Positions 1 through 64,000 of a stretch of DNA of 64,000 bases are shown here, piece by piece. Each line of letters starts with the position of its first letter. Position 1 is the first letter of the stretch. The stretch is from contig NZ_LJAK01000010.1 of assembly GCF_001420005.1 (NCBI RefSeq), positions 1 through 64,000 of the forward strand, written 5' to 3'. The notes under the pieces are model-generated. The model had not been told where the DNA came from and did no database searches. It saw only the letters and a program-made list of their open reading frames with translations. The position numbers and the translations under genes are program-made. Source of the stretch: Loktanella sp. 3ANDIMAR09 (GTDB taxonomy: Bacteria; Pseudomonadota; Alphaproteobacteria; Rhodobacterales; Rhodobacteraceae).

Positions 1-127
1 AGTGACGCATGTGGTGATGACCACGAATGACGGCTGTGCGCAGGGAGCTGACTTTGCAAAGTTTGGCCCGTTTACCGACAGCGGACCTTCGTGCCATGCG
101 TGGCGAATTCGGGCTTTGAGCCCACAC
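1..127. other. Left-edge intergenic segment
   Basis: No supported gene is visible. A short hairpin (GGGCT, loop TTG, AGCCC) at 111-123 lies just past the 3' end of the minus-strand LysE gene. It has no T-run, so it is at best a weak terminator. The segment also holds the 13-mer CGGACCTTCGTGC (82-94), which recurs in inverted orientation at 6221-6233. Confidence 0.5.
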
Positions 128-766
128 CTACTGGGTACGACGCAGCGCAGCGTAGGCGATAGATCCACCTAAACCGACAAAGATTGCACCGAAGGTATAG
201 GAAATCGCGGTTTGAAATCTATGAAACACACGCATGGCGATTTTTGTGGAAAATACTGTTGCCGTGATCGAATGTAGGACCACCGCGAGTAGCCCACAGA
301 TAAAAACGACTAAGGCCAAAAACCAGTTCGACGCCGTGGTCGGTATAAAGGCTGTCATAACTGATCCAAAGAAAAGCGCAGCTTTTGGATTAGTCATGCT
401 GACAACGAACCCTGATGTGAACGATTGCTTGATCGTCCGGTCCGGTGCTTCGGTCAAGCTCATGGCATCATTTTGTTTTCTGGCGGCATTTATAGATTTG
501 AAACCGAGCCAAATGAGATAAGCGGCACCGGCGAGCTTGAGGGCAATCACGGCTCTTGGGAACAGATCAAATAGGATCGCAACTCCTAAAACTGCGAAAA
601 TTGACCAGATCAACGCTCCACATGCCAGACCAAAACCCGTTGCCAAGCCGTGCTTGCGTCCAAGCGTTAACGATGCAGTCATGACCGCAAGCATATTGGG
701 ACCGGGCGTTATCCAAGCGGCAACATTCACAAGAATTATCGTTCCGAGAGAGAGCACAAAACCCAC
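128..766 (-). CDS. LysE/RhtB family amino-acid exporter
   Basis: A 212-residue, very hydrophobic protein with about six predicted membrane segments. It has the family's N-terminal PGPNML motif (residues 21-26) followed by a Gly-rich stretch (GRKHGLATGFG), as in LysE/RhtB exporters of amino acids or homoserine lactones from the cytoplasm. Length matches the family (about 205-215 aa). The substrate cannot be told from sequence. It stands alone at the window edge, transcribed away from the plasmid-type genes, and may belong to a different segment from them. Confidence 0.9.
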   Translation of the reverse strand: MGFVLSLGTIILVNVAAWITPGPNMLAVMTASLTLGRKHGLATGFGLACGALIWSIFAVLGVAILFDLFPRAVIALKLAGAAYLIWLGFKSINAARKQNDAMSLTEAPDRTIKQSFTSGFVVSMTNPKAALFFGSVMTAFIPTTASNWFLALVVFICGLLAVVLHSITATVFSTKIAMRVFHRFQTAISYTFGAIFVGLGGSIAYAALRRTQ

Positions 767-1073
767 AGCGCAAGTCCTTTATGTCACATATTAAACGCCA
801 AATGTGTATTTTGCCAATGGCGGCTTCGTCCGCATCTTTCCCCTTCATAACCCGCGTGGTGAAGGTCAGCTATCGCAAATGCGCACAGAGGGGCATGGGT
901 CCGCTTCGGGCTGGGAGCGGTCGTTGCTTCTGAAAGCCCAATAGCCGCATATCCCGCACACCTGACTTTTGGATTTATTCGGGTCGGGTAGGTTCTGTAT
1001 GGGTCCTTCCGCCAAGCGGAAAAGAAAATGCGGGCTTTGAGAAGGGTGTTTCAACTTCTCAAAGGAGATCCAC
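767..1073. other. Intergenic region, leader of the DUF3768 gene
   Basis: About 300 bases without a convincing gene. Short ORFs here on both strands lack recognisable domains and ribosome binding sites. The right end holds the hairpin leader described separately at 1027-1067. Confidence 0.5.
1027..1067 (+). promoter_or_regulatory. Leader hairpin covering the ribosome binding site
   Basis: A near-palindrome AATGC-GG-GCTTT (1027-1038) runs into a perfect 10-bp stem, CTTTGAGAAG (1035-1044) with CTTCTCAAAG (1055-1064). The Shine-Dalgarno sequence AAAGGAG (1061-1067) of the DUF3768 gene starting at 1074 lies partly inside the right arm, so folding should reduce translation. A very similar layout precedes the large helicase gene at 13852. 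Confidence 0.55.
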
Positions 1074-1463
1074 ATGTCCATGAATGTTCAACCCCAGCCA
1101 GACCTTCCGGATCCGACCGTGATCGCGGCGCAAAACGACGCGTTTCGCAAGCTCGCGTGCCTTGGGGTGCCGCCTGCGCCGCCCATCCAGGGCCGCATGC
1201 ATGTCACCCGCGCGCTTATGGAGGCCGGTGACGGCTTCATGGCCGAGGCGGTGAAGGCAACCGGTGAGTTTGCCACGTTCGAGCCTGAGAATGACCCAGA
1301 AGGCTGGCATGATTTCGGGGCGGTCGAGATCCGGGGCGAGACCGTGTTCTGGAAAATCGATCTCTATGAGGCGGATTCGGACTTCCGCTATGGGGCGGAG
1401 ACCCCAGACAATCCCGCCACCACCGTCCGCGTGCTCACCATCATGCTGGCGCGCGACTGGTAG
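1074..1463 (+). CDS. DUF3768 domain protein
   Basis: A 129-residue soluble protein whose sequence fits the DUF3768 family: an N-terminal helical segment (IAAQNDAFRK) and a C-terminal WHDFGAVEI...FWKIDLYE core. DUF3768 proteins are found mainly on alphaproteobacterial plasmids and conjugative elements next to ParB-like and strawberry-notch genes, as here. The function is unknown. The start at 1074 has a good AAAGGAG site seven bases upstream, embedded in a hairpin. A strong terminator follows at 1500-1537, so this is a single-gene unit. Confidence 0.85.
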   Translation: MSMNVQPQPDLPDPTVIAAQNDAFRKLACLGVPPAPPIQGRMHVTRALMEAGDGFMAEAVKATGEFATFEPENDPEGWHDFGAVEIRGETVFWKIDLYEADSDFRYGAETPDNPATTVRVLTIMLARDW

Positions 1464-1499
1464 GGCAGGGGACACCCCCTCCTGAAACCCCAGGCGATG

Positions 1500-1537
1500 A
1501 AGGCCCACTGACCCCTCAAAGGGAAAGTGGGCCTTTT
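1500..1537 (+). terminator. Rho-independent terminator
   Basis: Stem AAGGCCCACT (1500-1509) pairs with the AGTGGGCC arm (1526-1533) and is followed directly by TTTT (1534-1537). It sits 37 bases after the stop of the DUF3768 gene and before the ParB-like gene. Confidence 0.75.
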
Positions 1538-1618
1538 GTCGTGGTGATCCCTGAAGCCGGGGATTGGTCACGCGCGTGAGCGCGCGGGCCACACCTCACC
1601 CTCCTGGAAGGATATCCC

Positions 1619-3601
1619 ATGACCACAAGCTTTGCTCCCCTTACCGTCGCTATCGGCGATCTCGTCCCGCATCCCGCCAATGTGCGCAGCAACTCTCCGG
1701 AAACTTATGACCCCGAGAACATCGCGCATCTGAAGGCCAGCATCGCCGTTCTGGGTCTCCTGCAGCCGCTCCTGGTCCAGAAGCTTGACGGCAAATATGC
1801 TGTCCTCGCCGGCGGACGGCGCCATGCAGCCCTGAAGGAGCTGATCGCCGACAAGGCCACCAAGGGGTTCACCGCGAAAACCAAGATCGACTGCCGCCTC
1901 GTGCCGGAAGACTGCGACGTCACCACGGCGCTGTCGCTCGCCGAGAACATCACCCAAGCACCGATGAATGCCATCGACGAGTTCGAGGCCTTCGCCCGGA
2001 TGATGGAGGTCGACGGCCAGACGCCCGAGACGATCGCAAAGACCTTCGGCACCACGGTGGCGGCCGTGAAAGGCCGGTTGCGCTATGGCCTGATCCACCC
2101 CGACATCCGCGCCGCGGCCCGGGGCAAGGTGATCACGCTCGACACGATGAAGGCCTTCGCCGAGCACCCGAGCCAGGAGGTGCAGCGCGAGGTCTTCGAG
2201 GCGCTCACGAAAGACGGCGGCTATTTGCAGGCCTACACGGTCCGTCAGGCCCTCAAATCCCGCGGTGTGCAGGTCAGTGACGATATCGGAGCTTTCGTGC
2301 GCGCGGACTATGAAGCGCGCGGCGGTGCCGTCGCTGCTGACCTTCTGGAAGAGCATTCCGTGCTCGAGGATGCGGCGCTGGTCGAGACCATCCTGCTCGA
2401 GAAGCTCGGTGCTGCTGCCGAAGAGGCCCGTATGAGGCTGGGATTTGCCTGGGCCGATGCGATGGTGCGCTATGATTACGCGACCATGGCCGACTACGGC
2501 CGCGTCTATCCCGGCCCGATCGAGCCGGATGAGGCTGCCCAGAAGCGCATTGATGAGATTACCGCCGAGCTTGAGAAATTGCAGCTCGAGATGGAGAATG
2601 AGGGGCTCGAGGACGGTGCCTACAATGCCCTTTACGACCGCGTCGACGCTCTGGAAGAGGAAGCCCGCGACCTGCAGGAGGCCTACAGCACCGAGGACCT
2701 CGCGCGGTCCGGGGTGATCGCGTCGTGGCAGGGTGGGCAGATCACGCTCCATGTTGGCCTCGTCCGCCCCGAGGACACCGTCAAAGAGGAGGGCGCACGC
2801 GGCTCCTCAAGTAACCCGACGGGGGAGGAGGCACCGGACGCCGGCGAAATCACCTACCCGGCCTCACTGGCTGAGGACCTCAAGACCGAGCGAGCCATGG
2901 CGCTTGGGGCCGCGATGGCGCTGCATCCGGAAGCCACGCTCGATCTGACGCTCTTCAAGCTGGTGAGCGACGTTCTGGCCAGCGGCATGAGTGTCACGCA
3001 GGCGATCAAGATCGATGCCCGCAAGGAATACCGCAGCCATGCCAAGATGGACGAGATCGACGAGACCTCGCTTGAGCAGGTGGCGGCGGCGCATGATGCG
3101 CTTGATCTGTCCTGGCTCGATGACAGCCGCGCGCCCGCCGATCAGTTTGCGGCGTTTCGCGCGCTGAAGGCCGGCGAGAAGGCCAAGCTCGTCGCCTATG
3201 CCACGGCCAGCACCACGCAGTCCTGCTTCGCGCGGGACCGATCGCGCGACAGACTGATGCATGCGTTCGAGATCGAGATCATGCCCGATATCCGCGCCCA
3301 CTGGATACCGAATGCGGCGCTCTTCAACCGCTTCAAGAAGGCCTGGCTCCTGAAGATCCTCGGCGAGGATCTGGGTCTCGCCCAGGAGGCGGTGACGCTG
3401 GCCTCGTCGAGCAAGAAGGAAATCGTCGCCTTCTGCGACAAGCTCTTTGCAGAGCCCTTCGCCACGCTCACGGACGCGCAGCGCGCTGCCGTGGCCGCCT
3501 GGTGCCCGCCGATGATGCAGACCGCCGGTATCGCCTTTGATGAGGCGGAGCCAACTTCGGAAACCCCGGAACCTGACGGCGAGGTCGCGCAAGCGGCCTG
3601 A
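1619..3601 (+). CDS. ParB/RepB/Spo0J-type partition-like protein
   Basis: A 660-residue protein. The N-terminal ParB nucleotide-binding fold has the GGRRHA box (residues 65-70) and SLAEN (106-110), followed by a helix-turn-helix at about 136-156. A Glu-rich coiled coil (about 310-355) and a long C-terminal region of unknown fold follow. Classic ParB proteins are about 300 aa, so this is the long plasmid variant seen next to DUF3768 and DUF6927-type genes. No ParA lies in the window, so a role in segregation is uncertain; transcriptional or transfer roles are possible. Start ATG 1619 has GGAAGGA upstream. A perfect hairpin follows the stop. Confidence 0.85.
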   Translation: MTTSFAPLTVAIGDLVPHPANVRSNSPETYDPENIAHLKASIAVLGLLQPLLVQKLDGKYAVLAGGRRHAALKELIADKATKGFTAKTKIDCRLVPEDCDVTTALSLAENITQAPMNAIDEFEAFARMMEVDGQTPETIAKTFGTTVAAVKGRLRYGLIHPDIRAAARGKVITLDTMKAFAEHPSQEVQREVFEALTKDGGYLQAYTVRQALKSRGVQVSDDIGAFVRADYEARGGAVAADLLEEHSVLEDAALVETILLEKLGAAAEEARMRLGFAWADAMVRYDYATMADYGRVYPGPIEPDEAAQKRIDEITAELEKLQLEMENEGLEDGAYNALYDRVDALEEEARDLQEAYSTEDLARSGVIASWQGGQITLHVGLVRPEDTVKEEGARGSSSNPTGEEAPDAGEITYPASLAEDLKTERAMALGAAMALHPEATLDLTLFKLVSDVLASGMSVTQAIKIDARKEYRSHAKMDEIDETSLEQVAAAHDALDLSWLDDSRAPADQFAAFRALKAGEKAKLVAYATASTTQSCFARDRSRDRLMHAFEIEIMPDIRAHWIPNAALFNRFKKAWLLKILGEDLGLAQEAVTLASSSKKEIVAFCDKLFAEPFATLTDAQRAAVAAWCPPMMQTAGIAFDEAEPTSETPEPDGEVAQAA

Positions 3602-3610
3602 GTCCTCACG

Positions 3611-3642
3611 CGACCCGCGCGAGGCATTCCCCGCGCGGGTCG
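3611..3642 (+). terminator. Strong hairpin after the ParB-like gene
   Basis: Perfect 11-bp inverted repeat CGACCCGCGCG (3611-3621) and CGCGCGGGTCG (3632-3642), ten bases after the stop codon. There is no T-run, so it may stabilise the mRNA end or act as a Rho-assisted terminator. Confidence 0.5.
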
Positions 3643-3673
3643 ACCCTCCCACACCCAACCGAAAGACATCCTC

Positions 3674-4366
3674 ATGGCTATTCTCAAGTTCTCTGCGTCC
3701 GCTGTTGCGGCACAGATCGCCCATGCGCGCGCCTGCAAAACCTTCCTGCCCAACTGGAACGGGCCCGTGGACAGGCCCGCCCTGATCCTGATCGTCGGCA
3801 ATGGTGTGCATCTGCGCTCAAACGGCATCGATGGCACGACCACCCGAATCGTCACCACCGAACAGGCCGATCCCTCTTTCGCCTTCGCCGACGGCATGAA
3901 CCCGTTTCGGGACACCGACTGGATGGCGCAGCGCCGCATGGCGTTTCGCGATCTGACCGGCCAGTTCTACACCGACATCCTGGATGACGTGCAGGTGCTC
4001 ATCGACCGGGGGCGGGGGGCCATCCGGCTGGCCACCGATGGCCACGGCATCCGCGTCTTCGTGCGCCGGGCCTCGGACTATCTCATCGGCGGGACCTACG
4101 AGGTGCCCTCGGGCCTCGGCGGCACCTTCCGGGTCATCCTCAAGGATGCCTGCGACACCTTCGCGATCGTGCAGAACTGCGGCAATTCGGCGTTTTGGGA
4201 ATTCGAAGAAGATGATGCAGCGCCAATGTCCCGAGAGCGCGAAGCGCGGCAGGGTATTGGTGCTTCAACTCATTCCCATAAACGCTGCGAGGATTTCGAC
4301 GCCATGCAGCCCTACCGCGTGCCGCTCGATGCGCTGATGGAGATCGACGATCGGAGGGCGGCATAG
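3674..4366 (+). CDS. Conserved plasmid protein of unknown function
   Basis: A 230-residue soluble protein without a recognised catalytic motif. Residues about 35-170 look well ordered. The tail (about 180-215) is charged and less regular before a hydrophilic C-terminus. The gene overlaps the next one (stop TAG and start GTG share a base at 4366), so the two are translationally coupled. Its position between a ParB-like gene and a DUF6927-type gene suggests a plasmid-maintenance accessory role. I do not recognise a function. Confidence 0.7.
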   Translation: MAILKFSASAVAAQIAHARACKTFLPNWNGPVDRPALILIVGNGVHLRSNGIDGTTTRIVTTEQADPSFAFADGMNPFRDTDWMAQRRMAFRDLTGQFYTDILDDVQVLIDRGRGAIRLATDGHGIRVFVRRASDYLIGGTYEVPSGLGGTFRVILKDACDTFAIVQNCGNSAFWEFEEDDAAPMSREREARQGIGASTHSHKRCEDFDAMQPYRVPLDALMEIDDRRAA

Positions 4367-5019
4367 TGGGATGGCTTTTCTACACCAACCGCCGTATCAA
4401 ATCCTACGCGGATGAGAAGGCGGAAATTACACGGCTCTGCACCTTCGAGGGCGACACGCGCAAAACTGAACTGGTCAAGGCCTGCAAGGTCGCCTCCACC
4501 TGGTATGCGGCGGCAAGGGTCACCAATCTCGACGGCACCGCTGTCGAAGACGCGACCTATATGACCGATGCGGATGGCTCCATCACGTTCGGGGCTGTCT
4601 TCCTCACCCGATACGATGACGGCTGCTGGGGCTACAAGGACATGGAGGAAAGTGCTGGCCCGAACGAGTCTCGTGCTCCCATTGGGCTGATCGAGCTTCT
4701 CTCCGACCTGAAAGACCCGGACAGCTACGCCCAGGACTGGCGCCAGCGCTGCCGGGATTGGGCAGCGATCCCGGACTACGAGGAAGGCGACAAGATCAGG
4801 CTCGCCACGCCCGTGACGCTCACCGATGGCAGTACATGCCAGATCGTCACCGCGACGCACTACAAGCGGGGGCGGCAAAAACGCCGCTGCTACCGCATCG
4901 AGGAAACCGGTGGGCTCGTACGCCTGTCGAAGGCCTCGCTTGCGGGCTCGGAGCTGCTCAGTTCCGCAAAAGGTGCTGCAAGCCCGGTGCTGGCGGAGTA
5001 TCTCGCGGGGCGACATTAG
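4366..5019 (+). CDS. DUF6927-like plasmid protein
   Basis: A 217-residue protein starting with GTG (4366) that overlaps the preceding stop. It begins MGWLFYTNRRIKSYADEK and contains a central acidic segment (YDDGCWGYKDMEES) seen in plasmid-encoded proteins that I recall as DUF6927. There is no signal peptide or membrane segment. It is coupled to the upstream gene, and both probably come from one transcript. The function is unknown, and the family name rests on memory of similar sequences, not on a search. Confidence 0.65.
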   Translation: MGWLFYTNRRIKSYADEKAEITRLCTFEGDTRKTELVKACKVASTWYAAARVTNLDGTAVEDATYMTDADGSITFGAVFLTRYDDGCWGYKDMEESAGPNESRAPIGLIELLSDLKDPDSYAQDWRQRCRDWAAIPDYEEGDKIRLATPVTLTDGSTCQIVTATHYKRGRQKRRCYRIEETGGLVRLSKASLAGSELLSSAKGAASPVLAEYLAGRH

Positions 5020-5145
5020 GTCCTGCGCCGGACGGTTCATCGGCCTGCCCGGCGACAGCAGATCCTGCGGCTTATCTTGACATGGCAATGCGAATGCATT
5101 ACCTATCGCAGGCAGCAAAGCCCCCCATTCTTTCAGGAGACTGCC

Positions 5146-5472
5146 ATGACAGCGCTCGCACAAGACGTCTCGAAACTCACGGATCGGTATCAGACGACCG
5201 TGCCGGCGGGTGTGCGAAAACAGCTCAAGCTGGGCAAGGGCGACCAGATTCGTTACTGCACCGAGCCGAGTGGCAGGGTCTATATCGAGCCCGTGCGCAG
5301 CGACGAGGAAGATCCTGTGCTCGGCGCCTTTCTCGATTTTGTCGAGGCCGATATCAAGGCGCATCCGGACCGCATTCGGGCGTTCGATGGGGCTTTGCAT
5401 GACCATCTTGCAGCACTGGTCGGAGACGTTGATGTCGATCTCGATGCGCCGCTATCGCTCGAGGATGAATGA
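5146..5472 (+). CDS. prlF: PrlF-type antitoxin
   Basis: A 108-residue protein with an N-terminal AbrB/SpoVT-like swapped-hairpin domain (KLTDRYQTTVPAGVRKQL...GDQIRY), typical of PrlF/SohA antitoxins. It should bind and neutralise the YhaV RNase encoded next and repress the operon. I chose ATG 5146 over the earlier in-frame codon at 5077 because AGGAGA lies at 5135-5140 and the domain starts right after. The stop overlaps the YhaV start as ATGA. Confidence 0.85.
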   Translation: MTALAQDVSKLTDRYQTTVPAGVRKQLKLGKGDQIRYCTEPSGRVYIEPVRSDEEDPVLGAFLDFVEADIKAHPDRIRAFDGALHDHLAALVGDVDVDLDAPLSLEDE

Positions 5473-5987
5473 GCGGCGATAGCGTGCCCGCCCAAGCGCC
5501 CCTTGTCGTAAACGGATGGTCGATTTATGCGCATCCGCTCTTTCTGGAACAGCTCGAAGGGCTGATTGAAGAGGTCGAGGCGCGTAAGGCACGCGATCCT
5601 AAGACCTGGCGCAAGAAGAATTCCACGAAACGGCTGGCCGCCATCTTCAAGCTGGTCACCGAGGCCATACCGGCAGATCCGGGTGCCGCCGCCTTCCGGC
5701 AAGGCGGCACACTCGGCGATCACCGCAAGCACTGGTTCCGGGCGAAATTCTTCCAGCAGTATCGGTTGTTCTACCGGTTCAACAGCGATGCGAAGGTCAT
5801 CGTGGTGGCTTGGGTGAACGACGACAAGACTCTGCGCGCCTATGGCAGTAAGACGGATGCCTATGCGACGTTCAAAGGGATGCTGGAAGATGGCAACCCA
5901 CCTGACAATTTCGACGCGCTCTTGAAAGAAGCAGTGGCGGCGGACAAGCGGTTCGAGACGTCCCTTGAAGCGGCGCCTGATCGGTAA
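5469..5987 (+). CDS. yhaV: YhaV-type toxin (ribonuclease)
   Basis: A 172-residue protein matching the YhaV family of RelE-superfamily endoribonucleases: NGWSIYAHPLFLEQL near the N-terminus, then KNSTKRLAAI, then the conserved core DHRKHWFRAKFFQQYRLF and VVAWVNDDKTLRAYGSKTDA. It is slightly longer than E. coli YhaV (154 aa), mainly at the C-terminus. Start ATG 5469 overlaps the antitoxin stop (ATGA), the usual coupling in this operon type. Its likely role is plasmid maintenance or stress-induced growth arrest. Confidence 0.9.
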   Translation: MSGDSVPAQAPLVVNGWSIYAHPLFLEQLEGLIEEVEARKARDPKTWRKKNSTKRLAAIFKLVTEAIPADPGAAAFRQGGTLGDHRKHWFRAKFFQQYRLFYRFNSDAKVIVVAWVNDDKTLRAYGSKTDAYATFKGMLEDGNPPDNFDALLKEAVAADKRFETSLEAAPDR

Positions 5988-6256
5988 GTGGGGTCGAATT
6001 CCGGAGGGGGCAGAATCCCCCGCTAAGGCTGCCAGTAAGGGGCTCGTTCTGCGATATTATCTCCCGTCACCCTTGAGCCGAGTGAAAGAGGCGACATTGG
6101 TGTGTCATATGGCTGGTACGATGAAATTCTCAGAAGTCCCTCCCTATCCGTACACCTGCCGTTCGCTGCATCGTGTACGAACTGGTAAGATGCGGACTTT
6201 CCGGGCTTTCGCTGCGCGATGCACGAAGGTCCGTTGTTCCCTTTTTTCAGGGTGGA
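5988..6256. other. Intergenic region between the TA pair and merR
   Basis: About 270 bases without a supported gene. It contains an imperfect inverted repeat (GCGGACTTT near 6192 against AAGGTCCG ending at 6233) and the 13-mer GCACGAAGGTCCG (6221-6233), which matches 82-94 in inverted orientation. A ribosome-binding site or domain is absent from the ORFs crossing it. Confidence 0.4.
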
Positions 6257-6670
6257 CTAACCTTCGAGAAGTGCGTCAATCACCGCACATTCTGGTGCGG
6301 CGTCGCCTGTACATCGAGCGACGGTTTCCGACAGGACACGTTCGATCCGCGTGAGATCGGCTATTTTCGCCTGCACATCTTCAAGATGCGTCTCAGCAAC
6401 GGTCTGGACCTGAGCGCAGGTTTGAGACCGGTCATCGACCAACCCGAGCAGCCCGCGAATTTCTTCCAGGGAGAAACCGAGATCGCGGGACCGCATGACG
6501 AACTTCAACCGTTTGACATGAATATCATCATAGCTTCGATACCCTTTTGCGGTGCGCGGTGGGTCGGGCATGATACCGACCGTCTCGTAGTAGCGGATGG
6601 TTTCGAGATTGCAGCCCGTGGCCCGTGCTAGATCGACCCGCCGGAGTGCTTTCACGCTTCTGTTATCCAT
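6257..6670 (-). CDS. merR: MerR mercury-responsive regulator
   Basis: A 137-residue MerR-family regulator with an N-terminal winged helix (DLARATGCNLETIRYYE) and a dimerisation helix. It has three cysteines, C85, C120 and C128, placed like the Hg(II)-binding C82/C117/C126 of Tn501 MerR, so it is a mercury sensor rather than a copper or zinc type. It is divergent from merT. The 19-bp-spaced promoter between them carries a perfect dyad, matching MerR's mechanism of untwisting an over-long promoter spacer when Hg(II) is bound. Confidence 0.95.
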   Translation of the reverse strand: MDNRSVKALRRVDLARATGCNLETIRYYETVGIMPDPPRTAKGYRSYDDIHVKRLKFVMRSRDLGFSLEEIRGLLGLVDDRSQTCAQVQTVAETHLEDVQAKIADLTRIERVLSETVARCTGDAAPECAVIDALLEG

Positions 6671-6686
6671 TATCCGCAGAAATCCC

Positions 6687-6717
6687 TTGAGCCTGTATCA
6701 ACTACAGACCGTAGAAC
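6687..6717 (+). promoter_or_regulatory. mer operator-promoter
   Basis: A -35 element TTGAGC (6687-6692) and a -10 element TAGAAC (6712-6717) are separated by 19 bp, the hallmark of MerR-activated promoters. The spacer contains the dyad CTGTA (6693-6697), TCAAC, TACAG (6703-6707). It drives the mer operon and lies 17 bases from the merR start codon, so it should also allow autoregulation. Confidence 0.85.
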
Positions 6718-6746
6718 GATGGAAAGAACAGAACAAGGGCGATTCG

Positions 6747-7154
6747 ATGGAGCAAAGTATTTCAGACCATAAATCCGGCCACGTGCGTCAGGTTGGCGAT
6801 GACACCGCGAAAGGCTGGGGTGCGACCGGCTTCGGCGTTCTCGGTGCGTTGGCGATGACCTCGTGCTGTATTCTGCCGCTTGTGCTGGTGAGTTTCGGCG
6901 TGACTGGCGTCTTCATCGCGCAGCTCGGGGCGTTCTATGCCTACAAATGGTACACTTTCGCGCTAAGTGCCGCGTTTCTCGGATACGGGTTCTACAAGGC
7001 ATACAAGCCGGTGAATACGGACGCCTGCGCCGATGGCACCTGTGCCCGGCCAATCAACCGGACTGTGATGCGGGTGACACTTTGGGCCGCCGCCGCAATC
7101 GTCGCGGTAGCGATGGCCTTTCCCTACATCACGCCCTTCATTCTGAAATTCTAA
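6747..7154 (+). CDS. merT: MerT mercuric ion transporter
   Basis: A 135-residue inner-membrane protein with three predicted membrane segments. A Cys pair, C40-C41 (SCCILP), lies in the first segment and a second pair, C94 and C99 (ACADGTC), on the loop after the second, as in MerT. It takes Hg(II) from periplasmic MerP and passes it inward to MerA. I chose ATG 6747 because the longer upstream reading would run through the mer promoter. It is the first gene of the operon. Confidence 0.95.
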   Translation: MEQSISDHKSGHVRQVGDDTAKGWGATGFGVLGALAMTSCCILPLVLVSFGVTGVFIAQLGAFYAYKWYTFALSAAFLGYGFYKAYKPVNTDACADGTCARPINRTVMRVTLWAAAAIVAVAMAFPYITPFILKF

Positions 7155-7169
7155 ACAAGGAACAAAATC

Positions 7170-7475
7170 ATGAAACACGTACTGTTATCGTCAACGCTGG
7201 CCATTGCTGCGTTTGCCCCAGCGGCTTTTGCCGAAGAGCGCACCGTCGAGATTGCAGTCGGCGAACTGACCTGCCCCTCCTGTTCGTTCATCGTTGCCAG
7301 TTCGATGCGCGGCGTTCCATCGGTCCAGATCGACGACTTCGTTGACGGTCCCGAGTATGGACAGGGCGTTTACAGTGTCACCTTCGATGATGCCGAGACC
7401 AGCGTGGACAGCATCATCGATGCAGTGGCGGCAAATGGCTACCCCGCCCAGGCTCTGCCGGACACGGCGTCCTAA
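7170..7475 (+). CDS. merP: MerP periplasmic mercury-binding protein
   Basis: A 101-residue protein with a signal peptide (cleavage near AFA-EE, residue 21) and a heavy-metal-associated domain. The binding motif is GELTCPSC (C35 and C38), the MerP form of GMTCxxC. It scavenges Hg(II) in the periplasm and hands it to MerT. It starts 15 bases after merT with AAGGAACA upstream. Confidence 0.95.
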   Translation: MKHVLLSSTLAIAAFAPAAFAEERTVEIAVGELTCPSCSFIVASSMRGVPSVQIDDFVDGPEYGQGVYSVTFDDAETSVDSIIDAVAANGYPAQALPDTAS

Positions 7476-7492
7476 CCACGGGGAAATTTGCA

Positions 7493-7747
7493 ATGCGTGA
7501 CAACCTTATGGGCGGGCTACTGGGTTTCGGAGTTGCGACTCCGGTCGTGATCGTGTGCTGCGGTGGCGGCACAGCTCTGCTTGCTGCGGCGTTCGGCGGC
7601 CTCGCAGCGTGGATGTCGGGGCTTGGCTGGATAGCCGTCGCACTGGTTGTGGCGCTCGCCTTCCTTGTCGTTCGTGAATTCCGGCGGTCCGCCAATGGCC
7701 GCACCTCGATTTCCAATCATTCTCCAGAAAGAAAGAGCGCTACTTGA
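7493..7747 (+). CDS. Small membrane protein with a Cys-Cys pair
   Basis: An 84-residue protein with two predicted membrane helices. An adjacent Cys pair, C22-C23, is followed by a Gly run (VCCGGGTALL), and the tail is hydrophilic. Placement between merP and the merF-like gene and the vicinal cysteines in a membrane helix suggest an extra Hg(II) uptake component. It is not an obvious MerC, MerE or MerF by length and motif order. Its stop overlaps the TTG start of the next gene. The role is inferred from context. Confidence 0.75.
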   Translation: MRDNLMGGLLGFGVATPVVIVCCGGGTALLAAAFGGLAAWMSGLGWIAVALVVALAFLVVREFRRSANGRTSISNHSPERKSAT

Positions 7748-8130
7748 CCCAGAACATTGAGAACCCCGACCGCTTGCTAAAATGGGGGCTGGGTGGCGCA
7801 CTCTTTGCGGCCCTGTGCTGCTTCACACCCCTCCTGGTCGTCGTTGTGGCCGGTGTCGGCCTGTCGGCTTTGACCGGTTGGCTCGACTACGCGCTGTTCC
7901 CACTTTTGTTCTTTTGCCTTGCCGTCGTGGCGCAAGCGCTCTGGCTGCGCGCCGGGCGCGTGGGGCCGAACCCGAAACTCTGGGCGACGGCGATTGCCGC
8001 TGCTCTGTCGATCCTCATCATCTGGATCGAGTTCCGTTTCGCGCTGCGCATTACGGTCGGCGCTTTCGTGGCTGTCGGCGTCTACGCTTTCTACCTCAAT
8101 AAAATGAAATCCAAGGAAGCGACACAATGA
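7744..8130 (+). CDS. merF: MerF-like mercury transporter, extended form
   Basis: A 128-residue membrane protein starting with TTG (7744), overlapping the previous stop. The N-terminal half matches MerF (ALCCFTPLLV with C25-C26, then GLSALTGWLDYALFP). MerF is about 81 aa; here a third and fourth hydrophobic segment replace the normal C-terminal tail, and the second Cys pair of MerF is absent. It probably moves Hg(II) inward alongside MerT. The extended architecture makes the exact name slightly uncertain. Confidence 0.85.
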   Translation: MTQNIENPDRLLKWGLGGALFAALCCFTPLLVVVVAGVGLSALTGWLDYALFPLLFFCLAVVAQALWLRAGRVGPNPKLWATAIAAALSILIIWIEFRFALRITVGAFVAVGVYAFYLNKMKSKEATQ

Positions 8131-8264
8131 TGATGGGATCTTGCACAGGGATTGGCATGTTCTTCGGAATGCTTGGCATGCTGACACCGCTCATAGCCAT
8201 TGGTGCGATCATTTATCTGGTCGTTGCCAAACGAAAAAACTCTGATCTGCACGAGGCGCGCTGA
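8127..8264 (+). CDS. 45-residue membrane micropeptide in the mer operon
   Basis: A short ORF starting with three consecutive ATG codons (8127, 8130, 8133) that overlaps the merF-like stop as ATGA. It encodes about 45 residues: MMMGSCTGIGMFFGMLGM, one strong membrane helix (TPLIAIGAIIYLVV) and a charged tail. It ends one base before the merA start. The tight overlap on one side and adjacency on the other argue that it is translated. It has one Cys and many Met residues near the membrane face. I do not recognise a family. Confidence 0.65.
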   Translation: MMMGSCTGIGMFFGMLGMLTPLIAIGAIIYLVVAKRKNSDLHEAR

Positions 8265-8265
8265 A

Positions 8266-9696
8266 ATGAAAGATATCAACAAGAATGATGATGGAAATGG
8301 CGGATACGACCTTATCGTCATCGGCGCAGGCTCGGCGGGTTTCTCCGCTTCAATCACCGCTGCTGACGCGGGAAAACGTGTCGCACTTGTCGGGCATGGC
8401 ACCATCGGCGGCACCTGCGTGAACGTCGGCTGTGTGCCGTCCAAGGCAATGATCCGCGCCGCTGAGGCGATCCATGGCGCACATGCCGCCAAGCGGTTTC
8501 CTGGCCTGTCCGGTCACGCACAACTCGATGACTGGCACACGCTGATCGAGTCGAAAGACGATCTGGTCGCGACCTTGCGTCAGAAGAAATACGCAGACCT
8601 GCTGCCGGAATACGCGGGTGTCGATTATATCGATACTGGTCCGGCGCGGCTGATCGAGGGTGGCGTCATCGTCGGGGGTCGCACGTTGACCGCAATGAAA
8701 ATGATCATTGCAACCGGTGGTCATCCGGTCCTGCCGACGATTGACGGAATCGAGGAGGTCGGCGCACTCGATAGCACCAGCTTGCTGGAGCTTGAAACCC
8801 TGCCGGAAAGTCTGATTTTTATCGGGGCGGGCTACATCGGGGCGGAACTGGCGCAGATGATGAGCCGGATGGGCGTGAAGGTCACGCTGGTGACACGGTC
8901 ACACCTGCTTCCCGGTGCCGAACCGGAAGTGTCCGGGGCTTTGACGGACGCTTTTGCCGCCGAGGGGATCACCCTGCTGACCGGCCTGAGTTATGAGAAC
9001 GTCAGACGTGACGCGTCGGGCGTGACCTTGCGGGTTATGCAGGGCGGCGAGCCTGTCGAGGTCACGGCGGATCATCTTGTTTCGACCGCAGGTCGGCGTG
9101 CCAATACCGACAGTATGGGTTTGGACGAGGTCGGCGTGAAAACCGACGCGCGCGGGTCCATCGTCATCGGCGACGACATGCAGACGTCGGTGCCCGGCAT
9201 CTATGCGGCGGGCGACGTGACAGACCGCGACCAGTTCGTCTATATGGCAGCCTACGGGGCAAAATTGGCTGTGAAGAACGCCGTTCTGGGCGATGATCAG
9301 CGCTATGACAATTCTGCCATGCCCTGGGTCGTGTTCTCCGATCCACAGATTGCCGGGGTCGGGCTGAGCGAGCAACAGGCTCGCGACGCAGGGTTCGACG
9401 TGAAGACTTCGGTCGTGCCACTCGATCAGGTCCCGCGCGCTCTTGCCGCCCGCGACACACGTGGATTGATCAAGCTTGTGGCGGATAAGAAAACCGACAA
9501 ACTGCTTGGTGGCCAAATCATCGCACCCGAAGGATCGGACACGATCCAGACACTGGTCATGGCGTTGAAGTTCGGCATGACGACCAAAGACTTGGGCGCA
9601 ACGATCTTTCCCTATCTGACGACGGTCGAGGGCCTGAAATTGGCCGCGCAGACTTTCGATATGGACGTGGCAAAACTTAGCTGCTGCGCCGGATAA
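8266..9696 (+). CDS. merA: MerA mercuric reductase
   Basis: A 476-residue flavoprotein reducing Hg(II) to Hg(0) with NADPH in the cytoplasm. It has an FAD-binding GAGSAG (residues 20-25), the redox pair C51/C56 in GGTCVNVGCVPSK, an NADP-binding GAGYIGAE, the second FAD motif AAGDV, the MerA-specific FPYLTTVEGLKLA near the C-terminus and the essential C-terminal Cys pair C473-C474. It lacks the N-terminal NmerA metal-binding domain, as many alphaproteobacterial MerA do. I took ATG 8266 because the upstream extension would overlap the 45-residue ORF. Confidence 0.95.
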   Translation: MKDINKNDDGNGGYDLIVIGAGSAGFSASITAADAGKRVALVGHGTIGGTCVNVGCVPSKAMIRAAEAIHGAHAAKRFPGLSGHAQLDDWHTLIESKDDLVATLRQKKYADLLPEYAGVDYIDTGPARLIEGGVIVGGRTLTAMKMIIATGGHPVLPTIDGIEEVGALDSTSLLELETLPESLIFIGAGYIGAELAQMMSRMGVKVTLVTRSHLLPGAEPEVSGALTDAFAAEGITLLTGLSYENVRRDASGVTLRVMQGGEPVEVTADHLVSTAGRRANTDSMGLDEVGVKTDARGSIVIGDDMQTSVPGIYAAGDVTDRDQFVYMAAYGAKLAVKNAVLGDDQRYDNSAMPWVVFSDPQIAGVGLSEQQARDAGFDVKTSVVPLDQVPRALAARDTRGLIKLVADKKTDKLLGGQIIAPEGSDTIQTLVMALKFGMTTKDLGATIFPYLTTVEGLKLAAQTFDMDVAKLSCCAG

Positions 9697-9719
9697 AGAC
9701 ACGTAAGAAGGATCTAAAT

Positions 9720-11072
9720 ATGAGTGAGACGTATGACCTGATCGTTATCGGGGCGGGCATGGCCGGGGTTGCGGCGGCGAACAAATGCGGTGCGGCAGGC
9801 TGGCGCGTGGCCATCGTGGATGCGCTGCCCTACGGCGGCACCTGCGCCTTGCGTGGTTGCGATCCTAAGAAAATATTGCGGCGTGGCGCTGAAATCGTCG
9901 ATGCCGCACGGTTGATGGACGGCAAAGGGATCGATCCCAGCGGACTAAAGATCAACTGGTCCGATCTGATGGCTCACAAACGTGGTTTTACCGATCCGGT
10001 GCCGGACAAGATGGAAAAGGGTCTGACCGGAAACGGCGTCGAGACGTTGCACGGTGCCGCGCGGTTCACCGGTGCCAACGCGCTCGAAGTTGACGGGCAG
10101 TCCTATCAATCGAAACGTTTCCTTATCGCCGCTGGAGCGATCCCGAGACCTGTCACCTTCGCCGGTGCCGATCTGATGATCGACAGCACGGATTTTCTCA
10201 ATCTTGAGGCTTTGCCCAAGCGCATCCTGTTTGTCGGTGGCGGCTTCGTATCTTTTGAGTTTGCGCATATCGCCGCACGTGCTGGGGCCGAGCCTGTCAT
10301 CGTAGATCGCGGTGCCCGCCCGCTGAACGCTTTTGACCCTGATCTGGTCGAGATGCTGATCGCGCGCAGTGCCGCTGTTGGTGTGGACCTGCAACGAGAA
10401 ACCGAAATCGTCTCGATCACAACCTCCGGTGCGGGTTTTGCCGTTGAAGTGAAGACAGGCGACAACACAACGACCATTGAGACCGATCTGGTCGTGCATG
10501 GCGCGGGTCGCATCGCCGCTCTTGCCGATCTGAACCTTGAGGCCGCCGATGTCGCGTATGGCGACAAGGGCATCGTTGTGGCTCCGCATCTGCAAAGTAC
10601 GACGAACGCCGCCGTCTTTGCAGCTGGAGATTCCGCCGATACCAAGGGAATGCCGCTGACGCCCGTTGCCGTGATCGAAGGTAAGGTCGCGGCCTCGAAC
10701 ATGCTCAAGGATCAGAAGATCTTGCCGGATTATTCCGGCATCCCGACCGCAGTGTTTACGGTACCCGAACTGGCCCGCGTCGGCATGTTGGAGGCTGAAG
10801 CCAAAGAGGCCGGTTATGATGTCGATGTCCGGTTCACTGATACGGGCGGCTGGTATTCCAACTACCGAATTGGAGAAAAATCCGCCGCCGCAAAGGTGTT
10901 GGTGGATAGGTCGGACGGCAAGTTGCTCGGCGCACACCTATTCGGACCGGAATATGGTGAGTTGATCAACTTTTTCGGCTTGGCGATGAAGTTGGGACTG
11001 ACCGCAAAGCAGCTCAAGTCGATGACCGCCGTCTATCCCAGCGTCGGATCGGATTTGGGCTCGCTGCTCTGA
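9720..11072 (+). CDS. MerA/lipoamide-dehydrogenase-like flavoprotein
   Basis: A 450-residue pyridine nucleotide-disulphide oxidoreductase with GAGMAG, the redox pair C42/C47 (GGTCALRGCDPKK), a second nucleotide-binding GGGFVSFE and AAGDSAD. Glutathione reductase and lipoamide dehydrogenase have a catalytic His near the C-terminus (HPT...E). Here the position reads AVYPSVGSD with Tyr439, as MerA has Tyr. It also lacks MerA's C-terminal Cys pair. It is the gene right after merA (23 bases). It may reduce an Hg-thiol complex or another oxidised or metal-bound substrate; the substrate is unknown. Confidence 0.8.
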   Translation: MSETYDLIVIGAGMAGVAAANKCGAAGWRVAIVDALPYGGTCALRGCDPKKILRRGAEIVDAARLMDGKGIDPSGLKINWSDLMAHKRGFTDPVPDKMEKGLTGNGVETLHGAARFTGANALEVDGQSYQSKRFLIAAGAIPRPVTFAGADLMIDSTDFLNLEALPKRILFVGGGFVSFEFAHIAARAGAEPVIVDRGARPLNAFDPDLVEMLIARSAAVGVDLQRETEIVSITTSGAGFAVEVKTGDNTTTIETDLVVHGAGRIAALADLNLEAADVAYGDKGIVVAPHLQSTTNAAVFAAGDSADTKGMPLTPVAVIEGKVAASNMLKDQKILPDYSGIPTAVFTVPELARVGMLEAEAKEAGYDVDVRFTDTGGWYSNYRIGEKSAAAKVLVDRSDGKLLGAHLFGPEYGELINFFGLAMKLGLTAKQLKSMTAVYPSVGSDLGSLL

Positions 11073-11201
11073 TTTGAAAGTTGGCGGAACCCACTGAACG
11101 CGCGGTCAAATACAAATGCCTGCTTGGCATCAAGAACAGCGCTTGACCTTATGGTTGGTGGAAGGCCCATCATCAAACTTATCATACAATGAAAGACATT
11201 T

Positions 11202-11870
11202 ATGGATCTCACCTATCAGGCCCTGTTGCTTGCATTTGGCCTTGGCCTGCTCGGTTTCATCGAACCCTGCACGATCGGCGCTCACATGTTGTTTCTGGGA
11301 GGCCAGAGGTCTCGCCCGATGGGGCAGCGGTTCGGCGCGGCGATGACCTTTCTTCTGGCCAGGCTCGTCGTGATGGGGGGATTTGGCGGGATGATCGTCG
11401 TGCTGGGCCAACGCCTTATCGGTGTACAGACTGGCGCGTGGCTCATTTTTGGTGCAATTTACCTCGGCCTTGGTCTTGCGATCTTCGCGGGGTGGGACAA
11501 ATCGATGCGCCGCCGCATTGGATTCGCGCCGGAGCGCTGGAAGGCGGCATCCAACCCGCTCGTTCAGGGGTTGGCGTTCGGACTTAACATTCCGGCCTGC
11601 GCAGCCCCAATCCTGTTTGGATTGATGGGTGCCGCAACTGTAAGCGGGTCGGCCATGACCGGGTTTGTGATGATGGCGGTCTTCGCCTTCGCGCTGTCGC
11701 TCCCGTTGTTGCCACTCTCTATTGTTCCCAGCCTTGCCAGGCCCCTTGATCGGCTTGCCGATTGGCTGCGACCGCGTCGTTGGCTATTGGGCGCGATCTT
11801 CGTCGGGCTTGGCATCTGGTCTGTTTGGTTTGGTCTGTTTGTCGAGCCCATCAATTGGAGCGGGATATGA
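11202..11870 (+). CDS. CcdA/DsbD-like thiol-redox membrane protein
   Basis: A 222-residue protein with six predicted membrane segments. It has one Cys in GFIEPCTIGAHMLFLGG (segment 1) and one in NIPACAAPILFG (segment 4), the two-Cys arrangement of CcdA, which moves reducing equivalents across the inner membrane. CcdA homologues near mer or thiol-stress genes may keep periplasmic cysteines such as those of MerP reduced. There is a 129-base gap from the preceding gene. The next gene's ATG overlaps its stop (ATGA). Confidence 0.8.
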   Translation: MDLTYQALLLAFGLGLLGFIEPCTIGAHMLFLGGQRSRPMGQRFGAAMTFLLARLVVMGGFGGMIVVLGQRLIGVQTGAWLIFGAIYLGLGLAIFAGWDKSMRRRIGFAPERWKAASNPLVQGLAFGLNIPACAAPILFGLMGAATVSGSAMTGFVMMAVFAFALSLPLLPLSIVPSLARPLDRLADWLRPRRWLLGAIFVGLGIWSVWFGLFVEPINWSGI

Positions 11871-13105
11871 CGCCTCGCCGTCGCTTCTGGCACGTAGCTG
11901 GCGCAGGCACCGCGTTCCAGGCAGGATCGGCGGCGGTGGACAGCGCAACGGTGATGTCGGCGCTGGTTTATCAACTTACTGGAAGTTCGGTCGCCGTAGG
12001 CGCGGTGTCTACGATTTTGCGCCTCGGCTGGCTTCTGCCCCAACTCTTCGTTGGCTACTTCGCCGGTCGCGGTGCGTCTTCAATGCCATTCTATGTCGTC
12101 GGTGCGTTTGGACGGACGGCGGCCATTGCAATCCTCGCAATTGTTCTCTGGATTGGCGCGACCGCTGGTTGGGCTCATGTCACACTCGGTGCCGCGACCC
12201 TTGGACTTTGGGTTCTTTACGCTTTCCTCAGCGGCATCGTCGGTGTTCCTTACAATGATATCGTTGCCCGATCCGTCCCGTCAGAACACCGGAGCAGGAT
12301 GCTTTCGATCCGCTTCTTCGGCGGAGGGGTCATAGCGCTTTTCGTCGCGGCGTTGGCAGACAGGCTGTTGCGGACGCTTGAATTTCCAGCATCCTATGCC
12401 GCCGTGCTGGGGATCGCGGCGATCCTGATGTTGCTTTCGTCTTTCATCTTCACCGTGATGGGCGAGCCTGAGCGAAATACACCCCTCAAAGTGGCCGGGA
12501 GTTTTACCGCCTACCTGCGTGAGGGTGCTGTGACCTTCCGAGAAGACCCAGTGTTCCGCCGCTTCGTTTTTGCGCAATGGTGCGGAGGTGCAGTTCTCAT
12601 CGCAGCGCCGTTCTTTATCGTCGCCGCCGACAAGCTTGGGGTGGGGTTTGAAAACGTAGCACTTCTGCTCGGTGCCCAGACCATCGGGGCCCTCGTGGGC
12701 AATCCACTTTGGGGCTGGTGGGGCGATAGCCGGGGCAAACTGAGCCTGATGCGCGGGATCGCAGTTGCCCGCACCGCACCGCCAATCGCCCTTCTGGTTC
12801 TTTTGCTCATACCCGTTCCGGCGGAGGCACTCGTACCAATCCTGCTTGTCGTATTCTTCGTTCTCGGCGCATTAATGAATGGGCTGACGATTGCCGTCAT
12901 CGGGCTGCTGATGGAGATCTCGCCGGACGACCAACGTCCAGCCTATAGCGGGTATTTCAACGCGCTTACGGCACCCGCTTTCGTTCTCCCGCTCGTCGGA
13001 GGCTTTGCCGTCGCCGCACTGGGAACATGGATAGTCTTCGCGACTGCTCTGTTAGCGGCATTTGGACAAGCCATCATTCTCGCGCGAATGGATGTTAAGG
13101 AATAG
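11867..13105 (+). CDS. MFS transporter
   Basis: A 412-residue membrane protein with about 12 predicted segments, a basic loop after segment 4 ([12 protein letters not shown]) and [14 protein letters not shown] at the mid loop, consistent with a major facilitator. I chose ATG 11867 because it overlaps the CcdA-like stop (ATGA) and directly precedes the membrane core; the earlier in-frame codon lies inside the CcdA-like gene. It is coupled to the mercury cluster, but no substrate can be inferred from sequence. Confidence 0.8.
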
Positions 13106-13137
13106 ACCCGATTGCTTGGATACGTAAGTCTGACCCA

Positions 13138-13494
13138 ATGAAAACAATTCTGATTTACTTCGTGGCCGCGCTGGCCGAAATCGCCGGATGTTTTGCCTTC
13201 TGGGCTTGGTTTCGGCTGGACAAGAGCGTGTTCTGGGTGGTGCCGGGGATGCTGTCCCTCGCGGCTTTTGCATGGCTTTTGACCCTCAGTCCGGCTGACC
13301 AGGCGGGACGCGCCTATGCTGTTTACGGGGGCATCTACATCGTATCGTCCCTGTTGTGGCTATGGGGTGTGGAAGGCCATCGCCCTGATCAATTGGATGT
13401 TATCGGAGCGGTAATTTGCCTTGTCGGTGCAGGTATTATTCTCTGGGCACCGCGCAGTATTAGAGAGGCGGCCGCAGACGGGGTGAAGCGCTGA
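13138..13494 (+). CDS. YnfA family membrane protein
   Basis: A 118-residue protein with four membrane segments and the YnfA/UPF0060 signatures: [15 protein letters not shown] at the start, [18 protein letters not shown] in the third segment and [19 protein letters not shown] in the fourth. The family is related to small multidrug resistance transporters and often lies in metal or drug resistance islands. It starts 32 bases after the MFS gene, so it may be the last gene of the mer-linked operon. Confidence 0.9.
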
Positions 13495-13503
13495 AACGTT
13501 CGA

Positions 13504-13692
13504 TTAGATCGCCTTCTGCTTCACGCGTTCCAACAGATCGGCTGCGCTTTCCTTCCGCTCGCGGCAGCGATCAAGCAGGTTTTCTACCGCCCTCGAAAGC
13601 AGCCATACATCCTTTGTGCAGCATCGGTCAAAGTGGGCTCCTAGCGGCCGGTCGCCGCGCGCCGCCTCAATGTCGGCTTTATTGATCAACAA
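13504..13692 (-). CDS. Possible small protein of unknown function
   Basis: A 62-residue ORF with a TTG start and no clear ribosome binding site. The composition is protein-like (charged helices, two adjacent Cys), but no family is recognised. It faces the mer-linked operon and lies between it and the leader of the large helicase gene. It could be a remnant of a longer gene lost when the mercury module was inserted. Confidence 0.3.
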   Translation of the reverse strand: MLINKADIEAARGDRPLGAHFDRCCTKDVWLLSRAVENLLDRCRERKESAADLLERVKQKAI

Positions 13693-13798
13693 GTTCGGCG
13701 GTTTTGCTGCGTGGCTTTCTCTTTGTTGCTGAGGAGGGCGGATTGCGTTGACGGCCCGCCCTTCTTAATAGCTTTTGGGCCGGATCCCCTGAAAAGCG

Positions 13799-13846
13799 AA
13801 AGCGGGCTTTTTGTCCTTTGGAACTCAGACCCTGATCCAAAGGAAA
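13799..13846 (+). promoter_or_regulatory. Palindrome and Shine-Dalgarno hairpin before the helicase gene
   Basis: The palindrome AAAGC-GG-GCTTT (13799-13810) is followed by the inverted repeat TCCTTTGGA (13814-13822) and TCCAAAGGA (13836-13844). The ribosome binding site AAAGGAAA (13839-13846) of the gene at 13852 lies in the right arm, so the hairpin should mask it. The same design occurs at 1027-1067. A related AAAGC-GA-GCTTT palindrome is at 18468-18479 upstream of the DUF736 gene. Confidence 0.55.
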
Positions 13847-13851
13847 CCCCC

Positions 13852-16800
13852 ATGACCAAGCCCAATCCGGCAAACCCGGCATTCCCAATCTCCGACACTG
13901 ATCTCGTCTCTGCCATCGCGCAGATCGGCGCGGAGGTCGACCACCAACCCCTGCGCAGCTCAGCGCTCGCGCGCATCATGCGCGAGACGTTTCATGGCAG
14001 CGATGCCGGCGGTGCCTGGGACTGGCGCATGGCATATGACCTGATGCAGGCCGCGGCTGTCCAGGTGCTGCTGCGTGGGGACGGCGCGGCAGGTGACATG
14101 GCCGCTGCAAAGCTGCTTGCCTCACGGCTCCTGACGGAAACGCGCCGGTCAGAGCAGCAAATCCGGCTCCAGCAGTTTTCCACGCCGCTGGCATTCGCGG
14201 CGCTGGTCTTACGGGCGGCGGCGATCCGCAAGGGCGAGACCGTGCTGGAACCCTCGGCTGGCACTGGTGCCCTGGCCGCTTTCGCTGCCCGGGCCGGTGC
14301 CACGCTTGTGCTCAATGAAATCGACCCCTTTCGCCAGCGCCTCCTGCGCGCGGTTTTCGGCGGCGAGGTCACAGGCCATGACGGCGAGCATATCGATGAT
14401 CTGCTGCAGACGCCGGTTCTACCCGACGTCGTGGTGATGAACCCGCCCTTCGCCTCCTCGGTCGATCGCTCCCGAGACAAGCACATCGCCGCCAAACATC
14501 TCATCGCGGCAGCAAAGCGCCTGGCGCCCGGTGGGCGGCTGGTGGCGATCATGCCGCCGGGATTCACGCCCGAACGCGATGCCGCGCATTGGTCACGCGC
14601 CTGCGGTCTCCTGACGCCGCGCTTGGCGTTGACGATGCCGGGGCAGGTCTACCGCAAGCTCGGCACCTCTGTCGAAACCCAGCTCATGGTCTTCGACAAG
14701 GTGCAGGAGGGCGGCGAGATGATCCGCGCCAATGTCCGGGATCTGGATGAAGCCTTGGCATATGTCGACGCCGTGGCCGCAACCCGGCCCGAGATGCGCC
14801 CCGCCCAACGGGCGGCGGCGATCCCTAACGGGCGGCCGACCGTTCCATCATCTGCCCCGCGCAAGACCGCCGCTTCGCCTGTCGCCGCCTCCAAACCCCG
14901 GGCCAATGCCGTCCGTCCGCTCAGCTTCACAAGCTTTGAGACCCCGCGCGACAACACGCCCATCTCGGACATCTATGCGCGCTACCGTCCGCAGCGGATC
15001 GAGATTGCGGGTGCGCAGGAACATCCCACGCCGCTCGTTGAAAGCATCGCCATGGCCTCGGTTGCCCCGCCCATGCCCTCAAACACGGGCAGTGATGACT
15101 TGCGCCTGCCCGCACGGTTGATCGAGGAGGGACATCTCTCCGAGGCGCAGCTCGAGACCATCGTCATGGCGCATGATGCCCACGGGCGCGATCTGCCGGG
15201 GCGGATGCGCCTAGATGATGACCAGACCAAGATGACGCGCGCCGATGATGACCCGGATGCACGGGCCTATCGCCTCGGCTATTTCCTCGGGGACGGCACC
15301 GGCTGCGGCAAGGGCCGCGAATGCGCGGGGCTCATTCTCGTGAACTGGCTGGCCGGGCGCAGAAAGGCGATCTGGGTCTCCAAATCCGCCACGCTCATCG
15401 AGGACGCCATCCGCGACTGGAGCGATCTCGGCGGCTCGCCCGCCGACATCCAGCCGCTCTCCAAATGGAAACCGGACCAGCCCATCCCGATGGGCGACGG
15501 TATCCTCTTCGTCACCTACGCCACGCTGCGGTCCGCGGGCAAATGCGGCACCACGCGGCTGAGCCAGATCCTCGACTGGATGGGCGAAGACTTTGAAGGC
15601 GTCCTCGCTTTTGATGAGGCCCATGCCATGCAGAACGCGGCCGGGTCCGAGCAGGGCAGGGGGGTCAAACCCTCGCAGCAGGGCCTTGCGGGCCTGCGGC
15701 TGCAACTGGCAGCACCCCGCGCTCGCGTCTTCTATATCTCGGCCACGGGCGCCACGAGCGTGCACAACCTGGCCTATGCCGCGCGTCTCGGTCTCTGGGG
15801 GCAGGGGCCGGAATACCCCTTCCCGAGCCGCGAGGGTTTCGTTTCAGCGATGGAAGCCGGCGGCGTGGCTGCCATGGAGGTGGTCGCGCGTGATCTCAAG
15901 ACGCTCGGCCTCTACACTGCCCGCGCCCTCAGCTTTGATGGCGTGGAGTATGACGTGCTCGAACACGCGCTCACCCCGGCCCAGATCGAGATCTACGACG
16001 CCTATGCCGGCGCCTTCCGGACGATCCATCACAATCTCGAGGCGGCGCTGACCGCGACAGGCGTCAATGATGCCTCCGGTCAGACGAATGCCTCCGCCGC
16101 AAAGGCCTCGGCCAAGTCCCGTTTCGAGAGCACGAAGCAGCGTTTCTTCAATCATCTCCTGATGGGCATGAAGGCTCCAAGCATCATCCGCGCCATCGAG
16201 GACGATCTGGCGGCGGGCAAGGCTTGCGTCATCCAGGTGGTTTCGACAGGCGAGAGCCTGCTGAAACGCCGGCTTGAGACGATGGACCCCGAGGATGAAC
16301 TCGTCGAGGGTGCCTTGACGCCGCGCGATTACGTCCTGGGCTACCTCGAACAGGCCTTCCCGATTCATGCGCAAAAGCTCGTGGAGATCGACGGTAATAT
16401 GGTGGCTGAACCCTTGCGCGACGCCAATGGCGCGCTGGTTGTCTCCCGCGAAGCGCTTGCCCTGCGCGATGCGGCCATGATGGAGTTGATGACGCTCGCC
16501 CCGATCCCTTCGGCGCTGGATCAGATCCTCTGTGCCTTTGGCGACGATGCCGTTGCCGAAGTGACCGGAAGGTCGATCCGACCTCTGAAGGCGGACGATG
16601 GCCACCTCTTCATCGAGAAGCGCGCCGCCAGCAGCAATTCGTCCGAGACCCAAGCCTTTATGGATGGTGAGAAGGATATCCTAATCTTCTCCGATGCGGG
16701 CGGGACGGGCCGGTCCTATCACGCGGCGCAAACGGCGAAGAACCAGAAGCGACGGCGGCACTATCTTCTGGAGCCCGGCTGGCGCGCGGATGCGGCCATC

Positions 16801-18126
16801 CAGGGGCTCGGGCGCACGCATCGCTCGGCTCAGGTCAGCGCGCCCTTCTTCCGGGTCTGCACCTCGGATGTGCATGGCGAAAAGCGTTTCACCTCGACTA
16901 TAGCCAAGCGCCTCGACCAGCTAGGGGCCTTGACCAAGGGTCAGCGCGAGACCGGCTCGCAAGGCATGTTCCGGGAGGAGGACAATCTCGAAAGCCCGAT
17001 CGCGCGGGCCGCACTACGTGGGTATTTCGCCGATCTTGCCGCCGGGCGCGCTGAAGCGATGAGCTACGAGAGCTTCACCGACTGGACAACCCTGCGGCTG
17101 ATCGACAAGGACGGGGTGCTCCTTGAGGAGCTTCCCCCGATCCAGCGGTTTCTCAACCGGGTTCTGGCCCTTCCCATCCACATGCAGAACGCACTCTTTG
17201 CCGAGTTCATGCGCCGGATTGCCGATCAGACGGAACGGGCGCGCGCTGCGGGCACACTCGATCTCGGGGTGGAAACCCTGCGCGGCGAAAAGATCGAACA
17301 GGTCTCCACGGAGGATCTCTGGACCTGCCCGAAATCCGGCGCCGTGACGCGGATCATCGGACTTGAGGTGACCGACCCGGTCCACGTCCTTGGGGCCGCA
17401 GAGGCCATGTCGCGCAATCCCGACAAGCTACCCATGGTAAATCGCGCCTCCGGTCGCGCGGCGCTCATCTCGGCGCGGCCCATGCAGATGTATGACGAGG
17501 ACATCGTCACGCTGATGCGCAAGGTGGTGCGGCCAAACGGGTCGAGCTATCTGGAGGAGACGCGGTTCGGGTCCTCGGCCTGGGAAGACATCGAAAGGCC
17601 CGAGTTTGTAACGCTTTGGGATGCCGAGGCTGCGTCCCTTCCAAAAACCACCACGACCAAGCTCTACCTGCTGACCGGGCTTCTGCTGCCGATCTGGAAG
17701 GATATTCCGACCACCAATGAGCGCATCTACCGGGTCACGCCGGACGGGGCGGCCGCCATGATCGGGCGCACGCTGAGCGAGGAAGGTGCGGCCGCGCTGC
17801 GCGCCCGCTTCCTCGTCTCCAATCCGCAAACGCCACAGGAGATGTTGACCGCCGCCCTCGGCACCACCGCACCTGTCGATCTGGGCCGGGGTCTCACCCT
17901 GACCCGTCGCCGGGTCGCAGGCGAGATGCGTCTCGAGCTGGGCGGTGCGGATCGGGGCATGATTGAACGTCTCAAGGCCATGGGGTGTTTCACCGAGATC
18001 ATCGCCTTCCAGCTGCGGGTGTTCCTGCCGCACGGGGACGGGATCGACGCGGGAAGCATTCTGGCCCGGATCGTGGGAACCGAAACGTTCGCCGCGCAGG
18101 ACGTGGCTTCAGTGGCAGCGGAATAG
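13852..18126 (+). CDS. Strawberry-notch-type methyltransferase-helicase
   Basis: A 1,424-residue fusion. An N6-adenine-type methyltransferase domain has LEPSAGTGALAAF near residue 132 and NPPF near 197. A linker rich in Pro/Ala follows, then an SF2-type ATPase with GDGTGCGKGRE (Walker A, about 480), FDEAHAM (about 588) and GLGRTHRSAQ (about 985). This arrangement matches strawberry-notch proteins of mobile elements and resembles phage P1 DarB, an anti-restriction factor. Host-defence evasion during transfer is a reasonable inference. ATG 13852 is chosen over the earlier in-frame codon because AAAGGAAA lies just before it. Confidence 0.85.
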   Translation: MTKPNPANPAFPISDTDLVSAIAQIGAEVDHQPLRSSALARIMRETFHGSDAGGAWDWRMAYDLMQAAAVQVLLRGDGAAGDMAAAKLLASRLLTETRRSEQQIRLQQFSTPLAFAALVLRAAAIRKGETVLEPSAGTGALAAFAARAGATLVLNEIDPFRQRLLRAVFGGEVTGHDGEHIDDLLQTPVLPDVVVMNPPFASSVDRSRDKHIAAKHLIAAAKRLAPGGRLVAIMPPGFTPERDAAHWSRACGLLTPRLALTMPGQVYRKLGTSVETQLMVFDKVQEGGEMIRANVRDLDEALAYVDAVAATRPEMRPAQRAAAIPNGRPTVPSSAPRKTAASPVAASKPRANAVRPLSFTSFETPRDNTPISDIYARYRPQRIEIAGAQEHPTPLVESIAMASVAPPMPSNTGSDDLRLPARLIEEGHLSEAQLETIVMAHDAHGRDLPGRMRLDDDQTKMTRADDDPDARAYRLGYFLGDGTGCGKGRECAGLILVNWLAGRRKAIWVSKSATLIEDAIRDWSDLGGSPADIQPLSKWKPDQPIPMGDGILFVTYATLRSAGKCGTTRLSQILDWMGEDFEGVLAFDEAHAMQNAAGSEQGRGVKPSQQGLAGLRLQLAAPRARVFYISATGATSVHNLAYAARLGLWGQGPEYPFPSREGFVSAMEAGGVAAMEVVARDLKTLGLYTARALSFDGVEYDVLEHALTPAQIEIYDAYAGAFRTIHHNLEAALTATGVNDASGQTNASAAKASAKSRFESTKQRFFNHLLMGMKAPSIIRAIEDDLAAGKACVIQVVSTGESLLKRRLETMDPEDELVEGALTPRDYVLGYLEQAFPIHAQKLVEIDGNMVAEPLRDANGALVVSREALALRDAAMMELMTLAPIPSALDQILCAFGDDAVAEVTGRSIRPLKADDGHLFIEKRAASSNSSETQAFMDGEKDILIFSDAGGTGRSYHAAQTAKNQKRRRHYLLEPGWRADAAIQGLGRTHRSAQVSAPFFRVCTSDVHGEKRFTSTIAKRLDQLGALTKGQRETGSQGMFREEDNLESPIARAALRGYFADLAAGRAEAMSYESFTDWTTLRLIDKDGVLLEELPPIQRFLNRVLALPIHMQNALFAEFMRRIADQTERARAAGTLDLGVETLRGEKIEQVSTEDLWTCPKSGAVTRIIGLEVTDPVHVLGAAEAMSRNPDKLPMVNRASGRAALISARPMQMYDEDIVTLMRKVVRPNGSSYLEETRFGSSAWEDIERPEFVTLWDAEAASLPKTTTTKLYLLTGLLLPIWKDIPTTNERIYRVTPDGAAAMIGRTLSEEGAAALRARFLVSNPQTPQEMLTAALGTTAPVDLGRGLTLTRRRVAGEMRLELGGADRGMIERLKAMGCFTEIIAFQLRVFLPHGDGIDAGSILARIVGTETFAAQDVASVAAE

Positions 18127-18140
18127 GTACGGAGGCGATC

Positions 18141-18446
18141 ATGACACTCGAAGAGATCAAAGCCGCCATCGATGCCGGTCTGACCGTGCATTGGGCCAAC
18201 ACCGGCTACCGCGTGCACAAGGACAGCTTCGGCCAATACCTGATTACGTTTGAGCCGAACGGTAGCACCATCGGGCTGACCGACCGGAGCGGGCAGCGGT
18301 TGAACGGGGAGGAAGCAGAGTTCTTTATCGCTGGACCGGAGGGTGGCGACGAGAAGAGCCAGGACAGCCAACTGAGACCAGACGGGCAGGGGAGGGGCGT
18401 CGTACCCGGCGGGGAGGTGGCACAGTCTCTCAGGCGCCAGCGCTGA
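18141..18446 (+). CDS. Small conserved plasmid protein
   Basis: A 101-residue protein beginning MTLEEIKAAIDAGLTVHW, preceded by GGAGG. The N-terminal 60 residues look ordered (TGYRVHKDSFGQYLITFEPN) and the tail is Gly/Gln-rich. It begins 14 bases after the helicase gene and is probably co-transcribed with it. I do not recognise a function. Similar small proteins follow strawberry-notch genes on related plasmids, to my knowledge. Confidence 0.65.
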   Translation: MTLEEIKAAIDAGLTVHWANTGYRVHKDSFGQYLITFEPNGSTIGLTDRSGQRLNGEEAEFFIAGPEGGDEKSQDSQLRPDGQGRGVVPGGEVAQSLRRQR

Positions 18447-18570
18447 ACTGAAGGTTGGGAAGAAAGGAAAGCGAGCTTTCTGGTTTGTGATCCCATGAGG
18501 GGTCGAAAAAGCAATCCCGGTTGTGCTGGCAAGGACGTCAGGCACCGGCCAATCCAAAAGGAACCATCCC

Positions 18571-19299
18571 ATGTTCGCAGGAACCCTGACCCGCAACACC
18601 GAAACCGCAGCCGCCCAATACTCCGGCATGATCCATTCGACACGTTTCGACATCGCCATCCAGCTCGAAACCCGCCCGAAGATGTCCGAGCGCAGCCCGG
18701 ATTACGACGTGACCGCGGTCAACAAGTCTGGCCGCAAGGTGCGCATCGGAACCGCATGGAACGAGACCGGCAATACAAGCGGCAACCCCTACATCTCGAT
18801 GCAGATCGATGTCGGTCTCGGCCCGTTCCGCGTCAATGCGGTGCAGACGAAAGAAGCGCGCGCAGCCAAGAGCGGCGAGTTCGAGATCATCCCGCTGGTC
18901 TCCAACGGCTTCATGAAATCCGGCTCGATCTCGGGCGAACTGACCGCGATGGACGCCGACAACGCCTTCGCGGGTTACATCGCCAACATGATGTTCGACC
19001 TCGATTTCATGCTGATCGAGAACGACTACAAGTCCGTGGACACCCATCCCGATTACCGGGTCGAGGTCAGCTCGCCCCGCGGCAAGCCGATCCGCGTCGG
19101 GTCTGCCTGGATGGCCAAGAGCAGCCGCACGGGCAATAACTACCTGTCGCTGCTGATCAACACGCCCGATGGCGATCTGCGGGTCAACGCCGTGCAGAAC
19201 GAAGAACAGCGCGGCGGGCAGACCTTCTCGATCATCCCGTTCATCGACAGCGGTGAGCAGCCGCAGGACGCGGGCGCGGGGCTCTCCTTGGTCGCCTAA
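18571..19299 (+). CDS. Tandem DUF736 protein
   Basis: A 242-residue soluble protein built from two DUF736-like units (about residues 32-110 and 134-225). Each has a 'VRIGTAWNET..GN.YISMQID' or 'IRVGSAWMAK..NNYLSLLIN' strand pattern followed by FRVNAVQ or LRVNAVQ. DUF736 proteins are normally about 100 aa with a single unit and are common on alphaproteobacterial plasmids; their function is unknown. ATG 18571 is preceded by AAAAGGAACC. A strong terminator follows. Confidence 0.85.
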   Translation: MFAGTLTRNTETAAAQYSGMIHSTRFDIAIQLETRPKMSERSPDYDVTAVNKSGRKVRIGTAWNETGNTSGNPYISMQIDVGLGPFRVNAVQTKEARAAKSGEFEIIPLVSNGFMKSGSISGELTAMDADNAFAGYIANMMFDLDFMLIENDYKSVDTHPDYRVEVSSPRGKPIRVGSAWMAKSSRTGNNYLSLLINTPDGDLRVNAVQNEEQRGGQTFSIIPFIDSGEQPQDAGAGLSLVA

Positions 19300-19333
19300 T
19301 CGGCGCGCGAGGGGGAGACGATCTGAACCCAAA

Positions 19334-19364
19334 GGGGAACCGTGGGATCACGGTTCCCCTTTTT
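19334..19364 (+). terminator. Rho-independent terminator
   Basis: A perfect 11-bp stem, GGGGAACCGTG (19334-19344) with CACGGTTCCCC (19349-19359), loop GGAT, followed by TTTTT (19360-19364). It lies 34 bases after the DUF736 stop and separates it from the convergent CBASS operon. Confidence 0.9.
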
Positions 19365-19439
19365 CCGTGTCCGTTGGCGTGAAGGACGCCACCCGCTTAC
19401 GATCAGGTTCAAATCATACGATGAGTATAGCAGCGAATT

Positions 19440-19916
19440 TTAGCGCTGTCGTTGAAGGCTGCGGCGTAACGCGCGGTTGCCCTCGTCTGGGTCATCCTCC
19501 CCGGGGTGTTTTCCCCCGCCCTTCCAGTCGTCCGACACGAGCCACTCCTCGAAATAGATCAGCCAGAGGTGGGTCCAGGGGATAATGGTGAGGTCCAAAC
19601 GCTTGCTGGCGTCCCATTGTCCGGTTCCGGGCAGATACAGACAGAGACGATCCGGGTCATGGTAGATATGCGGCAGGTCTCGCCCACCGGCGAGCAACCT
19701 CAAATCAGGGTCTACGACCCGAACATCCGGCGTTCCGTCCCTCTTCAGAACAAGCGTGACCTGATATGACCGGGAAAGCGGCGTGGGTTGCGCCAGAAAC
19801 CGCCACTCCAAACGGCCGGGCCCGAGCACACCTTCGCCGGAAATCGTCTTCGACCCCTGGAGGAATAGGTACTGCTGGGGGAGTGACAGCCGGTTTCTCG
19901 TGGTCGATCCCGCCAT
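19440..19916 (-). CDS. cap2: CBASS E2-like conjugating enzyme (E2-only Cap2)
   Basis: A 158-residue protein with a fold pattern like ubiquitin E2 enzymes: N-terminal helix, strands YQVTLVLKRD and VRVVDP, then H83-H86 and the single cysteine C92 (DRLCLYLP), the likely catalytic residue. A helix with Trp-rich IIPWTHLWLIYFEEWL follows. In short type II CBASS an E2 without an E1 domain follows the CD-NTase and primes it by conjugation. It starts five bases after the CD-NTase stop. The assignment rests on the motif pattern and operon position. Confidence 0.8.
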   Translation of the reverse strand: MAGSTTRNRLSLPQQYLFLQGSKTISGEGVLGPGRLEWRFLAQPTPLSRSYQVTLVLKRDGTPDVRVVDPDLRLLAGGRDLPHIYHDPDRLCLYLPGTGQWDASKRLDLTIIPWTHLWLIYFEEWLVSDDWKGGGKHPGEDDPDEGNRALRRSLQRQR

Positions 19917-19921
19917 CGCGC

Positions 19922-21121
19922 CTAGTCCCCGAAAAACTCGTTCTTGGGAACGGGCGTCGAAGCGGCCGATTTTTGGGTGGTGAGGCCAACACCCGCACCA
20001 AGCATGAGAGCGCCCGTCTTCCGCCCCTCGTTCAGCGCGTCCATCCGCCGGTTCATGGTTCGGGCAACAAGTTTGTCGCCTAGACTGTCCTTCATGGAGC
20101 CGACAATGGCGTCTAGGCCGACGAGGTCACGAAGGGATTCGAAATCCGCAAGTGCCTTGCTATGCCATTTGTAGAAAGCCTCGACCCGCGCGGGTTCTTC
20201 ATTCCATCGCTCGGCAAAATTTTCGCCTTCGGTGGTCTCGTTCCAGACCGCGTAGATCTGGCGACCATTCACCAGGGGCCGCTCGATGAAAACCGGCATC
20301 AGGCGGATCGTGTCGATCAGAACCTGAAGCTCGTCGGCGAAAACGTGACGCCTGACGCACATCTCATAGGATCGCATTGCGAGGGTCGTGATGATGATCG
20401 AGATCGGCGCAATTTCTTCCTGCACATGCAAGAATTCCAGATCCCGGTGACGCTTCAGGAGCTGCACGGTCCGCCGCAGAATGCCTTTGATCGACTGGCG
20501 CACTGGGAAGGGCTCGGTCGTGGCCGCATCGCGCTGCGCCGCCATGACCGACTGCGTCATCCTCGGAACCATGGCCGCCCGCTCGTCGAAGAGGGCCCGA
20601 TAGGCCCGAGGATTCGTCGCGTGCCAATCCCGCAGCTTGCGATCTGGCACCAGCTCACCGCCGTTCACGCAGTTCGGGTTGGCAATGGTTGGGGAGATGT
20701 CGAGGTGAAAATCGCCGGCGTAGTTCAGGCGCCAGCAGCGCTTCTTTTCTTCCAGGATAGAAGCATAGTAGGCGTGTTCGCGCAGGCGCTTGCCGATCGC
20801 AGCCTTCAGGCGTGCCGGTGCGATTTCCGGGCCAAGGCCGAGGATGAAGCTGATCAGGTCGACATCGAACTCGTCGCGCCCGATTGGTTTGATCGAGGTG
20901 CCGAGTGCGCCAGAGCCGTGAAGGTAGACATGAAGGGAAGCAAGCATCGGGTCACTCGATCCGGCCAACCAGTCCGCGACCGCTTCGTAGCTGGTGCGGG
21001 CCTTCTCGAACTGAGTCTGGGTCCATTCCAGCTCCTGGCAGATTTCTTCAAGGATCGTGAAGACCTGCGCCCGCCGCTGAATGGCGGTATCGGTGAGAGG
21101 GTGCGAGAAGATCTGGTTCAT
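19922..21121 (-). CDS. CBASS CD-NTase (cyclic oligonucleotide synthase)
   Basis: A 399-residue cGAS/DncV-like nucleotidyltransferase with the active-site GS (residues 69-70, LHGSGALGTS), metal ligands D86 and D88 (DEFDVDL) and the third acid D141 (FHLDISPT). On phage infection it makes a cyclic di- or trinucleotide that activates the effector. The C-terminus ends NEFFGD, with Gly one residue from the end, the region that Cap2 conjugates in other systems. Its ATG overlaps the capV stop. The clade and product cannot be assigned by eye. Confidence 0.92.
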   Translation of the reverse strand: MNQIFSHPLTDTAIQRRAQVFTILEEICQELEWTQTQFEKARTSYEAVADWLAGSSDPMLASLHVYLHGSGALGTSIKPIGRDEFDVDLISFILGLGPEIAPARLKAAIGKRLREHAYYASILEEKKRCWRLNYAGDFHLDISPTIANPNCVNGGELVPDRKLRDWHATNPRAYRALFDERAAMVPRMTQSVMAAQRDAATTEPFPVRQSIKGILRRTVQLLKRHRDLEFLHVQEEIAPISIIITTLAMRSYEMCVRRHVFADELQVLIDTIRLMPVFIERPLVNGRQIYAVWNETTEGENFAERWNEEPARVEAFYKWHSKALADFESLRDLVGLDAIVGSMKDSLGDKLVARTMNRRMDALNEGRKTGALMLGAGVGLTTQKSAASTPVPKNEFFGD

Positions 21122-22104
21122 GCCGCGTTCCGTTCGAGTTGATGCACGGGCACGAACGGCTCGGCAGGTTGCTGGAAGAAGATGGGGGTCAGGGTGGGGC
21201 TCGCGTGCCGGGCGCTTGAGGCACCAAGCCCCTTGAGCCTCTGGATCTTGGTGGTGTCGTCGAGGGAAAAGAAACCCTCCGGTACGCTCGGCGAATACCG
21301 GTGAACAGCCATCCGGTCGTGCGGATCGCCTGTCAGATGACGGGCAATGCCGAGCGCACCGCGGGATTGCCCATCCATGAGAAGGCTGAGGGCCTTCAAT
21401 CCTAGACCGGCCTTGCCGGGGGATTCAGAAAGCATGTAGACCTCGTCGACACAGCCGAGGCTCAGGATGTGCAGGTCCTGCGGAGACCAGCCAAGCATCG
21501 AGATCGCTTCGACGGTCGCGACGCCCACCGGATTGTTGCACCAGGTGCCGCCATCGAGAAGCCCGACATCATCCACCGTCTTGTGGCGCGCGAAATAGGT
21601 CGGAGCGGCAGACGTCGCCATCGCCGCGTCAAGGGCAGGCTTCCGGTAATCCTTGGTAAGCCGTGGATGATGTGACGTCTTGTAGATGTAGACGCTGCGC
21701 TGATCGGCATCCCAGGCCGGGATCAGCAACCGGGTCTCCGCTTCGCCGATGAGCTTGTCGCCAAGGACGGCGTGGAGCTCATCCCTTAGCGTCGATGCCT
21801 CGTGCTTCGGCTTGACCAAGTGACGCAGGGCCGCACGCGCATCCCGGGCCTTTTGCCCGAGCCAGCTCTTGTCTCCCGCTTGCCCGAAGATTGTCGGCCC
21901 GCGATTTTCGTAGAGTTCGAGGAGGGTCTTGGCCTTGATGCCGAGGGCTAGGCCGATCGCGAGAATACCCCCGGTTGACGTTCCCGCAATCAGGTCAAAG
22001 TAGCGGCCAATCGGTTCATCAAGGTCTTCTTCCAAACCCGCCAGAAAGGCCGCCGGTTGGGTGCCTTTGATGCCGCCACCATCGATGCTTAGGATACGTC
22101 TCAT
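21118..22104 (-). CDS. capV: CapV patatin-like phospholipase, CBASS effector
   Basis: A 328-residue patatin-like phospholipase with the oxyanion motif DGGGIKG (residues 8-14), nucleophile elbow GTSTG (Ser43) and the DGG motif of the catalytic Asp (D184). In CBASS this enzyme is switched on by the cyclic nucleotide and degrades the inner membrane, killing the infected cell. It is the first gene of the minus-strand operon and overlaps the CD-NTase start. No C-terminal membrane segment is visible, so activation is probably through a soluble sensor region. Confidence 0.92.
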   Translation of the reverse strand: MRRILSIDGGGIKGTQPAAFLAGLEEDLDEPIGRYFDLIAGTSTGGILAIGLALGIKAKTLLELYENRGPTIFGQAGDKSWLGQKARDARAALRHLVKPKHEASTLRDELHAVLGDKLIGEAETRLLIPAWDADQRSVYIYKTSHHPRLTKDYRKPALDAAMATSAAPTYFARHKTVDDVGLLDGGTWCNNPVGVATVEAISMLGWSPQDLHILSLGCVDEVYMLSESPGKAGLGLKALSLLMDGQSRGALGIARHLTGDPHDRMAVHRYSPSVPEGFFSLDDTTKIQRLKGLGASSARHASPTLTPIFFQQPAEPFVPVHQLERNAA

Positions 22105-22260
22105 GATGCACCTCGCTTTTCGAGGGTTGGCTCAGCCAGCCCACCATCAGGCATTTCCACGATACTCTGAAACCTTGACGGCAGGTCGCCCGCAAACGGT
22201 ATGTTCATGGCTGCTTCCTCGTTTCTTTGCCTGTTTAGCGCCTCTTGGGGCGATTTGGCG

Positions 22261-22370
22261 GTTTACAAATTTGCCTTTCCTTTGGCCTCATGTTACAATT
22301 TAGGGACAATCTGCCGCGCTTTCAAGCGTTGTAGTTTACAAAATATCAATCATATGGGTGAAATGTAAAC
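22261..22370. promoter_or_regulatory. Candidate shared operator between CBASS and the XRE-ImmA gene
   Basis: The 285-base divergent intergenic region holds GTTTACA twice (22261-22267 and 22334-22340), a GTTACA (22292-22297) and the inverted TGTAAAC (22364-22370). The last pair forms an inverted repeat with 23 bases between arms, ending 20 bases before the XRE-ImmA start. This pattern would suit binding by the HTH protein encoded at 22390 and could control both directions. Confidence 0.5.
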
Positions 22371-22389
22371 CACCCACTGGGAGGACGTC

Positions 22390-23451
22390 ATGATTGGCAA
22401 GAGACTCAAAGGAGCCCGGGCGGCATCTGGCCTCTCGCTCCGTGCACTTTCGGATGCCATGGAGAACAAGGTGTCCGCTCAAGCCATAGGCAAGTACGAG
22501 CGCAATGAAGACATGCCCGGATCGGGCGCGCTGCTAGGTCTTGCCCGAGCACTCGAGGTCTCTGTGGATTTCCTGCTGAGCGATGATGAGCTCGAGTTGG
22601 AGGGCGTGGAGTTTCGCAAGTCAGCCAGCTCGTCAGCCAAGGAGATCGCGACGATCGAAGCCAAGACGCTCAATATGGTTGAAAAGTACCTCGCCATCGA
22701 AAGCTTGCTGAATCTTTCGAGCCAGGAATGGGATGCCCCACATGAAGCGCCCTACTGGGTGACTGATGTTCGTGATGCCGAGGACGCAGCTCGTAACATG
22801 CGTGCTTCTTGGCAACTGGGTCACGATCCGATCCCAATGCTTGCCGAACTCCTCGAGGAGCACGGGATTAAGGTGCTGTCTTTGGACGTTGATCGGATCG
22901 ATGGCCTTGCGGCCAAAGTCCGTCGAAAAGAGCATCACTCCGCGCGGGTGATCATGATCAAGAAGAAGACCTGGTCTGAACGGAAGCGCTTCAGTTTAGC
23001 TCACGAACTGGGCCACATGGTTCTTAAGGTCGCCGAAGGGTGCGATTCAGAACGCGCCGCAAATCGATTTGCTGGTGCGTTCCTCGTTCCGGCAGAAGTG
23101 CTACGGCAGGAGATTGGTGCCCGCAGAACGGACATAAGCATTGGTGAGCTCATTAGTCTGAAGGATCGGTTTGGCGTCAGCATTCAAGCGCTGACGTATC
23201 GATGCAAGGATTTGGAGATCATCAACCAGGCAACATTTGCGCGCCTTTTCAAGGTCTATAAGCAACGAGGTTGGCGGGATGAGCCGTTCGAGGAGCCGAA
23301 TTCCATTCCTTGGGAACGAGAAGAACCGGACCGCTTTCAAAGGTTGTGTTTTCGTGCCCTCTCCGAGGGGTTGATTGGGTTGTCTCGTGCGGCTGAGCTT
23401 CTCGAAATACGAGTAAAAGAACTGGAAGAACGTTTGGACCACATGGCATAG
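22390..23451 (+). CDS. XRE HTH - ImmA/IrrE metallopeptidase fusion
   Basis: A 353-residue protein. An N-terminal Cro/C1-type helix-turn-helix (residues 1-62) is followed by a linker and an ImmA/IrrE zinc peptidase domain with HELGH (205-209) and the downstream Glu in SERAANRFAGAFLVP (E221). Such proteins repress their targets until damage-triggered cleavage relieves repression. In some CBASS loci two separate genes, CapH (HTH) and CapP (ImmA-like), do this job. Here both parts are in one chain directly divergent from capV. The gene may instead pair mainly with the PIN gene 7 bases downstream. Confidence 0.88.
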   Translation: MIGKRLKGARAASGLSLRALSDAMENKVSAQAIGKYERNEDMPGSGALLGLARALEVSVDFLLSDDELELEGVEFRKSASSSAKEIATIEAKTLNMVEKYLAIESLLNLSSQEWDAPHEAPYWVTDVRDAEDAARNMRASWQLGHDPIPMLAELLEEHGIKVLSLDVDRIDGLAAKVRRKEHHSARVIMIKKKTWSERKRFSLAHELGHMVLKVAEGCDSERAANRFAGAFLVPAEVLRQEIGARRTDISIGELISLKDRFGVSIQALTYRCKDLEIINQATFARLFKVYKQRGWRDEPFEEPNSIPWEREEPDRFQRLCFRALSEGLIGLSRAAELLEIRVKELEERLDHMA

Positions 23452-23458
23452 TCGCTGT

Positions 23459-23944
23459 GTGCAAGTTCTTGTTTCTGATACCTCCGTCCTGATCGACATC
23501 GAGAGAGCCTCGCTGTCAGCGAGGCTCTTTGACCTCCCCTATGATTTTGTTGTTCCAGATATTCTTTATGAAGCGGAACTTCTCGACTGGATGGGCCCTG
23601 ATCTGATCGATCTGGGACTAAGAGTGGAAGAGCTCACGCCGGAAGAAACTGCACGCGCGACTGAGCTTAAGCGGGCGAAAACTATGCTATCGACGCCAGA
23701 TGTCTTTGCATTTTGCCTCGCGGCTGAGAGGGGTTGGGTTCTCCTTACCGGAGACGGAGCACTCAGGGTTGAGGCAGAGCGCCAAGAAATCGCGATGCAC
23801 GGCGTCCTGTGGGTCTTCGACGAAATGGAACGTCACGAGGTTTGTTCGACCGTCCTCCTCAAGTCGGGCCTCGAGGCGGTTCGTGATCACCCGAGATGCA
23901 GACTTCCCATTAGGGAAATCAATAGGCGCCTTGCGAGATACTAG
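23459..23944 (+). CDS. PIN-domain protein
   Basis: A 161-residue protein with a GTG start seven bases after the XRE-ImmA gene. It has PIN-fold acidic residues in SDTSVLIDIE (D7), STPDVFAFCLA and LLTGDGALR, consistent with a metal-dependent ribonuclease. PIN proteins downstream of XRE-ImmA genes recur in genomes and behave like toxin-antitoxin or regulated nuclease pairs. Whether it acts with CBASS, independently, or as part of the control circuit is open. Confidence 0.8.
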   Translation: MQVLVSDTSVLIDIERASLSARLFDLPYDFVVPDILYEAELLDWMGPDLIDLGLRVEELTPEETARATELKRAKTMLSTPDVFAFCLAAERGWVLLTGDGALRVEAERQEIAMHGVLWVFDEMERHEVCSTVLLKSGLEAVRDHPRCRLPIREINRRLARY

Positions 23945-24540
23945 CTTGTTTATTCGGCTTGCTGGAAGGAAATTGTTGTGAAGCTCGTCTTCGCTTTAGC
24001 CTTGCGGCCTCCCCAGCTCGGCTTCGCGTGTCGCAGGGGAGAACGGCCCTTCGGTCCGTCGCGCATTCGGCCATGCGGCCTCACCGCGGCGTCGCGCCTG
24101 GCATCCCGGTTTGCCCGCCTCGCGAGCACGTCCCTCCCCGGCCGCTCCGCCGGATTGCGCTCTGGTCTGTTTTGGCCCGAGGCCAAAACGATCCCGCCGC
24201 TCCATCCGTCTCCCGCGTCCGGTCGGGCCATTTGCCTGCTCGTGTCGGGCAAACCTACCGTCAAAACACACACACATGAGTGCGGAAGCATATCCTCCGG
24301 ATGGCCCCCAAATCAGCCCGCGTCAAGGATCGCAAAACTTTTCGGCGAGGGCGGGGCCTGTGGCGGGGGCGGTCCCGTGCGCGAGCGCGCGCATGTGTCC
24401 GGTGCCGCGCTCGGAAAACTTTTGCGCCCGGCAAGCCGGCGGCTGCGCCGTCCCTGACCCGGGCAGATTCGGAAACCAGGCATTCGGCCATGCCCCCACA
24501 CTCACGTGGTGGCCTTGGAACCGAACACTGGAGACCAGAC
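23945..24540. other. GC-rich gene-free region with hairpins
   Basis: About 600 bases without a supported gene. The ORFs that cross it have skewed Arg/Ala/Pro composition typical of chance reading frames in GC-rich DNA. It contains a perfect 9-bp hairpin (GTTTTGGCC, CGA, GGCCAAAAC at 24169-24189), an ACACACACACA run near 24269, two copies of AAAACTTTT (24334-24342 and 24415-24423) and an alternating GC tract near 24378. It may hold a promoter or an RNA element for the DUF2493 gene. Confidence 0.45.
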
Positions 24541-25470
24541 ATGGCTTACGACACCGCAAACACCTACGAGACCATCGAGCTTTTTGGACTGACCGAGAAG
24601 GACGCGCAGCTGCCGATCCCGGAAGATCACATCCTGACCGACCACATCATCCGCGAGAGCTTCGAGGCTTTGCTCGGGCAGCTGCGCGGGACCGGGCTTG
24701 AAGCAGAAATCGAACCGCTGGCCCATGGGATCGCGACGATCCTCCAGCGCCGCAAGGTGGCGCTCGGCAAGGAGGTCGACCGCACCGCCGACAAGATCGG
24801 CGCGCTGGCAAAATCCCACGACGGATCGGAGATCGCCGAGACCGCGCTCGAAGAGGCGCAGGCGCGCTTTCTGCAGCTGCGCGAGATTGTCGGCGCCATC
24901 GAGGTGATGAGCGAGGCTGCGGCGGAATGCTACGAGATCGAGACGGGCCACGCCTTCATCCCGGCAGCCGGGTCGCGCGCGAGCGTCCGGGCGCAGGAGA
25001 CCGGGGCGGTTTTCGAGGCGCGGCAGCTCCTGGAGCAGCACGACCGCGAAACCGCCGAGAAGTCGAAAGTCGAGGGGGTTCCCCTGATCGTCTCAGGCGC
25101 CACCGACTGGACCGATGTCGATGTGATCTTCAACACGCTCGACAAGGTTCGCGAGCGGATCAAGCAGAACCGCAATCAGGAGATCTTCCTCTGCCACAAG
25201 GGTGGCAAGCACGGGGCGGAGATGATTGCGGCTCGGTGGGCGCGCGCACGGGGTGTCGCACAAGCGCGCTTCGATCCGCGCTGGTCCGCGCATGGGCGGG
25301 CGGCACCGTTCAAGTGCAACGACGAAATGCTGGACGACAAGTTCGCGGCGACGGGGGTTGTTCTCTTCGGTGGCAACGGGGTCGCGCTGAACCTCGGGCA
25401 GAAGGCGGAAGCGAAAGGCCTGACGGTCATGCGGGTTGCTGACCCGGCGAAGAAGACTGCGCAGGATTGA
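24541..25470 (+). CDS. DUF2493 domain protein
   Basis: A 309-residue protein. The first 180 residues are helical and acidic. The C-terminal part contains the DUF2493 nucleotide-binding-like core (PLIVSGATDWTDVDVIFNTLD, then FLCHKGGKHGAEMIAARWA), a Rossmann-like fold related to SLOG proteins that may bind nucleotide-derived ligands. It is common on alphaproteobacterial plasmids near mob genes. I chose ATG 24541, where the compositional shift to normal coding occurs. A hairpin terminator follows. The function is unknown. Confidence 0.85.
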   Translation: MAYDTANTYETIELFGLTEKDAQLPIPEDHILTDHIIRESFEALLGQLRGTGLEAEIEPLAHGIATILQRRKVALGKEVDRTADKIGALAKSHDGSEIAETALEEAQARFLQLREIVGAIEVMSEAAAECYEIETGHAFIPAAGSRASVRAQETGAVFEARQLLEQHDRETAEKSKVEGVPLIVSGATDWTDVDVIFNTLDKVRERIKQNRNQEIFLCHKGGKHGAEMIAARWARARGVAQARFDPRWSAHGRAAPFKCNDEMLDDKFAATGVVLFGGNGVALNLGQKAEAKGLTVMRVADPAKKTAQD

Positions 25471-25477
25471 AGAGAGG

Positions 25478-25501
25478 GGGTCGCGCTTGGCGCGGCCCTT
25501 T
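25478..25501 (+). terminator. Hairpin terminator after DUF2493
   Basis: Stem GGGTCGCGC (25478-25486) and GCGCGGCCC (25490-25498), loop TTG, one T-G pair, followed by TTT. It starts eight bases after the stop codon. Confidence 0.65.
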
Positions 25502-26008
25502 CGTCATGTCTCATGGCGCGTGCGATCGGTCATGCGTGATCGGCAGTCTGCGGCGGCCAGCACCCTTATCCCTCTACCCTGTCTGTCAGAGTGCGGCCCA
25601 TCCGCATCGGTACGGGCTGGGGATGGTGCGCACCTCACGCACATCGTCAGCAGCGCAAGACGCGAGGGGTCGAGACGTCGCATATGAGGCTGAAGACCTG
25701 CATGTCCCTCGGGGCGTGTTTCGGAACATCGCATCCACGCGGGCGGGCTCCGTCAGCACCCCGGCCAGGCTCGGCGGGACGCGGACGCGGATGGTGGCGG
25801 CTGCGTGATGGCAAGGGTCATCCGGGTCTCTCCTTTTTGCTCATAGATGTGGATCGCACGGGGTCGGCCCGTCCGTGCCCTCAGCTCACGCTTCAGCAAG
25901 CACAAATACGGCTTCCACGGCTGGCCGCGGACCCTCCGCATTTGCGCTTGCGACCGGGCCTCTTGCCCCCGTGCCAGGTGATCCCCATCGCAACAAGGAG
26001 AGACCCAA
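25502..26008. other. Intergenic region with a possible gene remnant
   Basis: About 500 bases with no convincing complete gene. On the minus strand an ATG at 25821 is preceded by AAAAAGGAGA (25829-25838), and its leader closely mirrors that of the 68-aa gene at 26009, but the reading frame stops after 22 codons. A neighbouring frame stays open and looks coding-like (IRVRVPPSLAGVL), so a frameshifted small gene is possible. Confidence 0.35.
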
Positions 26009-26215
26009 ATGACCAACCAATACGTCGCCACCGTCCCCGTCAAGTTCACCGATACCGATGGCCAGGAGCGCACCCGTTTTCAGCGCGTGGGTGCGATGTT
26101 CCGCAACACTCGCAACGGGGACGGCTCGGAGTTCTTCAGCCTCAAGCTCGACTTCCCGGTCGCGGTCTCGGAGCTGGTGATGTTCCCACCGAGCGCGAAA
26201 GATCCCCAGGACTAA
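26009..26215 (+). CDS. Small conserved plasmid protein
   Basis: A 68-residue soluble protein beginning MTNQYVATVPVKFTDTDGQE with strong AAGGAG at 25995-26000. It has an alternating strand pattern and a short acidic tail. Codon use matches its neighbours. The position between DUF2493 and the mobilisation genes suggests a backbone role. The family is not recognised. Confidence 0.65.
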   Translation: MTNQYVATVPVKFTDTDGQERTRFQRVGAMFRNTRNGDGSEFFSLKLDFPVAVSELVMFPPSAKDPQD

Positions 26216-26730
26216 ATCCTCTGACGAGGATGGGCCGCCCCAGGACGATCTTGGGGCGGCCCGATCCCTGTTCCAGGGATGCTGGTCCTTGCGCGTTCAA
26301 CGGACGCACTCCGCCCGGAATGACCAGGCCGCGACAGACCGGCCAGTCAGCCTCAAGGGGGCCATCCACAAAAACCTATCGGCCAGGGCCTCCCGGTTTT
26401 TGCGGCAGAGATTTGGGGACCCAAATCTGGCCCTGCTTGACCCTGCCTGTCCGCCCTGTCGGTGGGGTTTGCGCCCGTCCGCGGTTCCGTCCGAACACAT
26501 GCGTGTTCGGCCAGAGCCTCGGGCGGGGCTGGCGGACCGGACCCCTAGGACAGGTGTCGCCCGGTGGTGAGGGCGGCAGAGCCGCGTCCCTGCGGGCCGC
26601 GGGGGAAGCGGACATCAAGGCTGCCTGAGCCTGGATGCGACGTAAGTATATAATTGACAGCTTGGTATATTATCGTAAGGTGGGGGCAGCCTTGGTGGAA
26701 GGTGGCAGGAAATAGGGGGTCTTTCTTCGC
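26216..26730. other. Probable transfer-origin region upstream of mobC
   Basis: A gene-free stretch of 515 bases before the relaxosome genes. It holds a large GC hairpin (26232-26262, arms GGGCCGCCCCA and TGGGGCGGCCC), a perfect hairpin CCGAACAC-ATGC-GTGTTCGG (26491-26510) and an AT-rich island at 26644-26675 with GTATATAATTGACA and GGTATATTATC. Inverted repeats next to an AT-rich patch directly upstream of mobC and the relaxase are what an oriT would look like. The nick site cannot be named from this alone. Confidence 0.45.
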
Positions 26731-27324
26731 ATGTCGCGCTCAAAACGTCTCACAGATGCGGACCGCATGGAGATCGTTCGCGAAGCTGCGGAAGGCGTTT
26801 CCACTTCAGTGCTGGCGGAACGGTTTGGCGTGTCGGCGCGGGCGATCCAGTACACGCTCAAAGCCGATGCCGAGCGCCAGACGGATGCCGCGATCCCGGT
26901 CTCCGCGGTCAGTGTGAAGGTGTCGGCCGCAGAGCTTGAGGCACTCGACGCGGTGTTGGCGAAGGCGGGGATCGAGAGCCGGGCCGAAGGGCTGCGGCGG
27001 CTCATTCAGGCGGCGGGTGGCGTGTTTGTCCCGGACGCGCAGATGGCGGTTGAGATGGCGCGCTATCGCGCCTCGCTGCACGAGGTCGGCAATGGGGTCG
27101 CGCAGATCGCCAAGCAGATGACGCGGGCCAACCGGATGGGGCAGGGGGTGAATGGCGGCACGAGTGCCGAGTTCACCGAATTGCGCCTTGCGCAGATGCG
27201 CGGGCTGGCGCGGTACATTCTGGATTCCGCTGACGAGATCGATCTGCTTCTGCGCCGCCGTCGCGATGGGATGCAACTGCAGGCCACGGCCGCGCTGAGG
27301 GAGTTTGCCCATGCGGCTGAATGA
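26731..27324 (+). CDS. mobC: MobC-like relaxosome accessory protein
   Basis: A 197-residue protein. It has an N-terminal HTH (SVLAERFGVSARAIQYTLK), a ribbon-helix-helix-like strand and helices (VSAVSVKVSAAELEALDAVL) and a C-terminal MobC-type helical region (LHEVGNGVAQIAKQMTRANRMG). It should bind the transfer origin and help the relaxase nick DNA. Its end overlaps the relaxase start by 14 bases, so the pair is co-translated. Confidence 0.85.
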   Translation: MSRSKRLTDADRMEIVREAAEGVSTSVLAERFGVSARAIQYTLKADAERQTDAAIPVSAVSVKVSAAELEALDAVLAKAGIESRAEGLRRLIQAAGGVFVPDAQMAVEMARYRASLHEVGNGVAQIAKQMTRANRMGQGVNGGTSAEFTELRLAQMRGLARYILDSADEIDLLLRRRRDGMQLQATAALREFAHAAE

Positions 27325-29644
27325 TGCCGTCCATGCCGTCACGGGCGAGGTCTTCCGGGATGGCTGGAGCCGCGTCCGGGGCTCGATGCAAGGTCTGCAC
27401 GTGGCCAAGCAGAGCCAGCTTGTGCGCGCGGCTGCGGGGCATCGGCCAGCGGTCTTCAAGGCGATCCGGGGCGGGGGTACGCATACCAAATCACAGCTCG
27501 CAAACCAGCTCGACTACCTCACCACCAAGTCCACCCATATCGTCGACAGTAGCGGGTTTCTGGATGGCAAGGCGAAGCTCGAGGCGGGCGACATCAAAGA
27601 CCTCACCGAGCGCTTTGCGAAGCGCTGGGATGCGGGCTTCAAGCCCAAGCTGGGCCAGACGACCCATATGCTCATGTCGTTCCCCATCGGCACGCGCGGG
27701 GAGGATGTGCGCGACATCGCGACGGATGTGGCCGAGCGGTTCTTTCAGACCGACGAGGGGCATTTCGACTACATCATCGCGGTGCATGAGGACCGCGATC
27801 ACCCCCATGCGCATCTGGTGCTGAACCGCCGCTCGCAGGAAGGCGAGTTCTTCTTTCTGGGGCGCAACCACCGCTTCAACTATGACGACTTCCGCCTCGC
27901 CATGGTCGAGGAGGCCGAGAAGTACGGTGTGCGGCTGGAGGCCACGCGGCGGGTGGATCGCGGCGTCGTGCAATACCCGGCCCGCACCAGCGAAGTTTAT
28001 GCCGCGAAAGAAGAGGGGCGCGCGCCCCGCGAGCGCGAACGCGTGGGGCAGGACCTGACCCGGACGCTGGCGGAGATCGTCAACACCAGAACCGTCTACC
28101 ATTCGCTTGCCGCAGAGGCCTCCCGGGAGGCCCGCGAGGATATTGCCGCGGCACTCTTCCGCGCGGGCGAGGTGTTGGCGCATGGCGGACAGATGGACCG
28201 AACAGGAGATGTGTATATGGCCGAGGATCAAAGCTTCGAGGATCTGAGAAGCCTCTATGCGGAAAAGCTCGCGCGAGTGCAGGGCATGATCGCCGAGAAG
28301 TCTGACGCGGAACGTCCCGTGCTGGAAAAACGCCTCATCGAGATCCAGACGCAGGTCCAGCACATGCAGCCCTTGGGGCTGCGCTCGGGTTCGCTCTTAG
28401 ACGCGCCCTCGGAGGGTGGGATCTATTCTGAGGGCAATATCGACACCAACCAGCTCGCGCGTCTGGCGGAGCCCGACCTGAGATCGCGCATTGGCGCGGC
28501 ACTACACGGCACCGGGATCAGCACATCGGAAGTGGTGGCCCGGATCGAGACGGGCGCCTCAAATGCAGCGCTCGAGCATCAATGGATCGCCAATGATCTC
28601 TCCAAAGTGGCCGAAGCGCGGGATCTCAACCTCGAGCGCCGCGCCGATCTGGAACAGGCGCGCGACATTCTCAACGATGTGCATGTCGCGCTTGGTACGC
28701 TTTTGGAACGGGAGAACGTGCTGCGCCGGGATGGCGTCATGGAAGCGGAACCGGTCAGCGAGCATTTCCATTATAATGAGGGCGCGGTGCGGGCGATGGA
28801 AGGGACAATCCGTCAGGAGATGCGCGCAGACGGCCTGACAGCGCAGCAGATCGAGGACCGGGACTGGGAGGTTGTCTCACGGGCGGAGCGCCGGATCGAG
28901 ACGGAGCAGCGCGCATATCTCGAGGCACACCCAGATCTGCTCGCACGCCCTGGCGATGTGATCGACCGGTCTGAGCCCTACAGGGAGACCATCACCGATG
29001 CGGCCCGCGCCAGCGAGATCACCAGCGAGGTCGACCGCATCATGGAGGGACGCGACCTCCGCACGCCCGTTGCGGATGCAGTCACGGATGACTTGCGAGC
29101 GCGCTATCCGGACATGCCGTCCCATCTCGCCCGTGGGCTCGGTGCAACCTATGCCGCCGTCGTCGAGATACGCGACACAGAGGCCATCAATCAGGTCCGC
29201 CGCGAAAACGAGTTGCGCGAGGGGCTTGGGGTTGGCACGCGCGACGCACTCCTCGCAGCCCGCGGTGAAACTGCTTCGCAGTCTGGCCGTGCCGACCGCC
29301 TAGCAGACGAGATTGCGCGTGTCCTGGACCATGAGCGGGCCGGGGAATTGTCCGCGCCCTTCGAGACCGAGGCGGAGCTGGACGCCTTCCGCGGCGAGAT
29401 TGCGCGGGTACTGGACGTTCGCCAACTCGATCGGCTCACATCCGGCGATGCCGATGCGCTGGACAAGGTTCTCGAGGACCGCCTCGACCGGCTCTATGTC
29501 GCCAAGGTCTATCTGCAATCGGATGCAGCAACGGCCAACACGGAGGCCTTGCGCCAGGTGGTCGATGATCTTGCCGACACCGAATATGAAAAACACCGCA
29601 CCGCTGACGTGGATGGCGAGACCGAGCGGGGTCAGGTCCATTGA
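27311..29644 (+). CDS. VirD2-type relaxase
   Basis: A 777-residue relaxase. The N-terminal region up to about residue 250 carries the three-His metal motif HEDRDHPHAHLVLN near residues 160-172, with the candidate catalytic Tyr nearer the N-terminus (QLDYLTTKS). It nicks oriT and leads the single strand into the recipient. The long C-terminal half is helical and charged, with no helicase or primase motif, and probably handles secretion signalling. ATG 27311 is preferred to TTG 27305. Its stop overlaps the TTG start of the coupling protein. Confidence 0.9.
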   Translation: MRLNDAVHAVTGEVFRDGWSRVRGSMQGLHVAKQSQLVRAAAGHRPAVFKAIRGGGTHTKSQLANQLDYLTTKSTHIVDSSGFLDGKAKLEAGDIKDLTERFAKRWDAGFKPKLGQTTHMLMSFPIGTRGEDVRDIATDVAERFFQTDEGHFDYIIAVHEDRDHPHAHLVLNRRSQEGEFFFLGRNHRFNYDDFRLAMVEEAEKYGVRLEATRRVDRGVVQYPARTSEVYAAKEEGRAPRERERVGQDLTRTLAEIVNTRTVYHSLAAEASREAREDIAAALFRAGEVLAHGGQMDRTGDVYMAEDQSFEDLRSLYAEKLARVQGMIAEKSDAERPVLEKRLIEIQTQVQHMQPLGLRSGSLLDAPSEGGIYSEGNIDTNQLARLAEPDLRSRIGAALHGTGISTSEVVARIETGASNAALEHQWIANDLSKVAEARDLNLERRADLEQARDILNDVHVALGTLLERENVLRRDGVMEAEPVSEHFHYNEGAVRAMEGTIRQEMRADGLTAQQIEDRDWEVVSRAERRIETEQRAYLEAHPDLLARPGDVIDRSEPYRETITDAARASEITSEVDRIMEGRDLRTPVADAVTDDLRARYPDMPSHLARGLGATYAAVVEIRDTEAINQVRRENELREGLGVGTRDALLAARGETASQSGRADRLADEIARVLDHERAGELSAPFETEAELDAFRGEIARVLDVRQLDRLTSGDADALDKVLEDRLDRLYVAKVYLQSDAATANTEALRQVVDDLADTEYEKHRTADVDGETERGQVH

Positions 29645-31653
29645 GCGCCTCCACGGGAAAAGCGCGGATCGCAACAGGGGTCTTGCTGGTGACGCTGGTG
29701 ACCGGGGCCATGGGCTATACCATCGCCTCGGCGGTGCTGACCTACCAGGATCTCGGCTTCGGGGCCGAGATCGACTTTGCCTATATCGCGCAGAACTACA
29801 TGGCGATCCTCGATCGCCGCCCGGAGGACGCCCAACTTATTCACCTGATCATCGGCAGCTTCGCCGCCGCCGGCCTCATGCTGAGCCTCGCCCTCTCGGG
29901 GTCGGCCCTGACACGCTTTGGCCAGACCCATTGGCAGAGCGCGCGCGAGATGAAGGCCAATGGGTTCTTCGGGGCGCCTGGCACCGGGTTTATCCTCGGC
30001 AAGCTGGGGCCGCCGGGCTCCCGGGCCAACTACATCTGCTCGAAGGTCTTCCCCCACGCGCTGATCGTGGCACCCACGGGCCGTGGCAAGACCACGGGCT
30101 TTGTCATCCCGAACCTGCTGACCTGGCAAGGCTCCGCCGTGACGCTCGATGTGAAGGGCGAGTGTTTTGAGGCCACGGCCCGGCACCGCGCCGCCCAAGG
30201 CGACAAGGTCTATCGCTTTGCCCCCACCGATTGGGAGGGTAAGCGCACGCATCGCTACAACCCGCTCCTGCGCATCTATCAACTGAAAGATCCCGCGCGC
30301 CAGCAGATGGAACTGCAGCTCCTGGCGACGCTGTTCCTGCAGAGCGACAATGACCGGGTGCAGGGCCTCCTCAAGGGCGGGATCGATCTCTTCGTGGCGG
30401 CAGGGCTCTTGGCCTTCCAGCGCAAGCGTCCGACCTTGGGCGAGATCTACCGCATCGCGGCCTCGGGCGGGAACAAGCAGAAGGAGTATTTCGCGCGGGG
30501 CCATGAGGTCGACAACAGGGCGGCCAAGCTGATCTTCACGCGGCTGGCGTCTACCAACAATGACACGCTAACCTCTTATGTTTCGCTCCTGATGACCTCG
30601 GGGCTTGACCAATGGCAGAACCCGGCCATCGATGAGGCGACGGCGGTGTCGGACTTTGATTTCCGGACAATCCGCAAGAAGCCCTTTTCGGTCTATCTCG
30701 TGGTCCAGCCCCTCATGGTGAAGCCGCTCGCACCCCTGATCCGGCTCTTCTTCTCTGATCTTCTCTCGGCCATGCAGGAAAAGGACCCAGGGCCGGATGA
30801 GCCCTGGCCCGTGATGATCATGCTCGACGAGTTCAATCGCCTCGGTAAGATGCCCATCGTGGTCGAAAGCATCGAGACCCTGCGCACCTATCGCGGTCAC
30901 CTGGCCGTGGTCACGCAAACCATTCCCGCCCTCGATGAAATCTACGGCGAGAACACCCGTCGCGCCCTGCAAGGCAATGCCGGCGTGAAGCTCTACCTGA
31001 CACCGTCAGATGAAAAGACTGTCGAGGAGCTCAGCAAGGCTGTTGGCAAGACCACGAAGACCGTCATCACGCGGTCCCAGTCCATCGGCAAGAACCCCTT
31101 TGAAGGGCGCAGCCAATCTACACGGACAGAAGAAAGTTCTCTGCTACCTGAAGATGAGGCGCGCCGCCTGCCGCTCGACGAGATCGTCATGGTTGTCGAC
31201 GGCCAGATGCCGATCCGGGTCAAACGGATCCAGTATTTTGACGACCGGCTGTTCAAGGCGGTCCACGCGGCACAGACGGGGGAGTTGCCGTTTCCGGAGC
31301 CGGGGGGAGGTGGGTCGCAGGGCAATCTGCCGCTGAGTGTGCGCGCCATGCCGATGACTCCACCCGCGAACGGACCAGGTGGGTCTGACGCCGTTGTGGA
31401 GAGCGCAAGCCAAGCTGCTGGCAGTCAAACGTCAGGGCAAACCGACGTCGCCCCAAAAAAGACCGCGCCCGTCGTTCAAGCTGTTATCGCAGAGGAGCAG
31501 CGACAGATGGAGATGGATTTTGGCAGCGGCGTCGTGGATTCTGAAGCTGCGAGCGTAGCTGATGAGGCGCAGATGCGCTCTGCAGTCGATGGCTTGGACG
31601 AAATGGAAGCGATGCTGCGAGAGGAGGATGGTGAAAGGCTGGTTGCGCGATAG
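29641..31653 (+). CDS. virD4: VirD4/TraG type IV coupling protein
   Basis: A 670-residue ATPase with a TTG start overlapping the relaxase stop. Two N-terminal membrane segments (about 10-33 and 65-90) precede the soluble hexameric domain, with Walker A APTGRGKTTG near residue 145 and Walker B MIMLDEF near 392. It links the relaxosome to the secretion channel. The C-terminal 100 residues are Gly/Pro-rich then acidic. It is the last gene of the plus-strand mob operon and converges on the virB operon. Confidence 0.93.
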   Translation: MSASTGKARIATGVLLVTLVTGAMGYTIASAVLTYQDLGFGAEIDFAYIAQNYMAILDRRPEDAQLIHLIIGSFAAAGLMLSLALSGSALTRFGQTHWQSAREMKANGFFGAPGTGFILGKLGPPGSRANYICSKVFPHALIVAPTGRGKTTGFVIPNLLTWQGSAVTLDVKGECFEATARHRAAQGDKVYRFAPTDWEGKRTHRYNPLLRIYQLKDPARQQMELQLLATLFLQSDNDRVQGLLKGGIDLFVAAGLLAFQRKRPTLGEIYRIAASGGNKQKEYFARGHEVDNRAAKLIFTRLASTNNDTLTSYVSLLMTSGLDQWQNPAIDEATAVSDFDFRTIRKKPFSVYLVVQPLMVKPLAPLIRLFFSDLLSAMQEKDPGPDEPWPVMIMLDEFNRLGKMPIVVESIETLRTYRGHLAVVTQTIPALDEIYGENTRRALQGNAGVKLYLTPSDEKTVEELSKAVGKTTKTVITRSQSIGKNPFEGRSQSTRTEESSLLPEDEARRLPLDEIVMVVDGQMPIRVKRIQYFDDRLFKAVHAAQTGELPFPEPGGGGSQGNLPLSVRAMPMTPPANGPGGSDAVVESASQAAGSQTSGQTDVAPKKTAPVVQAVIAEEQRQMEMDFGSGVVDSEAASVADEAQMRSAVDGLDEMEAMLREEDGERLVAR

Positions 31654-31850
31654 GGTGGCGGACATCGCCTGTTTGTCGGGGAGGGCGGACTGCTGCCGTT
31701 AGCTGGAGTCGCGAGCCAGACAGGCACGCCCCGCCAAAACAGACCTTCACCTATCGGTGGAACGGCAGGATATTCTGCGACGCCGCATGGCGGCACTGAG
31801 CCCAGAATCATTAATGCTGCGCGATGGGCAAATGTCGGTTACCGATCTCA

Positions 31851-32741
31851 CTAAGTCGGCGTGCGCGCCATCTCACGGATCAGATCATTTGTTCCAGGTC
31901 TCATCGTTTGGTGCCGATATCGAAGGGCAAAAACAGTTCTTGATATTTCAAGGCCATCGATGGGTTTCGACACCAGGCCCATGTCTGATGGAATAGCGGT
32001 GGCTGGCAGGATCACCGCACCTGACCCTTGCCGCGCCAGCTCAACCAACCAATCCACGCGATTTGACCGATAGGCCGCGTAAAGTTCGTGATCATGATCC
32101 GCGCAGGTTCCATGCAAAGTATCCCGCATTTCGCAATTCAGTCGGTCAAGCATGTCAGTCTGAGCAAGCGTTGACAGAGAAATTGTATTTAGTTCAGACA
32201 ACGGATGCGACTTTGACACCACGACCTTGTAGTCCTCTTCATAGAGGTGATCTATACGATAGAGGTCTTCACTGACCGTCTCTGCGGTGACGACAACGTC
32301 AAAGTCACCATCCCGCAACCCGGCAAGAAGCTCGTGGGATGATGCGACGATCAATTCGATTTCGGCTTGCGGCACGCGATTGCGCATACGCTCCATAGCT
32401 GCCGAAATTCTGTTGTGGCCAATCGTTTCGCCGACACCGACAGAGATTGGAACTCGTTCCAGGCGCATATGACGAACCGCCTCTGCCTTCGCCTGTCGCG
32501 TTTCATCGTGAGCCTTCCGCAATCGTGGCTGCATGAGTTTTCCCAGCGCCGTCAGCCTGCATCCCGCACGGTCCCTGACAAACAGCTCACCGCCAAGTTC
32601 GTCTTCGAGCTTCTTGATCGCCGTCGTCAAGGAAGGCTGGGAAACATTGGAGGCACTGGCGGCATGGGTGAAGTTTCGGTGCTCGCAAACAGCGAGAAAA
32701 TACCTAATCTGGTTCATTTCCATCGCCGCAGTCTCCGTCAC
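31851..32741 (-). CDS. LysR-family regulator
   Basis: A 296-residue LysR regulator. The winged-helix N-terminus has NFTHAASASNVSQPSLTTAIKKLE, followed by a periplasmic-binding-like effector domain (about 90-290). The start may be the internal Met at 32723 (MNQIRYFLAV). It is divergent from the secreted ABM-like gene at 32884, the classic layout for a LysR regulator and its target. It lies between the coupling protein and the virB operon and looks like inserted cargo. Confidence 0.9.
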   Translation of the reverse strand: MTETAAMEMNQIRYFLAVCEHRNFTHAASASNVSQPSLTTAIKKLEDELGGELFVRDRAGCRLTALGKLMQPRLRKAHDETRQAKAEAVRHMRLERVPISVGVGETIGHNRISAAMERMRNRVPQAEIELIVASSHELLAGLRDGDFDVVVTAETVSEDLYRIDHLYEEDYKVVVSKSHPLSELNTISLSTLAQTDMLDRLNCEMRDTLHGTCADHDHELYAAYRSNRVDWLVELARQGSGAVILPATAIPSDMGLVSKPIDGLEISRTVFALRYRHQTMRPGTNDLIREMARTPT

Positions 32742-32883
32742 AGCTCAGTTTGCGCCATCTGAACAACTTCGATAGTCCGTGTCTATCAAAGAATAGCATT
32801 TTGGAATTGGTGTCTGACGCATCCGGCATGGGACAAGAAGGCGTCGAAACCAGACATGACGCATTTCTAATCAGGAGACGGCC

Positions 32884-33603
32884 ATGAAAACGCAAATCCT
32901 TCAAACAGTCGCCGCAATGGTGCTGATCACAACTTCTGCAACTGCACAGGACAACCCAATGGAAAATCACACTGCCAGCTATATCGCCATGCCTGCCGCC
33001 GAAGGCCAGACCGAAGCCTTTGCGGAGTTTCTGGCGGGTGCCGCACCGATCGTGCGGGACACAGAGCCGGGCACCGTCCTCTGGTTTGCTCTGCAAGCCG
33101 ATGAAACGCTCGCAATCTTTGACATATTCGCAGATGAAGCAGCGCGCGACGCTCACTTTGCGGGGGCGGTTGCCGCGGCTTTGAACCAAAACGCCGACGC
33201 GCTGGTTGACGGCGGATGGGATGACGGTGTCGTCGCGAATATCAACAACTCCGATGTCCTTTCGGTCAAGGCGCCGGTTGATCTCTCCACGGCAACGACC
33301 GCGACTTACATCAAGCTCGAAGCTGCACCGGGGAAAGGCCCCGAATTGGCCGCCTTGCTGACTGCCGCCGGCCCCATCGTCGCAGATACCGAACCCGAGA
33401 CATTGTTCTGGGCGGCGCTGCAGATTGACGAGACCAATTTCGCCATATTCGACATCTTTGCCGACAACTCGGGCCGCGAAGCGCATTTTGCCGGACAGGT
33501 CGCCGGGCTGCTGAATGAAAGGGCTGCGGAATTGGTCGCAGGCGGATGGGGCGACGGTGTGGTGGCTAACATCCACAATTTCGACATTCTCGCTGCCAAG
33601 TAA
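32884..33603 (+). CDS. Secreted protein with duplicated ABM-like domain
   Basis: A 239-residue protein with a signal peptide (cleavage near ATAQ, about residue 21). Two ferredoxin-like antibiotic-biosynthesis-monooxygenase-type halves follow (about 27-127 and 133-237). The halves repeat the same blocks: PIVRDTEPGTVLWFALQ and PIVADTEPETLFWAALQ, AIFDIFADEAARDAHFAG and AIFDIFADNSGREAHFAG, and GGWDDGVVANI and GGWGDGVVANI. No cofactor is evident. It is probably controlled by the adjacent LysR gene. The substrate is unknown. A terminator follows at 33624. Confidence 0.8.
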   Translation: MKTQILQTVAAMVLITTSATAQDNPMENHTASYIAMPAAEGQTEAFAEFLAGAAPIVRDTEPGTVLWFALQADETLAIFDIFADEAARDAHFAGAVAAALNQNADALVDGGWDDGVVANINNSDVLSVKAPVDLSTATTATYIKLEAAPGKGPELAALLTAAGPIVADTEPETLFWAALQIDETNFAIFDIFADNSGREAHFAGQVAGLLNERAAELVAGGWGDGVVANIHNFDILAAK

Positions 33604-33623
33604 TTTCGAGGTGTTTTAGCAAG

Positions 33624-33653
33624 AAGTGCCCGGTGCAACCCATCGGGCGCTTT
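33624..33653 (+). terminator. Probable terminator after the ABM-like gene
   Basis: Stem AAGTGCCCG (33624-33632) with CGGGCGCTT (33644-33652), one T-G pair, followed by a short T-rich run. It lies 21 bases after the stop. Confidence 0.6.
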
Positions 33654-33799
33654 GCTGTTTGAATAACCGCAGCGAACTGGCGCTTCGTCCCGCTGTGCCG
33701 TCCTTCATCCTACGAAAATGCTGCACGATGGACGAATGGCCGGTCTGGTGAAGCTGCGCTGCAACGCCCATGACCTTGGCGCGCGGCCGCTCTGGGCCG

Positions 33800-34876
33800 T
33801 CACCGTCGCCCAAGCCTTCCCAGTCTCGCCAGCTGCGCCAGCATTTTTGATCCCGAGTCTGCGGATCCTGTGCCGCCTCCGGAACCCGTCTGTCCCATGC
33901 CTTGCCGCACTGGCATTTGCTGTACGCCAAAGAACTGCCGCGCCCTGAGGGCTGCGTATTCTGCGCCACTGGCCCCGCCGATGAGGTAGCGATTGTAGGC
34001 CTGCTGGCTTCCCATGGCGGCGCGGGCAAAGCTGTAGCCGCCGCCGAGGCCACCGGAGAGGGCGGGCATCATGATGTTGCCGGAGATCGCGCGGACGATG
34101 AAGGGCGTGGCGATAATGAAGCCCTTGGCCATGAGCACCATCATGAAGAAGGGGATGAGCGCGCCGATGTTTGAGGCTCCTTCGGGATCGCCTAGTTCAC
34201 CGATGAGCGCGGAGGAAACGCCTGTGATCGTTGCGAACACGCCTGCGACGACGATGGGGTATAGCGCAAAGGAGATCAGCGCGGACAGCCAGCGCGCGAA
34301 ATAATCCTTGGTGACCTCGAAGAGGGTCAGGAAAATCATCACCGGGGCGATCCCGATCAGAAGCGCGATCATCAGTCGGGAGGCCACGAGGATGAAGGCG
34401 GCCAGTCCGCCGAGGATTGAGAGCAGAAGCACACCGACGATGTCAAGCATGGCGCCAGCCATCCAGTTCAGCTCGGACCCGGCAGCGTTTAGATAGTCGC
34501 CCAGCTCCGCGATCAGCCGGTCGAATTCCTCCGCGAAGGTGCCTGAAGGGCCCGGGCTGCCGCCGCCGACGGAGGCCACGAGCGCGCCCGCGATACTGTC
34601 GATCCCATAGAGAATGGCAGATGAGAACGCGTTGAACTGCATCCAGTTGGTCGCGAATATCCCGATGAGCCCGATCTTGACCGCGAGCCAGAAGGCTGTG
34701 TGCCCATCCATGGCCCGGTATTGATAGATCATGTTGATTCCGACGAGGATCACCACCAACGTTGTCCCCAAAACCAGGAGCGTGCCGACCGTTGCCGCAA
34801 CCGCACCAAACTGGGTCTCAGCGGCGGTGTCGAGATAGGCCTGGGAGGTTTCAACGAAGTAGGTGACGACACTCAT
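33800..34876 (-). CDS. virB6: VirB6 inner-membrane channel protein
   Basis: A 358-residue polytopic membrane protein of the TrbL/VirB6 family: an N-terminal periplasmic segment, VGTLLVLGTTLVVILVGINMIYQYRAMDG, a central loop and a cluster of four or five hydrophobic segments with GIAPVMIFLTLFEVTKDYFARWL, then a Gln/Gly-rich tail. It forms part of the inner-membrane channel for DNA. It is the last gene of the minus-strand virB operon, 12 bases after the 136-residue secreted protein. Confidence 0.88.
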   Translation of the reverse strand: MSVVTYFVETSQAYLDTAAETQFGAVAATVGTLLVLGTTLVVILVGINMIYQYRAMDGHTAFWLAVKIGLIGIFATNWMQFNAFSSAILYGIDSIAGALVASVGGGSPGPSGTFAEEFDRLIAELGDYLNAAGSELNWMAGAMLDIVGVLLLSILGGLAAFILVASRLMIALLIGIAPVMIFLTLFEVTKDYFARWLSALISFALYPIVVAGVFATITGVSSALIGELGDPEGASNIGALIPFFMMVLMAKGFIIATPFIVRAISGNIMMPALSGGLGGGYSFARAAMGSQQAYNRYLIGGASGAEYAALRARQFFGVQQMPVRQGMGQTGSGGGTGSADSGSKMLAQLARLGRLGRR

Positions 34877-34888
34877 CGCGGGATTGCC

Positions 34889-35299
34889 TTACCAATTGCC
34901 TGCGGCGTCGCAGATGGCCTTGGCGGCAGTTCGGGCGGCGTTGGCGCGGCGATTGTAGCCTTCCGAGGCTTCGAGCATTTCCCACCGTTCGTCGCTCGCG
35001 TAGCTCTCCCGAAACATCGCCTCGGCATCGTCCCAGGACGGGAACCGGATCTCGCAATCGCAGCTGCCAGTCTCGACGATGCGCTCAAGGTTTTGGGCGC
35101 GATAGATGTCCTGAACCAGAACCCGCTGATAGGCTTGGCGCAGGGGGATCTCCTGCATCCAGACGGGCTCGGCGGGCCGGTCCGGACAGACGTCAAAGCT
35201 GCGATCGAGGGTTGGCACTAGGTTGCGCTCGGCAACGGCGAAGGTAGGCATCAGGCTTAGGGCCAGCGCGGCCAAGGTGAGGTGCTGCGCCTGCCTCAT
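34889..35299 (-). CDS. Secreted protein of the virB operon, unknown function
   Basis: A 136-residue protein with a signal peptide (MRQAQHLTLAALALSLMP, cleavage near AVA at residue 23) and four cysteines, including CDC. The rest is helical (WDDAEAMFRESYASDERWEML). ATG 35299 overlaps the previous stop, so it is translationally coupled. It lies between VirB11 and VirB6 genes, a position often taken by entry-exclusion or pilus-assembly proteins, but no family is recognised. Confidence 0.7.
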   Translation of the reverse strand: MRQAQHLTLAALALSLMPTFAVAERNLVPTLDRSFDVCPDRPAEPVWMQEIPLRQAYQRVLVQDIYRAQNLERIVETGSCDCEIRFPSWDDAEAMFRESYASDERWEMLEASEGYNRRANAARTAAKAICDAAGNW

Positions 35300-35490
35300 G
35301 CCGTGGCTCCAGCGGGTGTAATTTCGCGCTTCAGGAAAACGGTGTGCCCGATATTGGCAAATTCCGAAGTGCTGATCGACACCACCTCCCACCCGTCTGC
35401 GCCCTTCTCGTTCAGGCTGGCCTGCATGTCGGAGAGGCTGGTCTTGCGGGTCATGGGAAAGGACAGGATATTGTATTCAAAGGTCTTCAT
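35296..35490 (-). CDS. DUF4177-like small protein
   Basis: A 64-residue protein beginning MKTFEYNILSFPMTRKT with the GADGWEVVSIS motif typical of DUF4177 proteins. Its start overlaps the virB11 stop (ATGA) and its stop overlaps the next start, so it is an integral part of the operon. DUF4177 proteins are small soluble folds of unknown role. In a conjugation operon this one is unusual. Confidence 0.7.
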   Translation of the reverse strand: MKTFEYNILSFPMTRKTSLSDMQASLNEKGADGWEVVSISTSEFANIGHTVFLKREITPAGATA

Positions 35491-36473
35491 GGGGAAGTTC
35501 CAATATCGGTTGCGCCGGGGAGGTAGAATTCGGTGATGCCGCGTTTGCCGTCATGGCGACCGGCCTGGATGATCACGTCGATGGAATTCTCGATGTACTG
35601 GATCATGTCGGCATAGGTCATCGGGATCTCGGTCTTTAGTGCTGCGATCGCGAGGCGCTGCACGGCAAGTTGGGGGGTTTCGGCATGCAGCGTGGTCATC
35701 GAGCCGCCATGGCCGGTGTTGATGGCTTCCAGAAAGGTCATGGCCTCCTTGCCGCGCACCTCGCCCAGGATGATCCGGTCGGGGCGCATGCGCAGCGTCG
35801 CAGTGAGAAGCACATCGGCGGTCTGGAATTCTGCGTCGCGATTGGCGATGAGGGTCACGGCATTTGGCTGGGTCGGCGACAGCTCGGCGGCTTCTTCAAT
35901 GGTGACGATGCGTTCCTCGGCCGGTACGTGAGAGAGGATCTTGCGCGCGGCCACGGTCTTGCCGGTGGAGGTGCCGCCCGAGACGATCATGTTGAGTTTG
36001 TTCTCGACGCAGAAGGCGAGCGCATCATCGATCAAACCCGCGGCCACCACGGCGCGCAAGGCGCGCTTCTTTTCGACGCGCAGGTCTTCGAGCTTGCGCT
36101 CTTTTCCGTAGAGGAAATCGAGCGCAATGCCCTCGAGCGGCAGGCTCGAGAAGAACCGCAGGCTGATCGACATGGCCGAGAGCACGGCGGGCGGGGTGAT
36201 GACCTGTGCGCGGATCGGGCGACCCTTATAGGTTATCGATACCGAGACGATGGGGCGGTCCTTGCTCATCGTGGTGTTGGCGGAGGAGGCGATCTGGTTG
36301 CCGAGGTCCCTGACCTGAACGCCGGTCAGCCTCTGGTCCAGCGCGCGCATGAAGTGATCGCCCTGGAATTCTCCCCAGCAGGTCCCGTCGGGGTTGATGC
36401 AGATCTCGATGACATCGTCGCGGGCGGCGGCGTCGATCCGGTCGAGCGAGGTTTCGAGATAACTCAGCGACAT
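35487..36473 (-). CDS. virB11: VirB11 secretion ATPase
   Basis: A 328-residue hexameric ATPase of the type IV secretion system: Walker A GGTSTGKT (166-173), an Asp box (RIVTIEEAAEL), Walker B RIILGEVRG and the His box NTGHGGSMTTLHA (252-264). It powers pilus assembly and substrate transfer at the inner membrane. Length and motifs are normal for the family. It starts five bases after the virB10 stop and overlaps the DUF4177-like gene. Confidence 0.95.
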   Translation of the reverse strand: MSLSYLETSLDRIDAAARDDVIEICINPDGTCWGEFQGDHFMRALDQRLTGVQVRDLGNQIASSANTTMSKDRPIVSVSITYKGRPIRAQVITPPAVLSAMSISLRFFSSLPLEGIALDFLYGKERKLEDLRVEKKRALRAVVAAGLIDDALAFCVENKLNMIVSGGTSTGKTVAARKILSHVPAEERIVTIEEAAELSPTQPNAVTLIANRDAEFQTADVLLTATLRMRPDRIILGEVRGKEAMTFLEAINTGHGGSMTTLHAETPQLAVQRLAIAALKTEIPMTYADMIQYIENSIDVIIQAGRHDGKRGITEFYLPGATDIGTSP

Positions 36474-36477
36474 GGGC

Positions 36478-37857
36478 TCAGAATATCTCCAGATCGCGGT
36501 CGACCATCACTGTCACGCGGGCCCCCTGGTCGACATAGATGACGGGTCCGATGGAGAGGTAATCGCCAATGACGCTGTCCGTGGCATCTGCCAGATCATC
36601 GCCAACGTCTTCGAGAACGTCGGCGGCAGTCTCATCCTGGACCTCGGAGGCGGCGGCACTTGGCGCGGCCGAAATCAGCGAGATCAACGCCGCCGAGCCG
36701 AAACGCTCGGCAAAGCGCGTGTCCACGAAGCCGGTGACACCGGAGCGGCCCAGCTCGTCTCCCCCAAAGGAACTGATCTGGATGGTCTGGTTATCCGGCA
36801 GGATGATCCGGTCCCAGGCGATGGTGACACGCCGCTGCGCGATATCGACGCCAGCGCGGTAGCGCCCGATAAGGCGGGATCCGCGGGGGATCAAGAGGCG
36901 CGCGCCATCGACGCTGTAGACATCCTCGGACACCACGGCACGGGTCTGGCCGGGCAGGGAGCTGTCGAGGGCGGTTTCCATGACGGCCTGGATCATGGTG
37001 CCCTGAATGATGGTGTTGGACCGATTGGCAATCACTTCGGCCTGCGTCACCGTCGAGGGCAGCGCCCCGTTCAGCACGAAATCCGTCACCTCGCCAAAAG
37101 TGCGTTCGGTCAGAGCCGTTTCATTCGCTCCGGATGTGCCGCCAAAGGCGATGGTGGGCGAGGCGATGCGCCGCTCCTGGAAGGCGCGTTCCTCCGCGGC
37201 GCGGCGCTCCAGCTCGGCCATGCGCCGGGCTTCTTCCTCGCGGCGCAGTCGCTCTTGCTCGCGTGCGCGCAGCTCATCTTCCGTGGGGCCCACTGGCGCG
37301 GGTTGCGGTCGGCTGGCCTCGAGTTGGGCCAGTTCCAGATCCATGCGGAGTTGCTCAAGGCTGCGATCCCGCGCCGTCAGTTCGTCCTGGAATCGTTGCT
37401 GTGCTGCTTCCGAGGCGGCTTGTAGCGCCGCAATCTGAGCAGTCAGCGCGTCAATTGCCTCTGCGGCGGCGGTGTCTTCCTCGACAACTGGTTCAGGGGC
37501 GTTGCGCAACTCCTCGATCTGGGCCTGCAGCGCGGTGATCTGCGCCAGAAGCTCCGCGTTGGGCTCGACGGGGTCTGGTCCGACGAACACAACCTCGGGC
37601 TCGGGCGGGGGCAAGGTCTCGATAGCGCCAAAGCCATCCCCTTCGTTTTGGAAGACGTCCGGGGTGGCCGTCGGCAAGGCTTCCTCTTCGTCAGGCTGTG
37701 AGAGGAGAAAAAGCAGGGCACCACCCGCGCCGATGATGAGGACCACGATCAGCGCGAGAAGGGGCGACCGGCGCTGCGCCGCCGTGGGGGCGCGGGCACT
37801 GCCTTTCTCAAGAGCGGCGAGGCGTTTTTCCAGCTCGGTGTTCCCAGTATCACTCAT
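36478..37857 (-). CDS. virB10: VirB10 channel scaffold protein
   Basis: A 459-residue protein. It has a short cytoplasmic N-terminus, one membrane segment (about residues 31-52), a long Pro-rich and coiled-coil region (about 60-235, EELRNAPEPVVEED, REQERLRREEEARR) and a C-terminal VirB10/TrbI beta domain (LIPRGSRLIGRYRAGVDIAQRRVTIAWDRI). It spans both membranes and gates the channel. ATG 37857 overlaps the virB9 stop, which supports this start over an in-frame codon further upstream. Confidence 0.93.
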   Translation of the reverse strand: MSDTGNTELEKRLAALEKGSARAPTAAQRRSPLLALIVVLIIGAGGALLFLLSQPDEEEALPTATPDVFQNEGDGFGAIETLPPPEPEVVFVGPDPVEPNAELLAQITALQAQIEELRNAPEPVVEEDTAAAEAIDALTAQIAALQAASEAAQQRFQDELTARDRSLEQLRMDLELAQLEASRPQPAPVGPTEDELRAREQERLRREEEARRMAELERRAAEERAFQERRIASPTIAFGGTSGANETALTERTFGEVTDFVLNGALPSTVTQAEVIANRSNTIIQGTMIQAVMETALDSSLPGQTRAVVSEDVYSVDGARLLIPRGSRLIGRYRAGVDIAQRRVTIAWDRIILPDNQTIQISSFGGDELGRSGVTGFVDTRFAERFGSAALISLISAAPSAAASEVQDETAADVLEDVGDDLADATDSVIGDYLSIGPVIYVDQGARVTVMVDRDLEIF

Positions 37858-38549
37858 GAGGCGGCCTCCGCGGGCGGAATCGCCTCGATGCAGACCACCT
37901 CTTCGCCAAGTCGCAGGACCCATTGGCGGTTTACGCCGCTGACACGGATCACGCCGTCTTCAGGGGTTTGCGTGTTGACCGTGCGTTCACGGCCGCCCGC
38001 GTAGCGGAAGATCGCGGGCACAGGCGCGTTTCTTGGAAACGCGAAATACGTGAACGTCCCGTCATCCCAGATGCGCGTTGGCGTGAACTCGGTCCGCGCG
38101 CTGGCGCCGTAATTGTAGTTCGGCGCTTGGGCCGCGATGGCCCGGGTCGGGCGCGCAGCGTCGTCCGGATAGCGGAACTGCACGACGTAGAAGGTCGGGC
38201 TGCGGACCTCCTGGACGTTGAAATAGTAGCTGCGCCTGTTCGTGTAGACGGTCACATTGGTATGGACACCGCGCGCAACGGGCTTGATTGCAAATGCCTG
38301 GCCTCCGGGCACGCCATCGATCTCGAAGCCTTCCGTGTCGCCCGCGATGATCGAACGGATGCTTTCGCCCTCCCCGAATTCGACCGTGGTGACATGGGTG
38401 AGCGACACGTTGAGGCGGTAGACCTGACCCTCCTGGTAGGTAGCCAAGCGCACCCGGTTGTCGTTGGGACCGCCACGCGGGATGGCTTCGGCAGAGGCGA
38501 AGCCGGGCAACAGGGCAATGACAAAAATAAGCGATCTTATAAACAACAA
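37854..38549 (-). CDS. virB9: VirB9 outer-membrane complex protein
   Basis: A 231-residue VirB9/CagX protein with a signal peptide (cleavage near ASA, residue 20), an N-terminal beta domain (QVYRLNVSLTHVTTVEF) and the conserved C-terminal block (PTRIWDDGTFTYFAFPRNAPVPAIF). It forms the outer-membrane ring with VirB7 and VirB10. The start is TTG (38549) with GGAGAA ahead of it inside the end of virB8; no ATG is available nearby. Confidence 0.93.
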   Translation of the reverse strand: MLFIRSLIFVIALLPGFASAEAIPRGGPNDNRVRLATYQEGQVYRLNVSLTHVTTVEFGEGESIRSIIAGDTEGFEIDGVPGGQAFAIKPVARGVHTNVTVYTNRRSYYFNVQEVRSPTFYVVQFRYPDDAARPTRAIAAQAPNYNYGASARTEFTPTRIWDDGTFTYFAFPRNAPVPAIFRYAGGRERTVNTQTPEDGVIRVSGVNRQWVLRLGEEVVCIEAIPPAEAAS

Positions 38550-38551
38550 CG

Positions 38552-39208
38552 TCAGTTCTCCAATCTGTCGGAGCGGATGGAATATTCGAGGACGGTGAAG
38601 CCGAATGGATTGGTCCAGACCTCATCGATGGAGCGGCGGGTCTCCGGGCGGAACTCGAAGAGAAGCGTCGCAGTGAAGAGGCCGGTCTGGGTGCCGTTGA
38701 TGGAGGTCAGGCGCTTACGCAGGCGGACCGTCGCGCGGTTGGTTCCGATCCGGTTGATGCTGAGGATTTCCACGTCGAGCCGAGCATTGGGGCCATAGAC
38801 CGTCGGCGGGTAATTCTCGTTGGCGCTGTTCCAGATCTGGCGCAGCCCGCTCTCGGCAGCTCCGTCCGAGCGGCGCAGGACGCTGCGGATGCGCAGATCG
38901 TTGTCGAGCTGGTTATAGACCTCCCGGTCGGTCACATAGCGGAACACCTCCGCCTCGATGATCGCCTGGTTGGCGGTCACCGAGGAGGCGCCCACCGAGG
39001 CTTCGGGGAGTGCAAAGCCGGTGGCGGGATCATAGGGGACAACGACGGGGGGCGGGTCGACATCGAGGATCGAGACAGCCGCGGCACTCAGACAGCCGAT
39101 GATACCGAAGACAAGGCCCATCAGGCCAAGGCGTTGCCAGAGCCGTTCGCGGCGCAGGGCACCATAGACCAGTTCTTCCTCGATGATTTCTTGTTCAGTC
39201 GCCACCAT
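38552..39208 (-). CDS. virB8: VirB8 inner-membrane assembly protein
   Basis: A 218-residue bitopic protein with a cytoplasmic N-terminus, a single membrane helix (about 27-49) and a periplasmic VirB8 domain (NQAIIEAEVFRYVTDREVYN, then ARLDVEILSINRIGTNRATVRLRK). It nucleates assembly of the secretion channel. Gaps of 14 bases from virB5 and two bases to virB9 fit the tight operon. Confidence 0.93.
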   Translation of the reverse strand: MVATEQEIIEEELVYGALRRERLWQRLGLMGLVFGIIGCLSAAAVSILDVDPPPVVVPYDPATGFALPEASVGASSVTANQAIIEAEVFRYVTDREVYNQLDNDLRIRSVLRRSDGAAESGLRQIWNSANENYPPTVYGPNARLDVEILSINRIGTNRATVRLRKRLTSINGTQTGLFTATLLFEFRPETRRSIDEVWTNPFGFTVLEYSIRSDRLEN

Positions 39209-39222
39209 TCATGCCCCCGCGA

Positions 39223-40035
39223 TTACTCGGCCCGCAGGTCCGGCAAGGTGAAATCCATGAAGCGCTGTTCTTCGGCGATGGTGGCGGCATCGATCACGCC
39301 GCCGGTGCCATCGCCCACGGTCTGGATGGCTTCGAGTTGCCACATGGCGACCAGTGCAATGGCGAGCTCCGCAGTCACGCGCGTGTTGAGATCGATACTT
39401 TCCTTGAGTTCGTCCATGTCGTCGATGAGCCCGACAAGGCGGTCTACCCGCTCGAGCGATTGGCCGGCGTCCTCATAGCTGTTCTGGGCCGCCGCCGAGA
39501 CAAGGGCACCGGTTGTTGCCTGCGTCGCCACACGGTTGGCCCCGGGATTGCCGCTCGTGGCCATGTCCGAGAGGGTGTCATCGTCAAATCCGAGATCGGC
39601 CAGCACCCGATCCATCTGGGTTTCGATCTCCCCCGCGCCAGAACCGGACAGGCCGGAGAAATCCCCAGTCTTGATCGCCTCAATCGTGGCGAGGATGTCC
39701 CCGAACTCTTGGTCGAGCAGACCGTTCAACTCGTCTTCCATTTCCGTCCGGATGATTTCGGGAAGCTCGGCGAGGCGGGTGAGGGCCTCGTAGGTTCTTT
39801 GCAGCTCCGCGAGTTGATCCGTGAGTGTGGCAAGCTGTTCGCGGAGCTGCGTCAGCTGCTCGTTTTGCAGGATCTCGTCTTCGATCATCTGCCGCAGCTG
39901 CTGGATGTTTTGCGCGATGTTCTGGGTATCGACGACGGGCACGCCTTGTGCTGCGACAGGGGATAGGGCTCCCAGATGCAGGCCAATTCCAAGCGTTGTG
40001 GCCAAGGCCGCTCTCAGAAACTTCCGTCTCATCAT
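39223..40035 (-). CDS. virB5: VirB5-like pilus-associated protein
   Basis: A 270-residue secreted protein with a signal peptide (cleavage near AAQ, residue 30), a long coiled coil (IQQLRQMIEDEILQNEQLTQ, about 45-110) and a C-terminal helical region, like VirB5/TrbJ pilus-tip proteins. Its start overlaps the stop of the upstream lytic transglycosylase. The last 55 residues (SIDLNT...AEL...FMDFTLPDLRAE) resemble the tail of that neighbour, an unusual shared segment. Confidence 0.8.
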   Translation of the reverse strand: MMRRKFLRAALATTLGIGLHLGALSPVAAQGVPVVDTQNIAQNIQQLRQMIEDEILQNEQLTQLREQLATLTDQLAELQRTYEALTRLAELPEIIRTEMEDELNGLLDQEFGDILATIEAIKTGDFSGLSGSGAGEIETQMDRVLADLGFDDDTLSDMATSGNPGANRVATQATTGALVSAAAQNSYEDAGQSLERVDRLVGLIDDMDELKESIDLNTRVTAELAIALVAMWQLEAIQTVGDGTGGVIDAATIAEEQRFMDFTLPDLRAE

Positions 40036-41186
40036 TCAATCTCCCTGATCGTAAAATCCATGAACGCGCCTTCGGTCATGCGGGCGCTGGCCTGGGCCAG
40101 CTCTTCGGCGGAGAGCACGCGGGTGCGGGCGGCCTGAAGCCGGATGCGGGCGGCTACGAGACGCACCAGTTCGGCGCGGGCATAGGTGTTGAGCGCGACG
40201 CTCTCCTGCACGTCCTCGGTTTCGGAAATCCGCTCGACGATGTCCGCAATACGGAAGGCGGCCTGCCTAATCGCCGCAGGGGAATTGTTGCCATAGAAGG
40301 CCGCCCCATGACCCGTGAGGGAGAGGTTTGCATTTGCCAGAAGCGCGGGGTCGATCGTACCGAGCGCTTCGATCCCGCCGATGCGGCCCAGGTAGAGATT
40401 GTAGCGTTCGGGGATGACCTGAACGTAGTGCTGGGTCTCGCGGAAGGGTGGCACGCCCCCATATTCGAACACGCGACCGGGTCCGGCGTTGTAGGCCGCG
40501 AGGGCGTTGATGATATTGCCGTCAAAGGTGTTGAGCTGGGTCGCGAGATAGCGCGCGCCGCCATGCACCTGTAGGTAGGGGCTGTCATAATATTCCGGGT
40601 TGATGCCGAGATCGCTGGCCGTGCCAGGCATGATCTGGGTGAGACCATAGGCGCCGACGGGAGACCGTGCCCCGATCGTAAACCGGCTTTCCTGCCAGAT
40701 CAGCGCTTGCAGCAACGCGCGCCACTGGACGGGCGAGAGCCCTGCGCGGCCAACACCCACAAAGCCGCTGGTCTCCTGGGCGACCCGGATGATGAGCTGC
40801 TCGATGTTCTCAGACGCATCCCCGAACATCTGCGCACCGCCGCGATTGGGATCGATGTCGGCATTGCCATAGACCGCCTCGACTGACCGGGCCGGATCCC
40901 CGCTGCCGCTTTCCAGCCCCAAGACCATAGCCGGCAAGCCCTGACCGCCGAAGCTGGTCTGGGCATCGAGGATGCGTTGCAGGGTTTCCAGCTGCTCCCG
41001 TTCGATCTCGGCAATGAGTTCGCGCACGGCAAGCTTGTCCGCCTGAACGGCCAAGTCAGCCTCGCGATCGCCAGTCTCGACGATGTCACGCGCGGTCAGC
41101 CCACTGTCATTGGTCGGCACGCCTTGAGACAAGGCGAGACCGGGCAGCAGGCAAAGTGCCAGGATATGAGGCAGGCTAGACTTCAA
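40032..41186 (-). CDS. Lytic transglycosylase (VirB1-like) with extended tail
   Basis: A 384-residue protein with a signal peptide (PHILALCLLPGLALSQ), a helical middle part and an SLT catalytic domain: QESRFTIGARSPVGAYGLTQIMPGTASDLGI with the catalytic Glu, then ALAAYNAGPGRVFEYGG. It cuts peptidoglycan to let the channel through. The start is TTG (41186) with GGAGG upstream, overlapping the lipoprotein gene; no ATG fits. The last 55 residues resemble the VirB5-like tail, so it may interact with the same partner. Confidence 0.85.
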   Translation of the reverse strand: MKSSLPHILALCLLPGLALSQGVPTNDSGLTARDIVETGDREADLAVQADKLAVRELIAEIEREQLETLQRILDAQTSFGGQGLPAMVLGLESGSGDPARSVEAVYGNADIDPNRGGAQMFGDASENIEQLIIRVAQETSGFVGVGRAGLSPVQWRALLQALIWQESRFTIGARSPVGAYGLTQIMPGTASDLGINPEYYDSPYLQVHGGARYLATQLNTFDGNIINALAAYNAGPGRVFEYGGVPPFRETQHYVQVIPERYNLYLGRIGGIEALGTIDPALLANANLSLTGHGAAFYGNNSPAAIRQAAFRIADIVERISETEDVQESVALNTYARAELVRLVAARIRLQAARTRVLSAEELAQASARMTEGAFMDFTIREIE

Positions 41187-41445
41187 TGTCGCCCTCCGGG
41201 GTGCCAAGGGGCGTGAAGCTGCAATCCGGCGCGACGGGTGCCGTGGACGCAAGGAATGTGAAGCAGTTCGCCTGCGGCTCCCGGTACTGGGTGCAGGAGG
41301 CCAGCGCGCCGAGCGTAGTGAGAAGCAACAGTTTGGAGTTTCGAGATCGTTTTGAATCGTTTGTTCGCTGCCTCTCGCTTCGCTCGAACGCGAAAAACGA
41401 TGCAGGTTTCTTTGATGTATTCTCAAAACGCCATATACGGATCAT
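41176..41445 (-). CDS. VirB7-like lipoprotein
   Basis: An 89-residue protein whose start overlaps the virB4 stop (ATGA). The lipobox LASC (C51) marks it as a lipoprotein, with a short mature part of 39 residues. VirB7 lipoproteins of this size stabilise VirB9 in the outer membrane. The N-terminal region before the hydrophobic core is unusually long and polar (about 38 residues, rich in Arg, Ser and Lys), so the true start could be inside. Assignment is by position and lipobox. Confidence 0.65.
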   Translation of the reverse strand: MIRIWRFENTSKKPASFFAFERSERQRTNDSKRSRNSKLLLLTTLGALASCTQYREPQANCFTFLASTAPVAPDCSFTPLGTPEGDIEV

Positions 41446-43832
41446 GAAAGCCTCCAGAAGTCAGCGCGGTCGCGGTAATCGGGGCCGACGAGCGCCTCAC
41501 CTTTCTCCATGCCGCCGAGGATGGTGAGATTGGGCCCAAGGGCGCTCAGATCGGCATCGACGACGATCGAGCCCTGATCGTCACGGATGAGCGCCAAGCG
41601 GCTGTTGCTGCCGGTGTTGAGAAGGACGTCGAGCTCCTTCTCCGTGAGGTTCAGCATGGCGTAGTCCGCAGGCTGCGCGCGGATATTGGGCAGCAGGATC
41701 TGCGTCGGCACCGCCTCGACGATGGTCTTGCCGGTCCGGGTGCGCTCAAGCTGGCTTGCGTATTGCGTCATCATCACCGCGACCGTGTTCTGCTTGCGCG
41801 CGGTCACCAGCCAGTTCGACAGCCGTTCGGCGAAATACGCGTTGTCGAGGGCCTTCCAGGCCTCGTCGATCACGATGATGGTCGGGCGGCGATCCTCGAT
41901 CTCGCGCTCGACCCGGCGGAAAAGATAGGAGAGGACCGCCAGCCGTTCCTTGTCGGCCTCGCTGTCGAGAATGCCGGTCAGATCGAAGCCCACCACATCG
42001 CCTTTGAGCGAAAAAGTGTCCTCAAGGCTCTGCCCGAAGATCCAGCCATAGCGGCCGTCTTCGGTCCACTCGAGCAGGCGCTGGTGCAGATCGCCGCCAT
42101 CATCGGTGGACACAAAAAGCGATGCGAAATCCCGCCAGTTCCGCAGGGCCGGATTGGTGGCCTGGGCATTCTGGCGCACGACCTCCTGGATGCGGTTGGT
42201 CTGCGCCGGGGTCAGGGGCTTGTCGGCGCGGTAGAGCAGGGTTGTGAGCCAATCCGAGAGCCAGGCGGTGCCGCGCGCATCGGTCTCGGTCCAGAGCGGG
42301 TTGAGACCCGTGGGCTGGCCGGCGTTCAGGGAGGCGTAGCGCCCGCCATTGGCGCGGACCGCCATCTCCATGCCAAGACGGTAATCGAAGACGAAGATCC
42401 GCGCCCCTGCTCGACGGGCTTGGGTCATCAGGAAGGCCGACAACACCGATTTGCCCGACCCGGGCCGCCCCATGATCAGGGTATGCCCGCTGGTCGGTTC
42501 TTTGTCGGGCGAGCCTTGCTCGTGATAGGAGAACCGGTAGGCGCTCTGCTCCGGCGTGGGCAAATATGTGATGACCCGGCCCCAGGGGGTAAGTGCTGCG
42601 GGTTTTCCGAGCTGCGTCCGGTGGAAGGCCGCGAAATCCGCGAAGTTGCGATTGGTGACGGCGCTGGCGCGGACGCGCTTGGGCTGGTTGCCGGGATGCT
42701 GGCTGAGGTAATGCGCCTTGGCCGCGACCCGCTCGCCAATCATTTTCACGCCCTCGGTCGCGGCGGCGTTCACGATCTCGGCGCTGAGGGTTTGCAGTTC
42801 TTCGAGCGTGTCGCAAAAGAGCGTCACGACCATGTGATGCTCGCCGAAGCTTTGGCGCTTGGCCTCGAGATCATCGGCGGCGATGTCGAGGGCTTCCAGG
42901 AGCGAAAGGGCTGCGTCCTGGCTGGCCTGCATCTGGCGCTTTTGCCGCTTGATGCGGCCCGCCATGAGGTTCGAATTGATCGGCGTGAAGGAGTGCGTCA
43001 CGATCATGTCGACCGGCAGGTTCAGCATGTCGAACATGGTGCAGGAGGTGCCTTCCGAGTATTCTCCGATGGTGAAGCTCTTGCCGTAGCGGTGGCCCAC
43101 GACGCCCTCGGAAAGCTCGAAATGGTCGCCGTGAAACGTCACGCGGGTATTGGCGACGTTGAAGGACAAAAAGCCGTAGGTGTTGGCCGGGTAGAGCGGC
43201 AGCTCGGTGCCCGTGTTGAGCGCGCCCAGAAACCCCACCAACTCTCCCGATCCAGCTGACAGCAGGCGCGGCTTGAGCTCGGTAAGCCCCGAGAGGAAGA
43301 CGTTCACGGCCTCGCCGAGGCGCTGCAGGCGCTTGCGGGTCTCCTCCTTCAACCGATCGGGCGCGCTGCGGCTGAGAAACGGCAGTAGGCTTTTGGGGGG
43401 CGGGCGGTGAATGACGGTGAGCGTCAGTGTTTTGTCGCGCAGCCCACTGGTCTCGAGTTTCGCGCGCCAGCGCCGGTCCACCTCGCCCGCGAAGCTGTCC
43501 TCACGGATGAGGTCGAGATCAGGTTTGATGGCCTTGGAGACCTTGTGGACGTAATAGCTGAATTCCGGCCCGAGTTGCGCGACGATGCGGGCAAAAAGCG
43601 CCGTCACCTTGTCGAGATAGGCATCGTCCGTCGTGTAGCTGTTGATCCCCTCGAGCCGGATGCAGCGGAAGAGTTCGTTCACCCGTGTCCGCACGGTCTG
43701 GTCGTCAACGAGGCTCACATAGGGCAGCATATGCGCGAGGCGGGTCTCGCGCGCATACCAGTCCGGCGTCATTGTGCGGGGGTCGAGCGCAGCATCACGA
43801 GCTTCATCACGGGGCATAGCTGTCCCCGCCAT
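41442..43832 (-). CDS. virB4: VirB4 secretion ATPase
   Basis: A 796-residue ATPase of the VirB4/TrbE family: an N-terminal inner-membrane-associated domain (about 1-400) and a C-terminal AAA domain with Walker A GRPGSGKS (about 455) and Walker B IIVIDEAW (about 652). It is the largest energising protein of the channel and recruits VirB3. It overlaps virB3 by 26 bases. A second Met five codons in is an alternative start. Confidence 0.95.
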   Translation of the reverse strand: MAGTAMPRDEARDAALDPRTMTPDWYARETRLAHMLPYVSLVDDQTVRTRVNELFRCIRLEGINSYTTDDAYLDKVTALFARIVAQLGPEFSYYVHKVSKAIKPDLDLIREDSFAGEVDRRWRAKLETSGLRDKTLTLTVIHRPPPKSLLPFLSRSAPDRLKEETRKRLQRLGEAVNVFLSGLTELKPRLLSAGSGELVGFLGALNTGTELPLYPANTYGFLSFNVANTRVTFHGDHFELSEGVVGHRYGKSFTIGEYSEGTSCTMFDMLNLPVDMIVTHSFTPINSNLMAGRIKRQKRQMQASQDAALSLLEALDIAADDLEAKRQSFGEHHMVVTLFCDTLEELQTLSAEIVNAAATEGVKMIGERVAAKAHYLSQHPGNQPKRVRASAVTNRNFADFAAFHRTQLGKPAALTPWGRVITYLPTPEQSAYRFSYHEQGSPDKEPTSGHTLIMGRPGSGKSVLSAFLMTQARRAGARIFVFDYRLGMEMAVRANGGRYASLNAGQPTGLNPLWTETDARGTAWLSDWLTTLLYRADKPLTPAQTNRIQEVVRQNAQATNPALRNWRDFASLFVSTDDGGDLHQRLLEWTEDGRYGWIFGQSLEDTFSLKGDVVGFDLTGILDSEADKERLAVLSYLFRRVEREIEDRRPTIIVIDEAWKALDNAYFAERLSNWLVTARKQNTVAVMMTQYASQLERTRTGKTIVEAVPTQILLPNIRAQPADYAMLNLTEKELDVLLNTGSNSRLALIRDDQGSIVVDADLSALGPNLTILGGMEKGEALVGPDYRDRADFWRLS

Positions 43833-44085
43833 GGATGGACCTGTTGCGCGTGGGCGGTGTCTCCTGCAGGGCCGTCATCATCACGTCGATGAAACGCGGG
43901 TCCCAATCCGCGGCCTTCCACAGCACCGGATAGAGCAGGGCGGCGACACCCAGCACCGCGATGTGCTGGACCCAGACGAACAAGAGCACCGAGCCAAAGA
44001 GCCAGACCATCGCATACATGATGGGCAGGCCCAGAAGCTTGGGCGGCCGCACGAGGCCGAGAAAGAGAGGCGCGCGCTCAGCCAC
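43807..44085 (-). CDS. virB3: VirB3 inner-membrane protein
   Basis: A 92-residue protein with the VirB3 signature near the N-terminus (RAPLFLGLVRPPKLLGLP) followed by two hydrophobic stretches. It works with VirB4 in pilus assembly. I chose GTG 44085, which overlaps the end of virB2. The longer upstream reading is out-of-frame sequence from virB2. Confidence 0.85.
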   Translation of the reverse strand: MAERAPLFLGLVRPPKLLGLPIMYAMVWLFGSVLLFVWVQHIAVLGVAALLYPVLWKAADWDPRFIDVMMTALQETPPTRNRSIHGGDSYAP

Positions 44086-44473
44086 CGGCAAAGACCGCGG
44101 CAACGATCGTCGGGGCAGCCGCGACACCAGCGATGCCCACGAGGACCCAGAGCGCCTGGCGCAGATCGATGATGTTGAAGAACCAGCTGAGAAAGACCCC
44201 GAGAACGGCCAGCGTCGCGATGACAACGCCAAGTGGGCCGGTCAGCGCATCGACGATGCCCTGTAACAGGCTTTGGATCGGGGAGAGATCAATGCTCTGG
44301 GCGAGGGCGGGTTCGGCAATCAGCAGGAATAGCGCCAGCGAGGCGACAAAGAGGTTTGAAATCCAACTTGTTTGGAAAAAGCGGTATCGCCAATGCACTG
44401 CCGCGCTGCGCGCTCTCGTGACATTGCCGATAAGTGTTTTGAGTAATGATTTCCAAAAAAGTTGGGACATCAT
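44078..44473 (-). CDS. virB2: VirB2/TrbC pilin
   Basis: A 131-residue prepilin. A long basic leader (about 58 residues, ending LLIAEPALAQ) precedes a mature pilin of about 72 residues with two hydrophobic segments around GPLGVVIATLAVLGVFLSWF and QALWVLVGIAGVAAAPTIVA. It forms the conjugative pilus. The leader is longer than usual for the family. Confidence 0.85.
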   Translation of the reverse strand: MMSQLFWKSLLKTLIGNVTRARSAAVHWRYRFFQTSWISNLFVASLALFLLIAEPALAQSIDLSPIQSLLQGIVDALTGPLGVVIATLAVLGVFLSWFFNIIDLRQALWVLVGIAGVAAAPTIVAAVFAGG

Positions 44474-45138
44474 GAATTTGATCCTTCCAATCGGGCCACG
44501 ACGGCCATGACGCGGGCCACGTGGTTCTGGGTTTCTCGGTAAGGGGGAATGCCACCGTGTTGGCGCACGGCGTCCGGACCCGCGTTGTAGGCCGCCAGCG
44601 CCAGATGCGGATCGCCGAAGCGCTCCAGCATCATCGCGAGGTAGCGGGCAGAGCCGTCGAGGTTCTGTTGGGGGTCACTCGGGTCAACGCCGAGGTCGCG
44701 CGCGGTGTCGGGCATCAGCTGACCAAGGCCAATGGCGCCCGCATGTGAGATCGCATCCTGCCGATAGCCGCTCTCCACTTCGATATTGGCGCGGTAGAGG
44801 CTCAGCCAGCCCGTGACGGAAAGCTCCGCGCGCCTTAGGCCGGGGTGGCTGGCATAACGCAGGGCCGTGGTCTGAATCCCGGAAAGGACATCGGCGCGGG
44901 GCAGGGGAGTCGGGCGGGCAAGCGCCGCGACTTGGACGCCCTCTTGCTCGGCCTCTACCTCGCCGAAGATCGCGATCCCATCGGAGGCCGAACTCTGACC
45001 AATCCCGTCATTGTAGTTTCGAGCAAAGCTGCTTTGGGAGCGGGACGGGGTCAGAGAGCCGTCGCCCTCCATGACCAGGACCATTTGCGCTGAGGCAGGT
45101 GCTGCGACCAGCCAGAGACAGACGAGGTTAGTTGTCAG
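44470..45138 (-). CDS. Second lytic transglycosylase
   Basis: About 222 residues. A signal peptide (NLVCLWLVAAPASAQ) precedes an SLT domain with VESGYRQDAISHAGAIGLGQLMP (catalytic Glu) and ALAAYNAGPDAVRQHGG. It is the second peptidoglycan hydrolase of this operon. No ATG or GTG lies where the signal peptide should begin. CTG 45138, overlapping the previous stop, is my best guess, so the exact start is uncertain. Confidence 0.8.
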   Translation of the reverse strand: MTTNLVCLWLVAAPASAQMVLVMEGDGSLTPSRSQSSFARNYNDGIGQSSASDGIAIFGEVEAEQEGVQVAALARPTPLPRADVLSGIQTTALRYASHPGLRRAELSVTGWLSLYRANIEVESGYRQDAISHAGAIGLGQLMPDTARDLGVDPSDPQQNLDGSARYLAMMLERFGDPHLALAAYNAGPDAVRQHGGIPPYRETQNHVARVMAVVARLEGSNS

Positions 45139-45508
45139 CGCCCTTGTCTGATGGGGCTTTGTTTGGCGGGGCGAGTTTGTGCGTACGGCTTGTACCCGCC
45201 TCAAGCGGCAGGTCGACATGCGCAAAGCCAAGGCCAATGAAGAAAGACACCACGCCGGAGATCGTCTTGAACTCGCGGATCTTGATATCGTTGTAGGTCG
45301 TCCGCGTGCGGGCGGTGACGAGGAGCTTTTCCACCCCGTCATCAGAGACAACGCGCATGATCCAGACCCCGTAATAGCTGGGGCCTTTCTTGTGTGCCGA
45401 CTCCTGGCACAGGATTTCTGCGCTATAGCCGCTTTCCACGAGCTCGCGGAACCTGGCTTCCGTAACCACATTTGGTGCTTCGATGTCCCAGTTCATGGCC
45501 CGGCTCAC
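45128..45508 (-). CDS. First gene of the virB operon, unknown function
   Basis: A 126-residue protein with a GTG start at 45508 preceded by GGAG (an ATG lies four codons later). The soluble core carries YYGVWIMRVVSDDGVEKLLVTA and a weakly hydrophobic segment near SGVVSFFIGLGFAHVDLP, then a polar tail. It leads the operon, just downstream of the promoter-like palindrome at 45561. No family is recognised; a transfer-regulatory or early-assembly role is a guess from position. Confidence 0.65.
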   Translation of the reverse strand: MSRAMNWDIEAPNVVTEARFRELVESGYSAEILCQESAHKKGPSYYGVWIMRVVSDDGVEKLLVTARTRTTYNDIKIREFKTISGVVSFFIGLGFAHVDLPLEAGTSRTHKLAPPNKAPSDKGADN

Positions 45509-45560
45509 GCTTTCTCCAATGGCGCAACCCCGGGCATTCCCACTTGAAGCCCAGAGTTAC

Positions 45561-45574
45561 GGTAGTATACTATC
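45561..45574. promoter_or_regulatory. Palindrome upstream of the virB operon
   Basis: GGTAGTATACTATC contains the perfect 10-bp palindrome TAGTATACTA (45563-45572). It lies 53 bases upstream of the first virB-operon start codon, on the promoter side. Similar AT-rich blocks occur before mobC (TATATTATC at 26666-26674) and before the secreted protein at 47590 (TATACTAT at 47634-47641). Confidence 0.5.
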
Positions 45575-45664
45575 AACCGCAAGATGTAATATCGTGCTTT
45601 AGCTGTAGTTTGGTCACGCAAACACTAGTCACGGCCAGTGTCCGCGATCAAGGAGATAACAGGT

Positions 45665-45958
45665 TTGAGAAACCGCAGGTTGAGAGGCCAACACCTATTG
45701 CGGGCTGTACCGATACTCCTGGTTGTCCCTGGCGCGGGTTTCGCAGAGTCCTGCTTCGCCCCGGCCCGTCCTTTTCTGCCAAGTGATTCGCAGGCGGCGC
45801 GGGACTATGCGGACATCATCCGTGGCGATTTCGAAGACTACATCCAGGATATCCAGAGCTACTTCCGTTGCCTCGACAGCGAACGCGCCCGCGCGTTCGA
45901 GGAAGCGAGGGAGGTCAGTGAGGACTACGGCCGGTTTCTGCAATTGGTAGGGGATTGA
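45665..45958 (+). CDS. Small secreted protein
   Basis: About 97 residues with a signal peptide (LLRAVPILLVVPGAGFAES), then a helical acidic mature part (RDYADIIRGDFEDYIQDIQSYF) and one Cys in each part. TTG 45665 is favoured because AAGGAG lies nine bases upstream; a GTG at 45638 is the alternative. It is divergent from the virB operon. The function is unknown; mating-pair surface or exclusion functions are possible from context only. Confidence 0.6.
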   Translation: MRNRRLRGQHLLRAVPILLVVPGAGFAESCFAPARPFLPSDSQAARDYADIIRGDFEDYIQDIQSYFRCLDSERARAFEEAREVSEDYGRFLQLVGD

Positions 45959-46082
45959 TGGGCAGCCTCGGGAGCATCAGACTTGCAGCCCATGGAAACC
46001 AGACGCCGATAACACCCTCAAATATCTACTTTTTAGATAACAGATTTCATCCGCTAGCGACGTCACAAAAGGTATGTGACGC

Positions 46083-46340
46083 GTGGCAAAAACAATCAGA
46101 ACAAATGGCCAGTTGGCGCTCGTCCGTGCGTTGGTTGATGCACGTCAGAATGCGGGTCTCAGCCAGCAGCAGTTGGCGGCGAAGCTCAAACGCCACCAGT
46201 CGTTTGTGGCACGCCTCGAAAGCGGTGAGCGTCGTATCGACGTCGTGGAGTTTACAGTCCTGGCGAGGGTCATTGGCTTTGATAAGGATGAAGTCCTGGC
46301 GATCGTTGAAGCCGCCACGGAGCCCGACCACCGGATTTGA
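46083..46340 (+). CDS. XRE-family HTH regulator
   Basis: An 85-residue protein that is almost entirely one Cro/C1-type helix-turn-helix (ARQNAGLSQQQLAAKLKRHQSFVARLESGERRIDVVE). GTG start. It is a candidate repressor for nearby transfer genes, whose promoter regions share a TATAcTAT-like palindromic motif. That link is an inference from proximity. Confidence 0.8.
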   Translation: MAKTIRTNGQLALVRALVDARQNAGLSQQQLAAKLKRHQSFVARLESGERRIDVVEFTVLARVIGFDKDEVLAIVEAATEPDHRI

Positions 46341-46506
46341 GCCATTTCAACTTTCGAGAACACGGGAGCTGACTTCTCCCGGTGTTTATACGTTACCGCG
46401 AGGACGAACAGTAACCGATTTTAACGAGGGCCGGCACACGGTTGCAGCAACCGCTTTGGATCTGAGCTGCTATCCGCAACGCCAAATTGCAGGAAGTCAG
46501 TAAACA

Positions 46507-46731
46507 GTGAACGAAAATGAGGTTGAAGGCATCGCGATCGCCAATTTGATTGCAGCCGATGAAGAAACCATTGTCGGCTGGGTTTATCGCTGGAACACAG
46601 GTGCTCTGGCAATCCGGTGGGACATGCATGGCCCACAGCGCGTGTCAAAGATTTACCCGGATCTCTGCGATGCCGATAAAGCTGAAATTGACTTCGCGTC
46701 TCTCACGCAGCTGCCCTGTCGCAACGACTGA
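46507..46731 (+). CDS. Small acidic protein, unknown function
   Basis: A 74-residue ORF with a GTG start: MNENEVEGIAIANLIAADEE, then TIVGWVYRWNTGALAIRWDM. Its composition and a plausible fold-like block suggest that it is expressed. Similar short proteins occur on alphaproteobacterial plasmids. It has no clear ribosome binding site, so confidence is moderate. Confidence 0.5.
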   Translation: MNENEVEGIAIANLIAADEETIVGWVYRWNTGALAIRWDMHGPQRVSKIYPDLCDADKAEIDFASLTQLPCRND

Positions 46732-46834
46732 CTTAGTAGAATATGGCCATTATGGCCCTCGATTGTGTGAGTGTGCCTGCGTTGCAGGTTTGATTTCGTA
46801 CGAGGCTCTGCGCGACGTCGCGGCGCCTCAACAG

Positions 46835-47590
46835 TCAGTAATTGACCTGCTCGAAGCCGTAATTCCCGCTATAGTCACGCCACTCAACGAAGACGGATCT
46901 GTGATAAATGTTCGGGCAGTGCTCGCCCCACCGCTCGAGACCGGCATGCGCAGCAGGAAGCGCTGCGGGTGACGACGCCCTCCAAGAAAAATCGCCCTGG
47001 ATCCCGTAGGTGCCGAGGACAACGACGGCGCTGCGGTTGCAGTCGCCATCTCGCCCGGATTCATGCTGGCGGGCATAACGAACGTCAAAGACGCGGATGG
47101 AGCGCACGAAATTGAATTCCGGCCCGCTGATATCGATGTCGGCGCGGTCTTCTACGAGCTGGAGGGCGTAATCAGCCCGCGCGAGGTTCCCCCAGACAGC
47201 GTCGGAGCCTTTCAGCCCGAGCATTCCGCCTGCCTCGGCTGCCTGACCGAAGAGCGGGGCTGAAGAGTTTGGTGGGGTTCCTGAACCACTATATAGGGCA
47301 TCGAAGATCCGGTCCGTGGGGCGCGACCTGGCAGGCCCATCGTAAGACGCACCCATGGGGCAGCGCCAAATCTGCAGCGGCGGCTCCACCGGCCAAGGTG
47401 TGATGCGCCGGATAAACTCGGCCCGCGCGCGTGCGCATGGCACGGAAGCCGGCCACCCACCGGACAAACACAACAGGATGGCGCAATCGATCTGATAGGT
47501 TTGGGCGAGTGCTTGCGTCGGAACTGTTGGGCCGGTCAAGGCGAGAGCTAAAAAGGCCACCAGAGGGAGGTTTTTGAATTCGAAACGCAT
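46835..47590 (-). CDS. Secreted Cys-containing protein, unknown function
   Basis: A 251-residue protein with a signal peptide (LPLVAFLALALTGPTVPTQA, cleavage near residue 29) and several cysteines that could form disulphides (CAILLCLSGGWPASVPC). A Tyr/Trp-rich C-terminus (VEWRDYSGNYGFEQVNY) ends it. It has its own promoter (47618-47646) and lies between the virB operon and the FitA/B island. It is probably exported. Similar proteins accompany rhodobacteral conjugation loci to my knowledge, but the role is unknown. Confidence 0.7.
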   Translation of the reverse strand: MRFEFKNLPLVAFLALALTGPTVPTQALAQTYQIDCAILLCLSGGWPASVPCARARAEFIRRITPWPVEPPLQIWRCPMGASYDGPARSRPTDRIFDALYSGSGTPPNSSAPLFGQAAEAGGMLGLKGSDAVWGNLARADYALQLVEDRADIDISGPEFNFVRSIRVFDVRYARQHESGRDGDCNRSAVVVLGTYGIQGDFSWRASSPAALPAAHAGLERWGEHCPNIYHRSVFVEWRDYSGNYGFEQVNY

Positions 47591-47617
47591 GGCAAGGACC
47601 CTTGACGATCTTCACCC

Positions 47618-47646
47618 AGCATACATACGAAAATATACTATTGCAA
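47618..47646 (-). promoter_or_regulatory. Promoter of the secreted-protein gene
   Basis: Read on the minus strand: -35 TTGCAA (47641-47646) and -10 TATGCT (47618-47623) with a 17-base spacer, about 30 bases upstream of the start at 47590. The spacer includes the TATACTAT-like block shared with other transfer-gene promoters. Confidence 0.55.
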
Positions 47647-47746
47647 CATTGGTGATGTGTATTGCGGTTGCGGTGGTCGGCAAGATCGCGAGCCGACAGC
47701 GTCGGCTTGCCCACCCTGAGGAAGCCATGCGTTCCAGCGATTAGCC

Positions 47747-47775
47747 TTGATCGCATTGATTGCGATGATTACACT
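47747..47775 (+). promoter_or_regulatory. fitAB promoter and operator
   Basis: -35 TTGATC (47747-47752) and -10 TACACT (47770-47775), 17 bases apart, overlap the inverted repeat ATCGCA (47750-47755), TTGAT, TGCGAT (47761-47766). This is a typical binding site for a ribbon-helix-helix antitoxin that represses its own operon. The antitoxin starts at 47793 with AGGAGG upstream. Confidence 0.65.
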
Positions 47776-47792
47776 CCTATCAGGAGGAGATC

Positions 47793-48041
47793 ATGGCAAG
47801 CATTACCATCCGGAACCTTGACGATGACGTGAAGCGCCGCCTTCGCATCCGTGCGGCTGAGCACGGCCGTTCGATGGAAGAGGAGGCGCGCGAGATCTTG
47901 CGCCATGTTGTCGGCGAAGCGAAGCCATCCCACGATCTTGCCGCGGCCATCCGCGCGCGGGTCGCGCCTCTGGGTGGCGTTGATCTCGACCTTCCGCAGC
48001 GTGAAGCCATGCGTGAACCGCCCGCGTTCGACCAGGCCTGA
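47793..48041 (+). CDS. fitA: FitA-like antitoxin
   Basis: An 82-residue protein with an N-terminal ribbon-helix-helix (ASITIRNLDDDVKRRLRIRA), the helix GRSMEEEAREILRHVV and a C-terminal toxin-binding tail. This is the FitA/StbC antitoxin layout. It should bind the operator at 47750-47766 and block the PIN toxin. The GTG start of the toxin follows four bases after its stop. Confidence 0.9.
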   Translation: MASITIRNLDDDVKRRLRIRAAEHGRSMEEEAREILRHVVGEAKPSHDLAAAIRARVAPLGGVDLDLPQREAMREPPAFDQA

Positions 48042-48044
48042 CGC

Positions 48045-48467
48045 GTGATCATCCTCGACACGAATGTCCTCTCTGAGCTGTTGCGCCCGGCTCCCGAGCC
48101 GAGGGTCGAGCAATGGCTGTCGGCGCAGGACGGGCTCAACGTCTATCTGACCTCGATATCGGAAGCGGAACTGCGCTACGGCCTCGCGATAATGGGAAAC
48201 GGCAAGCGGCGCGCCGCGCTGGTTGATGCAGTGGACAGCATCCTGCGTGAGGACCTTGCGGGGCGCATTCTGCCTTTCGACAGCGCCGCCGCGCAGTCCT
48301 ATGCCGCCATCTCCGCCGCACGACGGTCCGCCGGGCGAACGATCGCCCAGGCCGATTGCCAGATTGCCTCAATTGCCCACACCCGTGGTGCCTCCGTCGC
48401 CACGCGTAACACGCCTGACTTCGAGGGTTGCGATATCGACCTGATCAACCCCTGGACAGCCGAATGA
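48045..48467 (+). CDS. fitB: FitB/VapC PIN-domain toxin
   Basis: A 140-residue PIN ribonuclease: MIILDTNVLSELLRP with the first acid D5, SEAELRYGL, the Asp in TIAQADCQIA (about residue 104) and VATRNTPDFEGC at the C-terminus, as in FitB-type toxins. The stop overlaps the methyltransferase start as ATGA (48464-48467). That couples a toxin-antitoxin pair directly to a restriction-modification-like gene. Confidence 0.9.
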   Translation: MIILDTNVLSELLRPAPEPRVEQWLSAQDGLNVYLTSISEAELRYGLAIMGNGKRRAALVDAVDSILREDLAGRILPFDSAAAQSYAAISAARRSAGRTIAQADCQIASIAHTRGASVATRNTPDFEGCDIDLINPWTAE

Positions 48468-51196
48468 ACGCCGTTGAAATCGAACAAGCCGTTTCCGAAC
48501 TCGCCGAGCAGCCTTTTGACGCGGCCGAGTTTCCCTATGCCTTCCTCATGGCCTTCGGCAACAAGGACACCACCATCAAGCGCCTGCGTACCGGCGCGTC
48601 GAACAAGTCCGATATCGGCGGCATTCTGCAGACCAACAACATCCATCTTGCGACCTGCGCCCCGGGAGACATCGCGGCGACCCTGACCGCCCTTCGTGAT
48701 AGCCCCGCCACCACTCGTGCCAAGGCGAAGTTCATCCTCGCCACCGATGGCATCGACCTCGAAGCCGAGGATATCACCACCGGCGAAACCATCGCCTGCC
48801 GCTACACCGATTTCCCCGACCATTTCGGCTTCTTCCTGCCGCTCGCTGGCATCTCCACCGTCAAGCAGATCCGAGAGAGCGCCTTTGACATCCGCGCGAC
48901 CAGCCGCCTCAACCGGCTCTATGTCGAACTGATCAAGGACAACCCCGACTGGGGCAGCGCCGAAAAACGCCATGACATGAACCACTTTATGGCGCGGTTG
49001 ATCTTCTGCTTCTTCGCCGAAGACACCGATATCTTCGTCAGCGACAACCTGTTCACCGCCACCATCGACCAGATGGCCAACCGCGACGGCTCGAACACGC
49101 ACGAGGTCATCGGCGAAATCTTCCGTGCGATGAACACCGCCATCCCCAAACGGGCCGAGGCCAAGCTGCCCCGCTGGGCCGACACCTTTCCCTATGTGAA
49201 CGGTGGCCTCTTCTCGGGCAGCACCGATGTGCCGCGCTTTTCCAAGATCGCGCAGCGCTACCTGTCGCATATCGGCAGCCTCGACTGGACTCAGATCAAC
49301 CCCGACATTTTCGGCTCCATGATCCAGGCCGTCGCGGATGAGGAGGAACGCTCGGTCCTCGGCATGCACTACACCTCGGTGCCGAACATCCTGAAGGTGT
49401 TGAACCCGCTCTTCCTCGATGATCTGCGCACGGAACTGGAAGCTGCGGGCGACAACGCGCGCAAGCTGGCCAATCTGCGCGCCCGGATGGCCAAGATCCG
49501 CGTTTTCGATCCCGCCTGCGGGTCGGGCAACTTCCTTGTCATCGCCTACAAGGAAATGCGCGCACTGGAGTATGAGATCAACAAGCGCCGGGGCGAGCCG
49601 CAGCGCCGCACCGACATTCCCCTGACCAACTATCGCGGGATCGAGCTGCGCGACTTCTCGGCCGAGATCGCGCGGCTGGCGCTGATCATCGCGGAATACC
49701 AATGCGACGTGACCTATCGCGGCCAGAAAGAAGCGCTGGCCGAGTTCCTGCCGCTGGACGCGCAGAACTGGATCACCTGTGGCAACGCCCTGCGGCTGGA
49801 TTGGCTGTCGGTCTGCCCGCCCACGGGGACGGGGGTGAAGTTTCAGGCCGATGACCTGTTCATGCAGCCAGCGGATCAGGCGCAGATCGACTTCGCGAAC
49901 GAAGGGGGCGAGACCTATATTTGCGGGAACCCGCCCTATCTGGGCAGCCAGTGGCGAACAACAGAACAACAGGAAGACATGGAGCGAGTTTTTGCACCTA
50001 TTGCAAAGACCTATCGTGACTTAGACTATGTCGCCTGCTGGTTCGCAAAAGCAGTCCAGTATGGTAAATTCGTTGACTGCAAATCCGCCTTTGTGGCAAC
50101 GAAATCGGTCTGCCAAGGCATCCAAGTGGCGATGCTATGGCCATTCATTTTTTCGAGTGGAGCGGAGATCTTCTTCGCTCATCGACCATTCACTTGGCAG
50201 AACCTCGCGAAAGCAAACGCAGGCGTGACAGTTGTAATCGTTGGGCTTTCATTTGCCGTATCAGAGCGAAAACGTCTTTTCGACGCAGAAAATGAGATGA
50301 GCGTGCCAAATATTGGCCCTTACCTCATTCCTATGGCAAACACGATCGTCGCAAAATCGTCGCACTCTTTGAATGACCTCCCTGAAATGGACTATGGCAA
50401 CAAGCCTTCAGATGGTGGTGAGCTCATTTTAAGCAGAGAAGATGTGCAAGTACTTCTTGAGGATTTTCCGGAGGCTTCAGTACTTGTGAAGAAATACGTT
50501 GGTGCTCAGGAGTTTACCAAATCAAGTCATAGATATTGCTTATGGATTGAGAACGACCAAGTTGCACTTGCTAAGGCAATTCCTCCTATCCAGCGAAGAC
50601 TAGATTCCGTCCGAGAAATCCGCTTAAGTAGTAAAGGGCTACAGTCGCAGAGCAACGCTGATACACCACATCGTTTTGTGTATGCGCCCCACAGGCAGGG
50701 TAAAGCGCTAATCGTACCATCGATCACGTCGTCCAATAGAGAATACTTGCCGTGCGGTTTCATCGACGACTCAACTGTCGCATCTAACAAATGCGCAGTT
50801 GTGTACGACGCGGAGCCCTGGCTCTTGGGGATAGTGGCCAGCTCACTACATCTACAATGGATTGCTAGTGTTTGCGTTAGAATGAGGAACGATTTCAGCT
50901 ATTCCAACACTCTCGGCTGGAATACCTTTCCCGTCCCGAAACTGACCGAAAAGAACCGCGCCGACCTGACAGCGGCAGCGGAAGGCATCCTTCTGGCCCG
51001 CGAGGCGCATTTCCCAGCCACCATCGCCGACCTCTACGACCCCGAAAAAATGCCCGCCAATCTCCGCGCCGCCCATGACCACAACGACGAGGTGCTGGAA
51101 CGCATCTACATCGGCCGCCGCTTCCGCAACGACACCGAACGGCTGGAAAAACTGTTCGAGATGTATACGCGGATGACGACGAAGGTGAGCGCATGA
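48464..51196 (+). CDS. MmeI-like DNA adenine methyltransferase
   Basis: A 910-residue methyltransferase. The N-terminal and helical-spacer regions (1-340) follow the MmeI-like layout. The SAM-binding motif is VFDPACGSGNFLVI (about 347) and the catalytic motif CGNPPYLG (about 490); a target-recognition region and a short C-terminal domain follow. I see no D...ExK nuclease motif in the N-terminal domain, where MmeI carries one, so this looks like a methylase without its own nuclease. The segment from about 49960 to 50925 is clearly more AT-rich than the rest, as if the target-recognition part had been swapped. Start and stop both overlap neighbours (ATGA). Confidence 0.88.
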   Translation: MNAVEIEQAVSELAEQPFDAAEFPYAFLMAFGNKDTTIKRLRTGASNKSDIGGILQTNNIHLATCAPGDIAATLTALRDSPATTRAKAKFILATDGIDLEAEDITTGETIACRYTDFPDHFGFFLPLAGISTVKQIRESAFDIRATSRLNRLYVELIKDNPDWGSAEKRHDMNHFMARLIFCFFAEDTDIFVSDNLFTATIDQMANRDGSNTHEVIGEIFRAMNTAIPKRAEAKLPRWADTFPYVNGGLFSGSTDVPRFSKIAQRYLSHIGSLDWTQINPDIFGSMIQAVADEEERSVLGMHYTSVPNILKVLNPLFLDDLRTELEAAGDNARKLANLRARMAKIRVFDPACGSGNFLVIAYKEMRALEYEINKRRGEPQRRTDIPLTNYRGIELRDFSAEIARLALIIAEYQCDVTYRGQKEALAEFLPLDAQNWITCGNALRLDWLSVCPPTGTGVKFQADDLFMQPADQAQIDFANEGGETYICGNPPYLGSQWRTTEQQEDMERVFAPIAKTYRDLDYVACWFAKAVQYGKFVDCKSAFVATKSVCQGIQVAMLWPFIFSSGAEIFFAHRPFTWQNLAKANAGVTVVIVGLSFAVSERKRLFDAENEMSVPNIGPYLIPMANTIVAKSSHSLNDLPEMDYGNKPSDGGELILSREDVQVLLEDFPEASVLVKKYVGAQEFTKSSHRYCLWIENDQVALAKAIPPIQRRLDSVREIRLSSKGLQSQSNADTPHRFVYAPHRQGKALIVPSITSSNREYLPCGFIDDSTVASNKCAVVYDAEPWLLGIVASSLHLQWIASVCVRMRNDFSYSNTLGWNTFPVPKLTEKNRADLTAAAEGILLAREAHFPATIADLYDPEKMPANLRAAHDHNDEVLERIYIGRRFRNDTERLEKLFEMYTRMTTKVSA

Positions 51197-51720
51197 GCGG
51201 TCACCTCGCAGATCAGAAGCTGTTCGAGGAAATAGACGAGCGCTGGCAGCGCGCCGACGAATGGTCTTTCCCGAAGTCCATTTCGATAGGTTGGCCGATA
51301 GATGGAACACCCAAGGCCGAGGATTTCCGGCGCGTCAGTATCCAGTATTATCAGGCGTCGCGATCCATCTGCGAAATGGTGTCTGGCAACAAGATCGAGG
51401 ATTACGTTGCCAGTTATCCGGTCATCTACTTGTTTCGGCACTCAGTTGAACTGGCGTTGAAAGCGGTTGCCCTGCATCAGACTGGATCAAGCAAAGGCGG
51501 ACATGACCTCGCGACGCTTGCTGGTATGATCAAAGGGCTGCCAGAATGGGCGAAAGCCTGGATTGCCGAACTGCACCGATTGGACAAGAGGTCGACCGGG
51601 TTGCGTTACCCAGATACGGACGTTGCATTTTTTGAGGCGGGCTCACTGCTTTCTGACTGGCTGGAAAAGACTGAGAGGCTTCATTCGGCTTTGCTCGGGA
51701 TGAGCCAGACCCGAATTTGA
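51193..51720 (+). CDS. HEPN-like accessory protein
   Basis: A 175-residue helical protein. The central stretch YPVIYLFRHSVELALKAVAL resembles the FRHxxELxLKA motif of a HEPN-type family; GGHDLATLAGMI follows. I do not see a canonical RxxxxH nuclease site, so ribonuclease activity is uncertain. Its start overlaps the methyltransferase stop (ATGA), so it is made together with it. It could be a partner, an adaptor or a growth-arrest factor. Confidence 0.6.
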   Translation: MSGHLADQKLFEEIDERWQRADEWSFPKSISIGWPIDGTPKAEDFRRVSIQYYQASRSICEMVSGNKIEDYVASYPVIYLFRHSVELALKAVALHQTGSSKGGHDLATLAGMIKGLPEWAKAWIAELHRLDKRSTGLRYPDTDVAFFEAGSLLSDWLEKTERLHSALLGMSQTRI

Positions 51721-51733
51721 TGAAAGTGATTGT

Positions 51734-51871
51734 ATGACCAAAGGTATCCCCTCCGTCTCCGTCAAATACGCCGCCCACGGCAGTTCGACCAAGTCGAACG
51801 AGCTGGTTATGCACGCGATGCAGGAACGCGCCTATGAGAAGCACCGGTCGGGCGTGATGGTCAGAAAGTGA
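51734..51871 (+). pseudogene. Truncated 5' copy of the helicase gene
   Basis: A 45-codon ORF with the product MTKGIPSVSVKYAAHGSST (first 19 residues). Over its first 36 residues it matches the start of the full helicase at 53527 at 27 positions, then diverges and stops before the ATP-binding motif. It keeps the position expected for the helicase gene, right after the HEPN-like gene. It looks like the remnant of an original helicase displaced by the following AlbA-like gene and a divergent helicase copy. Confidence 0.75.
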
Positions 51872-51878
51872 ACATACA

Positions 51879-53351
51879 ATGACCCTTGACCCTGTCATGA
51901 GCGCGGAACGCACCCGCAGGCTGGTCGACGATCTGCGTGCCAAACCAGCGGAAACCACATGGATCGAGTTCAAGGAAAACAATGCCGACGGGCCGTTGAT
52001 CGGCAAGCTGATCTCTGCCTTGTCCAATGCTGCACGGCTGGCAGATCAGCACTATGCCTATGTGGTCTGGGGGGTGCGCGACGGCGATCATGCGGCTGTC
52101 GGCACGAGTTTCGAGCCGACCGTGAAAAAGGAGAAGGGGCAGCCGCTCGAACTGTGGGTGGCCAACCACCTCCAGCCGGGCATCGAGTTCCGGTTCGAAG
52201 AGGTCGATCATGACGGGCAGCGCCTGATCCTGCTGACTATCCCCGCCGCCGCAACCGCTCCGGTAGAGTTTGACCGGACCGCCTATTTGCGCATCGGCAG
52301 TGCCACGCCGCGCCTGTCCGACCATCCGGAACGCCTGCGTGCCCTCTGGGCCAAGTTGCAGCCCTACGCTTGGGAGACAGGGATAGCGGCCCAGTTCCTG
52401 ACCGGTGACGATGTTCTTGAGCGGCTGAATTACGCCAACTACTTCGATCTTACGGGCCAGCCCTTGCCGGATAACAGGCAGGGGATCTTCGACAGGCTAT
52501 TGGCGGATCGCCTGATCCAGAAAGATATAAGCGATCGTTGGAACATCACCAATCTAGGTGCAATCCTGTATGCCAAGAAACTTGCCGATTTCGGCCCCTC
52601 TGTGGAGCGCAAAGGCGTCCGTTTCGTGGCCTATGCCGGCACCGGACGTGCAGATGACGTGAGTCACCGCCAGGATGGCCAGCGCGGCTATGCAGCGGGT
52701 TTTCAGGGTTTGGTGGACTATATCGACGGTCTTCTGCCCCGCAACGAACTGATTGGTAAAGCGTTCCGCGAGGAGCGACCGCTTTACCCGTCGATAGCGA
52801 TCCGCGAATTGATCGCCAACGCATTGATCCACCAAGACATGACAATCACCGGCGCAGGACCACTCATCGAGTTGTTCAGTGATCGAATGGAGATCACGAA
52901 CCCGGGCGCCCCCTTGGTTAGCCCCGACCGGTTTTTGGACTCGCCGCCGCGTTCCCGAAATGAAGCCCTTGCGTCGTTGATGCGGCGGATGAAACTTTGC
53001 GAAGAACAAGGCACCGGCATCGACAAGGTGATCTCGGCGGTTGAGCTACACCAGTTGCCACCACCGGATTTCCGCATGGAGGGAGACGCCGTGCGCGTGG
53101 TTCTGTTTGCACCACGCCGATTTGCGGACATGACACCGGAAGAAGCCGTGCGAGCGTGTTACCAACATGCCGCGCTCAAATACGTAGGCGGTCAAAAGAT
53201 GACGAACGCGACACTTCGGGAGCGGCTTGGCATCGACGACCAGAACGCTGCGCAGGCATCGCGGGTTATTCGCGCAACGCTGGATGCTGATCTGATCCGT
53301 CCTGCGGATGCTGAACGCCCTCGGGCCGGATATGTCCCCTCATGGGCGTGA
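51879..53351 (+). CDS. AlbA/Schlafen-like ATP-binding protein
   Basis: A 490-residue protein. An N-terminal AlbA_2/Schlafen-type domain (TWIEFKENNADGPLIGKLISA, about 26-140), a middle winged region and a GHKL-like ATP-binding part (AIRELIANALIHQDMTITG, then RMEITNPGAPL, about 306-350) with EEQGTGIDKV follow, then a C-terminal HTH-like region. Such proteins are annotated as RecG-like or transcriptional regulators and occur in defence islands. It sits between the helicase stub and the full helicase and may have been inserted there. Confidence 0.8.
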   Translation: MTLDPVMSAERTRRLVDDLRAKPAETTWIEFKENNADGPLIGKLISALSNAARLADQHYAYVVWGVRDGDHAAVGTSFEPTVKKEKGQPLELWVANHLQPGIEFRFEEVDHDGQRLILLTIPAAATAPVEFDRTAYLRIGSATPRLSDHPERLRALWAKLQPYAWETGIAAQFLTGDDVLERLNYANYFDLTGQPLPDNRQGIFDRLLADRLIQKDISDRWNITNLGAILYAKKLADFGPSVERKGVRFVAYAGTGRADDVSHRQDGQRGYAAGFQGLVDYIDGLLPRNELIGKAFREERPLYPSIAIRELIANALIHQDMTITGAGPLIELFSDRMEITNPGAPLVSPDRFLDSPPRSRNEALASLMRRMKLCEEQGTGIDKVISAVELHQLPPPDFRMEGDAVRVVLFAPRRFADMTPEEAVRACYQHAALKYVGGQKMTNATLRERLGIDDQNAAQASRVIRATLDADLIRPADAERPRAGYVPSWA

Positions 53352-53363
53352 CGGGGACAACAT

Positions 53364-53480
53364 TTGATCGGGTTTTGATTGTGCGTATGTGGGCTAGAGG
53401 GCGTAAGTTGGAAAATACATATAAATCATACTGTTACGATAGGCAGGGTGCGGTATCGCTACTTGATCGGGTTTTGATTG
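53364..53480. repeat. Pair of 18-bp direct repeats before the helicase
   Basis: The sequence TTGATCGGGTTTTGATTG occurs at 53364-53381 and 53463-53480, perfectly conserved, with 81 bases between. The pair lies in the 175-base gap between the AlbA-like gene and the helicase, whose start is at 53527. It may mark a recombination joint or be a pair of operator sites. Confidence 0.7.
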
Positions 53481-53526
53481 CCTGCCCCAAAGCGAATGAT
53501 TCCGCGCCCCTCAGAAGGAAAACATC

Positions 53527-55575
53527 ATGACACAGCAGGTTCCTTCCGTCTCTGTCAATTACGCGGCCAATGGAAGCTCGACCAAATCGAACGAGCTTGG
53601 CATGCGCGAAATGCAGGAGGGTGCCTATGAGAAGCGGGGCGAGCAATACCTGCTGATCAAGTCGCCCCCGGCCTCGGGCAAGAGCCGCGCGCTGATGTTC
53701 ATCGCGCTCGACAAGCTGCACAATCAGGGCCTGCGCCAGGCCATCGTCGTGGTGCCGGAAAAATCCATCGGGTCCAGCTTCAACGACGAGCCGCTGAGCA
53801 AGTACGGCTTCTGGGCAGATTGGACCGTGCAACCGCGATGGAACCTATGCAACGCTCCCGGCGGGGATGACGGCAAGGTCGGCGCTGTCGGCAAGTTTCT
53901 GGCGAGCGACGACAAGATTCTGGTCTGCACCCACGCGACCTTTCGGTTCGCCGTGGACAAGTTCGGGATTGAAGCGTTTGATGATCGGCTCATCGCGGTA
54001 GACGAGTTTCACCACGTCTCTGCCAACCCTGATAACAAGCTGGGCACGCATCTGGGCGCACTGGTCGCGCGCGACAAGGTGCATCTGGTTGCGATGACCG
54101 GGTCCTATTTCCGCGGCGATGCCGAAGCCGTTCTGTCGCCCGAAGATGAGGCAAAGTTCGATACCTTCACCTATACCTACTATCAGCAGTTGAATGGTTA
54201 CAAATACCTCAAGACGCTCAACATCGGGTATTTCTTCTATTCCGGGTCCTATGCGGACGACATCCTCAAGGTTCTGGATCCGACCGAGAAGACAATCCTT
54301 CACATCCCGAACGTGAACTCGCGCGAAAGCACCAAGGACAAGCATCGCGAGGTCGAGCATATCATTGACGCCCTGGGCGATTGGCAGGGAGCGGATCCCA
54401 TCACAGGCTTTCAGCTGGTCAAGACGCCCGACGAGCGAGTCTTACGCATCGCCGATCTGGTGGACGACGAGCCATCCAAGCGTGACAAGGTTTCCGCCGC
54501 GCTGAAAGACTCCACGCAGAAGAACAACCGCGATCATGTCGACATCATCATTGCCCTGGGTATGGCGAAAGAAGGGTTCGATTGGATCTGGTGCGAACAC
54601 GCCCTGACGGTGGGCTATCGTGCCAGCCTGACGGAGATCGTGCAGATCATCGGCCGCGCCACCCGCGATGCCGAGGGCAAGACCCGAGCGCGGTTCACCA
54701 ACCTTATCGCGGAGCCCGACGCCGCGGCCGAAGCTGTGACCGAGGCAGTCAACGATACACTGAAGGCGATCGCTGCAAGCCTGCTGATGGAGCAGGTGCT
54801 GGCCCCACGTTTCAACTTCACGCCCAAGACCGTGAAAAGTGGCCCTGTCGAAGGGTTCGATTACGGCGAGGGCGGCTATGACCCCAACAAAGAGAACGTT
54901 GGCTTCAGCGAGGCCAGCGGACAGTTCCAGATCGAAATCAAAGGCCTGGTCGAACCCAAGAGCAAGGAAGCCAAGCGCATCTGCCAAGAGGACCTCAATG
55001 AGGTGATCACAGCTTTCGTTCAGGACAAGACTACGATCGAACGGGGTCTCTTCGACGAAGAGCTGGTGCCGGAGGAACTGACGCAGGTTCGCATGGGCAA
55101 GATTGTCGGTGCCAGGTTCCCAGAGCTAGATGCAGAGGATCAGGAAGCGGTGCGCCAACACGCAGTTGCTGCGCTGAACCTGACCCAAAAGGCGAAAGAG
55201 ATCGCGCTGTCGAACCGCGATGACACAGAAACAACCGGCAATACCGCCTTGATCGACGGGGTGCGCAAATTCGCAATGGACGTGCGCGAACTCGACATCG
55301 ATCTGATTGATCGCATCAATCCGTTCGGCGAAGCCTACTCGATTCTGGCAAAGACGATGAGCGAGGAAAGCCTTCGGCAGGTTCAGGCCGTCATCTCGGC
55401 GAAAAAGGTGCAACTGTCACCGGACGAGGCGCGAGATCTGGCGAAACGCGCCGTCAAGTTCAAGCAGGAGCGGGGCCGTCTGCCTTCCATCACATCGCCT
55501 GATCCGTGGGAGAAGAAAATGGCCGAAGGCGTCGCCTATCTCGCGCGCATGAAGCAGGAGGCTACCAATGGCTAA
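53527..55575 (+). CDS. SF2 DEAD/DEAH-type helicase
   Basis: A 682-residue helicase: Walker A SPPASGKS (residues 46-53), VVVPEKSIG, CTHATFRF, the DExH box VDEFHHVSA (about 158) and the C-terminal motif VI-like QIIGRATRD (about 375), followed by a long helical tail. It resembles the translocation subunit of type III-like restriction or related defence systems. The last codons overlap the GIY-YIG gene by eight bases. The N-terminal 36 residues are duplicated upstream in the 51734 stub. Confidence 0.85.
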   Translation: MTQQVPSVSVNYAANGSSTKSNELGMREMQEGAYEKRGEQYLLIKSPPASGKSRALMFIALDKLHNQGLRQAIVVVPEKSIGSSFNDEPLSKYGFWADWTVQPRWNLCNAPGGDDGKVGAVGKFLASDDKILVCTHATFRFAVDKFGIEAFDDRLIAVDEFHHVSANPDNKLGTHLGALVARDKVHLVAMTGSYFRGDAEAVLSPEDEAKFDTFTYTYYQQLNGYKYLKTLNIGYFFYSGSYADDILKVLDPTEKTILHIPNVNSRESTKDKHREVEHIIDALGDWQGADPITGFQLVKTPDERVLRIADLVDDEPSKRDKVSAALKDSTQKNNRDHVDIIIALGMAKEGFDWIWCEHALTVGYRASLTEIVQIIGRATRDAEGKTRARFTNLIAEPDAAAEAVTEAVNDTLKAIAASLLMEQVLAPRFNFTPKTVKSGPVEGFDYGEGGYDPNKENVGFSEASGQFQIEIKGLVEPKSKEAKRICQEDLNEVITAFVQDKTTIERGLFDEELVPEELTQVRMGKIVGARFPELDAEDQEAVRQHAVAALNLTQKAKEIALSNRDDTETTGNTALIDGVRKFAMDVRELDIDLIDRINPFGEAYSILAKTMSEESLRQVQAVISAKKVQLSPDEARDLAKRAVKFKQERGRLPSITSPDPWEKKMAEGVAYLARMKQEATNG

Positions 55576-56773
55576 GGGTTTCACCGACGAAGACGACGCC
55601 CTCCTTGCTGAGCTTGGCGTCGAGGTCGAGGTCAAGAAGCAGCTCAGCCGCACACCACGCGAAGAACGCATCATCGCAGGTTTTGAGGAAATCTTGCGAT
55701 TTGCAGATGAGCATGGCCGGCCTCCCCAGCACGGGGAGGATCGTGATATCTTTGAACGCCTCTACGCCGTGCGTCTTGATCAGATCCGCGACTTGCAGGA
55801 ATGCCGCGACCTCCTTGCCCCACTCGACGAGCAGGGCCTCCTAGCAAACACTCCTGCGCCCTCAGCATCAGACTCCGATGACCTCGATGACGATGCCCTC
55901 CTCGCCGAACTGGGCGTGGAAGTTGCTAAATCACCTCTCACGGAATTGAAGCATGTCCGGTCAACAGCCGAGAAAAAGGCCGCCGATGAAGTCGCAAACC
56001 GCGAGAAATGCAAGGATTTCGCGACGTTCAAACCCTTGTTCGAGCAGGTCCAGAAAGAACTGGATAGCGGCTTGCGCGAAACTCGCCCGTTCGAGATGAA
56101 AGCCGAGATCGAGAAGGGACGCTTCTTCATCGTCAGCGGTCAAAAGGCCTATGTCGCCGACAAGGGCGAGACCATCACCAACGAGCAAGGTCGCACGGAT
56201 GCGCGTCTGCGGGTGATTTTCGACAACGGGACCGAGAGCAACATGCTGATGCGCTCGCTTCAGCGCGCGTTGAACAAGGACGACGCCGGACGGCGGATCA
56301 CCGATCCTTCGGCAGGGCCACTTTTTTCCGATCAGACACTCGACGGTGATGAGGCGAGCGGGATCATTTATGTTCTTCGCAGCAAATCCGATCATCCACT
56401 CGTCACGGCAAACCGGGAACTCGTGCATAAGATCGGCGTCACCAATATGAGCGTTAATAAGCGGATTGCTGGCGCGCACTTACAGCCGACGTTTCTGATG
56501 GCGAACGTCGAGGTGGTTGCGACTTATGAACTCTACAACATCAACCGAACAAAACTGGAGAACCTGATCCATCGCATTTTCGAACCCGCACGGCTCGAGA
56601 TCGAAATCATGGATCGCTTTGGAAGGCCTGTGGTCCCACGAGAATGGTTCCTCGTACCCATCTTCGTCATCAACGACGCTGTTGAAAAGATCAGGGATGG
56701 CACAATAACGAGCTATCGCTATGATCCCCGCGCTGCCGAACTCAAACGGATTTCGGGGGAGATGCCGCAATAG
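55568..56773 (+). CDS. GIY-YIG nuclease (T5orf172-like) with a tandem N-terminal repeat
   Basis: A 401-residue protein. The C-terminal GIY-YIG domain has GIIYVL (265-270), KIGVT (288-292), R299 and the catalytic Glu E331 (LENLIH), in the T5orf172 style. The N-terminal part carries the block DDALLAELGVEV twice (residues 9-20 and 108-119). As the partner of the helicase it is the likely DNA-cutting subunit of the island. The overlap of eight bases with the helicase stop argues for a complex. Confidence 0.85.
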   Translation: MAKGFTDEDDALLAELGVEVEVKKQLSRTPREERIIAGFEEILRFADEHGRPPQHGEDRDIFERLYAVRLDQIRDLQECRDLLAPLDEQGLLANTPAPSASDSDDLDDDALLAELGVEVAKSPLTELKHVRSTAEKKAADEVANREKCKDFATFKPLFEQVQKELDSGLRETRPFEMKAEIEKGRFFIVSGQKAYVADKGETITNEQGRTDARLRVIFDNGTESNMLMRSLQRALNKDDAGRRITDPSAGPLFSDQTLDGDEASGIIYVLRSKSDHPLVTANRELVHKIGVTNMSVNKRIAGAHLQPTFLMANVEVVATYELYNINRTKLENLIHRIFEPARLEIEIMDRFGRPVVPREWFLVPIFVINDAVEKIRDGTITSYRYDPRAAELKRISGEMPQ

Positions 56774-57064
56774 ATGCTGCGTGACACTCTATGGCACCTC
56801 GACCAGCGGGATGCATGGATCGGAGAAGGATTGCGCTTGAACTCGCGGAATATGGTCGAGCGCCATCACGTTCACCGGCACCCCAGCGTACCGCCAATCT
56901 TCTATCTTGCGCCTTTTGTTTTCTAACAAGAGTCGCAGTCGGGGGTAGCGCGCACCCGCGTACATGATAGATTCGCATAATGAAGTTTATGTTAAATAGT
57001 TGCACAGATTTTCTAGTTGCTGGGAGGTGTCGTTAATTAATCCCTGCTTACGATTTAACAACGG
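56774..57064. other. Intergenic region between the defence island and ccm genes
   Basis: About 290 bases, noticeably more AT-rich near 56970-57060 than its flanks. No supported gene, hairpin terminator or repeat stands out. It separates convergent transcription units and probably marks a boundary between accessory modules. Confidence 0.4.
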
Positions 57065-58216
57065 TCACTGCCTCAATCGCTTGAGCGCATCTGCAATTTC
57101 CTGCAATATAGGTGGCCCTAGGTCAGCCGCAAGCTCTTGTGCCCGTTCATACGCCGTAATTGCAGCCTCTGCCTCTCCAAGAACAGAATAGGCATTCCCC
57201 AAACGCATCCATCCATCAAGATCATCAGGCTCGTTTTCAAGGCGGTCAGCCAAACGCGCAACCATCGAAAGAATAAACGCCTGCCTGTCATCATCTGACA
57301 TGTCTTGCGCGTTCGCAATGTCATCCGCTGTGGGGCCCGGTGCATTCACCGTTGGCGCAAAGTCTGCCAATGAAAGTGGTGTCTTCCCAATCCCGTCACC
57401 TATGCGGTTTGCCTCTGCCACAAGGCTTTCCATCCAAGGATAAAAGCCATCCGCCGCATCCAGGCGTTCTATCAGCAGGTCATAGCCGCGCAATGACTCG
57501 CCCTTTTGCGACAGTGCGACAGCCTTGTAATAGACGCTAGCCGGGTTGCCAGGGTTCATTGCTATTGCGCGATCAATTGCAGCTTCGGCTGGTGGTGTGA
57601 CCACGCCTTGCTCTGCGTAGATCAGTGCCTCCGCCAACATGGAAAAAACGGCTGAGTCCGCTTCAGGGCGCTCAGAAACAACCTTGAACGCTTCAGCCGC
57701 ATCTTCAAACCGGCCCATGCGAGTGTAGGTTTGCCCCAAAAGCATCCAACCTTCGCTTGGCCCACCATCTGGATCACTCACAAGCCTCTCGTAGAGCTGG
57801 GACGATAAATCGGCGATTTGGGCGGCCTCTTCCCGTTCGGCGGTACGGTCAGCAAAGGCTAGGCTATCGATCTCGGGTGATCCCATCGTCATGTAATAGC
57901 CTCCCGCAAACAATGGCACGAAGACAGCGCCAAGGATCAAAACGATGCGGCCGCCGGTGTTCGTCGCAATTCTGCGTGTTTCCGCCTTGCGTGACTGCAT
58001 CAAAATGCGCCGCTTGATCTCTTGCTCGGCAGCTTTTGCCTCCGCTTCTGAGATAACACCGCGATCCAGATCGCGCTTCACCTCTTCCAACTGATCCAAA
58101 AGCACCGCTGGTGTGGTATCTTCGGGAATGGCGGCGATTTGAAACCTCCCGCGCAGTGGCATCGCCATCAGCGTCAGCGCGAACAGGGAAAGAAGTAGGA
58201 AGAACAGCCAGATCAT
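57065..58216 (-). CDS. ccmI: CcmI cytochrome c maturation protein
   Basis: A 383-residue protein. N-terminal membrane segments (about 1-25 and 90-110) with VISEAEAKAAEQEIKRRIL between them are followed by a TPR-rich periplasmic region (AEGWMLLGQTYTRMGRFEDAAEA-type repeats). CcmI presents apocytochrome c to the haem ligase CcmF-CcmH. Its start overlaps the ccmH stop (ATGA). It is the last gene of the minus-strand ccm operon. Confidence 0.88.
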   Translation of the reverse strand: MIWLFFLLLSLFALTLMAMPLRGRFQIAAIPEDTTPAVLLDQLEEVKRDLDRGVISEAEAKAAEQEIKRRILMQSRKAETRRIATNTGGRIVLILGAVFVPLFAGGYYMTMGSPEIDSLAFADRTAEREEAAQIADLSSQLYERLVSDPDGGPSEGWMLLGQTYTRMGRFEDAAEAFKVVSERPEADSAVFSMLAEALIYAEQGVVTPPAEAAIDRAIAMNPGNPASVYYKAVALSQKGESLRGYDLLIERLDAADGFYPWMESLVAEANRIGDGIGKTPLSLADFAPTVNAPGPTADDIANAQDMSDDDRQAFILSMVARLADRLENEPDDLDGWMRLGNAYSVLGEAEAAITAYERAQELAADLGPPILQEIADALKRLRQ

Positions 58217-58683
58217 GTTTTTTCACTCACTTTGTTCTGCTCGATGAACTGCGCTACTTCTGCTTCTTCAGCAGCAGACAGGCCTGTCACCGTCTTCCGT
58301 CTTCGGCTGGCTGACAGCACCACCCATCCAATCAGAAGAGAGGCCAAAGCAAGTATGAAGGGTGCGAGCCACAGTGCTGCCGTTGAGACATTGAACGGAG
58401 GGCGCATCAAAACATAGTCACCATATCGCGCATGGACGTAGTCGACTACTTCGACATCACTATCTCCCGCAATCAGACGCTCTCTGACTAGGATGCGCAG
58501 GTCACGGGCGACACCGGCGTTTGAGCTATCAATGTCCTGGTTCTGGCAGACGACGCAGCGCAGTTCTTTCGATATCTCCCGCGCGCGTTGCTCTAGCACT
58601 GGATCTTGCAATATCTCATCCGGCTCGACCGCAAAAAGGGTTGCGGGCAAGACCAGAAACAACACAACAGCAAGGTGTCTCAT
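58213..58683 (-). CDS. ccmH: CcmH thiol-redox protein
   Basis: A 156-residue protein with a signal peptide, the CVVCQNQ active-site motif (C43 and C46) and a C-terminal membrane helix (LWLAPFILALASLLIGW). It reduces the CxxCH haem-binding cysteines of apocytochrome c. It overlaps ccmG (ATGA) and ccmI. Confidence 0.93.
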   Translation of the reverse strand: MRHLAVVLFLVLPATLFAVEPDEILQDPVLEQRAREISKELRCVVCQNQDIDSSNAGVARDLRILVRERLIAGDSDVEVVDYVHARYGDYVLMRPPFNVSTAALWLAPFILALASLLIGWVVLSASRRRKTVTGLSAAEEAEVAQFIEQNKVSEKT

Positions 58684-59246
58684 CCACCTACCCTTCTTTC
58701 CAAGGCACCGGCTTGAACCAGTGCTTCTCTAAACTTTCCGACGGCATCATCACCGACCACAGGACCAACATATCGGTAGAGAACGGTGCCATCCGCTCCG
58801 ACGATAAATGTCTCAGGGACACCGGAAATGCCCCACTCGATCCCGGCTCTGCCTGTGCTGTCAGCCCCGATCTTTTCGTAAGGGTTGCCGAGTTCGGCCA
58901 GCCAGCGCGTTGCATCCTCGGGCTTGTCTTTGTAATTGATCCCGAAAAGACGCTGCCCCTCGCTTTCGACAAGCCGGGTCAGGACCGCATGTTCGGCACG
59001 GCATGGCACACACCAAGAGGCAAAGACATTCACGATCACAGGGCCCGGATTGCCAACAAGATCGGTCCGCGCAAAGCTTGGTGTCGCTAATCCCTCGACG
59101 TCCATGAGCGTGAACTCTGGCGCCTGTTGGGAAATCAAGACTGAGGGGATATCATTCGGATCCCGGTCTGGATCGAGGCCCCACAAGAAGAACCCTCCAA
59201 AGACAACCGCGATCAGTAGCGGAATAAGGGCAAGAGCACGTGTCAT
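58680..59246 (-). CDS. ccmG: CcmG/DsbE thioredoxin-like protein
   Basis: A 188-residue membrane-anchored thioredoxin-fold protein with WCVPC (C79 and C82), GVPETFIVGADG and an N-terminal anchor (ALALIPLLIAVVFGGFF). It supplies electrons to CcmH during haem attachment. It starts two bases after the ccmF stop. Confidence 0.93.
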   Translation of the reverse strand: MTRALALIPLLIAVVFGGFFLWGLDPDRDPNDIPSVLISQQAPEFTLMDVEGLATPSFARTDLVGNPGPVIVNVFASWCVPCRAEHAVLTRLVESEGQRLFGINYKDKPEDATRWLAELGNPYEKIGADSTGRAGIEWGISGVPETFIVGADGTVLYRYVGPVVGDDAVGKFREALVQAGALERRVGG

Positions 59247-59248
59247 CC

Positions 59249-61261
59249 TTATTCCGCCGGAACCTGCGCCGAATCTGATATCTTCTTGGCCGCACCGCGA
59301 CGCGGCGCACCAACGCGCAACCGCCGGTCCGAGAGAGATAGCCCACCGCCCAAAACCAGCATGGCTGATCCAATCCAGATGAAATTGACCAAAGGCTCGT
59401 AAAGAATGCGCAGTGTCAACGCGCCCCCTGCCCCGGCTTCTTCTGATGCTGGTCTGGCGATAGAAGCGTAAAGGTCACCAGCCATCGTCGAGCGAATAGC
59501 GCTTTCAGTCGTGTTGCTTTCCGCCACTGGGTAGTAGCGGCTTTCCGGAAAGAGCTCTGTTACAAAAACCCCGTCTTGTCTAACGGTTAGTTTGCCGCGA
59601 TCGGCGACATAGTTTGGTCCACGAACCCGTTCAAGGCCCTCGAATGTGACATCAAATCCTGCAATTTCGATCTGGCTGCCCGGCTGAACAAAGACAATCT
59701 CCTCAGTCTTCCAAACGCTTGAGCCGATGAAGCCAAACATAGCGACGGCTAGTCCGGTATGTGCGAGTGTCATTCCATAGACTGATCTAGGAAGGTTGGC
59801 GGCACGCCTGCGCGACTCTGTGAACGGCACCTCAAACAGTTTAATCCGCACTGTCCACTCTTTGAGGGTCGCCATGAAAAGCCAAATGGCGAGAAGGATG
59901 GATAAATAGCCAAGCACCGGACCGCCGCGCACGATGTACCAGACCGCGAGTGTCGCCAGAACTGTCAGAACCGCGACAATCCGCAGCCTTTGAAGTACAC
60001 CCGGTAGGTCTGCACGTTTCCAAGACAGGAACGGCCCGATGCCCATGACGAAAACCAACGGCAGCATAATCGGTATGAAGGCTGCATTGAAAAATGGCGG
60101 CCCGACAGACAGCTTTTGGCCGTCCGTCAACGCTTCATAAAACAGCGGATAAAGTGTTCCAAACAGGACGATGCCTGTCGCTGTCGCAAGGATCAGGTTG
60201 TTGATGAGCAAACCTGCCTCTCGGCTGATCGGTTTGAAGATGCCACCTGGTTCCATGACGGGTGCACGCCACGCAAAGAGTGCTAAAGAGCCACCGATCG
60301 ACACCGCCAGAAGACCCAGAATGTATAAGCCACGTTCAGGATCGACTGCAAAAGCATGAACAGAAGTCAGCAGACCTGACCGAACAATAAATGTACCAAG
60401 TAGCGAGAGCGAAAATGTCAGGATCGCCAGCAGGATCGTCCAGCTTTTGAAGGCGTCCCGCTTTTCTGTGACGATGGCAGAATGCAAAAGCGCCGTGCCC
60501 ATCAACCAAGGCATGAAGCTGACATTCTCAACCGGGTCCCAGAACCACCATCCGCCCCAACCAAGTTCATAGTAGGCCCACCAGGACCCTAGCGCGATGC
60601 CAGCGGTAAGGCTGAGCCAAGCCGCGAGCGTCCAAGGGCGGACCCATCTTGCCCAAGCCGCATCTACCCGGCCTTCTATTAAGGCCGCGACGGCGAAGGA
60701 AAACACGATGGAGAAGCCGACATACCCAAAATAAAGCAGTGGCGGATGCATCGCCAAGCCGACGTCTTGAAGCAATGGGTTGAGGTCTTGCCCGTCTACC
60801 GGGGGTGGGAAAACACGGTCAAACGGGTTCGATGTGAACAGCATGAAGGTGATGAAACCAACGCTGATCCATGCCTGCACAGACAGGGTCCGAGCCTTTA
60901 GACTATCCGGGATGTTGGAGCCAAAAACAGAAACAGCGGCACCAAAAACTGTCAAAATTAACACCCAAAGGAGCAACGACCCCTCGTGACTGCCCCAGGA
61001 CCCTGCGACCTTGAACAGCATGGGTTTGAGCGAATGCGAGTTTTCAACGACGTTCTTGACCGTAAAATCGCTCGTCACGAAAGCCTGCAGCAGAGCAAAG
61101 AACGCGATGGATGCAAAAAAGACCTGTCCTAGCGATGACCACTTTGCGGATTGCATCCATAAAATATTGCCACGGGCGGCACCTAGAATTGGCAATACAC
61201 TTTGAACAATCGCCATGGCAAGTGCAAGCGCCAGCGCGAAGTGACCGATCTCTGGTGTCAT
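59249..61261 (-). CDS. ccmF: CcmF haem-ligase subunit
   Basis: A 670-residue polytopic membrane protein with the WWD haem-handling motif (WGGWWFWDPVENVSFMPW), a large periplasmic C-terminal region and a normal length for the family. It attaches haem to apocytochrome c with CcmH and CcmI. It is the first gene of the operon. The usual partners ccmA, B, C, D and E are absent from the window, so this is either a partial duplicate or a split locus. Confidence 0.93.
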   Translation of the reverse strand: MTPEIGHFALALALAMAIVQSVLPILGAARGNILWMQSAKWSSLGQVFFASIAFFALLQAFVTSDFTVKNVVENSHSLKPMLFKVAGSWGSHEGSLLLWVLILTVFGAAVSVFGSNIPDSLKARTLSVQAWISVGFITFMLFTSNPFDRVFPPPVDGQDLNPLLQDVGLAMHPPLLYFGYVGFSIVFSFAVAALIEGRVDAAWARWVRPWTLAAWLSLTAGIALGSWWAYYELGWGGWWFWDPVENVSFMPWLMGTALLHSAIVTEKRDAFKSWTILLAILTFSLSLLGTFIVRSGLLTSVHAFAVDPERGLYILGLLAVSIGGSLALFAWRAPVMEPGGIFKPISREAGLLINNLILATATGIVLFGTLYPLFYEALTDGQKLSVGPPFFNAAFIPIMLPLVFVMGIGPFLSWKRADLPGVLQRLRIVAVLTVLATLAVWYIVRGGPVLGYLSILLAIWLFMATLKEWTVRIKLFEVPFTESRRRAANLPRSVYGMTLAHTGLAVAMFGFIGSSVWKTEEIVFVQPGSQIEIAGFDVTFEGLERVRGPNYVADRGKLTVRQDGVFVTELFPESRYYPVAESNTTESAIRSTMAGDLYASIARPASEEAGAGGALTLRILYEPLVNFIWIGSAMLVLGGGLSLSDRRLRVGAPRRGAAKKISDSAQVPAE

Positions 61262-61434
61262 GTGAAGCTTACCCTTGGCTAGGTGTTTGCGCGAATGCGA
61301 GATGCCTAGAATTTATCAAGTGATGCCGCAGGCTGTTAGGGGTGCGTTTGTCACCTTTTGTAACCAAAATCCGCGACATAACATTACAAAACACCGATGC
61401 GTCAGACCTTTACCCGGATGAAGACGATCCCGAT

Positions 61435-61449
61435 ATTTGTTGTACAAAT
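61435..61449. promoter_or_regulatory. Dyad in the leader of the EF-hand gene
   Basis: A perfect inverted repeat ATTTGT (61435-61440), TGT, ACAAAT (61444-61449) lies just upstream of the ribosome binding site (GGAAAGGAAAG) of the gene at 61464. The 202-base divergent region with ccmF also contains TTTTG-TAAC-CAAAA near 61356. Either could bind a metal-responsive regulator; no sensor gene lies nearby. Confidence 0.4.
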
Positions 61450-61463
61450 GGAAAGGAAAGAAG

Positions 61464-62042
61464 ATGTCGATTAAACGTGTTTTGGTACTCGCTGCGTTGG
61501 TTTCAGCCGGAATGTCGCAGATAGTTTATGCTGATGAAGATCCTGGAGACACCTTAGATGCAGATACGGATATGATGTCAGAAATGGATAACGGTAGCGG
61601 TATGGGCATGGGTGGCGACGCGTCACAAATGGGAATGATGAACGGCAATATGATGCCCATGATGATGCAGATGCATGAGAACATGATGGGCAGTAGCGGC
61701 CAGATGGGTATGATGAATGGTGCCAACCGGATGGCTATGATGGACCGCGATATCATGGGCATGATGATGCCTGACGGTGATCCTAAAAATATGGCACCGC
61801 ATATGGCGGTCAAGATGCAGGAGTTTGATGCAGACTCTGATGGCGCCTTGACGCTCGAGGAATTTGAAGCACTGCACACCAACGCGGTACGTGACCGGAT
61901 GGTGGATCGCTTCCAGCATCTTGATGCGGATGCAGATGGTGCAGTCACGCAAGAAGAGATGCAAGCGGCGGGGACGCGGATTGGTGCCATGGGTAACATG
62001 TCCGATGACGGTGCCGCAGACCATCATGGTGATGACAATTAA
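61464..62042 (+). CDS. Met-rich EF-hand protein, putative copper-binding
   Basis: A 192-residue protein with a signal peptide (RVLVLAALVSAGMSQIVYA). A Met-rich central region (about residues 37-118; about 35 Met in the protein, in MM and MxM patterns) precedes two EF-hand loops, DADSDGALTLEE (122-133) and DADADGAVTQEE (154-165), and a His-containing tail (DHHGDDN). Met-rich periplasmic stretches bind Cu(I). With a multicopper oxidase two genes downstream, a periplasmic copper-binding role is likely. EF-hands may add Ca(II) control. Confidence 0.75.
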   Translation: MSIKRVLVLAALVSAGMSQIVYADEDPGDTLDADTDMMSEMDNGSGMGMGGDASQMGMMNGNMMPMMMQMHENMMGSSGQMGMMNGANRMAMMDRDIMGMMMPDGDPKNMAPHMAVKMQEFDADSDGALTLEEFEALHTNAVRDRMVDRFQHLDADADGAVTQEEMQAAGTRIGAMGNMSDDGAADHHGDDN

Positions 62043-62057
62043 ATCAGGAGGCCCGTA

Positions 62058-62525
62058 ATGGCACACTTTCTCACCCGCCGTAAGGTAGTGACGACGTTGG
62101 TTGCAACCGCAGTTGCGCCATCGCTCGGGTTAGCGCAGTCATCTGAGATTTGGTCGGTAGGCCAAGCATATGAGGCGCTTAAGGCTGACCAGATCCGTTT
62201 GATTGACGTGCGTTCACGCGCGGAGTGGGACGAGACTGGCTTGGCAAAAGGCGCATGGGCGATCAGTCTGCATGAAAACCGGTTCCCAGAGCGCCTATTT
62301 GCAGCGCGAGACCTTGCAGATGGCCGACCCGTCGCCCTGACCTGTGCGACTGGTGGGCGATCTGGCAGCGTGATGCGCAGCCTGCGCCAGGCCGGATATA
62401 CTGGGTTCATTGATGTTTCCGAAGGGATGCTGGGGTCATCATTGGGGCCCGGCTGGATCGCTGCCGGTCTTCCTGTTGTTGATATTGAAACGGCACTGGC
62501 GACGTTGCCAGAGAGCCTAGCGTAA
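62058..62525 (+). CDS. Exported rhodanese-like protein
   Basis: A 155-residue protein with a Tat-like signal (TRRKVVTTLVATAVA) and a rhodanese domain: IRLIDVRSRAEWDETG, then the active-site loop TCATGGRSG with Cys96 and the GSVMRSLRQAGY helix. It probably carries sulphur or handles thiols in the periplasm, possibly linked to copper chemistry. It starts 16 bases after the EF-hand gene and eight bases before the oxidase, so it is co-transcribed. Confidence 0.8.
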   Translation: MAHFLTRRKVVTTLVATAVAPSLGLAQSSEIWSVGQAYEALKADQIRLIDVRSRAEWDETGLAKGAWAISLHENRFPERLFAARDLADGRPVALTCATGGRSGSVMRSLRQAGYTGFIDVSEGMLGSSLGPGWIAAGLPVVDIETALATLPESLA

Positions 62526-62532
62526 GCAAGTA

Positions 62533-63975
62533 ATGCTAAATCGAAGACAAACTCTGCTATGTAGCGCTAGCTTTGGTGCAATGGCTGCACTTCCGGCGCA
62601 AGTTACCGCAGAAACGGGAAAGCAACTCACTTATCCGCAGCTTCTGGATGCGACGGCTTCACGGCAATTTCGATTGACAGCGCAAGCTGGAACGACGCGG
62701 TTTGACGGTGGCGCAGCCACGCAAACGCAGGGTTACAACCAAAGCTATCTTGGGCCGACCGTGCGGGTCATGGCAGACGCGGACACGCAAGCCAGAGTCA
62801 ACAATCAGCTCCGCGCACCTGTATCGGCCCATTGGCATGGTTTGCTTGTTCCGGGCGACGTTGATGGCGGGCCGCATCAAGCAATTGCGCCGGGACAGAG
62901 CTGGCATCCAGTCTTGTCGCTGGACCAGCCCCCTGCTACGGCGTGGTATCATAGCCATGTCCATGGTACGACGGCGGAACAGGTCATGTTCGGGCTTGCC
63001 GGTGTCTTGCATGTGACCGACGGGAGCGATGATAGCCGCGGCCTGCCATCCACCTACGGGGTCGACGATCTGACTCTTGTTTTACAGGATCGCCAGTTCA
63101 ACTGGCGTGGTCGGATGACATATGACAGCGGCATGCATGAAGCCATGAACGGTTTTGTCGGCGATACCATGGTGGTGAATGGACAGATAGGCGCTACCGC
63201 CGCTGTGCCACAGGGCATTGTGCGGTGCCGTCTTGTCAATGGATCTAACGCGCGGATTTATCAGCTTTCACTGTCTGACAATCGACCCATGCATCTGATC
63301 GCCACTGATGGCGGCTATCTCGACCGCCCCGTCGCACTCAATGCCTTTTTCCTTGCTCCTGGTGAGCGCGCAGAGGTCCTTGTCGATTTCACAAGTGGTA
63401 CCAATTGCTCACTTGTTTCCGAAAACATTGCAAATTCTGCAATGGGTGGGATGATGGGTGGGCGTTCTGGCGGCCAGTTTGTGGTTCTGCCATTCGCCAT
63501 CGATACCACGCTTCCTACACGGATCGACGGCCTGCCCGATAGCCTTGATGGTGCTTTGCCAAACCTGGATATTACTGGCGCATCAGTCAGGGGGTTTTCG
63601 CTCGATATGTCCATGGGAATGGGCATGATGATGACACGATCCAACGAGCAGTTTTCAATCAACAATGCTGCTTTTGATGAATCAGCGCTCAACTTCGCCG
63701 TGGCACATAACAGTCTCGAACGCTGGATCGTTCAAGGGGACCTGATGATGCATCCATTCCACATTCACGGCGTTCGTTTTCAAGTGCTTTCGGAAAACGG
63801 ACAGCGGCCAAGGCCGGAGAACCGTGGGTGGAAAGATACCGTATTGGTCAATGGTCAAGTGGAGTTAGCCGTAAGGTTTGAAAAACTGGCCTCACGATCC
63901 GCGCCGTATATGTACCACTGTCACATTCTGGAACACGAAGATGGCGGGATGATGGGCCAATTTAGCGTCAGTTAG
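62533..63975 (+). CDS. Multicopper oxidase (CueO/CopA-like)
   Basis: A 480-residue oxidase with a twin-arginine signal (MLNRRQTLLCSASFG) and all four copper motifs: HWHG, HSHVHG, HPFHIHG and HCHILEHEDGGMM (the last with the type 1 Cys and axial Met). It oxidises Cu(I) to less toxic Cu(II) or acts on phenolic substrates in the periplasm. Met-rich loops (MGGMMGG, MSMGMGMMM) are the type seen in cuprous oxidases. Length is typical. Confidence 0.9.
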   Translation: MLNRRQTLLCSASFGAMAALPAQVTAETGKQLTYPQLLDATASRQFRLTAQAGTTRFDGGAATQTQGYNQSYLGPTVRVMADADTQARVNNQLRAPVSAHWHGLLVPGDVDGGPHQAIAPGQSWHPVLSLDQPPATAWYHSHVHGTTAEQVMFGLAGVLHVTDGSDDSRGLPSTYGVDDLTLVLQDRQFNWRGRMTYDSGMHEAMNGFVGDTMVVNGQIGATAAVPQGIVRCRLVNGSNARIYQLSLSDNRPMHLIATDGGYLDRPVALNAFFLAPGERAEVLVDFTSGTNCSLVSENIANSAMGGMMGGRSGGQFVVLPFAIDTTLPTRIDGLPDSLDGALPNLDITGASVRGFSLDMSMGMGMMMTRSNEQFSINNAAFDESALNFAVAHNSLERWIVQGDLMMHPFHIHGVRFQVLSENGQRPRPENRGWKDTVLVNGQVELAVRFEKLASRSAPYMYHCHILEHEDGGMMGQFSVS

Positions 63976-64000
63976 GCATTTCGTCCTTGACCCTCCCCTG

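Follow-up and report, generated by a model that had tools for sequence, protein, structure and literature searches.

The seven genes found at positions 47793 to 56773 of a stretch of Loktanella sp. 3ANDIMAR09 DNA (the window, 64,000 nt in all) raise the question of whether they encode one multi-gene defence system, as the original prediction proposed, or a smaller restriction core accompanied by exchangeable genes. An ORF check of the window found all seven frames open, co-directional on the plus strand and at the coordinates given below.

The operon begins with genes for a FitA-like ribbon-helix-helix antitoxin (47793–48041; PF22513, 75.6 bits), which has an RBS-like AGGAGG sequence upstream, and for a FitB/VapC-like PIN-domain toxin with a GTG start (48045–48467; PF01850, 55.3 bits), separated by 3 nt. 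ATGA overlaps then join the toxin gene to that of a 910-residue DnmA/YeeA-type, MmeI-like N6-adenine methyltransferase (48464–51196; five MmeI Pfam domains), and the methyltransferase gene to that of a 175-residue HEPN-domain protein (51193–51720; PF05168, 33.5 bits), so the tight joining proposed for these four genes is borne out. Downstream lie genes for a 490-residue protein with SLFN_AlbA_2 and HATPase_c_4 domains (51879–53351; AlbA), a 682-residue YeeB-type SF2 helicase/translocase (53527–55575) and a 401-residue YeeC-type GIY-YIG nuclease with T5orf172/MUG113 domains (55568–56773). The last two genes overlap by 8 nt as predicted, whereas the AlbA and helicase genes, also thought to overlap, are 175 nt apart (53352–53526). 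Pfam matches for all seven genes uphold the earlier domain calls, and modification, motor and nuclease are indeed split over separate chains, each gene having its own domain call.

The two longer gaps carry distinctive sequences. Within the 158 nt between the HEPN and AlbA genes is a previously overlooked dead remnant that duplicates the 5′ end of the helicase gene (51734–51871; 45 codons, 81% DNA identity over 94 nt), a scar common to four other loci (L034, L037, L004 and L035). The AlbA–helicase spacer (53364–53480) includes an 18-nt perfect direct repeat (copies at 53364–53381 and 53463–53480); none of 100 shuffles gave two matches. Conjugation genes adjoin the operon. A scan for promoter-like sites (7 versus 3.4 expected) and terminator-like sites (7 versus 9.4 expected) was uninformative.

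By sequence, the methyltransferase, helicase and nuclease make up a DnmA(YeeA)-YeeB-YeeC cluster of the kind found in Bacillus subtilis; all three gene families agree, as do their order and shared strand. The core was therefore not an unrecognised combination, having been described in PMC9973331 and PMC7261158. Both the MmeI_Mtase and MUG113 families were recovered in a B. subtilis control, and likeness to the B. subtilis proteins is at the family level only. The relevant portions of those two papers propose a Type I-like restriction system, point out the missing MmeI nuclease motif of DnmA, place the helicase and nuclease at downstream positions 1 and 2, and mention an 'Uncharacterized protein family' that may be an extra member. 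Unlike the published cluster, the 3ANDIMAR09 operon has two cargo genes between methyltransferase and helicase and FitAB upstream, and its target-recognition domain (TRD) and cargo are swapped as cassettes.

The methyltransferase aligns with the MmeI structure 5hr4 (E 3.6e-141) from MmeI residue 107 onward, and its spacer, methyltransferase, TRD and C-terminal domains match those of single-chain MmeI (Type IIL/IIG) enzymes along the greater part of its length. Motif I (DPACGSGNF) and NPP are conserved across the locus set, the latter as NPPY in the 3ANDIMAR09 protein. Unlike MmeI, however, whose catalytic PD-(D/E)XK residues are given as D70, E80 and K82 in the pertinent part of PMC4833311, the protein has no counterpart that we could find for these residues, and cutting would fall to separate chains. 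A PDB search with the N-terminus alone (179 residues) returned chance matches only, none to MmeI. After 10 of 118 methyltransferases were left out for want of the anchor motif, the pattern D-x7-14-[EQD]xK was missing from 93 of 108 N-termini, including that of 3ANDIMAR09, and its places in the other 15 were scattered. By these sequence criteria the methyltransferase is without a recognisable PD-(D/E)XK site, and a single-chain Type IIG/IIL enzyme was set aside because a nuclease in the same chain was not found by PDB search or motif scan.

The partner proteins retain their motifs. The helicase scores 23.5 bits for ResIII (cut-off 22.5) and slightly below the cut-off for DEAD, and its GKS, DEFH and QIIGR-TR motifs are invariant in 11 of 11 sequences; nuclease residues Y268, G290, R299 and E331 are invariant in 145 of 145. 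The annotated methyltransferase–helicase–nuclease order was present in nine of 11 diverse plasmid loci inspected, the methyltransferase being unannotated in the other two. A draw by phylum found the helicase in 23 of 398 genomes.

Other named systems were rejected by HMM searches, DISARM and Type III variants being those that the original prediction had named as possible matches. DISARM class 1 comprises DrmMI with DrmA, DrmB, DrmC and DrmD; the methyltransferase scored 90.7 bits against DrmMI versus 933 bits against the PADLOC type IIG model PDLC03598, the only strong match of any operon protein to a PADLOC single-protein model, and the other seven proteins had no Drm match. BREX combines PglX with PglZ and BrxC/BrxL partners. 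The NCBIfam PglX models reached 22–25 bits against cut-offs of 400–900, no further BREX model appeared among the matches listed (for the methyltransferase, the best 25 of 30), and no NCBIfam model exceeded its cut-off for any operon protein. Type III systems consist of Mod and of Res, which has helicase and nuclease in one chain; here the nuclease, of the GIY-YIG kind, is a protein apart from the helicase, and no Mod-like model was among the matches listed. For Dnd/Pbe, the helicase's only PADLOC matches were to PbeA, at 21 and 18 bits. Hma (HmaA, HmaB and HmaC), defined in PMC8565338 as a helicase, an m5C methyltransferase (HmaB) and an ATPase, is disfavoured by the m6A-type motif of the methyltransferase and by the lack of an Hma model among the matches listed.

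What distinguishes these operons is where additional genes reside. We compared 152 helicase loci, 140 of which have the methyltransferase; the helicase–nuclease junction could be scored in 148. Helicase and nuclease genes abut in 147 of these, with a gap exceeding 30 nt in one. The methyltransferase–helicase gap exceeds 30 nt in 80 of 140 loci and 150 nt in 74, and an even draw gave the same picture (8 of 19 filled versus 0 of 20 at the helicase–nuclease junction). The locus sets are kin to one another (the near-identical L132 and L133, for example, are both counted). In 48 of the 74 filled loci, a slot frame of at least 60 residues starts with a 4-nt overlap on the methyltransferase stop; the corresponding overlap after the nuclease gene occurs in 15 of 146. 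Nine cargo genes, all in families already found, have open frames that begin inside the methyltransferase gene. A helicase tree built with FastTree (137 of the 140 loci) gave at least 33 changes between empty and filled, and four to eight for each of seven cargo families; this count, made without those nine frames and without shuffles, is taken solely to indicate patchiness. The methyltransferase–helicase junction is an insertion slot, and the architecture looks new.

Because cargo is absent from 60 of 140 loci, it is dispensable for the core. Moreover, since the HEPN gene occurs in one of 152 loci (its protein in none of the 151 others) and a gene of the AlbA family in 11 of 140, while methyltransferase, helicase and nuclease stay together, the seven genes are not one fixed system. 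The original prediction had stated that novelty would fall if the genes occur apart in most genomes, and for the accessory genes that is the case.

Between the 3ANDIMAR09 operon and its near-identical counterparts of the Roseobacter group, the differences lie in two blocks that have been replaced, one covering target recognition in the methyltransferase and the other being the first cargo gene. The specificity cassette (49940–50889; residues about 493–808, starting just past NPPY and ending with the TRD) gives no DNA alignment to four loci whose flanks are 92–98% identical on both sides, and in 11 loci its protein identity is 37–45% versus 81–99% on both sides. Slot position 1, held by the HEPN gene in 3ANDIMAR09, is filled by other genes in sister operons; one cargo occurs with five recognition types and one recognition type with two cargoes. 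L034 and L037 have their TRD in common, and L035, L169 and L170 their cargo. At the sequence level, these 11 close loci demonstrate that TRD and first cargo reassort independently, and therefore that cargo need not fit the DNA sequence recognised.

The closest plasmid relative of the HEPN protein lies in a Type I hsd operon, directly upstream of the restriction endonuclease gene, on Salipiger pPABY8. The two proteins share H83, H104, R138 and Y139 and no clear RX4-6H motif; some members of the family have D for H, according to the section of PMC3710099 that treats them. A single-sequence structure model of the HEPN protein was set aside (mean pLDDT 52). Two inspected relatives of the AlbA protein at slot position 2, expected in Type I loci, both stand alone, apart from restriction-modification genes. 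The AlbA protein of L171 is 98.2% identical, the ungapped value of 7% reflecting a different annotated start.

Thirteen cargo families recur, and 61 of the 74 filled slots contain one or more of them. These families are nuclease-, toxin- or antitoxin-like or have no assigned function, and include RhuM (PADLOC PDC-S05), GmrSD_N, YhcG/DUF1016, PDDEXK_4 and CcdA; as the loci are related, Fisher values from this family census overstate independence. This count omits three small clusters: a 62-residue AlbA–helicase spacer frame, the CcdA partner and a 94–101-residue pair (L071, L113). DarT and AbiEii occur once each. Of 20 slot representatives scanned, 12 had Pfam matches, none metabolic, and eight had none; one representative each of families c137, c260, c277, c294 and PLD had no PADLOC match. 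A relative of the PLD cargo sits between the methyltransferase gene and drmA in a DISARM operon. DrmC, a PLD protein native to DISARM, weakens this link, although the PLD of the slot had no match among PADLOC models. Relatives of the 260- and 294-residue cargoes occur away from restriction-modification genes, two of five beside AbiE. The predicted structure of the 294-residue cargo (pLDDT 73) had no Foldseek match at E ≤ 0.001; among the best 50 of 126 rows, the top probabilities were for the HEPN structures 2q00 (0.66) and 1o3u (0.63), at E values of 1.4–1.7, so HEPN likeness is at most a hint.

We favour, with a probability of about 0.62, a three-subunit, MmeI-lineage restriction-modification operon of the DnmA-YeeB-YeeC type with exchangeable embedded second-line effectors. 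Given the conserved motifs and what is known of the family, the TRD would read an asymmetric site and direct m6A to one strand. On unmethylated DNA, the methyltransferase would recruit the YeeB motor and the YeeC nuclease, as the order of the genes, their intact motifs and the earlier proposal in the literature suggest, the two together replacing the lost MmeI nuclease domain in a Type I-like manner. Comparison of loci shows that the methyltransferase–motor junction takes up toxin- or nuclease-like cargo, often ATGA-coupled and swapped as whole genes. Such cargo would supply second-line effectors; the HEPN and AlbA/HATPase proteins most likely act once restriction is overwhelmed or blocked, by analogy with PrrC in EcoprrI, and FitAB would be an addiction pair. 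Effector genes embedded in restriction-modification operons have precedents in EcoprrI/PrrC and in HEPN-, RhuM- and DOC-linked operons (PMC3710099 and PMC12707154, in the parts dealing with such linkage), and, in PMC12988326, defence candidates (HEC, PDC), Hma-embedded ones among them, were found by their embedding in other systems; the RhuM cargo of the slot matches PDC-S05. Unlike EcoprrI, the core here is a different one, and cargo held or released by it in the manner of PrrC is only a candidate mechanism.

A single integrated seven-gene defence system, with HEPN, AlbA-ATPase and FitAB as indispensable subunits, would account for the shared direction, the short gaps and the recurrence of the order FitAB–methyltransferase–cargo–AlbA–helicase–nuclease on five Roseobacter-group plasmids inspected; we consider it very improbable given the single HEPN-bearing locus, the 60 cargo-free loci and the replacement of cargo among otherwise near-identical operons. 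A neutral landing site, where ATGA coupling tolerates any inserted gene with no functional tie to restriction, is unlikely: some cargoes do occur elsewhere away from restriction-modification genes and some slots hold plain toxin–antitoxin genes, but insertions concentrate at one of the two junctions, 13 families recur, the Pfam-matched representatives include no metabolic family, and Type I or DISARM operons harbour relatives of two cargo types.

We judge similarly unlikely a relic whose methyltransferase survives for a role in epigenetic regulation or, with FitAB, in addiction, while helicase, nuclease and cargo are idle. This was argued for B. subtilis, where dnmA-yeeB-yeeC restricted neither a plasmid nor three phages and was termed a relic (in the portions of PMC9973331 and PMC7261158 reporting those tests). 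Helicase decay is indeed common, because 111 of 264 helicase-bearing plasmid records carry less than 80% of the helicase in one place; on Pseudosulfitobacter plasmid P2, which has six sibling records, methyltransferase, HEPN and AlbA are kept and helicase similarity stops after about 109 residues. Against this, the 3ANDIMAR09 frames are intact, the invariant nuclease residues and helicase motifs point to selection, and deletions in V. crassostreae, the only positive case and as quoted in PMC9973331, raised phage sensitivity.

A broader version of the preferred reading, which we advance tentatively and consider doubtful on balance, is that DnmA-YeeBC is a general platform whose junction plugs in interchangeable effectors, with the core or its failure triggering whichever is docked, whatever sequence is read. 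If so, c137, c260, c277, c294 and PLD would be new classes of restriction-coupled effectors, partly shared with Type I and DISARM systems. The core is widespread, yet the member studied most closely was declared a relic; the slot is a tangible ground for testing cargo-bearing loci anew, and its contents yield a shortlist of effector candidates still to be characterised. With its combinations of TRD and cargo, the natural operon set lends itself directly to distinguishing embedded effectors that sense the core from those that act alone.

The segment at 47793-56773 comprises seven intact genes in the same direction, and Pfam searches bear out the domain names originally assigned to them: FitA, FitB (the pair probably forming an addiction module), methyltransferase (48464-51196), HEPN (51193-51720), AlbA/HATPase (51879-53351), helicase (53527-55575) and nuclease (55568-56773). 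Of the overlaps claimed, those between FitB and the methyltransferase, the methyltransferase and HEPN, and the helicase and nuclease are present; AlbA and the helicase lie 175 nt apart. Two features were overlooked: a dead copy of the helicase's first 45 codons between the HEPN and AlbA genes (51734-51871) and an 18-nt perfect direct repeat in the AlbA-helicase spacer.

The 910-aa methyltransferase carries all five MmeI Pfam domains and matches the MmeI structure 5hr4 (E 3.6e-141), the alignment starting at MmeI residue 107. Its N-terminus has no D...ExK pattern; patterns of this type occur in 15 of 108 relatives' N-termini, at scattered positions. The helicase Walker A, DEFH and motif VI are invariant in an alignment of 11, as are the GIY-YIG residues Y268, G290, R299 and E331 of the nuclease in all 145 sequences that are 350 aa or longer. 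One plasmid record names its helicase "restriction/modification system component YeeB." RefSeq calls close relatives of the window helicase "pseudomurein-binding repeat-containing protein," a name that looks misleading here and is probably due to a short PF09373 match (28 residues near the C-terminus, 27.5 bits). Elsewhere in the host genome, away from the operon, there is another MUG113 GIY-YIG-like match, at 26.7 bits (contig C18:6969-7157).

The combination was originally not recognised as a named system; its core is already published. The relevant parts of two papers describe the Bacillus subtilis trio DnmA (YeeA), YeeB and YeeC as an MmeI homologue that has no endonuclease motif, with helicase and T5orf172 genes after it; they cite an earlier suggestion by Morgan and colleagues that the trio is Type I-like, and report that a plasmid and three phages were not restricted (PMC7261158, PMC9973331). 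The mBio paper also quotes deletions in Vibrio crassostreae that led to greater sensitivity to some phages (PMC9973331). Protein families and gene order link the core of the window's operon to this trio.

What varies is the junction between methyltransferase and helicase. We surveyed 152 helicase loci, comprising the window and 151 others, with the duplicates L007, L013 and L017 and the window pieces L001 and L002 left out; the set is biased to close relatives, and some loci, such as L132 and L133, are closely related. A nuclease match is present in 148, no more than 30 nt after the helicase in 147 of these and 294 nt after it in L156. The remaining four are L145, which stops at the helicase, and L138, L151 and L154, which have shortened helicase frames. 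Upstream, a whole or partial methyltransferase frame is found in 140 loci, and in the other 12 the helicase starts no more than 1,078 nt from the end of the locus. Of the 140 loci with a methyltransferase, 74 have more than 150 nt between it and the helicase, 6 have 31-150 nt and 60 have 30 nt or less.

Because of the bias to close relatives, the gap test was repeated on an even draw of 398 genomes across the phylum, using 20 of 23 loci (left out were the host's own genome and G055, both already in the first set, and G843, which is partial). In all 20 loci the nuclease follows the helicase by no more than 12 nt, and a methyltransferase match lies upstream in 19; L182 has none, L180 only a short remnant, and L190 two pieces. 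Gaps above 150 nt occur in 8 of these 19 loci (7 of 18 without L180); six of the eight hold cargo families known from the first set.

In 48 of the 74 filled slots, a slot frame of at least 60 aa begins with a 4-nt overlap of the methyltransferase stop, an arrangement found in 15 of 146 cases at a comparison site after the nuclease gene. At the downstream end, 34 of the 74 overlap an in-frame helicase start, and in 32 of 60 empty slots the methyltransferase overlaps the helicase directly. These overlap counts indicate that cargo enters at a coupling junction, often retaining the coupling.

Of the 74 filled slots, 61 contain one or more of 13 recurrent families, and 12 contain two. These are AlbA/HATPase and a 137-aa family (11 slots each), RhuM (7), 294-aa, 260-aa and 277-aa families (6 each), PLD-like and second GIY/T5orf172-like proteins (5 each), PDDEXK_4 and YhcG/DUF1016 (4 each), CcdA and a 206-aa family (3 each) and GmrSD_N (2). 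One-off cargo includes DarT, DUF6088-AbiEii, FRG and DUF3800, CoiA-like and toxin-antitoxin genes. Eight of 20 cargo representatives have no Pfam match. The Pfam score for PLD is weak (14.5 bits, with the cut-off at 27), though five of the seven plasmid relatives carry a phospholipase D family annotation. The 137-aa family, also without a Pfam match, contains GADF...VQLKGR, which on visual inspection was read as PD-(D/E)XK-like. Individual loci include a slot with three cargo genes, one DarT-like, one of the GmrSD_N family and one of the PDDEXK_4 family (L021, 4492-8143), addiction and RelE/ParE-type genes within the slot of Synechococcus p11801_2 (L027, 45-5874), and a Fic gene immediately 5′ of the methyltransferase in Acetobacter pAC258-26 (L003, 3137-9067).

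Comparison of the window from 46501, the query start, to 56813 with the Profundibacterium locus L037 reveals 92-98% identity outside two replaced blocks. The first, 49940-50889, starts just past the NPPY motif and ends with the target-recognition domain (TRD). The second, 51198-51733, is the HEPN gene, in whose place L037 has a 294-aa gene; its edges are the methyltransferase stop and the start of the helicase remnant. Across 11 close loci (L004, L034, L035, L037, L167-L172 and L014, the last without the first cargo), methyltransferase identity to the window is 87-99% in the N-half and 81-98% at the C-terminus, and 37-45% in the TRD block. The 294-aa cargo (88-100% identical) accompanies five TRD types in seven loci, and L034 has a TRD 99% identical to that of L037 and L171 but carries the 137-aa cargo. 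The HEPN proteins of the window and L167 have no mutual BLAST match, yet both exceed the PF05168 cut-off. These combinations show that recognition and first cargo reassort separately. L167 itself (Pseudosulfitobacter pseudonitzschiae SC1-28 plasmid P2) retains the methyltransferase, a different HEPN and AlbA; within the helicase, similarity to the window stops after about 109 codons. The annotation places neither a helicase nor a nuclease gene next to it, and recombinase and transposase genes lie downstream. Six sibling records of P2 have the same 109-residue helicase match.

The helicase remnant occurs in 5 of 78 slots longer than 60 nt (the window, L034, L037, L004 and L035), always directly 5′ of AlbA, and is absent from the other six AlbA slots. 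Its translations are 47-78% identical to that of the window in loci with 98% identical AlbA, a divergence to be expected of a non-functional fragment. The remnant resembles a scar from an earlier helicase, dating from when an AlbA-helicase-nuclease unit joined behind another cargo.

Some cargo has relatives in Type I restriction-modification (R-M) or DISARM operons. The window's HEPN cargo is absent from the other 151 loci, and among 385 class genomes only its own carries it. Two plasmid records contain relatives; the better one, on Salipiger abyssi pPABY8, lies immediately 5′ of the restriction endonuclease gene of a Type I operon. A relative of the PLD cargo (35% identity) sits in a DISARM operon, after the DNA methyltransferase gene and before drmA with three genes between, a case made weaker because DISARM has its own PLD protein, DrmC. 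Counting against sharing, two AlbA relatives stand alone, and five 260-aa/294-aa relatives lie away from R-M genes, two of them adjoining AbiE.

At E≤1e-40, 24 of 295 genomes in the family carry the helicase, as do 23 of the 398 in the phylum draw. It also occurs in 264 of 72,556 plasmid records (153 with one place covering at least 80%, 111 in part only) and 43 viral-collection contigs; genome contigs hold at least 557 relatives, of which the best 80 were kept. Methyltransferase, helicase and nuclease are annotated in this order in 9 of 11 diverse plasmid loci, the annotation of L028 (at a record start) and L032 lacking the methyltransferase. Relaxase, TraG-type coupling protein and VirB/Trb genes (27305-43832) precede the operon in the window, and cytochrome c maturation-like genes, from ORFs read by eye, directly follow it (57065-61261), which suggests an integrated conjugative element with its right edge at about 56.8-57.0 kb. 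A 1471-aa Strawberry-notch-type helicase (AAA_34 and Helicase_C_4; 13711-18126), with a sub-threshold N-terminal methyltransferase match, is of a type known from conjugative elements.

That defence genes occur embedded is a principle already in the literature, under the name "guilt-by-embedding" (PMC12988326). No title among the literature matches listed concerns cargo in the DnmA-YeeB-YeeC operon; subscription papers and bioRxiv fell mostly outside the search, and the slot may already be described there. The nearest account, PMC9973331, raises the possibility that an uncharacterised family also belongs to the cluster.

Sequence comparison directly supports the gene content and order, intact catalytic motifs, slot and cassette exchange, and the three core subunits would together carry out restriction. 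In the relevant passages of PMC3710099 and PMC12707154, PrrC in EcoprrI is set free when T4 Stp blocks the restriction enzyme, and a HEPN review proposes a similar release where HEPN genes are associated with R-M operons, noting RhuM and DOC-type genes in these neighbourhoods too. By analogy with this precedent, the cargo may constitute a second line of defence.
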